Source of the DNA: Zygnema cylindricum | Lineage: Eukaryota > Streptophyta > Zygnematophyceae > Zygnematales > Zygnemataceae | Direction: 5' to 3' | NCBI GenBank assembly: GCA_037447655.1 | Contig: JBBHKE010002644.1 | Location: 124,001 to 188,000 of the forward strand | Length of the DNA: 64,000 nucleotides | Shown here: one piece after another, positions 1-64,000 of the stretch | Layout of the letters: the number at the start of each line of letters is the position of its first letter | Position numbering within the stretch: position 1 is the first letter of the stretch | Notes under the pieces: model-generated | Seen by the model: only the letters and a program-made list of their open reading frames with translations | Database searches by the model: none | Told to the model about the DNA's origin: nothing | Program-made: the position numbers and the translations under genes

Positions 1-1452
1 TAACCTTCTTACCCGCGATAGTTACTTTTAAGCCGTCTAAATCGTTCACCCCCTCACCCAAGTCCACGACACCACAAAACGAATCTTGAAAACGACACGG
101 GAATTGGCGAGAATGGGAAGCGACCGTTCGTTGCATTTGAATCAAAGCTTCTGGAAGGGTACCGGGAAGAGGAGAGTACGGCAACGTCTCTAAATAATCG
201 CCGATGTATCCGTTTAACCTCGGAGCCCATTCAATCTTGTACGTCATCGGAAGTCCGGTACCTTCGCCTTCCTCGGGCGCTATGTGGCCTCTCCCTTTAG
301 TAGAGCCGCTACTAGGCTGCGCGATGAAACGTAACGCGGGGTTAAAAGATGCGTTTTTGAAGTATCTCAATGATTTAAACATGTTCAAAATCTGTTTGAT
401 GTCCGCAGTCAACCCGAAATGCTTCAGAAATTCCTTTGCCTCGACTTCGTATTTCTGCAACCATGGAAGGAACCCAATTGTCTTCACTCGCCCGTAGTGT
501 ACGACAACTCGGTGTTCTGCATCTTTGGCGCGCTCTCTAAACGCCCTCTCTACACGCCATAAAAGTTTCCCGCCTTCATAAGCCTGATGCTCTTTAGCCA
601 CCTCTTTCCAATCTTTTGGGCTCCTCACATCCCTTCCCCTTGACGGGTCGTTCGGTCCGACCAACCATCCGTTCAAATTTTGAACGTGGCCCCTTACATC
701 ATCTAACCCCTCCGGCTCGACATAATCGTGAATACCTCTCTCTTCTCTAATTGCGAAAGTGTCCGCCTTCCATATAAAGAGCCTGTCGAGAATGTCCGCC
801 GGGTCTGTTGTATCGAATTCGTTCCCTTCGCGAAGTATTCTAGGAGGGGGTGGCCTTCTACTTGGATCGTTGGCGCTTTTTCGACTTCTTTGCGTCGGCG
901 TTTGACTACCGAGTACATGGTCCCTTTCGCGATCGGTCTCGGGAGCATTGGGTGTCTCGCGAGGCGCCCCGTTATCAGTGTTTTCGCGCGACACATTTAC
1001 GTTTTCCTCCGCAGGAGAACTACCACCAACGTTTACTTCCGGCGTCGAGTTTTCCTCCGAGTTAGGTACGCGGCCAATTTTCGGTGAAGTTTCCTCGGTG
1101 TTCGGAGGATCTCTATCTTTTTCTGCATTAGACTCCGTCGCTTGTGCTACGTCATCACTTTCTTCTTCGTGGCGACCCCTTTCCACTCCATCTTCTCTTC
1201 TCGGAGCGTCGTTATCATCGTTTTCTTCTTCCACTCTACCTTCGCTACGAAATTCTGAAGTTTCTCTCAATTTCTTAACTGTCTTGTCAAATAAAGCGGT
1301 AGATAGATCATCGATCTTTATGTTGAGATCGGGGTCACTTACTACTTCTTGAAAAAACAAAAATGTTGCGTCTTCGACCGAGTTACAATTTTCCGCCGAT
1401 AGTAACCGATTGGCTACACGGCGTATAAAATCTCTTTGGGAATTGTCAGAGG
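1..1452 (-). CDS. unrecognised protein, tandem copy 1 (C-terminus beyond window edge)
   Basis: This reading frame runs uninterrupted on the minus strand from about 1450 to the window edge. It matches the copy at 3270-4983 along its whole visible length, at roughly four residues in five by eye outside the linker. Order: an N-terminal helical block (IRRVANRLL, then DLNIKIDDL), a long charged Glu/Asp/Arg/Ser-rich linker, then a conserved tryptophan-rich region (FIWKADTFAIRE, NLNGWLVG, KLLWRVERAFRER) and a C-terminal region ending in view at LDGLKVTIAGKKV. I do not recognise the family. No catalytic motif, signal peptide or membrane segment is evident. No ATG lies in this frame: the nearest upstream ATG (1515) opens a Pro/Ser-rich peptide in another frame that stops at a TAG near 1408. 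An unseen 5' exon or an indel in the proline tract is possible. Conservation of frame between the copies suggests coding sequence. Confidence 0.55.
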
Positions 1453-1854
1453 GGGTTGGGTGAGAGGAGAGGGAGGGGGAGGGGGAGGAGCATCGGAATC
1501 ATTGTCAATCGCCATAGCTCACTAACTTTTCTAGGTTGCTAAGCTTTGCTAATACAATCTACACTTTACTTTTATCTAGCACCTTTCCTTCTACCTTCAA
1601 ATGCTATTTCCCTATCTCTCCAACAATCTAATCCTACGAACTTAAAGCCTAACTAGTTAACCCTCAATCAACGTTTTCGTGCAATTATTACACCTCCCTG
1701 CACACACAAACACAAAAATGGTTATAGTCGATGAACAAACACAAGGCTAAATTTAAACGAAAAGCAACACAAAACAATTGAAATCAGCACAAAGCAAAAT
1801 TGAAAGGAAAAAAAACACAAGGCAAGATTGAAAAGAAAAGCAGCAAAAAGTAAA

Positions 1855-1978
1855 CCGAAAGGCAATTATATTTATTTTTGGAAAATAAATATCTTTGCCT
1901 TTCGGGTCTATTTGGAGATTCGAACTCCACGTCCGACATCAACATGTAACATGTGATGGGATGGGCCCAGCCATAGAC
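1855..1978 (-). other. 73-nt tRNA-like sequence followed by long hairpin, copy 1
   Basis: Read on the minus strand, 1978-1906 is exactly 73 nt. Its ends pair (GTCTAT with ATAGAC). It has a TGGG/CCCA D-type stem and a perfect T-arm, TGGAG-TTCGAAT-CTCCA. The central arm (CATCA/TGATG) has a 12-nt loop, so there is no normal anticodon loop. Directly after it, 1905-1855 forms a hairpin with arms CCGAAAGGCAA and TTGCCTTTCGG around an inner AT-rich stem. It could be a tRNA relic, the head of a tRNA-derived SINE or a structured RNA. The same pair recurs at 5561-5684. Confidence 0.5.
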
Positions 1979-2020
1979 TACATCAACTGTTACTCCCTCC
2001 GTTTTCACCATATTTACTTT

Positions 2021-3157
2021 CCCCTCACGACCCTTGTTCAATTATGGCCCAAAGTTGAACAAGCTTTTGTGAGAGGGGATTTGAGGACTTAGCCATTATT
2101 TCTCGGCCGATTTGCACGGCCGATTTTCGCGCTAAGTCCTTGGGCTCCCCCTCACGATCCTTGTTCAATTATGGCCCAAAGTTGAACAAGCTTTTGTGAG
2201 AGGGGATTTGAGGACTTAGCCATTATTTCTCGGCCGATTTGCACGGCCGATTTTCGCGCTAAGTCCTTGGGCTCCCCCTCACGATCCTTGTTCAATTATG
2301 GCCCAAAGTTGAACAAGCTTTTGTGAGAGGGGATTTGCGGACTTAGCCATTATTTCTCGGCCGATTTGCACGGCCGATTTTCGCGCTAAGTCCTTGGGCT
2401 CCCCCTCACGATCCTTGTTCAATTATGGCCCAAAGTTGAACAAGCTTTTGTGAGAGGGGATTTGAGGACTTAGCCATTATTTCTCGGCCGATTTGCACGG
2501 CCGATTTTCGCGCTAAGTCCTTGGGCTCCCCCTCACGATCCTTGTTCAATTATGGCCCAAAGTTGAACAAGCTTTTGTGAGAGGGGATTTGCGGACTTAG
2601 CCATTATTTCTCGGCCGATTTGCACGGCCGATTTTCGCGCTAAGTCCTTGGGCTCCCCCTCACGATCCTTGTTCAATTATGGCCCAAAGTTGAACAAGCT
2701 TTTGTGAGAGGGGATTTGAGGACTTAGCCATTATTTCTCGGCCGATTTGCACGGCCGATTTTCGCGCTAAGTCCTTGGGCTCCCCCTCACGATCCTTGTT
2801 CAATTATGGCCCAAAGTTGAACAAGCTTTTGTGAGAGGGGATTTGAGGACTTAGCCATTATTTCTCGGCCGATTTGCACGGCCGATTTTCGCGCTAAGTC
2901 CTTGGGCTCCCCCTCACGATCCTTGTTCAATTATGGCCCAAAGTTGAACAAGCTTTTGTGAGAGGGGATTTGCGGACTTAGCCATTATTTCTCGGCCGAT
3001 TTGCACGGCCGATTTTCGCGCTAAGTCCTTGGGCTCCCCCTCACGATCCTTGTTCAATTATGGCCCAAAGTTGAACAAGCTTTTGTGAGAGGGGATTTGA
3101 GGACTTAGCCATTATTTCTCGGCCGATTTGCACGGCCGATTTTCGCGCTAAGTCCTA
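2021..3157. repeat. 127-bp satellite array, nine units
   Basis: Nine nearly identical units have a constant 127-bp spacing: the GGGCTCCCC motif starts at 2142, 2269, 2396, 2523, 2650, 2777, 2904 and 3031. Each unit contains an inner inverted repeat TTGTTCAA...TTGAACAA nested inside CCCCTCAC...GTGAGAGGGG, and a second inverted pair AGGACTTAG...CTAAGTCCT around two CGGCCGATTT motifs. Units differ mainly at one position (gaggac or gcggac). The array separates the two paralogous genes. The near-identity of units implies recent amplification or gene conversion. Confidence 0.95.
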
Positions 3158-3269
3158 TTGGGGTTCTGACTGTCAAGGGGTCAGTCACTTGGGTTTATAT
3201 TAACTTGGAGTCGGCACTATCTAGATTAGCTTCTTTTGGATCTGCATACTCTGAGGGCCAATGGAGGTC

Positions 3270-4983
3270 TCAGAGTTTCAAGCCCCCTTTGAACCCGACC
3301 CACACTACATTAGCCACCAATCTATCGTAATGGTCGTCGTAGAGTGGACTGATCCGCACAATACCTTCCTTCGACCCTGCAAACTTCTCCAAACCGCCCC
3401 TCAACACGCCCATAGCACCGTCCCACCACTTCTCATCTTGTCCCCTCTCGATCCCGTCGACACTAGCGATACGCACTTCGATGGTTTCCCCTATCCACTC
3501 CCCCGATACTTGCTCGTGAATTTCATCACACATTCCGCAAACGTCGGTCGACGGCACCTCCCGCTTACCCGCGATGGTCACTTTCAAGCCGTCTAAATCG
3601 TTTACCCCCTCACGCAAGTCCACAACACCACAAAAGGAACCTGTAAACCGACAAGGGAACTGTCGAGAATAGGAAGCGACCGTACGTTGCATTTGATTCA
3701 ATCCTTCCGCAAGAGTACCTGGAAGAGGAGAGTACGGAAACATCTCTAAATAATCGCCCACGTAGTCGTTCAATCTCGGCGACCATTCAATCTTGTAGGT
3801 CATCGGGATTCCTGTGCCTTCGCCTTCCTCGGGCGCTATGTGACCTCTCCCGTTGGTTGCGCCGCTGCTAGGTTGCGCGATGAAACGTAAGGCAGGGTTA
3901 AAAGACGCGTTTTTGAAGTATCTCAATAACTTAAACATGCCTAAAATCTGCTTTACGTCCGCCGTCAACCCGAAAGACTTCAAAAAAATCTTTGCGTCGT
4001 CTCTATATTTTAGCAACCATGGGAGGAATCCTAATTTCTTCGCTTCCCCGTAGTGTGCGACAACTTGGTGCTCTTCAACTTTCGCTCGCTCTCTAAACGC
4101 ACGCTCGACACGCCATAAGAGTTTCCCGCCTTCATAGTTCGAATGCTCTTTCACCACCTCCTTCCAATCTTTTGGACTCCTCACGTCGCTTCCCGTAGAC
4201 GGGTCGTTCGATCCGACCAACCAACCGTTCAAATTTTGAACATGGCTCTTTACATCGTCGAACCCTTCCGGCTCGACATAGTTGAAAATACCACTCGCTT
4301 CCCTAATAGCGAAAGTCTCCGCCTTCCATATAAAGAACTTGTCGATAATAACCTCCGGGTCTACCGTGTCCGGCGCTCCCCCTTCCCGAAGTACTCTAGG
4401 AGGGGGAGCCCTTCTACTTGCATCATTGGTAGATTTTCGAGTTCTTCGCGTCGACGTTTGACTTGCAAGTACACGGTCCCTTTCAAGATCGGTTGCGGGA
4501 ACATCGGTTAGGCTTTTGCTCGCGCTCTTCTCGGTGCTTGGGCGCGGCGCAGTATCGTTCTTCTCTGCAGGAGGGGTACCGTCAACGTTTTCTTTAGATC
4601 TATCATTCTCTTCTGCTTTACGTACGGAGTCTTCTTCCCGCGAGTTTTCGTCGGTGATGGGTGCTTGAGTTCGTACTGTCGTAGAAGCACTCTCCTCAGG
4701 TTCTTTTTCACAACAGTCTTCTTCCTCTCTCTCTTCTCTTCTTCCGCCGTTCTCAGCACTCGATTTTCTCTCGACTCTACCCCTGCCACGCACTGTCGAA
4801 CTCTCTCTCAATTTCTTGAAAATCACGTCGAATAGAGTGGTTGGCAAATCCTCGATCTTTATGTTAAAGTCGGCATCGTTCACTATTTCTTGGAAAAATA
4901 TAAATTTCGCTTCTTCGATTGTCTTACAATTTTTTGCCGCTAGTAATCGATTGGCTACGCGGCGTATACATTCCCGCGGGGGA
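3270..4983 (-). CDS. unrecognised protein, tandem copy 2
   Basis: The frame is open from a stop at 3270 up to about 4983. A GTG at 4881-4883 is the first conventional alternative start, but homology with copy 1 continues upstream (RECIRRVANRLLAAKN), so the true start lies further 5'. The protein has an N-terminal block, a ~110-residue low-complexity charged linker rich in Glu, Arg and Ser, then the conserved core (FIWKAETFAIRE, NLNGWLVG, DWKEVVKEH, LLWRVERAFRERAK, LRYFKNASFNPALRFIAQP) and a C-terminal part with CGMCDEIHE and WWDGAMGVLRGG. I do not recognise it. The only nearby ATG, about 5034, reads a Pro/Ser-rich peptide in another frame that stops after 36 codons, as in copy 1 but with a different frame offset. 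Neighbouring hairpin, tRNA-like and satellite units are shared with copy 1, so gene and flanks were duplicated together. It could be a lineage-specific gene family or a transposon-encoded protein. Confidence 0.6.
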
Positions 4984-5304
4984 GGGGAGGAGAGGGAGTG
5001 GGGAAGGTGAATTGGTGGATTCCTCTCCCGCCATATCTATCTTTTGCACGTAATAGTGTTAAAGTTCGACGTTATTTTATCTATATCTATAATCTTTTTA
5101 AATTTCTAATGTTTTTATTTCACTATTTCAAAATACAGCTTCTTCCCACCTTACTCTAACCCTATTTCCTATAACGCTTAGTCAAAGCTTTCATTCACTT
5201 ATTACACCTGCAAACATTTAAGAAGAAACAACACAAAAAATTTTAATCATCGCTTCGGCTAAAGGTTGGTTTACATGGTTTTCGAGCTAGGAGAGAAGGT
5301 ATGG

Positions 5305-5500
5305 CTTTGGGTTAGGAAAGGATAGAGAGGGTTAAAACGGTTTAAAAGGGGTTAAAAGGGGTTAGAAATGGATAGAGAGGGTTAAAAAGGTTTAAAAGGG
5401 GTTAGAAAGGGCTAAACTGGTTAAAAGGGGTAAAAAGGTTAAAAACGTTAGACGAGTTACAACGGTACGGATAAATGGGTTAGAAAGGTTAGAAAAGTTC
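5305..5500. repeat. GGTTAAAA-rich degenerate minisatellite
   Basis: Short imperfect repeats of the form GGGGTTAAAA or GGGTTAGAAA dominate here. A ~50-bp unit beginning GGATAGAGAGGGTTAAAA occurs twice, near 5321 and 5370. The tract lies in the leader of gene copy 2 and has no counterpart in the leader of copy 1. It is not a regular telomere repeat. Confidence 0.7.
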
Positions 5501-5560
5501 GTGCTTCCTCCCATATTTTCACCCCTACACATACAAGAAACAACACAAAGAAGTTAGTAA

Positions 5561-5684
5561 CCAAAAGTTAATTATATTTATTTGTAATTAATAAATATCA
5601 TTGATTTTCGGGTCTATTCGGAGATTCGAACTCCGCGTCCAACATCAACATGTAACGTGCGATGGGATTGGCCCCGCCATAGAC
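5561..5684 (-). other. 73-nt tRNA-like sequence followed by hairpin, copy 2
   Basis: This is the counterpart of 1855-1978. The 73-nt part is 5684-5612 on the minus strand. The T-arm is CGGAG-TTCGAAT-CTCCG where copy 1 has TGGAG-TTCGAAT-CTCCA, so the closing pair changed from T:A to C:G with pairing kept. The acceptor-like ends (GTCTAT/ATAGAC) and the CATCG/TGATG central stem are also kept. The 3' hairpin (5611-5561) is weaker than in copy 1 but keeps the inner ATATTTATT/AATAAATAT stem. Confidence 0.5.
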
Positions 5685-5726
5685 TGCTTCGTCGCCCGTT
5701 TCCGCACGTATCTATTCACCGTTTTA

Positions 5727-6118
5727 GCGCTAAGTCTTACAGCCTACTCCTCGCAATCGCATCTCAATTATAACCAAAGTTGAGATGGCGTTTGCGCGCG
5801 AGGTTTCGAGACTTAGCCATTATTCCCAGCCTGCTAGACTAGGTCATTTTCACGGTAACTCCTTGAGCCTTCTCCCCGCAATCCCATCTAAATTATGACC
5901 AAAGTTGAGTAGGCGTTTGCGCACGGGGTTTGAGGATAGTCATTATTCCGCGGCCGATTTACTCGGCCGATTTTCGCGCCAAGTCCTTGGGCTCCCCCTC
6001 ACGATCCTTGTTCAATTATGGCCCAAAATTGAACAAGCTTTTGTGAGAGGGGATTTGAGGACTTAGCCATTATTTCTCGGCTGATTTACTCGGCCGATTT
6101 TCGCGCTAAGTCCTTTTG
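5727..6118. repeat. diverged 127-bp satellite units
   Basis: Three units follow the second tRNA-like sequence: two old, diverged ones (about 5727-5858 and 5859-5988) and one close to the main-array consensus (about 5989-6118). The diverged units keep the hairpin plan with different stem sequences: inner CATCTCAA/TTGAGATG in the first, outer CCTCGC/GCGAGG in the first and CCCCG/CGGGG in the second. Confidence 0.85.
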
Positions 6119-6361
6119 CTTCCTCTCACTTTAGGTAGCTATCGACGTGCTCAACAGGGTTGAAGCACGGTTGTAGGGATCCCAAAGGGTAAACATATCG
6201 TGGATGTGCAACTTTTATAACGGAATAACCAGCCGTGGTGATAAACCTTGGCGAACATCCTAAGTTACACACGCTTTCCTCACTTGGGGCAAACGCTTTC
6301 CAAGCTTGGGGCAAACGCTTTCCATGACCTTATTTCTTCTTTTTCTCCCTTCCTCCCATAC

Positions 6362-7120
6362 CTTATCAAAAAGGTCAAATGTGCGTCGGACCGCAAATTG
6401 ACACCTCAAAAAAAAGATAGAACACTTAGCCAAATTTGGAGGTGTTTCAAACGGCGCGTACACGGATTCCGGTACTTAGCCAAATTTGGAGGTGTTTCAA
6501 ACGGCGCGTACACGGATTCCGGTACTTAGCCAAATTTCGCCGATTTTTCAATACTGAAAAATGCAAAATGCTATATCTCGACCGTGATTTAGCCGATTTC
6601 AGCTCATAGTAGCTTGTTGGGTAGGTAATTTGGTCCTCTTTCGAACGAGCTATAACAAGCTCAAATCCGAATAGCCACGGCAGAAATATGGCATTTTCAA
6701 GTTTCCAGTGTTTTTGTACCATTTCGTGCCCCAAAATGCTTGGGGCAAACGCCTTTGCACCAGTGAAACCGCGGTCTTACTTCTCCCAATTGACCGCCTT
6801 GGGGCAAACGCCCACCAAGTATTGAGGGACTCCTCCCCCTACTATATCAAAAAGGTCAAATGTGCGTCGGACCGCAAATTGACACCTCAAAAAAAAGATA
6901 GAACACTTAGCCAAATTTGTAGGTGTTTCAAATGGCGCGTACACGGATTCCGGTACTTAGCCAAATTTGGAGGTGTTTCAAACGGCGCGTACACGGATTC
7001 CGGTACTTAGCCAAATTTGGAGGTGTTTCAAACGGCGCGTACACGGATTCTGGTACTTAGCCAAATTTGGAGGTGTTTCAAACGGCGCGTACACGGATTC
7101 CGGTACTTAGCCAAATTTCG
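6362..7120. repeat. 50-bp tandem repeats in two blocks
   Basis: A 50-bp unit (ACTTAGCCAAATTTGGAGG ... GCGCGTACACGGATTCCGGT) occurs twice at about 6424-6530 and four times at about 6904-7110. Each block is preceded by the same ~70-bp lead (AAGGTCAAATGTGCGTCGGA ...), which recurs without the units at 7340-7400. Each block is followed by part of the palindromic repeat. Between them (6541-6850) lies a diverged palindrome and the short motif TTGGGGCAAACG, which is repeated several times between 6280 and 7245. Confidence 0.9.
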
Positions 7121-7247
7121 CCGATTTTTCGATACTGAAAAATGCAAAATGCTATATCTCGACCGTGATTTGGCCGATTTCAGCTCACCTTTGCCTTGGC
7201 GTAACCGCGGTCTTACTTGTCCAAAATGACCGATTTGGGGCAAACGC

Positions 7248-7328
7248 CCTCCCAGTATTGAGGGACTCCTCCCCCTCCCAGTATTGAGGGACTCCTCCCC
7301 CTCCCGGTATTGAGGGACTCCTCCCCCC
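7248..7328. repeat. 26-bp tandem repeat, three units
   Basis: CCCAGTATTGAGGGACTCCT recurs with a 26-bp period at 7251, 7277 and 7303; the third unit has CCCGG. A single related motif occurs at about 6818. No coding function is suggested. Confidence 0.85.
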
Positions 7329-7404
7329 ACATAGTAAAAAAGGTCAAATGTGCGTCGGACCGCAAATTGACACCTCAAAAAAAAGATAGAACACTTAGCC
7401 AAAT

Positions 7405-8335
7405 TTTCGAGGATTTTTCAATACTGCAAAATATAAACTGCTATATCTCGGCCGGTATTTGGTGGAATTTAGCCTTTTATATCTTGTTGGGTAGATAATT
7501 TTGTCATTTTTCCAAAATGCTATAATAAGCCGATTTATACTAAATTCCGGCCGAGATATAGCAGTTTATATTTTGCAGTTTTGAAAAATCTTCCACATTT
7601 TTCAATACAGCAAAATGTAAAATACTATATCTCGGCCGGTATTTGGTGGAATTTAGCCTATTATATCTTGTTTGGTAGATAATTTTGTCATTTTTCCAAA
7701 ATGCTATAATAAGCCGATTTATACTAAATTCCGGCCGAGATATAGCAGTTTATATTTTGCAGTTTTGAAAAATCTTCCACATTTTTCAATACAGCAAAAT
7801 GTAAAATACTATATCTCGGCCGGTATTTGGTGGAATTTAGCTTACTATATCTTGTTTGGTAGGTTATATTGTCATCTTTCCAACAAGCTATAATACGCTA
7901 ATTTTCGCCAAATACCGGCTGAGATAAAGAATTTCACATTTTGCAGTATTGCAACAAATTATTCAAATTTTTCAATACAGCAATATTTAAAATGCTATAT
8001 CTCAGCCGGTATTTGGTGAAATTTAGCGTATTATAGCTTGTTGGGTAGGTGAAGATTTCATCTTTCCAACAAGATATAATAGGCTAAATTCCATTAAATA
8101 CCGACGGAGATATATAATTTTACATGTTTGCAGTATTGCAACAACTTATTCAAATTTTTCAATACAGCAAAATGCAAAATGCTATATCTCAGCCGGGATT
8201 TGGTGGAATTTAGCTTATTATAGCTTGTTGGGTAGGTGATTTTGTCATCTTTCGAACAAGCTATAGTAAGCTAAATTCTACAAAATAGCGGCCAAGATAG
8301 AGCATTTTACAGTTTGCAGTATTGACAAATCTTAA
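7405..8335. repeat. array of ~180-bp palindromic repeats
   Basis: About five units stand head to tail. Each is a near-palindrome. The left arm reads TGCAAAATGTAAAATGC then TATATCTCGGCCGGTATTTG and GTGGAATTTAGC. The right arm is the reverse complement, with a short centre containing TTGTTGGGTAGGT. Single-base differences are often mirrored in the opposite arm. There is no open frame of note. Related units lie at 6541-6710, 7130-7195, 9465-10010, 12716-12930 and 14905-15075. Confidence 0.85.
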
Positions 8336-9245
8336 AAGTAAACCCCGTTTGCGCCTATACCCATTATTCACCCTAGGGCAACTCGAAATTATACTAATTA
8401 AACTCGACTTTGTAAGTTCAAGAGTCCACAATCTGTCTCTCTGTTGTCCCTTACCCGGTTGTGGCTCGCGATAGCTCGTTCTTGCGGTTTCAGCACCTTA
8501 CGTATAGAAATTTAAATTTCTTTCACTCGTAAGAGATCGGGTAAAAGGTATACTTGGTCAAAACAATTGTTTAGGCGTCAATGTAAACCAAGGTTTTACT
8601 TGTTTTTTGATCGCGCATCGGCAATCTGTCCTTTCTCTTGTACGCAAATGATTTTTGCGATAACGACCGCTCGAATACCTACCGAACGAGCCATCAAGGG
8701 TTCAAATCCTCAAAAGGACGGTCGACATACAAATACTTCAAAAGTTAACCCGAAAATTGTCGCTAGACCGCGATTCGACGAGTTGGGTACCTTTGTAGCG
8801 CAACTCGGAAAATCGCATGCGTCCGCACCCCCCAAATATCATTTATTTCCGTTCGACCGTTCAAACCGACCAAAACGTAAAGCCCGTTTGTGCCCATACA
8901 CCTTATTCGCCCTAGGACGACTCGATATTAAAGTAATTCGACTCGACTTTGTATGTCCACGAGAGTCCACGAATTGTTTCTACGTTGTCTCTACCCTGTT
9001 GTGGCGCTCGATAGCTCGTTCTTTAGTTTTTAACGCCTTACGTACGGAAATATAAACCTCTTTCACTCGTACGCGATCGCGTATAAGGTATACTTGGTCA
9101 AAACATTTGTTTAGGCGTCAATGTATGCCAAGGGTTACTTGTTTTTTTATCGCGCATCGGCGATTTGTCCTTTCTCCTGTGTGCAAATGATTTTTGCGAG
9201 AACGACCGCTCGAATACCTACCGAACGAGCCATCAAGGGTTCAAA
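8333..9245. repeat. direct repeat S, two copies (third at 15077-15435)
   Basis: A ~360-bp sequence occurs at about 8333-8705 and 8876-9245, and again at 15077-15435. It begins CCCGTTTGCGCC, carries TCGCGATAGCTCGTTCTT, and ends near CGAACGAGCCATCAAGGG. The 170 bp between the first two copies is unique here. Open frames through it (for example 8567-9055) are not supported by any recognisable protein. Confidence 0.8.
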
Positions 9246-9246
9246 T

Positions 9247-9465
9247 CATTTTTTGTAATATAATTTTATTACTTTTTGTTTAAGACGGTTTTCGAACTTC
9301 CATATTTTGTGATTTTCCTTTTTTTCTTATTTGACCTCTTTTTGTAAGAGGTTTTAAACCTCCACATTTCGGGTTTTAATTTTGGTGTAGACGGTTTTAT
9401 AGCCTTCTATTATTTGTCGTTTTTTCTTTACGACTTAGAATGAACTTTTTTGTTTTCAAATTCTT
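9247..9465. repeat. AT-rich direct repeat, left copy (right copy 14688-14905)
   Basis: About 220 bp rich in T tracts, with GACCTCTTTTTGTAAGAGG and GTCGTTTTTTCTTTACGAC motifs. It is repeated in the same orientation at 14688-14905. The two copies lie on either side of the OTU/piggyBac locus, and each is followed directly by palindromic repeats. They could be ends of a composite element or part of a satellite-like macro-repeat. Confidence 0.75.
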
Positions 9466-10010
9466 CAATACTGAAAAATATAAAATGCTATATCTCAGCC
9501 GGTATTTGGTGGAATTTAGCTTATTATAGCTTTTTTGGTATGTAATTTTGTCATCTTTCCAGAACGCTATAATAAGCCAAATTCCACCAAATATCGGACG
9601 AGGTATAGCATTTTATATTTTGCAGTATTGAAAAATCTTCCAAATTTTTCAATACAGCAAAATGTATAAGGCTATATCTCAGCCGGTATTTGGTTGAATT
9701 TATTTATTTATAGCTATTTGGGTAGGTAATTTTGTCATCTTTCCAAAACGTTATAATAAGCCAAATTCCACCAAATACCGGCCGAGATATAGCATTTTAT
9801 ATTTTGCAGTATTGAACAATCTTCCAAATTTTTCAATACAGCAAAATGTAAAAGGCTATATCTCAGCCGGTATTTGGTAGAATTTAGATTATTATAGCTT
9901 TTTGGGTAGATTATTTTTTCATCTTTCAAACAAGCTATAATACGCTAATTTTCACTATACACCGGCTAAGATATAGCCTTTTGCATTTTGCTGTATTGAA
10001 AAATCTTAAA
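9465..10010. repeat. three palindromic repeat units downstream of piggyBac
   Basis: Three units of the ~180-bp palindrome (about 9465-9640, 9641-9820 and 9821-10010) have the characteristic TATATCTCAGCCGGTATTTG and mirrored CCAAATACCGGCCGAGATA arms. They end 180 bp before the stop codon of the transposase. The interval 10011-10192 is AT-rich 3' flank with nothing else recognisable. Confidence 0.85.
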
Positions 10011-10192
10011 GTATTTCCACAAAACATCAATAGGGTTAACAACATCAACCATCACAATTTTATTTCAAATTTGTAATCACGATTTACAAGTTTTTTTTGT
10101 ACAAATCATATTGTTTCCTTTTCCTATCTATTACACCCAACGAAAACATGTTCTATACCCCGACCGCTAACCTTTATCCTATCTTCTTCCCC

Positions 10193-12302
10193 CTAATCCG
10201 TTGACTTTTGTTCGAACGCGCTTGCTTTTTTTAACCTTTTGACGTTTTCTTTCTCTTTCTTTCGTCCTGCTTCATGGTGTTTCTCGAAACACGCCATGCG
10301 ACATAAAGGCACTTCACATTGTTTGCACCCGTATTGCGTCCGATGTCTTCCGGACATAATTTTCTTTTTCTCTTTCCTCTCGATTGCGGCGCATAGCTTG
10401 TTCAAACACACGAGATCGTGACGGTGCGCAAAAGCACACTCGACGCAATCCGCGCGTAAATCTGACCCCGGTTCCGCTTTACGTTTGGCGTATTTCGAAA
10501 TGTCGCGCAACGGCACCGACTCGTGCCTTCCTCTCACCTCTGAAGGACCCGCGTACACCATCTTGTACCCGTATTCTCCCACCGCTTTACGTACTAAGAT
10601 TTCTTTTTGGAGACCATCCAAAAAATCTTCCCTTGTGATATGCCCCTCCGTCTCTTCGTGCAACAGGTTGTATAAAATCCAAGAGTTCGTCATCGCACCG
10701 TCGAGCAGCGCCATAAACAGCTTTAACCACCATCGACGATGCACAGACGTCCTTTGGAGCGTAGCCTCTTCCGAGCAAACACGATTAAACTTGTCAACCC
10801 CGCTTTTGTACTTGTTGTACATCGTCACGCACTCCGGTCTGTCGATTCGGCCGCTTTTTCGCCGTTCCACCACTTTGTTGCTAACGCCGAAACTAGTAGA
10901 CAACATCCACACCGAGGGCACGACGTTCACTTTGTCGACCCAGGCGCACGCCACCATCGGTTCTTGATCACACAACTCAAAACTCGAATCTCCCAACTTC
11001 GGAACCATTTTTGTCTCGCCATCCTTCATTTTTTTCAACCCGTTCATCAACTTTTCGTCCGGAAATCCTAATATGCTAGCACTTTTCCTCTTCTCGTTCC
11101 GTTTTCTCACAAGCATCGTTCCCAACGCTCCCCATCTCTTTACGGTTCTCAACCAGCGAAATATAGGTACCCCCGTGTACATCCTATCCATCACGACCAC
11201 CCTACTTTCGGCCTCGATTGGAACACACAACGCTCGCACGATGCGCGGTCGTGCTCCAGTTTGACTGAATTGCCCGCTTTTGGTGTCTATCTCGAAAGTC
11301 AATTGGTATGACGTGTTCACGTCGTTCAAAGAAAATTGTTGAATTCCGTGTTTCGATTTGGGCTTGTTCAAAGAATACCGCTTGATCGGATTGAACTTGT
11401 TGTTGTCCGGGATCCATCTCTCGTCCAAACTTAGATACGTTCCTGGTCGGTAGTACTTCAAAAAAGTTGTTTTGTGCTCCGAAATTAACGGTTGAACCTG
11501 TCCGCCACAAAAAGGTCAAATCTTTGTTGGAGGTTAGAACACAAAACCATTGAATGCAAAAATTAAACAACACAAAGTTTCCCATCAATTTTGAAAATAA
11601 TTTAGTAACTCTCACCTGCCAAAGTGCCCAGGTCTCCGGATCCTCTGTCTTCGACGGTCTAAATTCATTGGGTCGCCCGTGAAGGTTTCTCTTTATTTTG
11701 AAAAATCGTTCCTCGGTCATGATTTTACCGCGGTTTCCGTACTCGAGGCCCCCGCTAGTGCCTTTCCGAAATGTTCTCGAGTCGGAAGAGGATCGGTCGA
11801 TTGCGTTACAAATTAAAATGCACAAAAAAGCCAAAAATTCACCCATTGAAATATTTTTCCACGGACGAGGTTTTGTGTCTCTCAATTTCATCTCGTAAGC
11901 CGTCACCTTACGTGCGTATTTACCTTCACCGTACAAGTTGCATTCTTCCACCATATTCTCCCAAAATTGCATCCGCGTCAACGCAAAAAATATTCCCGCT
12001 GGCGTTTGCGCGCTACGTCTCCATCTATCCATTTCCAAAATTGTCCCCACCTCCTCCGTTTCGGGTCGCATGTCCAACCGACGTTCCACATCTTCACAAC
12101 GCTCTTTTCGATCGAACCCTTTCAAGCTGTTCCATGTGATTTTCCTACTTAAATAATGGTAAAGCAACAACCAAGGGTCGATGTTTTTTAGTTCCCGTGC
12201 GTTTCTCGGCGTCTCCGTTTCGTTTTCCACCTCCTCGGTTTCTTCCCACGGTTCTTCGTCTTCTTCACTCCCATCTCGCTCACTGATTCGATATTGTCCC
12301 AT
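10193..12302 (-). CDS. piggyBac-type transposase, two exons
   Basis: DDE transposase of the piggyBac (DDE_Tnp_1_7) family, which moves elements by cut-and-paste at TTAA. Exon 1 runs from an ATG at 12302 to 11616 and exon 2 from 11497 to 10193. The intron 11498-11615 has CAG|GTGAGAG and GACAG|GTTC borders, and joining gives an in-frame ALWQ-VQPLISEH that matches the family just before the catalytic core. Exon 1 carries the N-terminal domain (acidic start, then FFALTRMQFWENMV and a WKNISMGEFLAFL block). Exon 2 carries YLSLDERWIP (first Asp), VVVMDRMYTG (second Asp), DKVNVVPSVWMLST, YNKYKSGVDKFNRV (third Asp; the usual second Asp of GVDxxD is Asn) and a C-terminal Cys/His cluster (CVEC, CKQCEVPLC, CFEKHH). 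The triad is intact, so activity cannot be excluded. The upstream ORF 12188-12631 overlaps in another frame. Confidence 0.88.
11498..11615 (-). other. predicted intron in piggyBac transposase (118 bp)
   Basis: The donor is CAG|GTGAGAG at 11615 and the acceptor GACAG|GTTC at 11498. Removing it restores one continuous transposase frame, and the excluded translation is unrelated to the family. Confidence 0.8.
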
Positions 12303-12631
12303 CCTTCGAAATCGTCGTCCGTATTCGACAACTCCGACTCCTCATCATCGACTGGAAAAGACGGCGCGGGCCGTGGTTTTCTTCCTTTTCGAGCCTTCTT
12401 TGGCCGTCCTTTTCCTCTTTTTTTATGAGGACTTGGCGAAGAATCTGAATCTTCTTCCCTCTTTTCTTCCTCTTCTTCCGATCCCCTATCTTTACGGACA
12501 TCGTCAAACTCTTCGTCGACTACCTCATCTTCTACGTTTTCTCCAATTTTTTTTTCCCTTTGGTTCAATTTTCTTTTTCTTTTCGGCATGGTTTGCGTAC
12601 GAGCTTCGTCCTCCTTTGCGGTCAACCATGA
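12188..12631 (-). CDS. basic/acidic linker exon upstream of, and overlapping, piggyBac
   Basis: The open frame has a predicted acceptor GGTGCAG|TCATGG at 12631 and reads SWLTAKEDEARTQ, then a basic nuclear-localisation-like PKRKRKLNQREKK, an acidic stretch (DEEFDDV, SEEEEEKREEDSD), an AT-hook-like KKRGKGRPKKARKGRKP, and DDEESELSNTDDD. It ends at a stop at 12188, after overlapping the first 115 bp of the transposase frame (offset by one base). Acidic and AT-hook regions are common at the N-termini of piggyBac proteins. A small unrecognised intron or a one-base indel could therefore join it to the transposase. The phase of its acceptor also fits the end of the OTU exon at 13039. Function is inferred from composition only. 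Confidence 0.5.
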   Translation of the reverse strand, partial: SWLTAKEDEARTQTMPKRKRKLNQREKKIGENVEDEVVDEEFDDVRKDRGSEEEEEKREEDSDSSPSPHKKRGKGRPKKARKGRKPRPAPSFPVDDEESELSNTDDDFEGWDNIESVSEMGVKKTKNRGKKPRRWKTKRRRRETHGN

Positions 12632-12670
12632 CTGCACCGGCGCCCACGCACCAAACTGACATCAGTATTT

Positions 12671-12975
12671 CCACGCAACAAGTAGAATAACATGCAAACA
12701 ATTATAACTTTGAGCCAAATTTTCGAAGATTTTTCAATACTGCAAACTGTAAAATGCTTTTCCAATGCTAATATAAAATGCATATCCACAGTGTTGGTAG
12801 AAATAGAAGCGATTACAGCTTTTGAAAAGATGTAAAATTACCTACCCAACAGGCTATAATAACCTAAAAGCGACCAAATACCGGCGAGATATAGCATTTT
12901 ACAGTTTGCAGTATTTGAAAATCTTAAAGTAAAGCCCGTTTGCGCCTATACCCATTATTCGCCCATACCCATTAT
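12671..12975. repeat. palindromic repeat insertion bounded by 45-bp direct repeats
   Basis: The 45-bp sequence beginning CCACGCAACAAGTAG and ending ATAACTTTGAGC occurs exactly at 12671-12715 and 12976-13020. Between the copies lie one palindromic unit (12716-12925) and the first ~45 bp of repeat S. The whole block falls inside the predicted 407-bp intron 12632-13038. Confidence 0.8.
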
Positions 12976-13038
12976 CCACGCAACAAGTAGAATAACATGC
13001 AAACAATTATAACTTTGAGCGTTTAGAAACGACTTTAC

Positions 13039-14441
13039 CTCAGCGTGGCGTGCAATCGAAGGCATTCCGGTGTTATCTGTGATTCTTCGTCCGCGATATG
13101 GGAACCAAGCTCCATCGTACTCCAATATGGCGATAGGTTGAATAGCTTCCAACTCTTTTCCTTGGACGACGGGTGTTATTTGTGCAAAGTCGTGGTTCCC
13201 GTATACTCGAACAAATTCCGGGGACCGTTTTTTATCGTCAAATTTTAGTAGGAAGATCGCGCTACCTAGCTTGTGCGCCATCACTCTTAAATCGACATCA
13301 TCGAACTGAACCTCCGAATTTCGTTTTCTCAAATTTGCCATTTTTTCTTTCAAGGCGTCTTCATTGGGGACTTTCAACAACATAGCGCTCACCTCGCTGT
13401 CTCGTTTGTTTTTTTCTGTTTGCATCAACTGTTTGTACCCGTTTTTTAGAGCGTCCAAAGAAGAGGTTTTTATAGTGCTAGGCCCTTTGTTTGTGGCGTA
13501 ACCTTCTTCCGGCTTTCGAGGTTTATACGGCCAAAGAGCCGATATCGCCTCCACGTCGGTCGCTTTCGTTTGGACCGATAAGTACTTATGAACGAAATCA
13601 GTCAAACAAAAACTAGACGGAGTTGCGCAAGCTACGACATTCTCTTCAGGTTCTCCGATAATGTGGTTGGTTACCATATCACCGTGCGCATAGTCAAATA
13701 TTTCACGGTTGAATTCGTACACTAGTGTCCGCAATTGCTGTTCAGGGCGATAAAATGACGCAAATCTTCGGCCGCCGTCGGTACGACAAGCCCTATTTTT
13801 TCCTTTTTGACCACCGACGTAAGCATAATAATGGTTGGCATGCCACACGATTCCTAACTCGTTTTGCTGTGGATTTCCCCTCCAATCATGGTAATCATGA
13901 TTTTTAATCCTCGTCTTCACATATCTATATGTCCAAATCGTTCTTTTCAATACAACTGTCGCCGCAGCGGCCACCTCAATAGCCACATGTTCTTTGTCAA
14001 CACCTAACTTTGATATGTCTACATCGGAATGCATTTGTTTCTCAGATATCATTTTATGAGCTACTTCGTCTACTTCTTTCCTCAATCTTTGCGCTTCGCG
14101 CAACATGTCCAAATTTTTGCACCCATGAAATGCGTTGTGAGTATCGTCGGCAACATGCATCGCTTCGATTAATGCGTAAATAAAGCAATTTCCATCGCCG
14201 GGCGGGTCGATGCACACTTCCGTAATTCTGCAACAACATAATAACACGACATCAGTTTGAGGAATGTAAAGAAAAATAATGTAAGGTTTGCAATCATGAA
14301 AATAATAGCGGATAGCACCTCTAAAGAATTTGTTAAATATTTGCAAAAGACATGGTAAACAAAATGTAATAAAGTTTACCTCACTTCGGGAAGTGGAAGT
14401 CTTTCGTTCACGTCAACAATGTATTTGTCATAAACAACCAT
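13039..14441 (-). CDS. OTU-type cysteine protease (deubiquitinase-like) gene
   Basis: Exon 1 runs from ATG 14441 to 14380 (MVVYDKYIVDVNERLPLPEV). The intron 14228-14379 has GTGAG|GTAAAC and TTGCAG|AATT borders, and joining continues in frame as RITEVCIDPPGDGNCF. Exon 2 runs from 14227 to a donor GCTGAG|GTAAAG at 13039. OTU proteases remove ubiquitin or related modifiers. The family signature is clear: GDGNC with catalytic Asp and Cys, followed by FIYALIEAMH, and the catalytic His in WHANHYYAYVGG ~150 residues later. The C-terminal ~230 residues (VMAHKLGSAIFLLKFDD, ILEYDGAWFPYRGRR) are unrecognised. Without the splice the frame runs on to a stop at 12955 through repeat DNA, which is unlikely to be the real end. 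The next compatible acceptor (12631) leads into the piggyBac linker. Confidence 0.75.
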
Positions 14442-14687
14442 GATGGTATATTTTACTCCGCTCTCTCTTTCCCTCTTATCCGGTGTCTTTCACCACAAAT
14501 TTCCTTTCCTCCTCCAAGGCAACATCCGAAAATGAGTTGTTTATTTCTATTTATAAAGAGGGTGGCTTTTCGACTTCCCTTTAAAACTCAACCTTTTGTT
14601 GTTGTACTTTGTATGAGGCGGTTGCTAACTTTTCCTCTTTGTCATTTCTTTTTGTACTTTTTGGTTAAGGCGGTTGCAAACCTTTCC
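14442..14687. other. upstream region of the OTU gene, nothing identified
   Basis: T-rich non-coding DNA lies 5' of the OTU start codon. It presumably contains its promoter, but no TATA box or known element could be fixed. It runs into the AT-rich direct repeat at 14688. Confidence 0.4.
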
Positions 14688-15435
14688 TTTTTTGTAATAT
14701 ATTTATTTTACTTTTTGTTTTAGACGGTTTTCCAACTTCCATGTTCTGTGATTTTCCTTTTCCTATTTGACCTCTTTTTGAAAGAGGTTTTAAACTTCCA
14801 CCTTTCGGCTTTTTTTATTTTAGTGCAGGCGGTTTTATAACCTCCTATTATTTGTCGTTTTTTCTTTACGACCTCAGAATGAACTTTTGTGTTTTCAAAT
14901 TCTTCAAAACATCAAAATTTAAATGCTATATCTCAGCCGCTATTTGGTGGAATTTAGCTTATTATAGCTTGTTGGGTAGGTGATTTTGTCATCTTTCGAA
15001 CAAGCTATAATAAGCCAATTTCCACCAAATACCGACCGAGATATAGCATTTTACAGTTTGCAGTATTGACAAATCTTAAAGTAAAGCCCATTTGCGCCCA
15101 TACCCATTATACGCCGTAGGACAACTCGAAATTAGACTAATTAAACTCGACTTTGTAAGTTCAAGAGTCCACGAATTGTTTCTCCGTTGTCCCTTACCCG
15201 GTTGTGGCTCGCAATAGCTCGTTCTCTAGGTTTCAGCGCCTTACGTATGGAAATATAAAATCTATTTCACTCGTACGCGATCGCGTATAAGGTATACTTG
15301 GTCAAAACATTTGTTTAGGAGTCAATGTAAGCCAAGGTTTTACTTGTTTTATGATCGCGCATCGGCGATCTGTCCTTTCTCCTGTGCGCAAATGATTTTT
15401 GCGATAACGACCGCTCGAATACCTACCGAACGAAT
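14688..15435. repeat. right-hand repeat block: AT-rich repeat, one palindrome, repeat S
   Basis: The three repeats of the left side recur here in the order AT-rich repeat (14688-14905), one palindromic unit (14905-15075) and repeat S (15077-15435). They are in the same orientation as at 7.4-10.0 kb. This brackets the OTU/piggyBac locus with related repeats. Confidence 0.8.
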
Positions 15436-16088
15436 GAAGTTATTTAAATGTTTACCCCTTTTGACTTTATTCGCTAATAAATACCAAAGATTTTCACTAA
15501 GTTATAAATACATGGAGATACACCCTCACTTTTTAACTCCGCTAGTACAGATATTGCGCCCACATTTGCTGTCAAAGATTCTTTATCGATCTGCAAAATC
15601 GTAATAGTTTTTTACGTGGTACCAACCAAATGTGCCACGCAAATACAAATTCAAATACTGATGTAAGGATCAAATCACAAAATGGTACCAAAAAAACCGA
15701 ATAAAGTGCGGTAGCAAAAGACTACAAGAAGAGAACACTTCAGCAAAAGACAAATATATTTCACTGGAATTTTTTCCCTCTTACAAAAGATGAACTTGCC
15801 CAGAAACGACTAAAACCTAAATACCCCCTCACATGAAACAAAATAGTACATCCTAACTTGACGTCGTACAAAAGTACGCGGATGAACCAATCAAACTACG
15901 GTACTGCCGAAACAACATAAAGTACACGGTACCAAAAGAAAACATACCACCGCCGTACAAATCTAAAGTACTACGCACGCTAAACCAAACCAAACTATAT
16001 TTAAACTAAACTTATCACACCACGCCAAACATAAGTTATATTACGGCGCTCAACAAAACTAAGACGTCGTTTCACAATGAACCTTACA
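15436..16088 (-). repeat. probable 3' LTR and flank of Copia element A
   Basis: The minus-strand RNase H fragment of element A is followed by a polypurine tract (AATGGGAGGGGGAT) at 16089-16105 and then TGTAAGGTTCATTG, the expected start of a 3' LTR at 16088. The far end cannot be fixed because no second LTR survives; it lies between about 15600 and 15800. The part nearer 15436 is unidentified AT-rich DNA. Several GTAC motifs occur. Confidence 0.45.
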
Positions 16089-16795
16089 ATCCCCCTCCCA
16101 TTGTGAATCCCCCTCTGAAAACAAACCTAACTTAGGTCTACTTCATAAAATTACGTCATAAACCGCCGCCTTAGACAACATGTCTACGGCCTCCTTCGCA
16201 TAACACGCATAAAAACTCGATCTCCTTCGCTGCAACCTTAGTGAAAATTTGCAAACAGCCAATCAAAATGCCCAACTCACCCGAGCATCTCTTTGATCCA
16301 AACCGACGCCTTTGCTGTATGACACACAACCACATATTCACACTCCGTGGAACTTAGCACAACCGTAGGTTGGAGCCGCGAACTACAAGAAACCGCCACG
16401 CCGCCCAAAATGAAAGCGTACCCTGACATGGATTTTCCACTGTCAAAATCTCCTCCCCAATGTGCGTGGCAGTAATCGATACACTGCAAAGAGTCTCCTT
16501 TGGACTTATACATCAAGCCGAAATGGATCATACCAACCAAATAGCGAAATATTTGTTTCACAACCTCCTAATGATTCTTTTTCCGAGCATTACAATAACG
16601 ACATACAACGAACACTGCCGCCGTAATATTCGGACGCGTGCCTAAGCTCAAGTACATTAGACTACCAACGGTTTCACGGTATGTTGACACATTTTCTTCC
16701 TCTTCGTAATTTTTGTACTGTAATTTTGGATCTAATGGCGTCGAGGCAGGTTTTGCGCCAATCATACCAAATCTGGTCAAGACCTCTGTACCTTA
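16089..16795 (-). pseudogene. Copia element A, RNase H and RT C-terminal remnant
   Basis: Minus-strand translation gives the RT connection (GAKPASTPLDPKLQ, YRETVGSLMYLSLGTRPNI) and RNase H (FRYLVGMIHFGLMYKSKGDS, YCHAHWGGDFDSGKSMSGY, SSRLQPTVVLSSTECEYV, KASVWIKEMLGELG). The downstream part has a deletion before VAAKEIEFLCV. Frames are broken, so this is a fossil. At 16795 it is interrupted by a solo LTR of element B with target duplication CCTTA, and it continues at 17374. Confidence 0.85.
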
Positions 16796-17368
16796 TGTTA
16801 CGATTCATTGAAAGAATCGTACGCACGCAGAATCAATTTGATTTTGCGAAAGAAAAACTGTACTTTCTAGAATATACCGAAAGTACAGTTACGTGTATTT
16901 AGATAAAGTTCTAGTTGTTTCGCGAAATATATTTGTTGTTTCGTTTCGCGTCTAGATTGTCGTACGTCTAATATAGTACGATAGTACTTCTAGCTTTGTG
17001 TATTACTTTCGTCTTAGTTTGTTGTTTTGCTATGTTTCAGCCCTTAGTGAGAATTAGAGTGTTCTAGTGTAATCTGCGGACAGGTGGCATCTGGAAGCTT
17101 CTTGGCGGCGCACGCTCACACGTGTCACGCCATCGGTGGTATTGTATTTAAGGGACACCATGACTGTGTGTTAATCAATCAATATAAAAATTGGAGGATT
17201 ATATGGAGTAATAGAAGAGAAAGAGAAGAAATTGTAATTTCAGTTTTTTATTAATGTGAAAATTTTCCGAAATGTCTCTTCAATGTTGATGTAATGTTTT
17301 ATATTCTAAATGCTTCTGCTGCTATAAGTGTTTGTAAGTGAGCTCAGAGTTTTTTATCGATCCTTTCA
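16796..17368 (+). mobile_element. solo LTR of Copia element B (573 bp)
   Basis: Starts TGTTACGATTC and ends GATCCTTTCA, flanked by the 5-bp target duplication CCTTA (16791-16795 and 17369-17373). It is nearly identical and equal in length to 19722-20294, which is followed by a primer-binding site and gag. With no internal region here, it is a solo LTR left by LTR-LTR recombination, lying within element A. A TATA-like TATTTAAGG lies near 17150. Confidence 0.93.
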
Positions 17369-18190
17369 CCTTACTGAGTTTGACTTAACTTAATTACATT
17401 CTCGGTGGACCTTATGACTTCTATCCCCAAAATGTACCTTACTTCTCCAAGTTATGTTATTTTAAAATGAATGCTAAGGTACTTTTTTAACTTATTATTA
17501 ACTGTCAACGTATCATTAATCATTAGAAAGTCATCGACATACACTAGAAAAAATAATTTGGTCCTTTCCCTCTCCTTTCACGTAAACTCGTGAATCTGAA
17601 GTTATACGAGCAAATCCATAATTAGTAAGTACCTTATGAAGACGATGGTACCATGTCCTCGGCGCCAGTTTTAACCTGTACAAGGATTTTCTCAAACGCC
17701 ATACTCTTCCTCTCTTTGAAAGCACACCCTCAAGCACCTTCATATAAACCTCCTCTTCTAACACTTCGTTTAAGAAGACCGTTTTTACATCCATTTGATG
17801 TATATGCTTATTCTCTGCGACCGCAATAGTAATTAACATTCTCAAAGAATCAAACTTATCAACCAGTGCATAAGTTTTTGAGTAATCAACCCCTTCTACT
17901 TGTTGAAAAACTTTACAAACCAATCTAGCATTATATTTTATTATCTCCCCGGTAGCACAAGTTTTTATTTTAAATATCCATTAAGCATCAATCGCCTTCA
18001 TCCCCGCTAGAAGACTCACCTCCTCACAAGTTTTATTATCGATGATTGATTTTAATTCTCTCTCCCACGCCGGTTTCCACTTATCATCCCAACCCATAAA
18101 ACTTCGTGCCTCGACGTAAGATTGGGGATCAACGGGCATATTCTCGGTCAGTAATTGCTACAAAATAAATGCCTCCTCCGAGGCGGCCGA
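17369..18190 (-). pseudogene. Copia element A, reverse transcriptase remnant with UAG at its 5' border
   Basis: Minus-strand reading gives an RT fragment: DPQSYVEARSFMGWDDKWKP, KVFQQVEGVDYSKTYALVDK, HQMDVKTVFLNEVLEEEVYM and RVWRLRKSLYRLKLAPRTWY, then a broken YVDD region. Upstream, the end of integrase (EEAFIL) is followed by TAG at 18160-18158 and then CAA TTA, at the same place as in elements B, D and E. Stops and the loss of everything upstream of 18190 show it is a fossil. Confidence 0.8.
18152..18160 (-). promoter_or_regulatory. UAG-CAA-UUA leaky-stop motif, element A
   Basis: On the minus strand the integrase frame ends TAG CAA TTA and continues in frame into RT. It matches the UAG-CAR-YYA readthrough consensus. 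Confidence 0.6.
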
Positions 18191-18237
18191 AAAAAAAAAT
18201 TGGAATTTTTGACATTTTTCCCTTTGCGATCAGGTGA

Positions 18238-18960
18238 CTGTTGAAAAAGGTATTTAAGAAATTTATCTTTTTTACAGTCTATGATGCTAGTGAGTCCTCA
18301 CACTTGTCGTAGTCACTGAGGACTCAAAAGCAACCATGGCTGCCTTAGGCTGATAAAGAGGCAGACAAACAGGAGGATTAGTTCTTCTGGAAAAGTTAAG
18401 TAGCTAGGCCAAGATTTGATCCTAAGTCCTACAGGATATTGCCGTACGGATTAGCCGTCCGCCTTATCCGCTGAGTCGTAGAAGAATCGTTAGGCGCGTG
18501 GGGTGCGATTTTTTTTTTAAATGTATCATAACGGCTCATTCATTTAACGGACAACGTTGTACATATAAATGTGAAAGGAAACTAACGAAAATCGGACCGC
18601 ACAAATTAGCGCGATCCTACGGCCGACATTGACGCCGCCAACACAAAATTAACCTTTGGCGGATATCAAAGATAATGTCACGTAGATGCCACGTGGCGAC
18701 ATAAAATTGTCCGCCAGAAAACACGGGAGGAGGAACCATGGCTAAAAAGGTGACGGGCGTCAACAGCAAGGCCATTTTGTAGAATCGACGTACATGAAGT
18801 ACAACGGCGACTGTACCTTCTTGTACCGTACAGTCTTTCTATTGGTTTTTTTTTTTTCAAGTAGCCGATAATCGATATATCAGTATGGAGATATATTTAC
18901 GAACCGTACACATAAACGTACGGCCGGTTCACTCAACTGTACGTGTTATTCCCCCGACGC
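18238..18960 (+). repeat. degenerate LTR-like fragment related to the C family
   Basis: Starts TGTTGAAAAAGG and carries the same ordered landmarks as the C-family LTRs: the GTCACTGAGGACTC and CCATGGCT box, the antisense tRNA-like GATTTGATCCTAAG, a ACATATAAATG stretch, the CCACGTGGCGACAT box, and a cluster of GTAC motifs (ACGTACATGAAGTACAAC). It abuts the truncated element A at 18190. The far border is not defined and the rest up to 19118 is unidentified. Confidence 0.5.
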
Positions 18961-19118
18961 GCCCCACTCAAACCCCCTTTCTACATTGAGGTGCTTACCA
19001 ATCAGATCATTTGTACAAGCCGAAAATACAGTAGCCCGCATAAGATATGTACGGCTTTAGTACGGCTCCAGTTAAAACGATGTAGCTTTCACATCGGACG
19101 CCATGGCTTTGTCCCTTT

Positions 19119-19721
19119 CTTCGCATAACACGCATAAAAACTCGATCTCCTTCGCTGCAACCTTAGTGAAAATTTGCAAACAGCCAATCAAAATGCCCAA
19201 CTCACCCGAGCATCTCTTTGATCCAAACCGACGCCTTTGCTGTATGACACACAACCACATATTCACACTCCGTGGAACTTAGCACAACCGTAGGTTGGAG
19301 CCGCGCGAACTACAAGAAACCGCCACGACGCCCAAAATGAAAGCGTACCCTGACATGGATTTTCCACTGTCAAAATCCTCCCCAATGTGCGTGGCAGTAA
19401 TCGATACACTGCAAAGAGTCTCCTTTGGACTTATACATCAAGCCGAAATGGATCATACCAACCAAATAGCGAAATATTTGTTTCACAACCTCCTAATGAT
19501 TCTTTTTCCGAGCATTACAATAACGACATACAACGAACACTGCCGCCGTAATATTCGGACGCGTGCCTAAGCTCAAGTACATTAGACTACCAACGGTTTC
19601 ACGGTATGTTGGACACATTTTCTTCCTCTTCGTAATTTTTGTACTGTAATTTTGGATCTAATGGCGTCGAGGCAGGTTTTGCGCCAATCATACCAAATCT
19701 GGTCAAGACCTCTGTACCTTA
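19119..19721 (-). repeat. duplicate of element A RNase H fragment (copy of 16195-16795)
   Basis: Nearly identical to 16195-16795, including the pol remnants and the CCTTA target site, and continuing directly into the same 573-bp LTR. The left junction (19118/19119) cuts the element A sequence inside VAAKEIEF. It joins unrelated DNA, so element A's 3' LTR is missing here. Confidence 0.9.
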
Positions 19722-20294
19722 TGTTACGATTCATTGAAAGAATCGTACGCACGCAGAATCAATTTGATTTTGCGAAAGAAAAACTGTACTTTCTAGAATA
19801 TACCGAAAGTACAGTTACGTGTATTTAGATAAAGTTCTAGTTGTTTCGCGAAATATATTTGTTGTTTCGTTTCGCGTCTAGATTGTCGTACGTCTAATAT
19901 AGTACGATAGTACTTCTAGCTTTGTGTATTACTTTCGTCTTAGTTTGTTGTTTTGCTATGTTTTAGCCCTTAGTGAGAATTAGAGTGTGCTAGTCTAATC
20001 TGCGGTCAGGTGGCATCTGGAAGCTTCTTGGCGGCGCACGCTCACACGTGTCACGCCATCGGTGGTATTGTATTTAAGGGACACCATGACTGTGTGTTAA
20101 TCAATCAATATAAAAATTGGAGGATTATATGGAGTAATAGAAGAGAAAGAGAAGAAATTGTAATTTCAGTTTTTTATTAATGTGAGAATTTTCTGAAATG
20201 TCTCTTCAATGTTGATGTAATGTTTTATATTCTGAATGCTTCTGCTGCTATAAGTGTTTGTAAGTGAGCTCAGAGTTTTTTATCGATCCTTTCA
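19722..20294 (+). mobile_element. 5' LTR of Copia element B (573 bp)
   Basis: TGTTACGATTC to CCTTTCA, preceded by CCTTA (19717-19721) and followed two bases later by a primer-binding site. It matches the solo LTR at 16796-17368 base for base apart from a few substitutions. No 3' LTR of element B is present in the window. Confidence 0.93.
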
Positions 20295-20296
20295 TT

Positions 20297-20312
20297 TGGT
20301 ATCGGAGCAGGT
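20297..20312 (+). promoter_or_regulatory. primer-binding site of element B
   Basis: TGGTATCGGAGCAGG two bases after the LTR. It is one base different from the plant initiator-Met tRNA complement TGGTATCAGAGC, which is the usual Copia primer. Confidence 0.8.
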
Positions 20313-20535
20313 AGAGCTCCATTCTAGTATTTCCTTTGGTTAAGGGTGGAAGGAACAAAAAGAAATCCCCTTTCACTCCCTCCCCTTTAGCTACCCCTGT
20401 TTCTAACTTTGGGAAAATTTGCCGACTCCCGAGGATCCTCTTAAAGAAGAGAAAGAGTTCAGTTTTACCGAAGCTGCATTTGAGTCATCATTCCCCACGG
20501 ATTCGTTCGATCAAAATAGAGGTGTCGGTGGCTCG

Positions 20536-23500
20536 ATGTCTGACAATCAAATGTGAGAGTATTTGGAGAATTTTATGCGTCGGATTGATGAGAAATTTTC
20601 GGCCGTGGATAGGAGGTTTGATGAGTTAGCTCACGGTGAGCCGGATCCCGATCCGGATGGAGGAGATTCCGATGATAGTGATGAGGAGGCAAAGAAAGTG
20701 AAAGATAAGTGGTGGAAATTTAAGCTTGATGACGATTCCGATTTAGAAGAAGATAGTCAAGGAGGAGTGGAAATGTTTCAGTTGCCCGGAAAGACCGTTG
20801 TATTCAATGGATCGAATTACCCTTCGTGGAAGAAATATATTCGAGCTCAATTGATTTTGAGAGGCCTTTGGAAGGTCGTCAATGGAGAGGAGAAAATGCC
20901 GGTTGGAGATGCTAAGGCTCGTCGTTTGTGGAAACAAAAGAATCTCGCGGCCATCACCGGATTAATGCAAACATGTTCTGTGTCCGTCCATGATCATTTC
21001 CTCATGCATAGCACCGCACATGGATGTTGGAAGACGTTGGAATCCCAATTTGAGAGGGGAATCCAAAACAAGGGGCAATATATGTTTTCTGATTTCATGC
21101 AATTTAAAATGAAATCCAACGAATCTTTTGACGATGCCGTGAAGAGATTCAATATTATTGTGGAGCAACTTCTTAACAATGGGAGAATGATCACGCAGGA
21201 GGACAAAGTAACCGGATTTTTGAATGCGTTACCAGATAAATGGATCCACCTCAAGGAGATTTTACTTGCGAGGGAAAATAATACTTACGAGTTTATTGTG
21301 AATTATTTAAAGATGGGGGAAAGTAATCCTGTTAGCTCTTCAAAGAGCTCCTTGAGCACGGGATCTTTGAATGTGACCGCTCCCGAATTCGCAAATTTGC
21401 ATTATTTCCGTGGAAGAGGGAGTGGAAAAGGAGGAGGTACGAGAGGTCGTGGAAAATGGCTTGATATGGGTGGAAATCTAAGATCTCGGTCCGCCCAAAA
21501 TGACAGTAGCAACGTCTTGTGTTTCTGTTGCAACCGGCCCGGTCATTTTTTGGCTTCGTGTCCGAAAAAAGAGAGAGAATGCAACAATTGTGGGAAAGTA
21601 GGCCACACGAGCCAACAATGCTACTCTAAATTTAGTAGCGGAGGAGTAAGAGGCGGTCGCAGTTTTGGTGGTCGCGGTCGCGGACGTGATAGTGGTCGTG
21701 GTCGTGGACGCTATGGCGGTCATGGTGGAAGCCATGGAAATTTCGTTGACTTGGGAAATTACGAAGGAGGCGAAGGTGGACAAACGTTCACTTGTCTTCA
21801 CCTCACCATTGATTCTTTAAGTGACGCACGCGATGACGCACACGAAAAGGAATGGATTATTGACACGAGAGCGTCTCACCACGTGTGTACGGACGCTACA
21901 CTTTTTGACGACATGCGCTCACTTACCGTTCAAAAGCTAATTACAGTCGGAAGTGGACAAACTATAAAGGTTGGTACCGTAGGTACCGTTCGATTATATT
22001 TACCTACGTGGGACCGTTTTGGAAATGAAACGATATCGGAAGCACGTTTATTGAACGTCCTATATATTCCGGACGGTTTGGTGAATCTATTAAGTGTACC
22101 TCAAATTCAGCAAGCCGGTGGGAGCGTAGTCGCTAGAGGTGATTCGGCGATTCGCATATATCGCGCCGACGGCAAATTAATCGACGAAGGAGAAGTCACC
22201 AATTCGATGCATAGTCAACTTTTATGGAGGCGACCAAGGAAGAATGCTTATTCCACTTGCATTCTAAATCAAATCTCGGAATTAAAGGGAGATTTAATGT
22301 TATGGCACCATCGGAGTGTCATACATCCGAAGGAAATTTGAGGAGAATGATAAAAACGGCATGTGTAAGAGGATTAGATCTTACAACTGGTGAAAAAGTA
22401 AATGGATGCGATGGATGTAGTCAAGGACGACAAATTCGGAAACCACATCCTACGAAAGATGTGAAATTTCGGGCTGAACATCCATTGGAGCTTGTCCACG
22501 TCGATCTATGTGGACAAATTAAGCCGGAGAGTCTTGGAGGAAATCGATATATTATGGTCATCGTTGATGATTATTCAAGATTTTCGTGGGTTTGATTATT
22601 GAAGAGGAAATCAGATGCTCTTGAAACTTTTATTAAGTGGCATGCATTTTCGGAAAGACAATCCGAACGGAAATTGAAAGCCATTCGTTCGGATAATGGA
22701 GGCGAATTTATTGCATTCGAGAGGTATTGTAAGGAGAAAGGAATTACCCAACAATTCACTTCACCTTATTCTCTGGAATCCAATGGAGTAGCCGAAAGGA
22801 AGAATAGGACCTTACAAGAAATGGTGAGAGCAATGGTGCATTCGGCCGGTCAAAGTATCTCATTATGCGGAGATGCTATCCTCACGGCCAATTACATTTG
22901 TAATCGGAGACTTACTTCGGTTTCCGGTGATAAAATACCATTCGAATTACTTTATGGGCGAAAACCAGCTCTCCATCATCTCTGAATTTGGGGATGTCAT
23001 GCTACGGTATATGTCGATCAAGTGAAAAGGAAAGGGAAATTTGCGGCGAGAAGTTGGCCCGGAATTTTCGTGGGCTATAGTACGAAAGAAAATATTTATC
23101 GTGTATTTGATCCGGTTCGTCGTATTGTGGAAGAATCCCGAAATGTTAATTTTCTTGAAGATTTAAAATCGGTTATTGAGAAATCGGCGGAATTGAAGAA
23201 GAATCTTGATTTCTATGAGGTAGACGATGTCACAAATTTCCCGGAAATTGAGGACTCGGATTCGGATGAGGAGCCGGAATCCATTGTCAACATCAAGAAG
23301 GGAAAATCAAATTTTGATTCGAGTTCGGAGAAATTGAACATTGACATTGATGTTCGGAGTAATGTGAGCCGAAATTCCAAAATGTCGACGGAAAGTCAAA
23401 AATCTTCGAGTTCAAAATCTAATATGGACGAGGAGGAGAAGATTGTGGATCAAGTTCCGGTTCTTAGACGGAGTACACGAGAGAATAGAGGAAAGAAACC

Positions 23501-23585
23501 AAATCGGCTTTCTTATGCCAAAATTGGTGGAGAGAATTCCCATTATTTCGTCTCCAATGCAAAGGAGACCGAATTCCTTTTATAG
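20536..23585 (+). pseudogene. element B Gag-protease-integrase
   Basis: Gag starts at ATG 20536 (MSDNQM), with one TGA at 20554 before the long frame. It has an acidic N-terminus, the Copia gag domain (FNGSNYPSWKKYIRAQL, VKRFNIIVEQLL), two CCHC knuckles (CFCCNRPGHFLASC and CNNCGKVGHTSQQC) and an Arg-Gly-rich RGG-like tail. Protease follows with WIIDTRASHH, where the usual DTGAS or DSGAS has Arg in place of Gly, probably inactivating. Integrase is in a shifted frame after an indel near 22310. It has the zinc-binding region, then HVDLCGQ, IRSDNGGEF and ESNGVAERKNRT as the DDE residues, with stops near 22592 and 22983. It ends FLL-TAG at 23583-23585. The copy is defective but recent. Confidence 0.9.
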
Positions 23586-23591
23586 CAATTA
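23583..23591 (+). promoter_or_regulatory. UAG-CAA-UUA leaky-stop motif between integrase and RT, element B
   Basis: TTA TAG CAA TTA ATG, with the same frame open on both sides. It is identical to the tobamovirus-type readthrough signal. Elements A, D and E carry TAG CAA at the aligned position. Confidence 0.65.
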
Positions 23592-24770
23592 ATGTGCGAG
23601 AATTTGGCCGGTGATCCTCAATCATACGCGGAGGCGAGAAACTCGTGTGATTGGGAAACGAAGTGGAAGCCGGCATGGGAGAAGGAGTATAAGTCAATTG
23701 TGGAAAATTGGACATTTGAGGAAGTAAAATTACCGGAACGAAAGAAAGCGATTGACGCGAAATGGGTCTTCAAAACTAAAACTGGTGCATCGGGTGAAGT
23801 AGTAAAATATAAGGCTAGACTTATTTGTAAAGGATTTCAGCAAAGAGATGGGGTAGATTATACGGAGACATATGCTCCCGTTGTGAAATTCGACTCTCTT
23901 AGGATGATTATGGCGATTGCCGCTGTAAGGAAGAAACACGTTCATCAAATGGACGTTGAGACGGCGTTTTTGAATGGAGTGTTAGAAGAAGAGGTTTACA
24001 TAAAGATACCTGAAGGTGTGACCTCACGAGAAGGAATGGTATGGCGTCTTCGAAAATCGCTCTATGGGTTGAAGCAAGCGCCTCACACTTGGTATCTACG
24101 CCTACACAAAGTTCTTTTGGACTTTGGTTTCACACGTACGATTTCGGATTCTGGAGTGTACGTAAAAGGACAAGGAAAAGATCAAATTATATTTTTGGTT
24201 TACGTAGATGATTTCTTGATGACGTCGGATAGTTTGGAACGTATACGCGAAATGAAAGCGTATTTACGACAACATTTCAAAGTCACAGACAATATTGTAA
24301 GGAAGTATTAACGCAATTTTCCATGCTTGATGCAAAACCAATTTCGACGCGTATGGACGCGAAAAGTCAATTGCGAAAGTTCGAGGAAGAAGCGACGGTA
24401 GACGTACCGTACCGCGAAGCGATTGGAAGTTTAATGTACCTAAGTGTTGGTACGCGGCCCAATATTTCGGCCGCTGTTTCAATTGTAAGTCGATATTGCC
24501 AAGCGCCAAAGAAATCACATTGGGAAGCCGTCAAGCGTATATTTCGATACTTGGCGCGAACTATGGATATCGGTCTTGTATTCAAAGCTAAAAGAGAATC
24601 GTTGGAATGCGTCGGATATTGCGACGCCGATTGGGGCGGAGATTTCGATTCGGAATATCAACGTCCGGATATGCGTTTTCTGCCAAAAGCAACGGAGGCC
24701 AGAGGCATTGTATTTACTGCGGCGACCGTCTAACTTTGTCTGTACGACTTTTGGCAACGCCAGCCTGTCC
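23586..24770 (+). pseudogene. element B reverse transcriptase-RNase H
   Basis: In frame after the TAG comes the RT domain: WKPAWEKEYKSI, AKWVFKTKTG, ARLICKGFQQRDGVDYTETY, HQMDVETAFLNG, LYGLKQAPHTWY, and YVDD in FLVYVDDFLM. A deletion near 24300 removes the stretch after LRQHFKVTD. The sequence resumes at MLDAKPISTRMD with the connection domain and RNase H (FRYLARTMDIGLVFKAKRES, YCDADWGGDFDS). RNase H is frameshifted from 24655 (SGYAF in another frame), decays by ~24770, and the 3' LTR is absent. Confidence 0.88.
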
Positions 24771-26307
24771 CGTGAACCATAAACCAAAATCATGCCTTGG
24801 ATCGAAGCAAATGCGACAAACATGGAAAATCACATTTTTATTTGTCGTTGTCGGATTTGATTTTGGATCGGACCAAATTGTCCCCCGGTCTTCGTCCACT
24901 CAGATTTCCACTTTTGATTCAACAATTTTAAATTTCCTGCGTACTATGCCAGCGATTACGTGTTTTCTCGAGTCGGCGTGTCAATCTTATGTTCGCATCC
25001 TCTTGAATCATCACATTTTGGCAGTACAGTACACCGCCAATCGCTATTACCGTTGTGTTCTCTCCTGATTTTTTTTTTTTATTCTCCATTAGCGTAGTTC
25101 ATTCTATTTTTTTCTTTAGTTTATTTAGGGTTAATTTTTTGGTGACGTACGTAACGGAAGTACGTCATCGTTTAATTAGTGTGGTATACCGACGGTGTCA
25201 GACCGTACAAAATTGTACATTTAAAAAAAAAAGGTACAATTCATTATGTATAATAGGCGTAGACGCATGCGAATTTGTAGTCTTAAAAGGGGTTCAATGT
25301 GGATAGAAAAAAATTACGTTCGCACATATTGGGTCAACAACCGCATGGTCGGCAATGTGAACGTCAAACATATACGCTTGAAAAAAGTCATATTTTTCAA
25401 GAAATAAACATAACTGAATGCAATGTTGCGCTGACGTATTACAGTAATTTGGATATTTACAATTTCGACTCCAATTAGGTTTTTTGTATGTAGTTATAGT
25501 TATTATTAATGTTATTGTATGGTTATGGTTTAATCAGCGTAAAATTTTACGGTATTAAGGTGAAAACGATTCCATTTAGTATAAATGTCTACTGTGATAA
25601 GGTGTCGAACACAAAATAAGGTAAACGTTTATGTTAATAAGGGGTTGAGGTGCCAAAAAAACCTTAATTAAAGTTATTATCTGAATTTAATAGAATGAAA
25701 TTACAATATTTGGCGTTGGTGATATTTGGGGAGAGAAGACGCCAAATGCAGACAGTCCATTAAAAAATAGATCGATTCTTGGCGACGTACAACCAACCGT
25801 TTTTTGGTGGGATTTGACGCATATGGCGTCATGATGAGTAATTTTTGATTCGTTGCGTCATGATGAGTAACTTTCGATTCGTTCAGGGGAAAACAGGCGA
25901 AAGCTCCGCCGTCTGCTCCACATTTCATCCATGGATTCCGTTTCCACAACCGCATGCGTTTCCTCAACCTCCCTATCGACCAGCCATATCCTCATCAAGC
26001 AACACTGTCTCCTCCATATCTTCCTAAATTTATGGTGAAAAACGCTCCCTCTTCCGGTTTGCGTGACTCTCCCACTCGCCATTTTCGTCACCTTTTTTTC
26101 TCCCCAGAGGTTTGCTCCACCTCCTCCTCCCTTCCCCTCCTCTCTCCTTGCCTATGCTGCCCTTTCTCTTTTCCTCCTCTCCCCCTCTTGCCCTCTCAGT
26201 TTGCCTCTCCTTGTTAATTAATCCCTTTTCCCCCCCTATATTTTACCCCTCTTTTTTGTCTTCCTTCGCTTATTCTCACCTCTCATGAAGCCACTCTCGC
26301 TCACTCT
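24771..26307. other. intergenic DNA, no gene recognised
   Basis: AT-rich DNA without a credible frame. A 34-bp unit containing GCGTCATGATGAGTAA is repeated in tandem at about 25818-25880. From 26095 the plus strand becomes pyrimidine-rich, the kind of DNA into which C1 inserted. Confidence 0.5.
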
Positions 26308-26312
26308 TAATC

Positions 26313-27322
26313 TGCAACTTTAAGACCTCCATTGGTACTCATAGTAGGCAGCTTACCAAAAGCCCTTAGGATAGCCTCAATCCCTTAGTCTTTTGTATGA
26401 GTATTACTGACACCTTGATAGAATACAAAGTGACCAGACTACAGCCCTTCGAAGAACAGACTCTATTGTGTTTACCTCAAAAAGTATCCTTGAATTTGCT
26501 CCCCTGAGCAGTTAATTATCAATGGTCAAATATGACCTTTTATACAAGAGCTCTCTGGGAGGGAGGCGGCTACTCCTAATTCTCACAAGTCCTAAACCCC
26601 TCTCAAATCCCTCTACTACTGATGTAGAGGACCAATCAAATCACTGTACGGTACAAAAAGGTACTTGGCGCGGAGTACTTTCTGTATGGCCATTGTACGA
26701 CATGGCCCAAAAGACAACGCCTGTCATATCTGAGTTCACCATGGTATGTCTCGGAGATGCCGCTATCGAATGTTATGTTGCCACGTATTACCTGGTGTGG
26801 CGACGACCGCAAGCCGCCAAACCGTCCATTTCCGTGATGCTAGCTTCTTCCTCTACCGTCCGATTGATATCGACCTTAATTCAGGGCCGTTTAAAATACA
26901 AGTAGTATTTTTTGATGTAACTTTATCTATCTATCTCTATGTGATTTGTGTTCGTTCATCAATTAAATGAACTTTTATATTTCCACATCTTTAAGTGGCT
27001 ATCGTACCCTATATACTTCAGCACATGTCATAGTCTATATGCCAAAGCTATCGGCTACAAGCAGATTGACAAACGGTAGGTACCAGGATCAAATCCTAGG
27101 TCCGTCAACCTTTTTGATAAGTTTACCAAAAAGGACTGCCTTTTGATTCTAGGGGAAGCATAGGCAGCCATGGCTCTAGCTTCCTCTCCAGCCTTTAGTG
27201 ACTATGGGAAGTATGTGGGCTATAGAGAGAAGTTAGAAGCAGGCTGCCTCTGCTTTTTCCTGCTCCTACTTAAATCAATTAAGTAACGTAGAAAATACCT
27301 GAGTAGACCTTTAATTTCAACA
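26313..27322 (-). repeat. 3' LTR of C1
   Basis: On the minus strand it begins TGTTGAAATTAAAGG after a polypurine AAAGGGAG and ends AGTTGCA. It contains a GTAC cluster (26646-26700) and an antisense tRNA-like CCAGGATCAAATCC (27087-27100). Confidence 0.9.
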
Positions 27323-29131
27323 CTCCCTTTAGTTTCTAGTCACTTTTAAATTTAAGTCCACATTTTTCTCTACAGAAAATTAATTTAGGTGAGGTTACAT
27401 GCTTTGTCATCATGTCTGCCACCATCTCACTGTCTGGTCTATACCCTAGACTTATTATTTGTTCTCCACCTTTTCCTTGACAAAGCTAAGTCTGATATCC
27501 ATGTGCTTTGCTTTAAAGTGATGTTTGGGATTAGCAGCAATTGCAATTTCTGCTTGATTATCACATAATACTTTCTCAATTCCACTCTTAAGATGTCCCA
27601 ATTCACCAAGCAAGGATTTAACCCACATCAATTCCTTCACAGTAGAGCAAGATGCTATATAGTCTACCTCTATAGTGGACTGAGCAATGACCTTTTGCTG
27701 TTTACTTATCCAGCAACAAGCACCATTCCCCACACACAACACATATCCAGATGTACATCTTCGCCTCGGAGCATCCCCATAGCAGGCAGCACTCGAAGTG
27801 GTGATGTCAGTATTTTCCCCACCTACATGCAGCCATAGATCCCTAGTTCCTATGAGATATTTCAGGACCCTCTTAGCTGCTTCTCAATCCCTTTTGGTAG
27901 GAGCATTCAGACTCCTATTTAGCACTTCCTATAGCTGTTGCCAAATCTGGTGTGGGAAAATTCATGAAATAAAACAGACTGCCCACTACCTATCTATATG
28001 GGATAGTCTGCATAAACCTTTTCTCTTTTGGACCTAGTTCGTCTTTTAGAATTAGGATATCTCCTTCCTCACTCCCATCAGTTCCCTTCTTTAGGTCCAT
28101 GGGAGTCGTTCAATTGTTGGCTTTGTCAATCTGAAATTTTTCCAACATGTTTCGAATTGCCTCTTTATGAGTTAGTCTAATTATTCTCTTTTCTCTTTCT
28201 TTCTCTACTTGTATTCCAAGAATATATCTTGCCTCCCCCATGTCTTTCATTTACAATCTTCCCTATAGATCTGTTTTTAGTTTGTTGATTTTTTCCATTC
28301 TCTTATTCCGAACAAGCAATCATCAACGTAAATTGCAATAAAGATGACACTTTCCTCATCTTCAAAAACATAAATTGAATGATGTGAACTTATCCGGATG
28401 TATCCCAGACCGGTAAGGAACTCATCAAGTTTCTTGTTCCATTGTTTGGGCGCATGTTTTAAACCATAGAGAGATTTGATCAGCCGGCATACCTTACTTT
28501 CCTCTCCTAGTTCCACGAATCCTTCCGGCTGTCGCATGAAGATCTCCTGCTCTAGTTCTCCATGTAAGAAGGCTTTCTTGATGTCCATCTGGTGTACTTC
28601 TATGTCTTCAACAACTGCCAGACTGAGAAGTATCCGGACCGAGGGAAATTTGACGACCAGAGCAAAGGTTTCTTTGTAGTTTATTCCCTCTTTCTGAGTA
28701 AAACCTTTGGCCACTAACCGGGCCTTATACCGCTCAATAGTATTGTCCGGATTCATTTTTAATTTGAAAACCCACTTACATCCAATTGGTTTTCGATCGG
28801 GTGGACTGTCCACCAACTCCCATGTATCAGCCGCGATGATTGAAGCCATCTCTTTATTGATGGCCGACTTCCACCGGTTTCTTTCGAAGCAGTTCATTGC
28901 CTCTCCATATGCTAGAGGTTCATTTGGGTGAGACAGTTTAATTACCTTGTTGTTAACTTGTTTCTCTTGAAACTTTTTGTTGCTACTTCTCCCTCCCTCA
29001 AAATCTGTGGCCGGAAAAGATGGTTCCCGTGGATTCTTTCGAATCACCACGGCTTTTCCCTTGTCCCTTGGATCCATATCCGTTTCCACCACGTCTTTCG
29101 ATTCAGGTATAGGTGGCATTGGTGTTTCCAA
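27323..29131 (-). pseudogene. C1 reverse transcriptase-RNase H
   Basis: The frame 29131-28277 holds the integrase C-terminal tail and RT: NRWKSAINKEMASI, GCKWVFKLKMNPDNTIERYK, ARLVAKGFTQKEGINYKETF, HQMDIKKAFLHGEL, SLYGLKHAPKQW and YVDD in IAIYVDDCL. It then shifts frame after the YVDD box. RNase H is recognisable at 27455-28130 (ACCWISKQQKVIAQSTIEVD, VKELMWVKSLLGELGHL, NPKHHFKAKHMDIRLSF) with a one-base loss giving a stop at 27455. It is not functional. Confidence 0.88.
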
Positions 29132-31694
29132 GTCCTAGTCTTTTCTCGGTCTGTTTTGAACCTACAAGGATATCATCCAAACCTGCAAGAGTATCATCTT
29201 CTTGGAGACCCATATAGTTAGGAAGATGAAAGTCATCATAATTATTTGACTCAAATCTGATTTTGACTAACTTTGAGGATTTGAAGGGATCTACCGACTT
29301 CCCTTCATTCATAGCTACCAGGTGCTTTACTAGAATTATATCTTCTCTCTTTAGATCATACACTCTATACCGTTTTACATCCATATCATATCCCAACAAG
29401 TATCAGTGTTTCCCTTTAGGATCTAGTTTCCAGCTAGATTTATCTGTATCTAAATTGAAGATTTTACTACCGAAAACCTTTAAGTGAGATAGATCTGGTT
29501 TTTGGCCGGTTCATCTCTCATATGGAGTTTGGCCTTTCACCGCCGAAGTAAGTACTCTATTTCTCAAATAATTAGCACAATTCATAACTTCGGCCCAAAA
29601 TCTTTTTCCTATCCTTTTATATGACAACATACTCCGGGCAATATCATTCAATGTCCTATTCAATCTTTCGGCATCACCATTCTATTCCGGATTTTTCGAA
29701 ACTGTCTTTTGATGTTGCACACTATCATCTCTTAAAAACCCCTCAAACTGATTGGAGGTATATTCCCCTCCATTGTCACTTCTTACTCTCTTTATTAAGG
29801 TCTCGTGAAGCTTCTCGGCCCATGCCTTATATTGTTTGAAATACTCCGAAGTTTTTGATTTGTTTTTCAAAAAAAATACCCGGGAGTACCGAGACCAATC
29901 ATCGGTAATGGTTAGCATAAATCTTTTCCTTCCGGGTGATGGCACTCTTGCCGATGCCCAAATTTTCGTGTGTACCAAATCAATAAATTTTTCTCCTTTA
30001 TAAGTTGCTTCCTTTGGAAATGGTAATCTACGTGCTTAACCCTGAGCACACCCACTGCAATCACTTAAATTCTCATTTTCCTCAAAGCGTATCCCTTCAA
30101 CTGCTCCCATCTTTTTCATTTCATTTAGCTTTTCTAGATTCACATGTCCAAGTCTATTATGCCACAACATAATATCATTGACACCAGCATAGTAAAGTTT
30201 GAGTTTTTCATTACTTAAAGCAAGCCTGAACATTCGTTGTCTACCTTTCTCAACAGTGAAGTACAGATCTTCCTCAAAGCTAACAGTAAAAACTCCTTTT
30301 CTGGTGCTAGTTTTAATCGTTTATCATCTAATAGAGATGTAGAGATAAGGTTTTTGTTTAACTCCGGATTAAACAATACATCGGAGAACGTAACTATTGA
30401 AGTTTTTCCCTCCACTACCACTTTCAGATCTACCGATCCTACATAAGTAGTGGTACTACCTTCCCATCCCCATATTCTATCTCTATTGTAGGAATCTTTC
30501 TCAGCTAAGTGAAGAGATGCTTATCCTTGCACATGTGCATGGAGGCACTTATCTCCACAATCCAGCCTCCTTCACATTTTAGTCCACCGAAAGCACATTT
30601 TTGCTTTCGTGGAATTTTGACTTCTGTCTTTGCCTCCAACTCTTCATCTAAAAGAAGTTCATCGTCCTCCTCATTGGATTCCTCCTCGAGTACCTGTGTG
30701 ACAAGTGCCTTTTTCTTTCCTTGTGGCTGAACCCCGGTCTGCCCCTCCTTGATCCGAAGCTCGATCAGTTTGGTACATTCGCCATGTTATGCGCGGGTTT
30801 CTTGCAGAAATTACATAGTCCCTTAGGTCTCCTTGTTCCAAACTCATCGGATTGATTTGTCTAGTCTCCCCCTCCATGACTTCCAAGGGGTTTCCCTGAA
30901 TATTTATTTCTCCAACTTGCTCAGGCTGCCAAGGCTTGTCCACTCTTAACTCCCCTACGGATTTCGATAGTATTCTCTCGGACGAGGATCATACAAACTA
31001 CCGAAATCCATATCCACCTAGAGTGTGGCAGATCTTGTACCCGGTTCACAATGTTCTCATACTCATCGGGTAGTTTCATGAGTAAGCATTGAACCTTTGC
31101 CTTCTTGGTTTCTACCTTTGCGGCACACTCTAACTCCATCAAGACTATAGCCAGCTCATTGCAGAAATCAAGCATCTTCTCTCATTTGTGAAAGTATCCA
31201 TTGATCTTTTGCTTTGCCAGCTACTGTTCGTGAATCGTACCGCTCCGGTACATCTCTATAAGCGCATCCCACAGATCGGATGCCCTTTCCACCTGCAAAT
31301 GAGGACTTGCGAATCCTTGTGTGAGATGACAGAGGATAAATTGCTTGGCCGCCATGTTGTTGTAGTCCCAGATATCGATGTCATTCTCCTCATTCCTCGG
31401 AATATGAGACATGAAAACAGAATCGGTTTATATAGGTGAGGTTTTCTCTTTGTGTTTCCCCTTTTCCATCACGATACTTTTTCCGTCTTCTGAGTCCTCT
31501 GATGGCGTTGGATCTAGTTTCCTAGTAAATTTGCTTCCTCCAAACCTTGGAGGGATAGCAGGACCGGCTGGACGCTTTACTCGCCCACTTACTATTCCCT
31601 AAAATCTTTTCTCACATAGGGCTCACATCATCATACTCTCCCAGTAGATAAACCTAGTCCCATTGAATGTGGGCACCCTAGAGGGTGGGCCCAT
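29103..31694 (-). pseudogene. C1 Gag-protease-integrase
   Basis: Gag begins MGPPSRVP-like at ATG 31694, only four bases inside the LTR border. It continues through frameshifts to a damaged CCHC knuckle near 30800 (CNFCKKPAHNMA, then an indel). The protease motif has decayed to WIVEISASMHMCKD (catalytic Asp lost). Integrase has WHNRLGHVNLEKL, CSGCAQG, then HTKIWA in place of HTDIWG (first acidic residue lost), VRSDNGGEYTS and ERLNRT. Stops interrupt the frame. No UAG-CAA junction precedes RT in this family. Confidence 0.85.
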
Positions 31695-31698
31695 AACC

Positions 31699-32740
31699 TG
31701 CAACTTTGAGACCTCCATTGGTACTCACAGTAGGGAGCTTGCCAAAAGCCCCTAGGATAGCCTCAATCCATTAGTATTTTTTATGAGTATTACTGACGCC
31801 TTGACATAATACAGACTGACCAAATTGCAGCCCTTGGAAGAACAGACTCCCCTAAGCTTACCACAAAAAGAATCCTTGAATTTGCTCCCCTGAGTAGTTA
31901 ATTATCAATGGTCAAAGATGACTTTTTATACAAGAGCTCTCTAGGAGAGAGGCGGCTACTCCTAATTCTCCTAAGTCCTAAACCCCTCTCTAATCCCTCT
32001 ACTACTGATGTACAGGACCGATCAAATCAGTGTACAATATAGAAAGGTACTTGGCCCAGAGTACTTTGTGTACGGCCATTGTACGACATGAACCAGAAGA
32101 CGACACCTATCATATCTGAGTTCGCCATGGTATGTCCCAAAGATCGCGCTATCCAATTTCATGTTGCCACGTATTACCTGGTGTGGCGGCAACTGCTAAC
32201 TGCCAAATCGTCCATTTCGCGATGCCGGCTTTTTCCTATGTCGTCCAATTGATATTGACCTTAATTCAGTGTCGTTTAAAATACAAATAGTATTTTTTGA
32301 TGTAACTTTATCTATCTATCTATATGTGATTGTGTTTTGTTCGTCAGTTAAATGAGCTTGTATATTTTCACATATTTAAGTGGCTATCGTACCTTATATA
32401 CTTCAACACATGTCCTAGTCTAAAGGCCAAAGCGACCGGCTACAGGCAGATTGAGAAACGGTAGGTACCAGGATCAAATCATGGGTCCGTCAACCTTTTT
32501 GATAAGTTTACCAAAAAAGATTGCCTTTTGATTCTAGGGGAAGCATAGGCAGGCATGGCTCTAGCTTTCTCTCCAGCCTTCAGTGACTACGACAAGTATG
32601 GGGGCTAGAGAGAGAAGTTAGAAGCAAGTATGGGGGCTAGAGAGAGAATTTGAAAGCAGGTTGCCTCTGATTCTTTCCTGCTCCTACTTAAATCAATTAA
32701 GTAAACTAGAAAGTACATGAGGAAACCTTTAATTTCAACA
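31699..32740 (-). repeat. 5' LTR of C1
   Basis: 1042 bp; the minus strand starts TGTTGAAATTAAAGG at 32740 and ends GTTGCA at 31699, next to the Gag ATG. The right target duplication TAATC follows at 32741. Confidence 0.9.
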
Positions 32741-32745
32741 TAATC

Positions 32746-34139
32746 TGCCTCCCATTTTTATTTTTGATATCATTTTCGTTCTCCCCCTCTTTTTTTTTCT
32801 CTCCACCTTGCCTCCCTCCCTTTTAATCTGCCTCTCCCCCTCTCTCTCTCCTAATACGCCTCCCTCTATTGTGAATCCCTTTCTCTTCTTATTTTTTTAT
32901 CCCTTCCCCTCCTTCTCACGCTGAAAAACCCGATCGATCTCCTCTCAAAGTTCGTCCCTCCCCCACCCGGTCCCCCCCCCCCCTTAAATGTCGCCCCCTC
33001 ACCTTCGCTCTATCCCACTCCCTTTTCCTAGCCCTTTTCCTAGCCATCCTGAACATATGTCATTGAAGTTGTTTTGATTTTTCGTATATTTCGTTTTATT
33101 GTTTTATATTTGTTTGTTGCGATTTGCATTTCATTTATTTTGTTCGTGGTTGCTAATTTGTTTGTCGTTTTTTTTGTTATCTTATTTACAGTTGTGACAA
33201 ACATTTTATTACCGCTACATTTGCAACCGAATGAGCATAAAAGTGAGATATAAAAGAAGAAATTTTGAACAAGATGGAGAAAAAGAGGGAGGAGAGGAAA
33301 GAGGAATGTGAGGAAATGAAAGAGTAGAGGTGAGAGAGGAAAGAGGGGAAAGAAAAAAAGAGTGATTTTAAAATAGTGATAGTAAGAGTTGCATAGATTT
33401 ATAGTGTGTTTGGTCTTTTATTCGAAAAATGACAAAAGCAAATAGAATATGGAGAATTGTAGGAAGGAGTATTGTTTTATGTTTTTAGTAGGTTTTTACA
33501 TCGATAATTTTTCGAGATCGATTTTTGTTTATTCCGTTGTCAATTATTAGTGTATTTGTTTCTATAGCTACGGTTAAAATGCACATTTGCCAATTTTTGT
33601 ATGATATTTATGTGCCCCGTGAAAGGAATATAAAAGAAAGCGATTTGTCGATTATGGTATTATTTTATGTTATCCACTTTTTTGTTTATGTGTTTTATTT
33701 GTGTTTTTTGGGTATTGTATTCTACATATGCTTTTGATTTACGTTTAAAAATTATGCTTTTGATTGTTAAAAATTTATGCTCCGATGTTATTTTGATAAC
33801 GACATTAAAAAAAAAAAATGGAACATGACAATTTTTTTACTACCAAAATGAAAAAAACAAATACAATACAAAAAAATGACTGATGATTGTTGATTTTGAA
33901 TTCGGTGGTCTTAACGGAAGAGAAGAAGTGGATGTCTTGTTTACTACTTCGGAAGAAAAAAATATGTCCGGAACACAATTTATTTTTGTATTAATATATC
34001 CGGAATACAATTGTCTGTGTAAAGACTACGCGTGCTTCACATCACAGAGAAGTATATTTACGGTATAGTCCATGAAATATGGCTATGTATGGCCTCTATT
34101 TATAATAGAGCTAAAATTATATCATTCAGCAACGACACG
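32746..34139. other. pyrimidine tract and AT-rich DNA, no gene recognised
   Basis: 32746-33050 continues the pyrimidine-rich host DNA broken by C1. 33050-34139 is AT-rich with only short frames (such as 33525-33737, a hydrophobic 70-residue peptide) that I do not support. Its last ~30 bp (CATTCAGCAACGAC) is one arm of an inverted repeat completed at 40564 on the other side of C2. Confidence 0.5.
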
Positions 34140-34144
34140 TTTTC

Positions 34145-35210
34145 TGTAGAAATTAATGGTCCGTTTTTAAGTATTTTCTAGGTCTAAATAGAAATATAGA
34201 AAGATACCAGGGCAGTCTATCTCTAACTTCTCTCTCCCACTCTCAAACTTGTCGCAGTCACTAAGAAATTGGAGAGGAAGCTAGAGCCATGGCTACGTAG
34301 GCTCTCCAGAGGTTTACAGGAAATATATTAGTTTATTTACCGTTAGGGGTTTATTTACTAAAAAGATATATGCTGCATCCAGGATTTGATCCTGGTACCT
34401 GCCGGACAGTGAGCAACCGGTAGCCGGTAGCCTTGTCCGTTAAGTCTAGAACTAGTGATACATAGTAAATGGTTTGATATTTACTTAAACATTTCCAAGT
34501 AGGATAATTCATTTAACTGCAACAGTTTACGGGATACATAGATCCAGGAATGTAAAAGTACGAATCAAGGTACGGACACGAAATATGTACCGCGCATTTG
34601 TTTCAATAACGAAACGAATACCGCGCAGGTATTTATTACAGCTACGATTAAATGTGCATTTAATCAGACTGCCAGAATGAATGCCGAGATCGCGGAAGAG
34701 GATTTCGGCGGTTTTTGGTCATCGCCACATCGGATGACACGTGGCAGAATAACATTGGATCACAACATCTTCGAGGATTAAGGGAGCAAATCCGGATATA
34801 CCATGTGTCGACATTTAGGGCATGTCGTACAATGTCCGTACAGAAAGTACACCGGCAACTGTACTTTTGTGTACGGAAGTGTAATATGATTGGCTCTGTA
34901 CATCAGTAGATAAAGTCTGTGAGAGAGATAGGACTTAGAAAAATTAGTAGATAGGACCCTCTCTCCTAGAGAGCTTCTGTACAAAAGGTCAACTTTGACC
35001 CTCCATAACTTATTGCTCAGGGGAGCAAATTAAGAGATTCTTTTTGCTATCGACTCAAGTGAGTCGTGCCCTAACAGTGGTGAAGGTGGTTAGAGGTTTT
35101 TTCTCTCAATGTGGCAGTTTTTCTTGCTGAAACACAAAGGGGTCAGGGTTATCTTAGAGGCTTAATGGAAGCTGTCCATTCTGAGGACTTATGGAGGTCT
35201 CACAGTTTCA
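34145..35210 (+). repeat. 5' LTR of C2
   Basis: TGTAGAAATTAATGG to CAGTTTCA, 1066 bp. Six GTAC sites cluster at 34827-34910, including CGTACAA, just upstream of the likely transcription start. A palindromic CCAGGATTTGATCCTGG at 34379-34395 is the T-arm of an antisense tRNA-like sequence shared with the other C LTRs. Confidence 0.9.
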
Positions 35211-35214
35211 AGTT

Positions 35215-37086
35215 ATGGGCCCACCCTCTAGGGTACCAATCTTTAATGGAACTGGCTTCATATACTGGGAAAGTATGATGATAGGAGCTCTATGCGAAAA
35301 ATAGGTTTTAGGGGATAGTGAGTGGACGATTGGGGCGTCTTTCAAGTCTTGGAATCCCTCTAGGGTTTGGAGGAAGCGGATTCACAAAGAAAGCAGATCC
35401 ATCTTCAACAAAGGAGACAAATGAAAGAGAGGTGGTAGACAAAGGAGCGGAGAAGGAGAGGACCACACCAATAGCAACTAGTTCAGCATTGATGTCACCT
35501 ATTCCGAGGAACAAGGAGAATGATACTGAAACTAAGGAATTCAACAATATGGCGGCAAAGCATATCATCCTACGCCATCTTACTCAAGGACTTGCATGTC
35601 CTCATTTGCAGGTAGAAAGGGCATCCGATCTCTGGATGGCGCTCATAGAGATGTACCGAAGTGGTACGATTCAGCAACAACAATTGGCTGATTAGAAAGT
35701 TAAAAAATATGTATACAAAGGGGGAAAGATGTTGGATTTTTGCAATGAGCTTGCTACACTCTTCATGGAGCTATAGAGTGCGGGAAAAGATTTTAGTGAA
35801 AAAGAAAAGGCTAACTATTTACTGATGAAGTTACCCGATGAGTTCGAGAACATTGTCAACCGTGTGCAAGACTTGCCGGACTCCAGGTGGATATGGAACT
35901 GAGTGGTAGGGATGATTCTCGTTCGGGAGAATACGATTCAGATCCGAAGGGGAGGAAAGAGTGGCCAAGCCTAGGCAGCTGCGACCGATTGGAGGAGCAA
36001 GGATTCCCGAAAACCGCTCGAAAACCATGGGGGGAGGGAGCAAAAAAATCAGACCGACGAGTTCGGATCAAGGGCTCCGAAAGGTTTATGTCATTTTTGT
36101 AAGAAACCGAGGCACTATATGGCGGAGTGCACTAAGGTAACCGAGCTTCGGTTAAAGGAGGGGCAGACCGATGGAACCCCGAGAGGAAAGAAAAAGGCCC
36201 TTGTGACACAGGTGCATGAGGCAGAATCTGAGGACGAGGACGATGATCTCCTATTGGATGAGGAGTTGGAGGCGAAAAACGAGGTCGAAATTCCACGAAG
36301 GCAGAAATGTGCTTACGGTGGATTGAAAGGTGAAGCTAGCTGGATTATAGATTCAGGTGCCTCCATGTACATGTGTAAGGATAGGCACCTGTTCACTAAG
36401 ATAAGAAAGATTCCCACCGTAGAGATAGAGTACGGGGATGGAAGGATAGTCACCACTACTCTTGTAAGATTGGTAGATCTAAAAGTGTTAGTAGAAGGAA
36501 AGACATCCATATTAACATTCTTCGATGTATTGTTTATTCCGGAGCTGAACAAAAACCTTATTTCTACATCTATATTAGATGATAAGGGATTTTTCACTAG
36601 CACTAGGGAAGGAGTCTTTAGTGCTAGTTTTGAGGAAGATGTCTATTTCATTGTTGGAAAGGTAGCCATCGGATGTTTAGGCTGATTTTAAGTAATGAAA
36701 CGAAGAAACTTTATTATGCTGGTGTTCATGATATTATGATGTGGCATAAGAGGCTTGGGCATGTGAATCTTGATAAGTTAAGAGAGATGAAAAAGATGGG
36801 AGTGGTGGAAGGGATTCAGTTCAGTGAGAGTGATAATATAAGTGATTTTAGTGGATGTGCTCAAGGTAAAGCACATAGATTACCCTTTCTTAAAATAACC
36901 ATCTATAAGGGAGAAAAAATTCTAGATCTAGTACAAACAAATATTTGGGGACCGGCTAAAGTGCCCTCACGGGGGGGCAAGAGATTTATGATGACTATCA
37001 CTGATGATTGGACTCGCTATAACCGGGTGTATTTTTTGAAAAACAAGTCAAAAGCTCAGGATTGTTATAGACAATATAAAGCATGA
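35215..37086 (+). pseudogene. C2 Gag-protease and integrase N-terminus
   Basis: ATG 35215 (MGPPSRVPIFNGTGFIYW) lies four bases after the LTR; a TAG replaces Trp after ALCEK. Gag continues in the next frame (MAAKHIILRHLTQGLACPHL). It ends with a CCHC knuckle near 36087-36130 (CHFCKKPRHYMAEC). Protease GEASWIIDSGASMYMCKD is intact in its DSGAS motif. The integrase zinc region (MWHKRLGHVNLDKLREMKKM, FSGCAQGK) and QTNIWGPAKVPS (first acidic residue Asn instead of Asp) run to a TGA at 37084. Confidence 0.87.
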
Positions 37087-39480
37087 AGTGAAAAACTCCA
37101 TGTAACTCCAATTAAGAGAGTAAGGAGTGACAATGGTAGAGAGTATACTTCTTACCAGTTTGAGGATTTTCTGAGGGAAGATGGAGTCCAACACCAAAAG
37201 ACAGTTCCAAAAAACCCGGAACAGAATGGGGTAGCTGAAAGGTTAAATAGAACACTAAGTGATAGTGCTAGAAGTATGTTGTCAGATAAGAAGATAGGAA
37301 AAAGGTTTTGGGCAGAAGCAATGAACTGTGCTAATTACCTCAAAAATAGAGTTCTTACTTCAACTTTAAAAGATCAAACACCTTATGAGAGATGGACAGG
37401 CCGGAAACCAGACATATCTCACTAAAAGGTTTTCGGCACTCAAGTATTCAGTGTAGATACAGATCGGTCTAATTGGAAGCTAGATCTAAAAGGAAAACTA
37501 AGATACTTGTTAGGATATGATGAGGATGTTAAAGGATATAGAGTTTATAATCTAAAAAGGGAAGATATAATCTTAGTAAAGCATCTAGTAGTTATGGATA
37601 AAAGAAAGTCTGTGGATCCCTTCAAGTATACAAAGTCAGTAAAAATCAGATTTGAGTGAGAAAATTCCGATGACTTTGAGCATCCTAACTATCCAGGTTT
37701 TAGAGAAGATGACATTCATGCAGGTACAAATGAGACCGAAAATGACTCAGCTGCGAAAACTCCAGTGACAACTCTACCCGAAGCGGAAGACGTGGTGGAA
37801 ATTGATTCGAAATCAAGGGACACGGGAGAAGCTGAGATTGTTCAAAAGAATCCACGAGAACCATCTATTCCGGCCTCAGATTTTGAGGGGGGAAGGAGAA
37901 GAAGCAAAAGATTGCAAGAAAAACAAGTTAATAACAAGGTAACAAAACTATCTCATCAAGATGAACCTCAGACTTATGGAGAGGTGATGTCTTGTCCAGA
38001 AAGGAACCGGTGGAAGAAAGCCATTAATGAGGAGATGGCCTCAATTATGGCAGCCAATACTTGGGAGCTGGTGGATTGTCCACCTAACCAAAAACCAATC
38101 AGTTGTAAGTGGGTTTTCAAATTAAAACTGAACCTAGATAACACAATTGAGCCCTACAAGGCTCGATTAGTGGCAAAGGGATTTACACAAAAGGAGGGAA
38201 TTGACTACAAGGAAACCTTTGCCCTAGTTGTCAGATTTCCCTCCGTCCGCATACTTCTCAGTCTGGCAGCAGCGAAAGACATGGAGGTGCAACAGATGGA
38301 TATCAAGACAGCCTTCTTGCATGGAGAATTAGAAGAGGAGATCTTCATGCGACAACCTGAAGGATTTGTGGAGGAAGGAGAGGAGAGTAAAGTATGCCGG
38401 CTAGTTAATTCTTTTTATGGTTTGAAACAAGCGCCTCGACAGTGGAATAAGAAGCTTGATGAGTTTCTTACCGGTGTGGGATATATCCGGATCAGCTCAG
38501 ATCACTCAATCTATGTGTTTGAAGATGAGGAAAGTTTTATATTTATTGCAATTTATGTTGATGATTTGCTTAATTTAAGTAAATCAATGGAAAAAAATTA
38601 ATAAACTAAAAACCGATCTTTAGGGGAGATTTGAAATGAAAGATATGACTCAAAAGGAAGCAATAGGGAATATGCTTGAAAAATTTCAGACGGATAAAGC
38701 TAATAGTTGTACAACTCCAATGGAGTTGAAGAAGGGAAGTGAGGGGAGTGAGGAAGAAGGAGTCATAGTCTTCTACGACGAATTATCTCCTGAAGAACAG
38801 AAGTTCATGCAGACTATTCCTTACAGGCAAGTACTGCGAAGTCTAATCTATTTTATGAATTGTACACGGCCGGATTTAGCTGCAACTGTAGGAGCGCTAA
38901 GTAGAAATTTAAATGCTCCCACTAAGAGGGATTCGGAGGCAGCTAAGAGAGTCCTTAGATATTTGATATGAATTAGGGATCTATGGTTGCATTTGGGTGG
39001 GGAGAATACTAACATCACTACTTGGAGTGATGTTAGTTATGGTGATGCTCGATGAGGAGATGTACTTCTGGATATGTATTGTATGTGGGTGATGAAGCTT
39101 GCTGTTGGAGTAGCAAACATCAAAAAGTTATTGCTCTGTCCACCATGGAGGTTGAGTATATGGCCTCTTGTTTTACTGTAAAAGATTGATGTGGGTCAAG
39201 TCTTTGCTTGGTGAGCTTGGTCACCTTGAGAGTGGTGTGCATAATTTTTTTTGTGATAACTAGGCAGCAATCGCTATTTTTTGCCAATCCTAAACATCAT
39301 TTTAAAGCCAAACACATGGACATTAGACTCAACTTTGTTACAGAGAAAGTAGAAATCAAAATAATCAGTTTAGAGTACCGACCAGATAGTGAGATGGTAG
39401 CAAATATGATGACCAAACCTGTGCCTTCCCCTAAGCTACTTTTATGCAGGGAGAAGTGTGGTATGAAATTAAATATTTGC
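37087..39480 (+). pseudogene. C2 integrase C-terminus, RT and RNase H
   Basis: After the stop, the integrase core continues (VRSDNGREYTS, EQNGVAERLNRTLSDSA) with scattered stops. The frame 37765-38601 carries the RT domain (RNRWKKAINEEMASI, CKWVFKLKLNLDNTIEPYK, QQMDIKTAFLHGEL, IAIYVDDLL). RNase H is split over 38636-39483 (SLIYFMNCTRPDLAATVGAL, HHFKAKHMDIRLNFVTEKVE) with an indel in the motif near 39270. The polypurine tract and 3' LTR follow. Confidence 0.87.
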
Positions 39481-39493
39481 TAGAGGATATCCT

Positions 39494-40558
39494 TATAGAA
39501 ATTAATGGTCCGTTTTTAAGTATTTTCTAGGTCTAAATAGAAATATAGAAAGATACCAAGGCAGTCTATCTCTAACTTCTCTCTCCCACTCTCAAACATG
39601 TCGCAGTCACTAAGAAATAGGAGAGGAAGCTAGAGCCATGGCTACCTAGGCTCTCCAGAGGTTTACGAGAAATATATTAGTTTATTTACCGTTAGGGGTT
39701 TATTTACTAAAATGATATATGCTGCATCCAGGATTTGATCGTGGTACCTGCCGGACAGTGAGCAACCGGTAGCCGGTAGCCTTGTTCGTTAAGTCTAGAA
39801 CTAGTGATACATAGTAAATGGTTTGATATTTACTTAAATATTTCCAAGTAGGATAATTCATTTAACTGCAACTGTTTACGGGATACATAGATCCAAGAAT
39901 GTAAAAGTACGAATCAAGGTACGGACACTTAACATGTACCGCGTATTTGTTTCAATAACGAAACGAATACCGCGCAGGTATTAATTACAGCTACGATTAA
40001 ATGTGCATTTAATCGGACGGCCGGAATGAATGCCGAGATCGCGGAAGAGGATTTCGGCGGTTTTTGGTCATCGCCACATCGGATGACATGTGGCAGAATA
40101 ACATTGGATCACGGCATCTCCGAGGATTAAGGGAGCAAATCCGGATATACCACGTGTCGACATTTAGGGCATGTCGTACAATGTCCGTACAGAAAGTACA
40201 CCGGCAGCTGTACTTTTGTGTACGGAAGTGTAATATGATTGGCTTTGTACATCAATAGATAGAGTCTCTGAGAAAGATAGGACTTAGAAAAATTAGTAGA
40301 TAGGACCCTCTCTCCCTGAGAGCTTCTATACAAAAGGTCAACTTTGACCCTCCATTACTTACTGCTCAAGGGAGCAAATTCAAAGATTCTTTTTGCTATC
40401 GACTCAAGTGAGTCTTGCCTTCATAGGGGTGAAGGTGGTGAGAGTTTTTTTCTTCTAGGGTGGCAGTTGTTCTTGCTGAAACACAAAGGGGTCAGGGTTA
40501 TCCTAGAGGCTTCTTGGAAGTTGTACATTCTGAGGACTTATAGAGGTCTAGAGTTTCA
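39494..40558 (+). repeat. 3' LTR of C2
   Basis: 1065 bp, starting TATAGAAATTAATGG (first G mutated to A) and ending GAGTTTCA. It is close to the 5' LTR with scattered substitutions, and is followed by the TTTTC target duplication. Confidence 0.9.
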
Positions 40559-40563
40559 TTTTC

Positions 40564-41029
40564 GTCGCTGAATGGTAAAAAAATTGTTTACTTTCACATT
40601 TACTATTCAGTGACGAAACCTTATTGTCACTGAATTGTGGTGCCGAAATTGTTAATTTCAACGATGAGATTATCTTGTCGCTGGAGCAGTCTAAATGTCG
40701 GATCTGACCTAGCGACATACTTCATTTTTCATCCAACGTGGAATACAACATTAAACACATGATTCTCCAAACACACTGAAAACATCATTAACATCCAATG
40801 TCATTCATGTTTTTTTCCAATCCATTCATTTTCAATATCAAACTTCAAAATGAAAAAAACAAAGAAGGATACAATTATATTGAACTTATCACGGATACAA
40901 TTTATGCCACATACTTTGATGAACGCTAAGTACAATTACCACACTACCACCGAAAACTACTTAAAAAAAATTTAACACAAAAACATTAGTTCTATAATTT
41001 TATGCTAAACCCCATTCCCACTTCACTAA
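40564..41029. repeat. GTCGCTGAAT-type subterminal repeats, left cluster
   Basis: CGTCGCTGAATGG, TTCAGTGACGAAAC, GTCACTGAATTG, TTGTCGCTGG and TAGCGACAT occur in both orientations within 200 bp, then AT-rich DNA up to the transposase stop. They resemble the right cluster at 42930-43215. Confidence 0.7.
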
Positions 41030-42830
41030 TTAAACAACTTCTCTATAAAAGGACTCAAAATCTTTGTTCTCCCATTCCGCGTCATCATGGACTTCGTCCT
41101 CCCGAGTGTAGGCATCTTGAATGCCTCGCACAAAAGCTTGTGCCGATGTAGAAGGAATTAGCACCTCATCGCCTTCGAAATGGCATCGCCATTTTATGAT
41201 GATGACTTGTAAATCCGGTGTGAGCATGCTCTCCTCCCATTTCCCGTCCTTCAATGACAAGCCGCACTGAATCATAACTTTACGTGCGTAACCCATCCCT
41301 TGATTGTCCTTCATTGCATTGACTTCGCGAATTGAATCGCGAGCCAACTTAAAAAAGAAAGCCTTCCTGGGCCCGAGTAGCTTCTCGGACCAACCTTTGC
41401 CACTCGGATGGGACCACACATGTTTCTCGATCCCGTTCATTTTCCAATCCTCCCATTTTCGCGACCAAACCTCATTAATTTTTGAAATGACGAAGGAGTC
41501 GGTGGGTTGCACGAGGAGAGTCGCGCAAGGAGGGAAGAAGTGGAGCATAGTCCTCTTGGCGAGTAATGCTCGGCTCAACTCCTCGGAATTGTTGTGCCCG
41601 TCACAATTGTCGAGGAATATTATTTTTTCACGTCCTTCGCGGTCTCTTTGGTAAGACCTCGGCTCTTCTATCCATTGCAGGAAAATGGTTTTATCATTCC
41701 ATCCTTTGGGGCCGGTTCGGTAGCAAACTCCTACAATAGGAAAAAATAAAGAATAGGGGGAGAGGGGGTGAGTTACGTGAGGGGGAGAGAAAGAGGGAGA
41801 GGGATAGGAGGTTGATAGGGGGCGGAGAGGGAGAGAGGGAGGGGGGGAAACTCATATTTTCATAGAGAGGAATACGTTAAAAATATAGGAAAATAACGAT
41901 GATGCCAAATATTTCAAAGATTTAAATGTAATAAAACTTACCCGGGTACATCGTCGGCAAGGCCCTTTATCGGGTAATTTCGACCTGCGGTTTGTGAATA
42001 TTATCATTGGAGACTCGATTCGTGCATTCACTCCTCCCGTGAGTCATACCATCAATGTCATGGACTCTCCACCACCCGCAACGTCGGCGTATCTTACAAT
42101 CTCGTTGCCGCGAAAAGCCCAAAGTTTTCTTGCTGTCCATATTTACAATTAAGTTGGTTTCGTCCATGTTCTCCACCAAATCCTCGTTGAAACGACATGT
42201 TATCCACCAAAAAAATATAAAAATACAAAAGAAAACAAAACACAAGTATAATGAAAAAAGTGACATTGTTGGTTTACATTGTAGTCATTTTGAAAAAGTT
42301 AGGGGGTTAATAAGACAACAAATGTCCTTTACACACTCGTTTCCCTCAACAAGCACGGAAAAGATACTAAATTATAAATTTTATATGATAAAAAGCAACA
42401 AAGGGAAGGAAAATGCGAGGCTTACCCGATAGAAATCCTCTTTTTAATACGCCCATGTGATATGCCACGGTCCTCTCGATGTATTCCTCCTTCTCCAAAC
42501 TTAATTCTAGTTTGCCCTTTTAAGCTCGGGCGACAATGCTATGCTTTTAGAAAAAGCGTTGAATCCAACGCCAAGTGATTCCAATGTCGATCAATTCACC
42601 ACTGGCGTCGATAAATTCCTACGCACCATTCTTCTTCATTTCGGCAATGATGAAATTAGCCATTTTACCCACAATTATAGTTGACATTTTCATGCCCTCA
42701 TTTTGGAATCGGAAGAATTCGTCCACTAAGTCGTTGTGGACCTTCGTCACCCATGGTAGCTCCTTCCTACCCCTTCTCGGTAACGCCTTCGTTACCACCA
42801 CGCTCCTCCTTCAAAACCCCAAGTAGATAA
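41030..42830 (-). pseudogene. pogo/Tigger-like DDE transposase with HTH domain
   Basis: Three parts are visible on the minus strand. The N-terminal CENP-B-type helix-turn-helix region (GRKELPWVTKVHNDLVDEFF, 42801-42619, continuing with WRWIQRFF) is interrupted by stops. Exon 42266-41942 has the first catalytic Asp in ENMDETNLIVNMDSKKTLGF and ends at a strong donor CCCGG|GTAAGT. Exon 41730-41030 (acceptor TTGTAG|GAGT) has RTGPKGWNDKTIFLQWIEEP, IIFLDNCDGHNN (second Asp) and FFPPCATLLVQPTDSFVISK (third Asp). An in-frame TAA at 41967 and a shift near YPIKGLADDVPG break it. Such transposases cut and paste Tc1/mariner-type elements. Element ends were not determined. Confidence 0.75.
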
Positions 42831-42929
42831 AGTGAGAGTAGTTTCCCTTATCCCTTTAAGTACCGCCACCCTTTCGACCCACCACCACCTTGCCTTCTGG
42901 TACTCTGCAATTCGAGTAAAGAAAGAGCC

Positions 42930-43230
42930 AAAATTAGTCACTGAAAATCTGCATAACATTTAAGAATCGCTTCAGTGACGAGGATTTGTCGTCGCCAAAT
43001 TCAACGACGTGGCGACGACAAATCCTCGTCGCTGAATCAGCCTCGACAGCTGGTCGTCGCTGAATTTGGCGATGACTATCTGTCGTCGCTTATTTTAGCG
43101 ACGACCATCATTCGTCGCTTTATTGACGTTTAGTTGTAAATTGTAATTTCGGGAGAGTTATGGTTTAGGGACGACATAAATTTGTCCTTCTTTACGGACG
43201 AGGCGCTGTAGTCGCTATATTTAACAAACA
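42930..43230. repeat. GTCGCTGAAT-type subterminal repeats, right cluster
   Basis: At least eight copies of (A)GCGACGA or TCGTCGCTGAAT occur in both orientations (GCTTCAGTGACGAGG, GACGTGGCGACGACAAATC, CTGGTCGTCGCTGAATTTGG, TTAGCGACGACCAT, TAGTCGCTATA). Together with the left cluster they bracket the pogo-like transposase, as transposase-binding subterminal repeats do in many DNA transposons. Confidence 0.75.
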
Positions 43231-43329
43231 CGACAGATAATAAAAAAACAATGTAAGTTTGTAGGTTAGTGACAACAAATTAAAAAGAGAAGGATAAATG
43301 AACAAATTCAGAAATCACAAACATATCGA

Positions 43330-44254
43330 TTACTGCAATTTTTTTTGAGACAACTCCCGTGTGAGCCTCGTCACTTGTTCTTGTTGGGCGACCAATTCGT
43401 TAGTTGGTGCCTCAATTATTCGTGGCTTATCCTCTTCTGTCGGTGGTGGAGGGGGGCTAATCAGACGCCGAACCCTAGGGATTTCGCATTGACGCGGTCG
43501 CCTCACTCGAAGATTTTGGAACTTATGTAGAGCCGAGATACGAGCTGCTCGGAGAGCCATTACCTTGGGAGTTTTTCGACAATACTTGAGGACGATGTAT
43601 AGTCGTGGGTCCCACGGATGGTGAAGCCGCAATTACACGGGAACATTCACCCAAAAACTGCAGTTGTCGTGAACAATCCACGTATGCCGTGGATCCGCCG
43701 GATCGAATTGCAGTATGTGCGCAAACATCGAGCCTCGGTCGTCACCGTCGATGAAAAGCCACGTCGGATGAGCGGGGACATCCGGGGGGATGTCAAGAAT
43801 TTCCGGGTGGGGATTTTCCCTCGGGTTTAGGGAACGCGGTTCACCATACCTCCAATGTTCCGGCCATTCGGCAACCGGAATGAAATGCTTGACCCGAGGC
43901 ACAAAACTGCCCATTTCCTCCTCTCCCGTGGGAGGAGGGAAAAACCAATCCGGATCCTCAACTCGGTATGGAGCTTGAGAACCCGGATTACCCAATACAA
44001 TGCCTCTCTCCTTGTTCGATGTGGGAGGCGCCTTGAGCACGTTGGCATCATCCCCGTATTCATCCTCCCGTAGTCGTCCCTAGCTATCCAAACTTTCCTC
44101 GTCCTCGGTGGTGGCCTCATCCACATCCTTCCATACCCGAATATCCGTGGGATGTTCTACTTCGGGGGTACGCTTCTCATCCGGCGGTTCCTCCCCTTCC
44201 ACAATGCTCTCGTCGCTATAAGAAGTTGAGGGGACGTAATCCTCGTCGCTCCAT
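43330..44254 (-). pseudogene. unrecognised protein with in-frame stops
   Basis: One minus-strand frame runs from about 44254 to 43330 with stops at 44082 (TAG) and 43633 (TAA). The translation is continuous across both: an acidic serine-rich start (STSYSDESIVEGEEPPDEK), then DPDWFFPPPTGEEEMGSFVP, HFIPVAEWPEHWRYGEP, PTWLFIDGDDRG, RHTWIVHDNCSFWVNVPV, then HHPWDPRLYIVLKYC, a PPPPPTEEDK linker and a short coiled coil (ELVAQQEQVTRLTRELSQ). I do not recognise the family. Its position beside the pogo-like region suggests a transposon accessory protein or an adjacent broken gene. Confidence 0.45.
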
Positions 44255-44289
44255 CGACTAACTTTTTGTTTTCCTAGTTTAATTTCCCT

Positions 44290-44469
44290 CCTCCTCTCTA
44301 ACTTTATCCTTGCCTCGCTCCCTCCCCCCCTCCTCTCTCTTTCATGAAAAGCCCTTTTTTTCCTTATTATCCTCCTCCTCCTCCTTTGTAATCCTCCCCT
44401 CGCCTCACTTCCCTCCCCCCCCTCAACCGTCGCCTATTTTCTCCTTCATTCCTTAACTAATGACGCCCT
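44290..44469. repeat. polypyrimidine tandem repeat, left part
   Basis: CT-rich DNA ending GCCTATTTTCTCCTTCATTC and ATGACGCCCT, immediately left of C3. The same landmarks recur in the array right of C3, so C3 split one array. Confidence 0.8.
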
Positions 44470-45521
44470 TGAAACTCTGAGACCTCCATAAGTCCTCAGA
44501 GTGGACAGCTTCCAAGAAGCCTCTAGGATAACCCTGACCCCTTCGTGTTTCAGGAAAAATAACTGCCACCCTGAAAGACAAAAACTCTGACCAACTTCAC
44601 CCTTGTGAAGACAAGACACCCCTGAGTCGATAGCAAAAAGAATCTCTGAAATTTTCTCCCCTGAGCAATAAGTTATAGAGGGTCAAAGTTGACCCTTTCT
44701 ACAAAAGCTCTCTGGGAGAGAGGGTCCTATCTTCTAATTTTTCTAAGTCCTATCTCTCTCACAGACTCTATCTACTGATGTACGGAACCAATCAAATTAG
44801 AGTTCGATACGCAAAAGTACAGCTGCCGATGTACTTTATGTACGGACACTGTACGATATGCCCTAAATGTCGACACGTGGTATGTCCGGATTCGCTCCTT
44901 TAATCCTCGAAGATGCCGCGCTCCAATGTAACATCGCCACGTGTCATCCGATGTGGCGATGCCCACAAACCGCCGAATTCTTTTTCCGCGATCTCGGCGC
45001 TAATTCCAGCCGTCTGATTAAACTCGTATTTGATCGTAGCCGTAATAAATACATGCGCGGTATTTGTTTCGCTTACAAAATCTATGCGCGGTATTAATTC
45101 TTTATCCGTACAGCAATTCGTACTTTTACATACCAGATCTATGTATCCCGTTAACAATTATAGTTAAATGATTTATCCTACGAATTAATGTTTAATTTAT
45201 TATCGTACTATATAATACGTAAGACTACTTCTAGACTTAACGGCTAAGGCTACAGGCTATCTACTATCTGTCGGCCAACAGTACTAGGATCAAATCCTGT
45301 GGCCGGCATATACCTTTTAGTAAATAATCTCCTCCCTAACTAGTATAAATTTCCCGTAAACCTCATGATAGCCTAGGTAGCCATGGCCGTAGCTTCCTCT
45401 CCAATTTCTCAATGACTGCGACAAGTTTGAGAGTTTGGAGAGAGAAGTTAGAGGTAGACTGCCTCGGCTTCTTTATTTCTATTCAGACCTAGAAAATACT
45501 TTAAAACCATTAATTTCTACA
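44470..45521 (-). repeat. 3' LTR of C3
   Basis: 1052 bp; minus strand TGTAGAAATTAATGG to GTTTCA, preceded by polypurine ATAAGGGGAG. It carries the GTAC cluster (44780-44860) and the tRNA-like CTAGGATCAAATCCTG (45288-45303). Confidence 0.9.
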
Positions 45522-45534
45522 CTCCCCTTATTTT

Positions 45535-46344
45535 CTAGTCAATCTTTAATTTCAGACCACACTTCTCCCTGCAGAAAATTAGCTTAGGGGAAGGCATAGG
45601 TTTGGTCATCATATCTGCTACCATCTCACTATCTGGTCGGTACTCTAAACTGATTATTTTATTTTCTACTTTCTCTCTAACAAAGCTGAGTCTGATGTCC
45701 ATGTGTTTGGCTTTAAAATGATGTTTAGGATTGGCAGAAATAGCAATTGCTGCCTGATTATCACAAAATATTTTCTGCACACCACTCTTAAGATGACCAA
45801 GCTCACCAAGCAAAGACTTGACCCACATCAATTCTTTTACAGCAGAGCAAGAGGCCATATACTCAGCCTCCATGGTGGACTGAGCAATAACCTTTTGCTG
45901 TTTGCTACTCCAACAGCAAGCCCCATCACCCACATATAATACATATCCAAAAGTGCATCTCCTCATCGGAGCATCACCATAACTAACATCACTCCAAGTA
46001 GTGATGTCAGTATTCTCCCCACCCAAATGCAACCATAGATCCCTAGTTCCTATCAAGTATCTAAGGACTCTCTTAGTTGCCTCCCAATCCCTTTTAGTGG
46101 GAGCATTTAGACTTCTAGTCAGCACTCCTACAGCTGCAGCTAAATCCTGCCGGGTACAATTCATAAAATAGATTAGACTTCGCAATACTTGCCTGTAAGG
46201 AATAGTCTGCATGAACTTCTGTTCTTCAGGAGATAATTCCTCGTCTAAGACTATGACTCCTTCTTCCTCACTCCCCTCACTTCCCTTCTTCAACTCCATT
46301 GGAGATGTACAAGCTATTAGCTTTATCCATTTGAAATTTTTCAA
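45535..46344 (-). CDS. C3 RNase H domain (Copia pol C-terminus)
   Basis: A 269-codon open frame covers the RT connection and RNase H: SPMELKKGSEGSEEEGVIVL, PYRQVLRSLIYFMNCTRQDL, RYLIGTRDLWLHLGGEN, CCWSSKQQKVIAQSTMEAEY, VKELMWVKSLLGELGHL, FCDNQAAIAISANPKHHF, HMDIRLSFVREKVENK, and the C-terminal SEMVADMMTKPMPSPKL. The acidic residues of the catalytic core are present. It is out of frame with the upstream RT by an indel at ~46310 (KANS...), so the polyprotein is broken once here. RNase H degrades the RNA strand during reverse transcription in the cytoplasmic particle. Confidence 0.9.
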   Translation of the reverse strand: MKNFKWIKLIACTSPMELKKGSEGSEEEGVIVLDEELSPEEQKFMQTIPYRQVLRSLIYFMNCTRQDLAAAVGVLTRSLNAPTKRDWEATKRVLRYLIGTRDLWLHLGGENTDITTWSDVSYGDAPMRRCTFGYVLYVGDGACCWSSKQQKVIAQSTMEAEYMASCSAVKELMWVKSLLGELGHLKSGVQKIFCDNQAAIAISANPKHHFKAKHMDIRLSFVREKVENKIISLEYRPDSEMVADMMTKPMPSPKLIFCREKCGLKLKID

Positions 46345-48001
46345 GCATGTTCCCTATTGCTTCCTTTTGAGTCAATCTTATAATTTTTCTTTTTCGGTCT
46401 CTCTCTACTTGAATTCCCAAAATATATTTTGCTTCCCCCATATCCTTCATTTCAAATCTCCCCTTAAGATCGGTTTTCAGTTTATTAATTTTTTCCATTG
46501 ATTTACTTAAAACAAGCAAATCATCAACATAAATTGCAATAAATATAAAACCTTCCTCATCTTCTAAAACATAGATTGAGTGATATGAGCTGATCCGGAT
46601 ATATCTCAAACCGGTAAGAAACTCATCAAGCTTCTTATTCCACTGTCGAGGCGCTTGTTTCAAACCATAAAGAGATTTAATCAGCCGGCATACCTTACTC
46701 TCCTCTCCTTCCTCCACAAACCCTTCGGGTTGTCGCATGAAGATCTCCTCTTCCAATTCTCCATGCAAAAAGGCTGTTTTGATGTCCATCTGGTGCACTT
46801 CCATGTCTTCCGCTGCTACGAAGCTGAGAAGTATGCGGACGGAGGGAAATTTGACCACCGGGGCAAAGGTTTCCTCGTAGTCAAATCCCTCTTTTTGTGT
46901 AAATCCCTTTGCCACTAATCGGGCCTTGTAGTGCTCGATTGTGTTATCTGGGTTCAGTTTTAATTTGAAAAACCACTTATAACCGATTGGTTTTCGGTTA
47001 GGTGGACAATCTACCAGCTCCCAAGTATCGGCTGCCATAATTGAGGCCATCTCCTCATTGATGGCTGTCTTCCACTGGTTTCTTTCTGGACAAGTCATCG
47101 CCTCTCCATAAGTTTGAGGTTCATCTTGATGAGATAGTTTAGTTACCTTGTTATTAACTTGTTTTTCTTGTAGTCTTTTGCTACTTCTCCTCCACCCCTC
47201 AAAATCTGAGGCTGGAATAGATGGTTCTCGTGGATTCTTTCGAACAAACTCAGCTTCTCCCCTATCCTTTGATTTCGAATCAATTTCCACCACGTCTTCC
47301 GCTTCGGGTAGAGTTGTTACTGGAGTTTCCACAGCCGAGTCCTTTTCGGTCTGATTTGTACCTGCAAGAATGTCATCGTCTCTAAAACCCGGATATTTAG
47401 GGAGTTCAAAGTCATCGGAATTTTCTGACTCAAATCTGATTTTTACTGACTTTGTATATTTGAAGGGATCCACAGACTTTCCTTCATCCATAACTACTAG
47501 ATGCTTTACTAAGATTATATCTTCTCTTTTTAGTTCATAAACTCTATATCCTTTAACATCTTCATCATATCCTAATAAGTATCCCGGTTTTTCTTTAGGA
47601 TCTAGCTTCAAATTAGACCGATTTGTATCTAGACTGAATACTCGATTGCCGAAAACCTTTAAGTGAGATATGTTTGGTTTTTGGCCTGTCCATCTCTCAT
47701 AAGGTGTTTGATCTTTTATAGCTGAAGTAAAAACTCTATATTTGAGGTAATTAGCACAGTTCATTGCTTTTGCTGAAAACCTTTTTCCTATCTTCTTATC
47801 CAACAACATACTTATAGCACTATCACTTAGTGTTCTATTTAACCTTTCAGCTACCCCATTCTGTTCCGGATTTTCTGGAACTGTCTTTTGGTGTTGAACC
47901 CCATCTTCCCTCAGAAAATCCTCAAACTGGTTAGAAGTATACTCTCCACCATTGTCACTCCTTACTCTCTTGATTGGAGTTTCATGGAGTTTTCGCTCCA
48001 T
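46277..48001 (-). CDS. C3 integrase C-terminal half plus reverse transcriptase
   Basis: A 574-codon frame covers integrase from the second acidic residue (RVRSDNGGEYTSNQFEDFL) and the Glu (EQNGVAERLNRTLSDSA), the GKR-type tail (VKGYRVYELKREDIILVKHL), a variable acidic spacer (EAEDVVEIDS), and the whole RT: WKTAINEEMASIMAADTWEL, KLKLNPDNTIEHYKARLVAK, HQMDIKTAFLHGELEEEIFM, KSLYGLKQAPRQW, IAIYVDDLLVLSKSMEK and the ILGIQVERDRKRK region. Integrase passes into RT without any stop, unlike the family of A, B, D and E. The frame breaks at 48001/48045 and ~46310 only. Confidence 0.92.
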   Translation of the reverse strand: MERKLHETPIKRVRSDNGGEYTSNQFEDFLREDGVQHQKTVPENPEQNGVAERLNRTLSDSAISMLLDKKIGKRFSAKAMNCANYLKYRVFTSAIKDQTPYERWTGQKPNISHLKVFGNRVFSLDTNRSNLKLDPKEKPGYLLGYDEDVKGYRVYELKREDIILVKHLVVMDEGKSVDPFKYTKSVKIRFESENSDDFELPKYPGFRDDDILAGTNQTEKDSAVETPVTTLPEAEDVVEIDSKSKDRGEAEFVRKNPREPSIPASDFEGWRRSSKRLQEKQVNNKVTKLSHQDEPQTYGEAMTCPERNQWKTAINEEMASIMAADTWELVDCPPNRKPIGYKWFFKLKLNPDNTIEHYKARLVAKGFTQKEGFDYEETFAPVVKFPSVRILLSFVAAEDMEVHQMDIKTAFLHGELEEEIFMRQPEGFVEEGEESKVCRLIKSLYGLKQAPRQWNKKLDEFLTGLRYIRISSYHSIYVLEDEEGFIFIAIYVDDLLVLSKSMEKINKLKTDLKGRFEMKDMGEAKYILGIQVERDRKRKIIRLTQKEAIGNMLEKFQMDKANSLYISNGVEEGK

Positions 48002-48044
48002 GCTTTATATTGTCTAAAACAATCCTGAGCTTTTGACTTGCTTT

Positions 48045-49869
48045 TCAAAAAATACACCCAGAATACCGAGACCAATCATCAGTTATAGTCATCATAAATC
48101 TCTTCCCCCCTAGTGAGGGAACTTTAGCCGGTCCCCAAATATCTGTGTGTACTAGATCTATAATTTTTTCTTCCTTATAGGTGGTTGTTTTAGGAAAGGG
48201 TAATCTGTGTGTTTTACCTTGAGCACATCCACTACAATCACTTATATCATCACTCTCACTGAACTGAATCCCTTCCACCACTCCCATCTTTTTCATCTCT
48301 CTTAACTTATCAAGATTCACATGCCCAAGCCTCTTATGCCACATCATAATATCATGAACACCAACATAATAAAGTTTCTTCGTTTCATTACTTAAAATCA
48401 GCCTAAACATCCGATGGCTACCTTTCTCAACAATGAAATAGACATCGTCCTCAAAACTAGCAGTAAAGACTCCTTCCCTAGTGCTAGTGAAAAATCCCTT
48501 ATCATCTAATATAGATGTAGAAATAAGGTTTTTGTTCAGCTCCGGAATATACCATTACATCGAAGAATGTTAATATGGATGTCTTTCCTTCTACTAACAC
48601 TTTCAGATCTACCGATCTTACAAGAGTAGTGGTGACTATCCTTCCATCCCCGTACTCTATCTCTACGGTGGGAATCTTTCTTATCTTAGTGAACAGGTGC
48701 CTATCCTTACACATGTGCATTGAGGCACGTGAATCTATAATCCAGCCTGCTTCACCTTTCAATCCACCGTAAGCACATTTCTGCCTTCGTGGAATTTCAA
48801 CCTCATTTTTCGCCTCCACTCCTCATCCAAAAGGAGCTCATTGTCCTCGTCCTCGGATTCCGCCTCAAGTACTTGTGTGACAAGGGCCTTTTTCTTTCCT
48901 CTCGGGGTACGACCGGTCTGCCCCTGCTTTAACCGAAGCTCGGTTAGCTTAGTGCACTCTGCCATATAGTGCCCCGGTTTCTTACAAAAAAGACATAAAC
49001 CTTTGGGAGCCCTTGGTTCGAACTCGTCAGCCTGTTTTTTCTGCTCCCTACCCCCATAGTTTCCGACTGGTTTCTGGGAATCCTTGTTCCTCGAGTCAGT
49101 CGCTGTTGCATAGGCTTGGCCACTCTTTCCTCCCCTTCGGATCTGAATCGTATTCTCTCAAACGAGAATCATCCCTACCACTGCGTTCCATATCCACCTT
49201 GAGTCCCGCAAGTCCTGCACACGGTTGACTATGTTCTCGAACTCACCAGGTAACTTCATTAGTAAACAGTTAACTTTTTCTTTTTCACTAAAAACTTTCC
49301 CCGCACTCTCTAGCTCGATGAAGAGTGTAGCAAGCTCATTGCAAAAAATCCAACATATTTCCCCTTTTGTATACATACTCCTTAACTTTCTGATCAGCCA
49401 ACTGTTGTTGCTGAATCGTACCACTTCGGTACATCTCTATGAGAGCGAACTAAAGATCGGATGCCCTTTCTACCCGCAAATGAGGACATGCAAGTCCTTG
49501 AGTGAGATGGCGTAGGATGAAGAGCTTTGCCGCCATATTGTTGAAGTCCCAGGTTTCAGTATCATTCTCCTCGTTCCTCGGAATAGGTGACATGAATGCC
49601 GAACCAGTTGCTATTGGTGTGGTCGCCTCCTTCTTCCTTCCTTTGTCCACCACCTCTCTTTCTTTTGTTTCCTGCGTTGAAGGTGGATCCTCTTTTCTTG
49701 TGAATCTGCTTCCTCCAAACCCTGGAGGAATTCCAAGACTTGATGGGCGCCCCAACCGTCCACTCACTATCCCCCAAAACCATTTTTCGCATAGAGCTCT
49801 TATCATCATACTTTCCCAGTATATGAAGCCAGTTCCATTAAAGATTGGTACCCTAGAGGGTGGGCCCAT
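48045..49869 (-). pseudogene. C3 Gag-protease-integrase N-terminal part
   Basis: Gag starts at ATG 49869, four bases inside the LTR border (MGPPSRVPIFNGTGFIYW), and is open to 49450. It continues in other frames to a CCHC knuckle near 48960-49000 followed by AECTKLTELRLKQG. The protease is WIIDSRASMHMCKD (Gly of DSGAS replaced by Arg). The integrase N-terminus spans 48410-48045 with MWHKRLGHVNLDKLREMKKM, DCSGCAQGK and HTDIWGPAKVPS (first catalytic Asp present). A small indel near 48030 separates it from the integrase C-terminal frame. Confidence 0.87.
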
Positions 49870-49873
49870 AACC

Positions 49874-50927
49874 TAAAACTCTGAGACCTCCATAAGTCCT
49901 CAGAGTGGACAGCTTCCAAGAAGCCTGTAGGATAACCCTGACCCCTTTGTGTTTCAGGAAAAATAACTGCCACCCTGACAGACAAAAACTCTGACCAACT
50001 TCACCCCTGTGAAGACAAGACTCCTGTGAGTCGATAGCAAAAAGAATCTCTGAAATTTGCTCCCTTGAGCCGTAAGTTATGGAGGGTCAAAGTTGATCTT
50101 TTGTACAAAAGCTCTCTGGGAGAGAGGGTCCTATCTTCTAATTTTTCTAAGTCTTATCTCTCTCACAGACTCTATCTACTGATGTACGGAACCAATCAGA
50201 TTACAGTTCCGTACGCAAAAGTACAGCTGCCGGTGTACTTTATGTACGGACACTGTACGACATGCCCTAAATGTCGACACGTGGTATGTCTGGATTCGCT
50301 CCTTTAATCCTCGAAGATGCCGCGCTCCAATGTAACATCGCCACGTGTCATCCGATATGGCGATGCCCACAAACCGCCGAATTCTTCTTCCGCGATCTCG
50401 GCGCTAATTTTGGCCGTCCGATTAAACTCGTATTTGATCGCAGCCGTAATAAATACATGCTCGGTATTTGTTTCGCTTACGAAATCTATGCGCGATATTG
50501 ATTCTTTATCTGTACCGCAATTTGTACTGTTACATACTAGATCTATGTATCCCGTTAACAATTATAGTTAAATTGATTTATCCTAAGAATTAATGTTTAC
50601 TTAATTATCGTACTATATAATACGTAAGACTACTTCTAGACTTAACGGCTAAGGCTACCGGCTATCTACTATCTGTCAGCCGGCAGGTACTAGGATCAAA
50701 TCCTGTGGCCGGCATATACCTTTTAGTAAATAATCTCCTCCCTAACTAGTATAAATTTCCCGTAAACCTCAGGATAGCCTAGGTAGCCATGGCTCTAGCT
50801 TCCTCTCCAATTTCTCAATGACTGCGACAAGTTTGAGAGTTTGGAGAGAGAAGTTAGAGGTAGACTGCCTCGGCTTCTTTATTTCTATTCAAACCTAGAA
50901 AATACTTTAAAGCCATTAATTTCTACA
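49874..50927 (-). repeat. 5' LTR of C3
   Basis: 1054 bp; minus strand TGTAGAAATTAATGG at 50927 to AGTTTTA at 49874, adjacent to the Gag ATG. It is very similar to the 3' LTR. Confidence 0.9.
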
Positions 50928-51560
50928 GCCCCTCCCCCGCCCTCCCCCCTCACCTTGGTCCCCCTCCTCCCTCTCATCAAAAATTATATTTTACCTTTTT
51001 ATCCTCCTCTTCCTCCTCTCTACTCCCCCACCCGCCTCATTTTCCTCCCCCTCCTCAACTGTCGCCTCTTTTCCCCTTCCTTCCTCACCTAATGCCGCCC
51101 CTCTCCCCTCCTCCCCACTGAATGTGTTCTCTCCCCCCCTCCCCTTCACCTTGGTCCTCCTCCCTTTCATCAAAAACCCTAATTCTTCTTTTTCTCCTCT
51201 TCATCCTCTCTACTCCTCCCTCCGCCTCACTTCCCACCCTCTCCTTAACCGTCCCCTCTTTTCCTATTTGTTCCTCATCTAATGCCACGCCCCCCCCCCC
51301 CCCCCCTCCCCACTCAACGTTTTTTTTCCCACCCCCCCCTCACCTTCGTCCTCCTCCTCCCTCTTATCAAAAACCCTAATTTTTCTTCTTATCCTCCTCC
51401 TCCTCTCTAATCCTCCCCCCGACTCAATTCCCTCCCTCTCCTCAACCGTCGCCTATTTTCCCCTTCCTTCCTCACCATCTACCTCCTCCTCCCTGCTCAC
51501 CTCAACAGATGCCCCCTTTTCTTTCCCTTCACTCTTTCCTCCTTCCCATCCAATGGCTAA
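50928..51560. repeat. polypyrimidine tandem repeat, ~195-bp period
   Basis: The landmark CCTCACCTTGGTCC followed by ATCAAAAACCCTAAT recurs at about 50950, 51147 and 51340. Between them are CTCCTCCCTCC tracts, TCTAATGCC and a C run of ~16. The minus strand is almost pure purine. Open frames here are composition artefacts. Confidence 0.85.
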
Positions 51561-53940
51561 CGGGGTTGCCGCCTCCCGTTGCCTCGCTTACTCTTCCGCG
51601 TACAAATATAATAGCCCAAAACCCTACTTTGATGAAAGGTACACAACAATGTTAAATACTACGATTTCGTGCGAGGGATACTTACATTATGTATGGTCGG
51701 GCACGTATTAACTTCGTTGCCTACCCGATGCGTTCGACTATTCCAACAATGGGACGACGAAACGAAGTAATGCATCCCACGTTTCATTTACAACGCGAGT
51801 TCAATATTGGACGCCGTATTCGTTCGACATTTCTTATACTTTACGTTTAAGTGACAGCTATAGTTTTTAACCGACACAAATTATGTTTTCGAAACTTACA
51901 ACGTTGAGGCGACGACGCATTGTTGTCACCTTTTCGATTTCGCCATCATTTTCCAACAGTCCACAGAAGTAGCCTTTCGTTCACCACATTCAGGCGACGA
52001 CACCATGTCCTTGCATGTCCATTAGATTGAAGTCATAATAAAAACTAATTAGACTACGTTGCAGAACCATACATCATGACGACACGGGGTGGGGGGGGGG
52101 GAATAATGAGCATATATAAACATACAATATGAGATGAATATAATCAAATATAAATTATTCAATATGTCTAATTAAACTACAAACAATGCGAACTAGCGAC
52201 ACACAAATTAGGCAACCGGAGTTTGCGATATGAAGGTAAGGACCATGGTAAAAACTCTACTTGTACGATACACCCCCGAAAAATGTTGCGCAAACTTTTT
52301 GATAGTCCTCGGATGAGCAGTTCCTTTCAATTTTCGTGACAATCGGCGATCATCCAATTGATTACTCGAAGTCCAGTAATTTTCATTGAAACTTGCTGAA
52401 CTTTTCGGATCGACAACAAGACGTTTCCGTATGTATCACACGGGGGGTCAAAATCTCCTATAATAGCGCCCTCCACAAAGGGGTCCACGTCAACTGATCA
52501 CATTTCTTCACTTGGTGGGTCGGGTCCTTAGGTTTTGATACAATCTTTGTCCTCTTTGGCTAGAGGTGGCAATAATATTGCCGTAGCTGTGTTTTTCGGC
52601 GCAAAAAAAGTGGTAATATGGGAAGTAATAGGCCACATATTTGCAATAATAAAGAAAAAAATCTGGCCAAAAAAGGATACAAAGCAAATAGAGATGCTAA
52701 TGCCAAGGTAATCGGAGAATGTGAAAAGACACTGCCATTGCTGAACCGAACGTCGGATATATATATACCAAATACCAAAACCCACGTGGGACAAAAAGGA
52801 GGGAAACCATTTTCTAAACTTTCGATGTTCAAAATTTGAATTTAAATAATTTGCGTGTCGGTGAGTTATCAAAATATTTTAGGCGACACATTCAAAGCGG
52901 GAAACTTTCAAAAAATGCGTCAGTTTTGACAAATGGAGCATGCACGTGGTAGGCGACGGACGATTTTCATGAAAGAGCCATGGTGACTGCCTGCTTCTAA
53001 TTGTATGTACGGATCGATTTTGGTATGGCGGCGGATATGGTAGCCGGTTGGTGTCACGTCGTGCGGGAGCCGTAATGTTTGCGTGGATATAAAATTGTCC
53101 ACGTGTAATCACGGGGAACCAATCACAATATGCTTGAGACTAGGTGTTTGTTGTGTTTGTTTATTTTGGACCAATTTCGAATAAGAGTTTACTCTAATAC
53201 ATCATCACAATAACGCTAATACCGATCACTAGCCGAAGATACAGATGGGAACGCAACCATTTTAGAGTTAATACACATTTTAGCATAAATTCACTCTAAT
53301 AAAACAAAGCATCATGACAATATTTGCGTAAAGAACCCTTATTAAAGTACAGTGTCGAGATACAAGGGAAAAGTGACCAACCTTTTAGACATCAAGCGTT
53401 GCATAAACATTACAACCGTACAGATGAAGCAACTTGCAACTGGACAAAAAATGTACGCTTTACGCCGTAGCGCCGACCCTTAACTGCGGTAAAATAGTCT
53501 AACATGTACGAGTGAATCTTTCACTTGACGGCGTACGATTTCAAAAAAAAGTGTACACGACCTTATATTAATGTAAACATGTTTGCGACCAACATTTATT
53601 TTTTCCAAGACCCAAATTAGAATGATTAAACAATTAGAATGTACGTTTTTTTTCAAAATTTTCAAATTCTTAATTAGCTTAAACCACAGTAATTTTTCAT
53701 ACACTCTAAATAAACTTCTACGCTAATAGTGATTGGCGGTTTACAGTAGGATACAATAGAATACAGTGCAACACAGTACAATATAACAGTACAATACAAC
53801 AGTTTGAAGACTTTGTCAGACATTGCAGTCATCTGCACTATTTACACTAAACATTCTATATCCGACCGTATCTTATACAGTCTATCAAAAGCAGACAAAA
53901 AAAAAGACAAAGACAAACATCAAAGCTAAATTTCATCTCT
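51561..53940. other. gene-poor AT-rich DNA
   Basis: No credible coding frame. Motifs seen: GGCGACGACG repeats near 51910 and 51990, a G run of 12 at 52089-52100, a block at 53030-53110 (GATATAAAATTGTCCACGTG) that resembles the promoter-side box of the LTR fragment at 18690, and a short ACAGTACAATA repeat at 53750-53800. Confidence 0.5.
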
Positions 53941-54170
53941 CCTCGTCCCGCGGCTTCCCCTCCACCTTTCAGCCATTGATCCACACGATTCCTTTTGCCG
54001 TCCGTACAAATCAAGCGAATCGAATGGATGTCACGTGTTCCTGGCCGTCTCCGTCCAGTGCCGCCATCTGACGGCCGTCTCCCCGGCGGCCGCCAGCTGT
54101 CCGGGCAGCGTGCCGAAGCATGTGAATTCCACTTCGAGGGAGGCGAGGACGAGCCGCCGGGCATCAGGTG
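53941..54170. other. GC-rich, CpG-rich island; possible exon
   Basis: A sharp rise in GC with many CpGs (GCGGCTTCCC, CCCCGGCGGCCGCCAGC). A plus-strand frame from 53995 reads through to a possible donor ATCAG|GTGGGG at 54168. No family is recognised, so it could be the 5' exon or promoter of a gene lost in the purine tract. Confidence 0.25.
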
Positions 54171-54618
54171 GGGGGCGGAGGGAGAGAGGGGGAGGAGGGA
54201 GGGAGAGAGGGAGAGGGGAGAGGGGGGAGAGGGAGAGAGGGGGGAGAGGGGGAGAAGGGGGCAACGAGAAGGGGTAGGAGGGAAAAGCGAAAGAGAAGAG
54301 AGAGGGGGAAGTAGGGGAGAGGGAAGTGAGGGAGAAAGGGAGAGAGGGGGGAGGGGGCGGAGAGGTGAGAAGGGGGTAAAGAGAGGGGGACCGCGGAATG
54401 GCAAGAGAGGGAGAGAGGGGGGTGAGAGAGGAAAAGGGAGAGAGGCGGGAACGAGGTGGGAAGTTGGAGGGCGGGGAGAGAGGGGGGAAGGAGGGAGCAG
54501 TGAGGGAAGGGGGGGAAGGGGAGAAAGGGGAAGGTCGAGGGGGGAGAAAGAGAGGAAAGGGGTGAAAGAGGGGAGAGACTGGAACGAGGAGAAAGTATAG
54601 AGGGAGGAGGGTGAAGAG
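54171..54618. repeat. polypurine GGGAGAGA tract
   Basis: About 450 bp of almost uninterrupted purine on the plus strand, ending at the start of element D. The long Arg-Glu-Gly frame through it is a composition artefact. Such tracts can form triplex or H-DNA. Confidence 0.85.
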
Positions 54619-54623
54619 TGTTA

Positions 54624-56865
54624 GGGTATGTCCCTATGTGCATAAGGGTTTTTTTCTATCATTTTCTTGTAAAACTTAGCGCCGTACTGCCTAAGTTCCA
54701 ACCGGAGTAAGGAATCGCAAATTTGTAGAGTACAATTTGCGACATCCTTGAACTTAGGATGTACGAAAATTTGTCGTATTCTGTTTTACGACCCACTTCG
54801 ACGCCAAAAAACGTCATCTTCAACCTTATCTTTAAAACACATGCGCGATGTGTTTTAAAACTATATATTTTCTATAAAAAAATAGGAACACATCTTCGCA
54901 CGTGCCATAATTTTCGAAAATTTTCACACAATTTTCTGAGACAAAGAAAAGTACAGAATTCGCTATGTTTTGTCCGTTTGCGTTCAATACGACGAAGAAA
55001 AGTACACAGTTTGTTTGGTTTTTGTTCGTTTTCGTTCAGTACGATTTTTTTTTTGCAGGGGTCTCGAAATTCCGATGCCATTTCACGTCGAGCGGACAAG
55101 CGACGTGAAGGCAAAACGCATCTTCTTCAACCGTGAAACTGTTGTTCTTTGGTCTAAAATAGACCGCAGAAGCCACCCAAACTATCATGCAAAAAGCTAA
55201 GCAAAAATAGGTCGACGAACAATCATTTGAAATGCATCCTCTATATGCGTACACAGACGCAACAAACAACATTTAGGGTTTCATGGAATAATCAACATAA
55301 ATAAACCCTATGACAATATCTAAGGTTTGATGGAATAATCGACATAAACAAACCCTAGGACAAATGCATAAACAATGCATATCAAACATATATAAAATAA
55401 CATAAATAATAAAAACAAATGCATCACACATAAACAAGAGTATAATCAAGGTATAATCATTATATCATTCAAAGTGCATGACCTAATCGACAACCCTAAA
55501 ATACTACATCTTCGGTCCCCACTTTACTAACCAGCATTGATTATTAATTCCTAACAAAGCTCATTCCTATATATACACTTGTGAGCTGTTAATGAATCAC
55601 TAAGTGTCAAAATAACCAACATACATTACGTAACTGTCATTAAGTCCTATTTAACCATAATAAACCATCACTAAGAATAAATTAATCTTAAGCGTACACC
55701 TGAAATTCAAACAATCGTAAGCGTACACTTGTCTACAAGTACAACATCGTACACACACAAATTAAACTATCGAAAACCCTAATTGATCACTTAAATAAAA
55801 ATGTCATAATCAATACTAAATTAATAATACACATAAGACAAAATAATGTTGTATCAAATATTTATACCGACGCGTCCGCAAAATACGCGTCATAAGCGAC
55901 AACTCGCTTAGTCACTCGTAGATAAATCCACGTAGTGAACCGACATCGCATATGTACGGTCCACCTAATAATACGTCATTAAAAATAATGCGATCCCTTG
56001 AAATATCGGCGGACGTCATCCGCCTTCCACGTGTACCACGAATCACTTGTCAAACAATCCGGAACGTCCAAAAATAAATATCGTGTGATTGACGCGATTT
56101 CGCGTCACCACTACATAAAAATCTCGGCGGCCTATATCCGCCGTCCGTCACTCTTTAATCCGCACCCTTGATGTCGCGCCGCGTGGTCATAAAAATCCAC
56201 TTGTCGAAACCTCGTCAAACCATCCGAAATTGTCCGTACCGCAATTTTGTTCCTCGTCATAAATACGCCTGCCAAAAATAAGTACACCTGTCCCCAAAAA
56301 GATTTTATGTACCGGCGGCGTCCTTTTTATATATCCCACGTGTCGCATTATGAACTTTACGTGCGACGTACCATTTTATCTTCGTCGATTATCTCACGTC
56401 GGATCGCTTCGCGATCCGCCGTCCATTTCCTCTCACATTTCGCGCCACTCAATTACTCCATTAATTTTACTCGTACATTTAATTCCCTCGAACCGCAAAC
56501 TGTTCAAAACTCCACAGTACATCATGTAAAATATATACGCACGCAACGTCGCGTGCGCATCAAATTTCACATACGCACGAAACTAAATCTTCAAAAACAA
56601 CAGAAACTGCACAGGCTGGAATGCGGTACGTCTACAATGTCACGGTAAGACATGCGACGTCACAAGCAGTTCCCAAAAATAACTTGCGACAACACAGATT
56701 GTAGACGCTGACAGCCGTCACAGGTATTATCCACGTAGACAATCCTCACAATTGTAAGTTACTATTATGTTCTTTCATATAGGGACACTTGAAAACCGGG
56801 TACGGCGGATCCGCGCTAAAATACAAAGTAAATTCGCTGAGTTACATGTACATGGGGACATACCC
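54624..56865. mobile_element. Harbinger-like non-autonomous DNA transposon (2.24 kb)
   Basis: Terminal inverted repeats GGGTATGTCCC(T/C)ATGT(G/A)CAT stand at both ends, flanked by a TTA target duplication (54621-54623 and 56866-56868). Removing the element plus one TTA restores TGTTAGGTTAAGTACATTGG, the start of element D's LTR. A 3-bp TTA target is typical of PIF/Harbinger. No transposase frame is present. Internally there are CG-rich hairpins near 56010, 56130 and 56400 and an inverted pair TCGCAAATT/AATTTGCGA near 54716. Confidence 0.75.
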
Positions 56866-56868
56866 TTA

Positions 56869-57128
56869 GGTTAAGTACATTGGTACGAATCCGTACGCCC
56901 CTTTGTTTCATGCGCAGCGGACTTTGGTCTTGGTCCTGTACGGACTTTCAAGTTCATGTGAATTGTCGGTTCCGCGTGCGGTTTTCACGCCGCTGTACGC
57001 TTAAGTATAGGCGTTAAAGTAGGAAGTAATTAATTCTATGTGTGGAAGTTGATGTATTCGTATAATTAAAAGTACAAGGGATTATTTGAGGAACATCGTG
57101 TTATGCGTGATTGTCTTTATTTGTTTCA
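56869..57128 (+). repeat. remainder of 5' LTR of element D
   Basis: Matches the 3' LTR from 61711 to 61923, then continues ~50 bp to TTTGTTTCA at 57128. It contains several GTAC motifs. Confidence 0.85.
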
Positions 57129-57130
57129 AT

Positions 57131-57145
57131 TGGTAACGGAGCAGG
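57131..57145 (+). promoter_or_regulatory. primer-binding site of element D
   Basis: TGGTAACGGAGCAGG two bases after the LTR, similar to the site in element B (TGGTATCGGAGCAGG). Confidence 0.7.
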
Positions 57146-57199
57146 CTACAATCCAAAAAAAAAAACTCAGTTTTAGCCATTAAGCAATGCAGTCAAAGA

Positions 57200-59480
57200 A
57201 ATTTAGTCGATCGAATAAGATAGTAATTTGAAAGCCGATCCTTTTAAACTCGGCTCGAGAACGGTCAATCTAAACGCCGAATTATTTAATGAGTGGACAG
57301 AATTTATGAAAGATAGAGAAGAGAAAAAAGGTAAAAACAAAGTAAAAGATGAAGAATCTAATGATAGTGATGATGACTTAAGTAATGTCTCCATAGACGA
57401 TGATCTTAGATCATGCGGAAAGCCTATTATGTTTAATGGAAGCAACTACGCCATTTGGAAACGATACATTAGACAAACCTTTACGATAAAAAAGCTTTGG
57501 AAGATTACCATTGGAGAAGAACCAAAACCGCAGATACTAAAAAGAGAAAAAAATGGATGCTGAGGGATATGGCAGCTATAACTGGACTTATGGAAACTTG
57601 CTTGAGCTCGGTACATGACCACTTCCTTACTCAGGATACGGCATTCAAATGTTGGACGACACTACAAGACGTCTACGAAAATGGAGTGTCCACAAAAGCT
57701 AATTTTGTATTCAGTGAGTACATTCAATTTAAGATGAAACCAAATGAGTCAATAGATGACGCGGTCAATGTCTTAATTGAACAGTTAAATCGTTTGGGAA
57801 AGTTTTTAGAAGAGGACGAGCGCGTTTGGGTTTTTTTAAAGATGTCAAAAGAAGTCATTATAGGCAATCCTAATCCATGTTTCTCATTTGTTGTCAACCA
57901 TCTTCAAATGTCATAAATGTCAAAGGCAAATTCTTCCAAGAAAGTAGATAGCAAAGGAAATCTCAATGTAAATACCATCGATGATCCGGAAATTAATGCA
58001 CTCCGTGGTTAAGGAGGTATTAGTGGTCAAAATAGAGGGAATGGAAGAGAACCTGACAAAAAACAATGAGATTCAAGTAGCATAACCTATTTTAGATGTA
58101 ACAAGCTAGATCATTACGCGTCGAGGTGTCCTGATAAAGACAAACATTGTCATATATGTCAAAAATAGTGGCATATAAGTACAAATTGTTATGATCGAGG
58201 AGATAACGAGGGATATGACAATTTGTCTTTTCAAGTAAACGGAGGCCGCGAAAAAGGAAAGAGGCCGCGGCTGAGGTGGCAATCAATTCATAGGTGATCG
58301 TCATCAATCCTATTATTACGACAATTACGATGACGACAATAATGACACTTATCAAACTTTTGTTACCTTGATCCAAGGGGACGTACTATGCAAAGTTAAC
58401 GCTATTGACGAAAACGTTGTTTACAAATGTGAGTTTATTTACCGATATGAGAATGTTTACCATACCCAAAAATGTTACAGTAGCGAGCGGACACGTCATA
58501 CGTGTCGATAGCGTAGGTATAGTACAATTAGATTGACTTGTACACGATGAATACGAAAGTCTCAAATTTCATCCTGTCAAAATTCAAAATGCATTTCATA
58601 TTTCTAACGGCGTTGTCAATCTCTTAATTGTCCCACAGATTCAACGTAAAGGTAGACGAGTTACAACACTAGAGGACAACCGCATCTTACTAAGGGACAG
58701 AATAGATGCACCTTTGGGGAAGGTTATGTTAATCAAAATTTCCAAAGCAAACTTAAGTGGCAAAAGCCAAAAAAATCAATCATTTTAGTTAACCTTATGG
58801 AGTGCACTAACAACAGTTTGAGCTTAAGGGATCACAAATTATGTCATACGTCAGAAAATAACATTAAAAAAAATGATTAAAGTGTCGGCGGTCATAGGTT
58901 TAGAAAATAGCGCAGGACAGAAAATCATTGGCTGTGATGGATGCATTAAAGGCAAACAGATTCGCAAATCGCATCAGGTCAAAGACGTCAAAAATAGGTC
59001 ACTGCTTCATTTGACTTGGTACACGTAGATCTTCGTGGAAAGATTGATCTAACTACCTTGGGCGACAATAAGTACATTCTTGTCATTATTGACAATTTCA
59101 GCCGCAAAGCTGGGTGTATTTATTGAAAAAAAATATCTGACAGGTTGCACGCATTTCGTAAGTTTGTACTCTCGGGTGAAAGAATCTCTGAGCGTAAATT
59201 GAAAGCCATACTCTCAGATAATGGCGGCAAGTTTGTCACGTTCAAGGGATTTTGCGAACGAAGAGGAATCCAACTACAATTTACAGCACCGTATTCATCT
59301 GAATCTAACAGAATCGCAAAAAAGAAAAAACGTACCTTGCAAGAAATGGTACGGACTATGCTCGCCAGTTCACAACTTGACGGCCGACTTTGGTGCCACG
59401 CGATTTTGACAGCTTACTACACTAGCGGCCTACGCTTAACGCCAGTTTCGGGTGACAAAACACCTAATGAATTATAGAGC
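57200..59480 (+). pseudogene. element D Gag-protease-integrase remnants
   Basis: Gag is spread over frames at 57228-57563 and 57497-57916 (MFNGSNYAIWKRYIRQTF, LRDMAAITGLMETCLSSVHD, YIQFKMKPNESIDDAV). Two CCHC-like knuckles follow near 58090-58190, the second with a stop (CHICQK). The protease is not recognisable. Integrase begins at ~59010 (DLVHVDLRGKIDLTTLGDN) and continues at 59145-59477 (LKAILSDNGGKFVTF, SSESNRIAKKKKRTLQ, where the catalytic Glu of AERKNRT is Lys). Confidence 0.8.
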
Positions 59481-60110
59481 GGCCGCAAACCGTGCGTTCA
59501 ACATTTACGTGTGTGGGGATGCAAAGCTACAGTTTACATTGAGGCGCGACAGGGAAACAACAAAATTAGTCCGCGGTGCTGGATCGGATATTTTTTCAGT
59601 TACAATACTAAAGGAAGTTTGTACAGGGTGTAGGATCCAACTAGGGATTCTATCGTGGAATCCCGAAATGTCGAGTTTTATGAAAAACTGGAGCGTCTTA
59701 ATGGAGTTCAATCGCAACTTGATCACCCATTTACTTTAGATTTCGAGGAAGAGGACATCATCAAGGAAAGAAGTACTGAGTCTGAAAGTGATGAGGAATA
59801 CGCTATCCGTCTAATTAAAAAATCTATATCGGAAGGTGGTAAGCACTCTGGCACTAATTCCACAATTTCCAAAACTGAATTTGATAGTGAATCCTCCAAA
59901 ACCTCCTCTCACAAAACTCTTCCCATTTCACCACCCATCATTTCAGACATTCTAAAATTTGTTGTCAATGAGGAAGTAGGATTGAGACGTAACACACGTG
60001 AAAAGAAAGGAAAGAGTGTTCAGAGATTGTCTTATGATAAAATTGGAGGAAATATTGAGAAATCTAGCAACTTTATTTATGAAGCTAGATTCAATGAATT
60101 CCTTGCATAG
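59481..60110 (+). pseudogene. element D integrase C-terminal tail ending at UAG
   Basis: The frame 59655-60110 corresponds to the acidic integrase tail (ESRNVEFYEKLERL, SEGGKHSGTNSTISKTEF, GLRRNTREKKGKSVQRLSYD). It ends NEFLA-TAG at 60108-60110, followed in the same frame by CAA ATA and the RT domain. Confidence 0.8.
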
Positions 60111-60116
60111 CAAATA
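60108..60116 (+). promoter_or_regulatory. UAG-CAA-AUA stop junction, element D
   Basis: Same position as in A, B and E. It fits UAG-CAR-YYA except for one base (A in place of the first Y), as expected for a decayed copy. Confidence 0.5.
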
Positions 60117-61705
60117 CTAAGTGAGACCCTTAACGGTGATCCTAATTCCTATTCAGAGGCTCGTGGATTTAGAGATTGGGAAATAAAATGGAAACCTGCT
60201 TGGGAGAAAGAATTTAAGTCAATAGTTGATAATGGTACCTTTTAGGAAATCCCGCTGCCTATTGGTAAAAACGCAATTGATTCTAGGTGGGTATTTAAGA
60301 CAAAAACAGGCTCATTCGGAGAAATTTTGAAATATAAAGCACGATTGGTAGGAAAAGGGTTTCAACATAAAGAGGGGGTCGATTACACAGAAACTTACGC
60401 GCAGGTGGTTAAGTTTGATTCTTTGCGAATGCTTGTTGCTATTGCGGCCGCGAAACGGAAGCACATTCATCAAATGGATGTGGAGACTGCCTTTTTGAAT
60501 GGTGATTTAGAGGAAGAAGTAAATATTAAGGTTCCAAAGGGGGTCCCTTCTAAGACATGAATGTTGTGGAGACTCAAGAAATCTCTTTATGGCTTAAAAC
60601 AAGCCCCTCGAATATGGTACCGAAAACTTCATGAGGTACTTTTTTTTTTTGGTTTTAAGAGAACTACCTCTGATTTAAGGGTTTATGTGAAAGGATATGG
60701 AAGTGAGGAAATCTTGTTTAGTGTCTATGTTGATGATTTCTTTATGATTTCGGATAGCTTGGACAAAATTAGAGGGTTGAAAATTTACATGAGAACCCAT
60801 TTTAAAGTTACAGACTTAGGGGAAGCAAGATATATTTTGGGCATTGAAATCATTACAGACACTAATGGTTTTCTTAAGTTGAGTCAAGAACAATACTACA
60901 ATTTTTTTTTAACGAGATTCAAAATGTTAGATGCCAAACCTAAGAGCACACCATTGGATCCTAAGTTACAATTGAGTAAATTTGATGACGAGATTACCGT
61001 TGATGTTCCATATAGAGAGGCCATTGGATGTCTGATGTATCTTAATGTGGGAACTAGACCAAAAATTTCAGCAAGGGTTAGCATTGTGAGTCGATATTGT
61101 CAAGAACCTAAGCGAGCACAAGAAAGTGTCAAGAGAATTTTGAGATATTTGGTAGGAACCATGAGTAGGGGACCCGTTTATAAGTCAGATATGGACTTAG
61201 ATTGTTATGGACTTAGATTGTTATGGATATTGTGACGCCGACTAGGGAGGAGACTTTGATAGGGAAAGTCAACATTCGACTATATATTTATTTTGTCTGG
61301 AGCGGCAATATTGTGTAGTTCGAGATTGCAACCAACCGTGGCGTTGAGTTCTACTGAAACGGAGTATATAGCCGCCACTCATGCAACAAAGACATCAATT
61401 TGGATAAACGAGATGATGAGTGAGCTAGGAGTTAAACTTGATTGCATGACTATTTACTCAGATAGCATGTCTAGTTTTGCTCTTGCCAAAAATCCTGTAT
61501 TTCAGAAGAGAACAAAACATATTCTTATACAGTGGCATTTTATTAAAGACAGTGGAGGCTAAGGAGATTGAGTTTGTCTTTGTGCGTACTGGCGAAGAAG
61601 CAGCTAATATGTTAACTAAGTCTGCTATTGGTGATGTGTTTGTCAAGGATAAACATAGACTAGGATTATTTTAGTGTGTACGGATTCTCCCATAGAGAGT
61701 GGGAA
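60111..61705 (+). pseudogene. element D reverse transcriptase-RNase H
   Basis: RT: DPNSYSEARGFRDWEIKWKP, ARLVGKGFQHKEGVDYTETY, HQMDVETAFLNGDLEEEV, a TGA at 60558, then LYGLKQAPRIWY and FSVYVDDFFMISDSLDK, and GEARYILGIEIITDTNGF. The connection and RNase H follow (YREAIGCLMYLNVGTRPKIS, SSRLQPTVALSSTETEYI, YSDSMSSFALAKNPVFQKRT, FVRTGEEAANMLTKSAIGDV) with a short duplication and frameshift near 61200. The last coding part ends at 61674, just before the 3' LTR. Confidence 0.88.
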
Positions 61706-61923
61706 TGTTAAGTTGAGTACATTGGTACGAATCCGTATGCACCTTAGTTTAATGCGCGGCGGACTTTGGTCTTGGTCCTTTACAAACTTTCAGATTCATG
61801 TGAATTGTCAGTTAGCGTCCACGTGCGGTTTTCACGCGGCAATACGCTTAAGTATAGGCGTTAAAGTAGGAAGTAATTAATTCTATGTGTGGAAGTTGAT
61901 GTATTCGTATAATTAAAAGTACA
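61706..61923 (+). repeat. truncated 3' LTR of element D
   Basis: Starts TGTTAAGTTGAG and follows the 5' LTR up to AAAAGTACAA, where homology stops and an inverted gag fragment begins. Confidence 0.85.
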
Positions 61924-61981
61924 ATGCATTCAAAATTTCTGTTACTTTGTCCTCCTCCGTGATTACTCTCCCATTGTTGAG
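61924..61981 (-). pseudogene. short inverted Copia gag fragment
   Basis: The reverse complement reads as the gag segment LLNNGR-ITEEDKVT-ILNA found in element B at 21170-21235. It lies opposite to the integrase fragment that starts at 61982, so the junction is a rearrangement. Confidence 0.75.
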
Positions 61982-63176
61982 ATTTGGTCCATGTTGATTT
62001 ATGTGGACACATTAAACCGGAGAGTATTGGGGGGAATAGATATTTAATGGTGATTGTGGATGATTACTCACGATTTTCTTGGGTAATCCTCTTGAGTTCA
62101 AAATCTGAAGTTCTTGAGAGATTTAAGGAGTGGCATGTCATGGCGGAGAGACAATGCGAAATAAAATTGAACTCAATTCGAACCGACAATGGTGGTGAAT
62201 TCATCGCATTTGATGGATATTGTCGAGAATGGGGAATCAAGCATCAATTGACGGCTTCTTACTCCCCGGAATCCAATGGAGTTGCTGAACGAAAAAATCG
62301 GACATTACAAGAAATGGTTCGCTCCATGGTGCACGCATTCGGTCTCTCAATGTTGTTTTGGGGAGATGCGATTTTGACCGCCAACTACATTTGTAATCGG
62401 CGGCTTACTTCAATTTCAGGTGATAAGACTCACCACGAGTTATGGTACGGCAAAAGACCGACACTTCATCACCTTCGGATTTGGGGATGCCAAGCGACCG
62501 TCTATGTGGAATCGCAAAAGAGAAAAGGAAAATTTGCGGCAAGAAGTTGGACCGGAATTTTCGTCGGTTATAGTTCAAAAGGAAATCTTTATCGAATCTA
62601 TAATCCAGTTAATCGTATAATTATTGAATCTCGGAATGTAAATTTCCATGAAGACTTAAAATCAGCAATTGAAAAATCGGCGAAATCTCACAAAAATCTC
62701 GATTTTCTTGAAGAAGACGAAATTGCTCAATTTCCAAATATCGAAGGATCGGATTCAGAAAATGAACCTGAGTCGGAGTCTAATGTTAAGAAGGGGAAAA
62801 AAAAATTGGACATTAAGGATGACATTGGGGACATTGACATTGAATCTCAAAGTGTCAATTCCCGGATGTCCTCGGAATCTCAAAATTTTCAAAATTCTAA
62901 ATCTAGTTTGCCGAGTGTAACTGAAATGGAACCGAACGTTGAAGAAGATGCTCAATTACGGAGGAGTATAAGAGATACAAGGGGAAGGAAACCGACACGT
63001 TTGTCGTATGATAAAAAAAAGGGAAATGTCGAAAATACTCACTACTTTATTTCGGCGTCGAGAGAGGAGGATTTCCTCCTCTAGCAATCACTTTGTGAAA
63101 ATTCTGCCGTTGACCCTCAATCTTATCATGAAGCGAGAAATTCAAAAGATTGGGAGTCAAAATGGCAACCGGCTTG
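61982..63176 (+). pseudogene. Copia element E fragment: integrase core and RT start
   Basis: The frame 61984-63084 is uninterrupted and begins inside integrase. It has HVDLCGHIKPESIGGNRYLM (first Asp), IRTDNGGEFIAFDGYCREW (second Asp), SPESNGVAERKNRTLQEMV (Glu), the FAARSWTGIFVGYSSKGNLY region, and an acidic tail ending EDFLL-TAG (63082-63084). It continues in frame as QSLCENSAVDPQSYHEARNS up to the gap. All three catalytic acidic residues are present, so this is the best preserved integrase of the first family, although the element is truncated at both ends. Confidence 0.88.
63082..63090 (+). promoter_or_regulatory. UAG-CAA-UCA leaky-stop motif, element E
   Basis: CTC TAG CAA TCA CTT, with the frame open on both sides. 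It fits UAG-CAR-YYA exactly and is in an otherwise intact frame. Confidence 0.65.
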
Positions 63177-63186
63177 NNNNNNNNNN
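63177..63186. other. assembly gap (10 N)
   Basis: Ten unknown bases. The left side is a family 1 RT start and the right side is different, so the gap joins two unrelated element fragments. Confidence 0.99.
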
Positions 63187-63435
63187 GAGGGAGGAAGTAT
63201 ATTGGGTCAAGAACGCGTTCGCTGAACTGGGTGTATTTAAGAAAGTGTCGTCTTGTTCACCCGTATATGAGTCGGAGGTATCATCTGACTCGTTGGTGGA
63301 AAATAACGAACGACGAGGTTGTTGTTCGTGGAAGAGGGTGTATGTTGTGTATGTGTCTTCACGTAGAAAAGTATCCACGTAGGGGTATTGACCGTAGTAA
63401 GGTTCATCACTATAATCACACGAGGGGAGGGTTTA
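63187..63435. other. unidentified fragment after the gap
   Basis: About 250 bp with no recognisable Copia homology until a VNYTRPNIAAAVG motif starts at 63438. The plus strand reads CMLCMCLHVEKYPRRG and HHYNHTRGG in one frame, which I cannot assign. Confidence 0.4.
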
Positions 63436-64000
63436 CGTTGGTGAACTATACAAGGCCGAACATAGCAGCAGCAGTAGGAGTTTTAACGATCCTAGAAAGA
63501 GAGATTGGGAGGCAGCCAAGAGAGTCATAAGATATCTGGTCGGAACTAGAGAATTATGGTTGCATTTGGGAGGGGAGCACACTAATATCACTACTTGGAA
63601 TGATGCCAGTTATGGGGATGCACCTATGAAAAGATGCACTTCTGTGTATGTGTTGTATGTGGGAGAAGGTGCTTGTTGTTGGAGCAGCAAGCAATAAAAG
63701 GTGGTTGCTCAGTCTACTATGGAGGCTGAGTATATGCCCACTTGTTCTGCTGTGAAAGAATTTATGTGGGTCAAGTCGCTTGCGCAAGAACTGGGTTATA
63801 TGAAGGAGGGAGTGCATGAAGTCTTTTGTGATAATCAAGCTGCAATTGCAAATGCAGCCAATCCAAAACATCATTTCAAACCTAAACATATGGACATAAG
63901 ATTGAGCTTCGTAAGAGAAAAAGTTGAAAATAAAATTTTGAATCTTGTGTATAGACTTGATGAAGAAATGGTGGCTGACATGATGGCCAAACTTGTGCCC
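63436..64000 (+). pseudogene. C-type Copia RNase H fragment, running off the window
   Basis: VNYTRPNIAAAVGVLT, then a frame change to AAKRVIRYLVGTRELWLHLG, DASYGDAPMKRCTSVYVLYV, GACCWSSKQ, a TAA at 63697, KVVAQSTMEAEYM, VKEFMWVKSL, VFCDNQAAIANAANPKHHF, HMDIRLSFVREKVENKI and EEMVADMMAKLVP. It is close to but distinct from C1-C3. Confidence 0.87.

Follow-up and report, generated by a model that had tools for sequence, protein, structure and literature searches.

In a clade of Ty1/copia elements of Zygnema cylindricum, an in-frame TAG followed by a hexamer of the type CARYYA stands between integrase and reverse transcriptase (RT), and the conservation of this stop, of the reading phase across it and of the hexamer exceeds chance. 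The best explanation, to which we give a probability of roughly 0.8 on the strength of sequence comparisons, is programmed UAG readthrough of the tobamovirus type, placed inside pol. Each element would then carry two consecutive frames in the same phase, ORF1 for Gag, protease (PR) and integrase (IN) and ORF2 for RT and RNase H (RH), with one UAG CAA YYA between them. The majority of ribosomes would terminate at the UAG and release Gag-PR-IN, and in a minority a near-cognate tRNA would decode the UAG to give Gag-PR-IN-RT-RH, so that integrase and protease would be as abundant as Gag, and RT-RNase H would amount to a small part of that. The occurrence of such readthrough, its rate and selection for the ratio of the two products are what we infer from these comparisons. 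No description of an in-frame stop between these two domains was found in the literature searched, with most subscription papers lying outside its scope.

The integrase/RT boundary in the window and in long open copies

The window, i.e. the whole stretch of 64,000 nucleotides that was analysed, contains four elements with this stop (A, B, D and E), and a C-family Copia served as control. The features are as follows.

20557..22341, + strand: element B, Gag, zinc knuckle and protease region in an open frame (Pfam Retrotran_gag_2, zf-CCHC, Pol_BBD)
22488..23582, + strand: element B, integrase region; a stop is followed by the final 199 codons (from 22986), which stay open as far as the TAG
23583..23585, + strand: element B, in-frame TAG at the integrase/RT boundary (reading frames; TAG in 145/150 located copies)
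23586..23591, + strand: element B, CAATTA, a CARYYA-type readthrough context (junction comparison)
23586..24311, + strand: element B, RT frame directly 3' of the TAG (RVT_2), closing at a later stop
24233..24733, + strand: element B (broken copy), RNase H region read in a different frame, without a Pfam match on its own
18152..18160, − strand: element A, TAG CAATTA at the integrase/RT boundary (junction comparison)
17549..18157, − strand: element A, RT region 3' of the TAG (broken copy)
60108..60116, + strand: element D, TAG CAAATA at the integrase/RT boundary; not CARYYA
59013..60107, + strand: element D (broken copy), integrase region ending at the TAG
60111..61235, + strand: element D (broken copy), region of RT and RNase H
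63082..63090, + strand: element E, TAG CAATCA at the integrase/RT boundary
61981..63081, + strand: element E, integrase frame of 367 codons, open to the TAG (rve, SH3)
63085..63174, + strand: element E, first 30 RT codons, before an assembly gap
46277..48004, − strand: C-family Copia control, integrase end into RT in a single open frame without a boundary stop (ORFs, Pfam)

An earlier note, made from the letters of the window, had claimed that the integrase frame ends in TAG at the aligned place in A, B, D and E, with the RT frame open in phase just downstream, and this was found in all four. The hexamers behind the TAG had also been read correctly (CAATTA in B and A, CAAATA in D and CAATCA in E), with three of the four matching CARYYA. 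As the same note had stated, the elements are diverged, the RT protein of B being 68% identical to that of D and 66% to that of A, and their other stops are not common to them, as the extra stops inside A and D lie at differing places; judging by the RT identities, the copies are old. Its remark that the C family has no such stop agrees with three open reading frames in the window, at 46277-48004 (−), 37660-38601 (+) and 28277-29134 (−), all of which span the integrase tail into RT.

Several repeats and one gap lie next to these elements. A run of ten Ns at 63177-63186, 92 bases 3' of the TAG of element E, joins this element to C-family-like sequence from ~63455, possibly through an error in scaffolding. 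The junction of element A is flanked by a direct repeat of 1.18 kb (16194-17368 and 19119-20294, 98.9% identical) with RNase H-like sequence inside, and has the look of either elements in tandem or a partial tandem duplication of recent date. Three C-family Copia are flanked by repeat pairs of ~1.05 kb, at 44472-45521/49876-50927 (95% identical), 34147-35210/39496-40558 (94%) and 26308-27322/31694-32740 (86%), and these pairs look like the LTRs of the three copies.

The organisation on both sides of the stop was read from long open copies. L037 and L043 each have 1124 open codons, TAG CAATCA and 518 open codons, and L042 has 1130 and 518 open codons around its junction; as both ends of these stretches are stops, translation must really begin somewhere inside them. 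ORF1 of L037 matches Pfam Retrotran_gag_2, zf-CCHC, Pol_BBD, gag_pre-integrs, rve and SH3, and its ORF2 matches RVT_2, which gives the Ty1/copia domain order Gag-PR-IN-RT-RH with a copia-type RVT_2. There is no Pfam call for RNase H in L037 or B, and RNase H in ORF2 is a name that we base on the length of ORF2 and on the source's name for the metagenomic protein P0001 (see below). With these domains and ORF lengths, the earlier claim that the stop splits Gag-PR-IN from RT-RNase H inside pol stands. The stop precedes RT and ORF2 contains RVT_2, and the layout is thus not that of SIRE1, in which the stop comes after RT-RNase H and is followed by an env-like ORF; nor is it the Gag|enzymes layout of Tj1, Tca2 and MuLV, as ORF1 includes both the protease region (Pol_BBD) and integrase. 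Over 3 kb around the junction, L037, L043 and L048 share 98.8-99.2% identity, so that elements of this form were probably still active not long ago.

Junctions across the genome

The assembly (352.8 Mb) was searched with the RT of element B, giving at least 151 matches, and the junction set consists of 153 copies: 150 listed matches, of which L001 is B itself, together with A, D and E from the window. As the matches were ranked on similarity to B, the sample is skewed to families near B. The assembly also contains a 44-aa piece of COX1, for which the PDB chain 7jro_a (mung bean) is the best match at 70.7 bits, compared with 50.5 bits for 6giq_a (yeast); this hints at the green lineage, though the piece may be a transferred fragment of organelle DNA. 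The 150 matches were examined as 30 with 1.5-kb flanks, 20 longer stretches and 100 short junction stretches, the latter being scored for TAG, TAA, TGA or AAG before C in phase with RT, with other cases left unscored, which among the short stretches were L095 and L103 only. This gave 150 scored copies out of 153; L040 has a deletion at the junction site, L095 has a frameshift just 3' of the site with TAG CAATCA visible, and L103 has other DNA upstream.

The boundary codon is TAG in 145 of the 150 scored junctions, TAA in three (L006, L021, L034) and AAG in two (L046, L141). It is followed by CAATCA in 90 junctions, CAATTA in 44, CAACTA in seven and CAAATA in two, and by CTATCA, CATTCA, CAATCG, CAACCA, CCATCA, CAACTC and CAAGCA in a single copy each. 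CARYYA is present in 142/150, the departures being CAAATA (window D and L105) and one copy each of CTATCA, CATTCA, CAATCG, CCATCA, CAACTC and CAAGCA, and UAG followed by CARYYA, the defining trait of the tobamovirus-type signal, is found in 137 of the 150 located copies. The conservation of TAG CAR YYA which the earlier note had proposed from four copies therefore extends to the family members in the genome, and the survival of the stop goes beyond neutral expectation in the simulation described below, with a sense codon at the site in just two copies and downstream bases that are not random, hexamers other than the three most common ones being found at nine junctions. In the same phase, the 15 codons 5' of the site are open in 145 of the 149 copies with enough sequence, and a few copies, such as L011, L012 and L077, have frameshifts farther upstream despite these 15 open codons.

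Both AAG copies belong to the L037 group, and parsimony on a short junction tree traces them to a single event. In L046 the frame 5' of the junction (base 3500, element orientation) is broken, and L141 (G000:C2366:80955-81215) is a short junction stretch; the RT frame at C2366 is reported to stay open over 848 codons, which exceeds the length of ORF2. The AAG form might be a variant which has lost the stop.

Single-linkage clustering at 85% of the 148 copies with the full 111-base junction segment resulted in 17 groups (44, 28, 24, 10, 10, 9, 8, 5 and 2 copies, and eight singletons). Several of the small groups are broken members of larger ones, and L036, L149 and window D each appear to be a separate lineage. 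The majority hexamer is CAATCA, CAATTA, CAATCA and CAATCA in the groups of 44, 28, 24 and 10, and CAATTA, CAATCA, CAACTA and CAATCA in the second group of 10 and the groups of nine, eight and five, respectively. Window A, a member of the group of nine, has CAATTA whereas the eight other members have CAATCA, and L149, the one other D-like copy seen, carries CAATTA, so that the CAAATA of window D may be private to that copy. The TAG is common to eleven representatives of different groups, namely L052, L002 (B), L037, L028 (E), L054, L050 (group of A), L132, L035, L036, L149 and window D.

Selection on the junction and alternatives to readthrough

Over 62 codon columns in the eleven representatives, third-base entropy is zero at codon 0 (TAG), +1 (CAA), +2 (NNA) and, at the edge, +24. 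Codon +2 encodes Ser, Leu or Ile depending on the group, always with A as its final base, and its middle base is C or T only in the 148 copies; by comparison, codon use in five ORF2s is 73% CAA for Gln, 20% TCA for Ser, 27% TTA and 10% CTA for Leu, and 22% ATA for Ile. On a tree of the 148 junctions, the nine columns of TAG and hexamer have 1, 0, 1, 0, 2, 1, 5, 4 and 2 changes, and the mean for the 183 other junction columns is 5.5; at least 12 of these other columns likewise have zero changes, so the contrast of the site is clearest at third positions. As a control, the terminal stop of ORF2 is TGA or TAA in varied context in the 14 copies with an ORF2 of at least 510 codons (50 examined).

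These columns bear on an explanation in which the TAG would be a 3' splice site, the AG end of an intron, with a spliced RNA encoding RT-RNase H. TAG is compatible with a YAG splice acceptor, and the codons 5' of it are rich in T and C across groups, mostly reading FLL or FIL. There is also precedent, as Drosophila copia sets its ratio via splicing (PMC2194720; this and the other PMC sources are cited from excerpts of their text). However, CAG would serve a splice site equally well, yet it was found in none of the 150 scored copies, nor by inspection in the three unscored ones, and splicing does not predict the invariant CAA, the fixed A six bases downstream or the same phase without a spacer. 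The TAA of three copies would moreover kill the acceptor, though these copies may be dead, and overall we regard splicing as unlikely.

RT-RNase H could alternatively be started independently of ORF1, through reinitiation or internal entry 3' of the stop. Termination-restart occurs in other retroelements, and four of nine copies have an in-frame ATG at ORF2 codon 3, 5 or 7, but no start is conserved: four of the nine have no in-frame ATG before codon 107-109, inside RT, and one further copy has none before codon 93. Such a restart leaves the common phase and the CARYYA hexamer unexplained, which makes it very unlikely.

Slimmer still are the chances of an altered nuclear code in which UAG is a sense codon of the host. 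While the site always lies within a continuous protein family, as such a code would have it, no further TAG occurs in the open stretches (1124-1130 + 518 codons) of copies L037, L042 and L043, TAA replaces TAG in three copies, all of TAG, TGA and TAA are scattered as stops inside RT, and the window's C-family frame is free of TAG; a sense codon would also need no CARYYA.

We compared the RT frame behind the stop in ten copies from eight groups over 236 codons. Between groups, pS is 0.70-0.96 and dN 0.09-0.35, with the exception of E versus the close L035 group (pS 0.28-0.29, dN 0.04), and pairs within groups have lower pS (0.05 and 0.35). The mostly saturated synonymous sites together with the strong constraint on the RT protein in eight groups indicate that the frame after the stop has long been kept as protein. 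Coding constraint in phase behind the stop, which is a trait of tobamovirus-type signals, is thus seen in pS/dN, in wobble positions and in the phase itself, while a search for general synonymous constraint in ORF2 revealed none. RNA structure 3' of the stop received no support in seven sequences of ~170 bases, where three of 25 predicted pairs had changed on both sides and the covariation term was +1.08. In a neutral simulation, with branch lengths that are rough as they come from 49 four-fold sites which are saturated, the stop was retained in all eight lineages in one of 1,000,000 runs, and as TAG in all eight in none. As many copies are broken, the case rests on the comparison between families. 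Least probable of all is an inherited or chance nonsense mutation in a decaying master copy, since, for all the broken copies with scattered other stops, the stop is present in 11 groups (with synonymous sites mostly saturated and RT constrained in the eight tested), its neutral survival is 1/1,000,000 simulations, and copies with both ORFs long and open retain it.

Known readthrough systems and relatives of the clade

Programmed UAG readthrough, the reading we prefer, has well-described counterparts elsewhere. CARYYA stimulates readthrough, and in one mammalian context (~15%) all six bases appear to matter; in that context UAG and UGA are far better than UAA (PMC4132726), and such weak UAA readthrough would fit the scarcity of TAA at the junctions. 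CAR-YYA alone directs readthrough in tobacco mosaic virus (TMV), and the TMV signal is active in yeast and human systems (PMC2194720). The Zygnema cylindricum elements have the same UAG and hexamer as TMV, with UAG CAA UUA in B and A, and the lack of a supported 3' structure is in line with the hexamer-only type in the excerpt of PMC2194720. In Moloney murine leukaemia virus an enzyme level is set by readthrough of a gag UAG, but there a spacer and a pseudoknot are required and the position is gag|pol (PMC2194720). TMV differs in another respect, as its signal is in the replicase of a plant RNA virus, whereas the putative signal here is in a retrotransposon polyprotein.

With regard to the Ty1/copia elements, SIRE1 of soybean has an in-frame stop as well, and Havecker and Voytas are said to have described, in 2003, a readthrough signal of this kind at its pol/env-like stop. 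SIRE1 is listed among the elements with gag/pol or pol/env split by an in-frame stop (PMC2194720, excerpt), and going by the title of the cited paper its stop lies before an env-like ORF, unlike the stop between integrase and RT inside pol described here, where ORF2 is RT-RNase H. Tca2/pCal of Candida albicans is also a Ty1/copia element with an in-frame stop, but this is a UGA at gag|pol, and readthrough was undetected in S. cerevisiae according to the excerpt of PMC2194720. The GalEa fungal Copia elements have a single ORF (PMC5445492, excerpt). A conserved in-frame stop with conserved flanks, interpreted as programmed readthrough, is found in the fission yeast Ty3 elements Tj1, Tosmo1-3 and Tcry1; these are however Ty3/gypsy elements with TGA and CT, arranged as Gag|PR-RT-IN with all enzymes behind the stop (PMC10085805), whereas integrase and protease are on the Gag side in the Zygnema cylindricum elements. 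Some groups of plant LTR elements have two ORFs (Neumann 2019, PMC6317226), but these encode GAG or GAG-PROT in the first ORF and all other domains in the second, and an IN/RT split is not among the two-ORF groups described in the excerpt of that paper.

Relatives were also found beyond this genome. With the L037 ORF1 as query (residues 560-1124), P0121-P0124 were the best four of 115 listed proteins. P0122, P0123 and P0124 (1072, 1022 and 1064 aa, 37-40% identity over ORF1) are metagenomic, come from contigs of 4.5-5.5 kb and extend from Gag to SH3 without RT; their C-termini coincide with the aligned stop or lie just a few residues from it. The metagenomic RT protein P0001 (517 aa, 62% identity), which its source named ribonuclease HI, starts within a few residues of the site, and the start and end points of these four proteins suggest that they too have a stop at the junction. 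The fourth of the best ORF1 matches, P0121, also metagenomic, is an uninterrupted polyprotein (1574 aa) in which Cys aligns with the stop, and may show the state of the clade before or after the stop. Thus, with AAG in L046 and L141 and Cys in P0121, not every member of the wider clade has the stop.

In a search of genome contigs, six distant Copia loci were found (28-42% identity), and in four of these, L153-L156, which come from bacterial records, the junction was read and contained no stop. Relatives in viral contigs were sought and none found. A profile search with four ORF1 proteins, in which only 7979 candidates were scored, gave 81 other proteins, many of them from Closterium, and the close clade was not among them, an outcome that on this number of candidates carries no weight either way.

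We lean towards the view that the Copia clade is old, that it occurs in more than one organism, and that its dosage switch was moved from Gag|Pol into pol, with RT as the only rare product. In the usual description, retroelements make far more Gag than enzymes (PMC2194720, excerpt), and protease and integrase at structural level would, if true, overturn the rule that all enzymes are low. With integrase and protease on the Gag side and RT-RNase H alone behind the stop, the element would test which enzyme must be scarce. It would also provide a natural multi-copy UAG-CARYYA in a chromosomal element, with more than 100 copies in several families, making selection measurable base by base.

The remainder of the window contains further repeats and open frames. 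A broken DDE_Tnp_1_7 transposase, presumably of the piggyBac type, is present in two overlapping frames at 10193-12341 (−), and an open frame of 485 codons at 12955-14412 (−) has a weak sub-cut-off match to Y1_Tnp, with no Pfam match above the cut-off. Another open frame, of 588 codons at 3270-5036 (−), has no Pfam match. Repeated units of ~180-190 bases, which also match their own reverse complement, occupy 7400-10020 and 14685-15433, and a near-perfect tandem array with steps of ~127 bases lies at 2021-3156.
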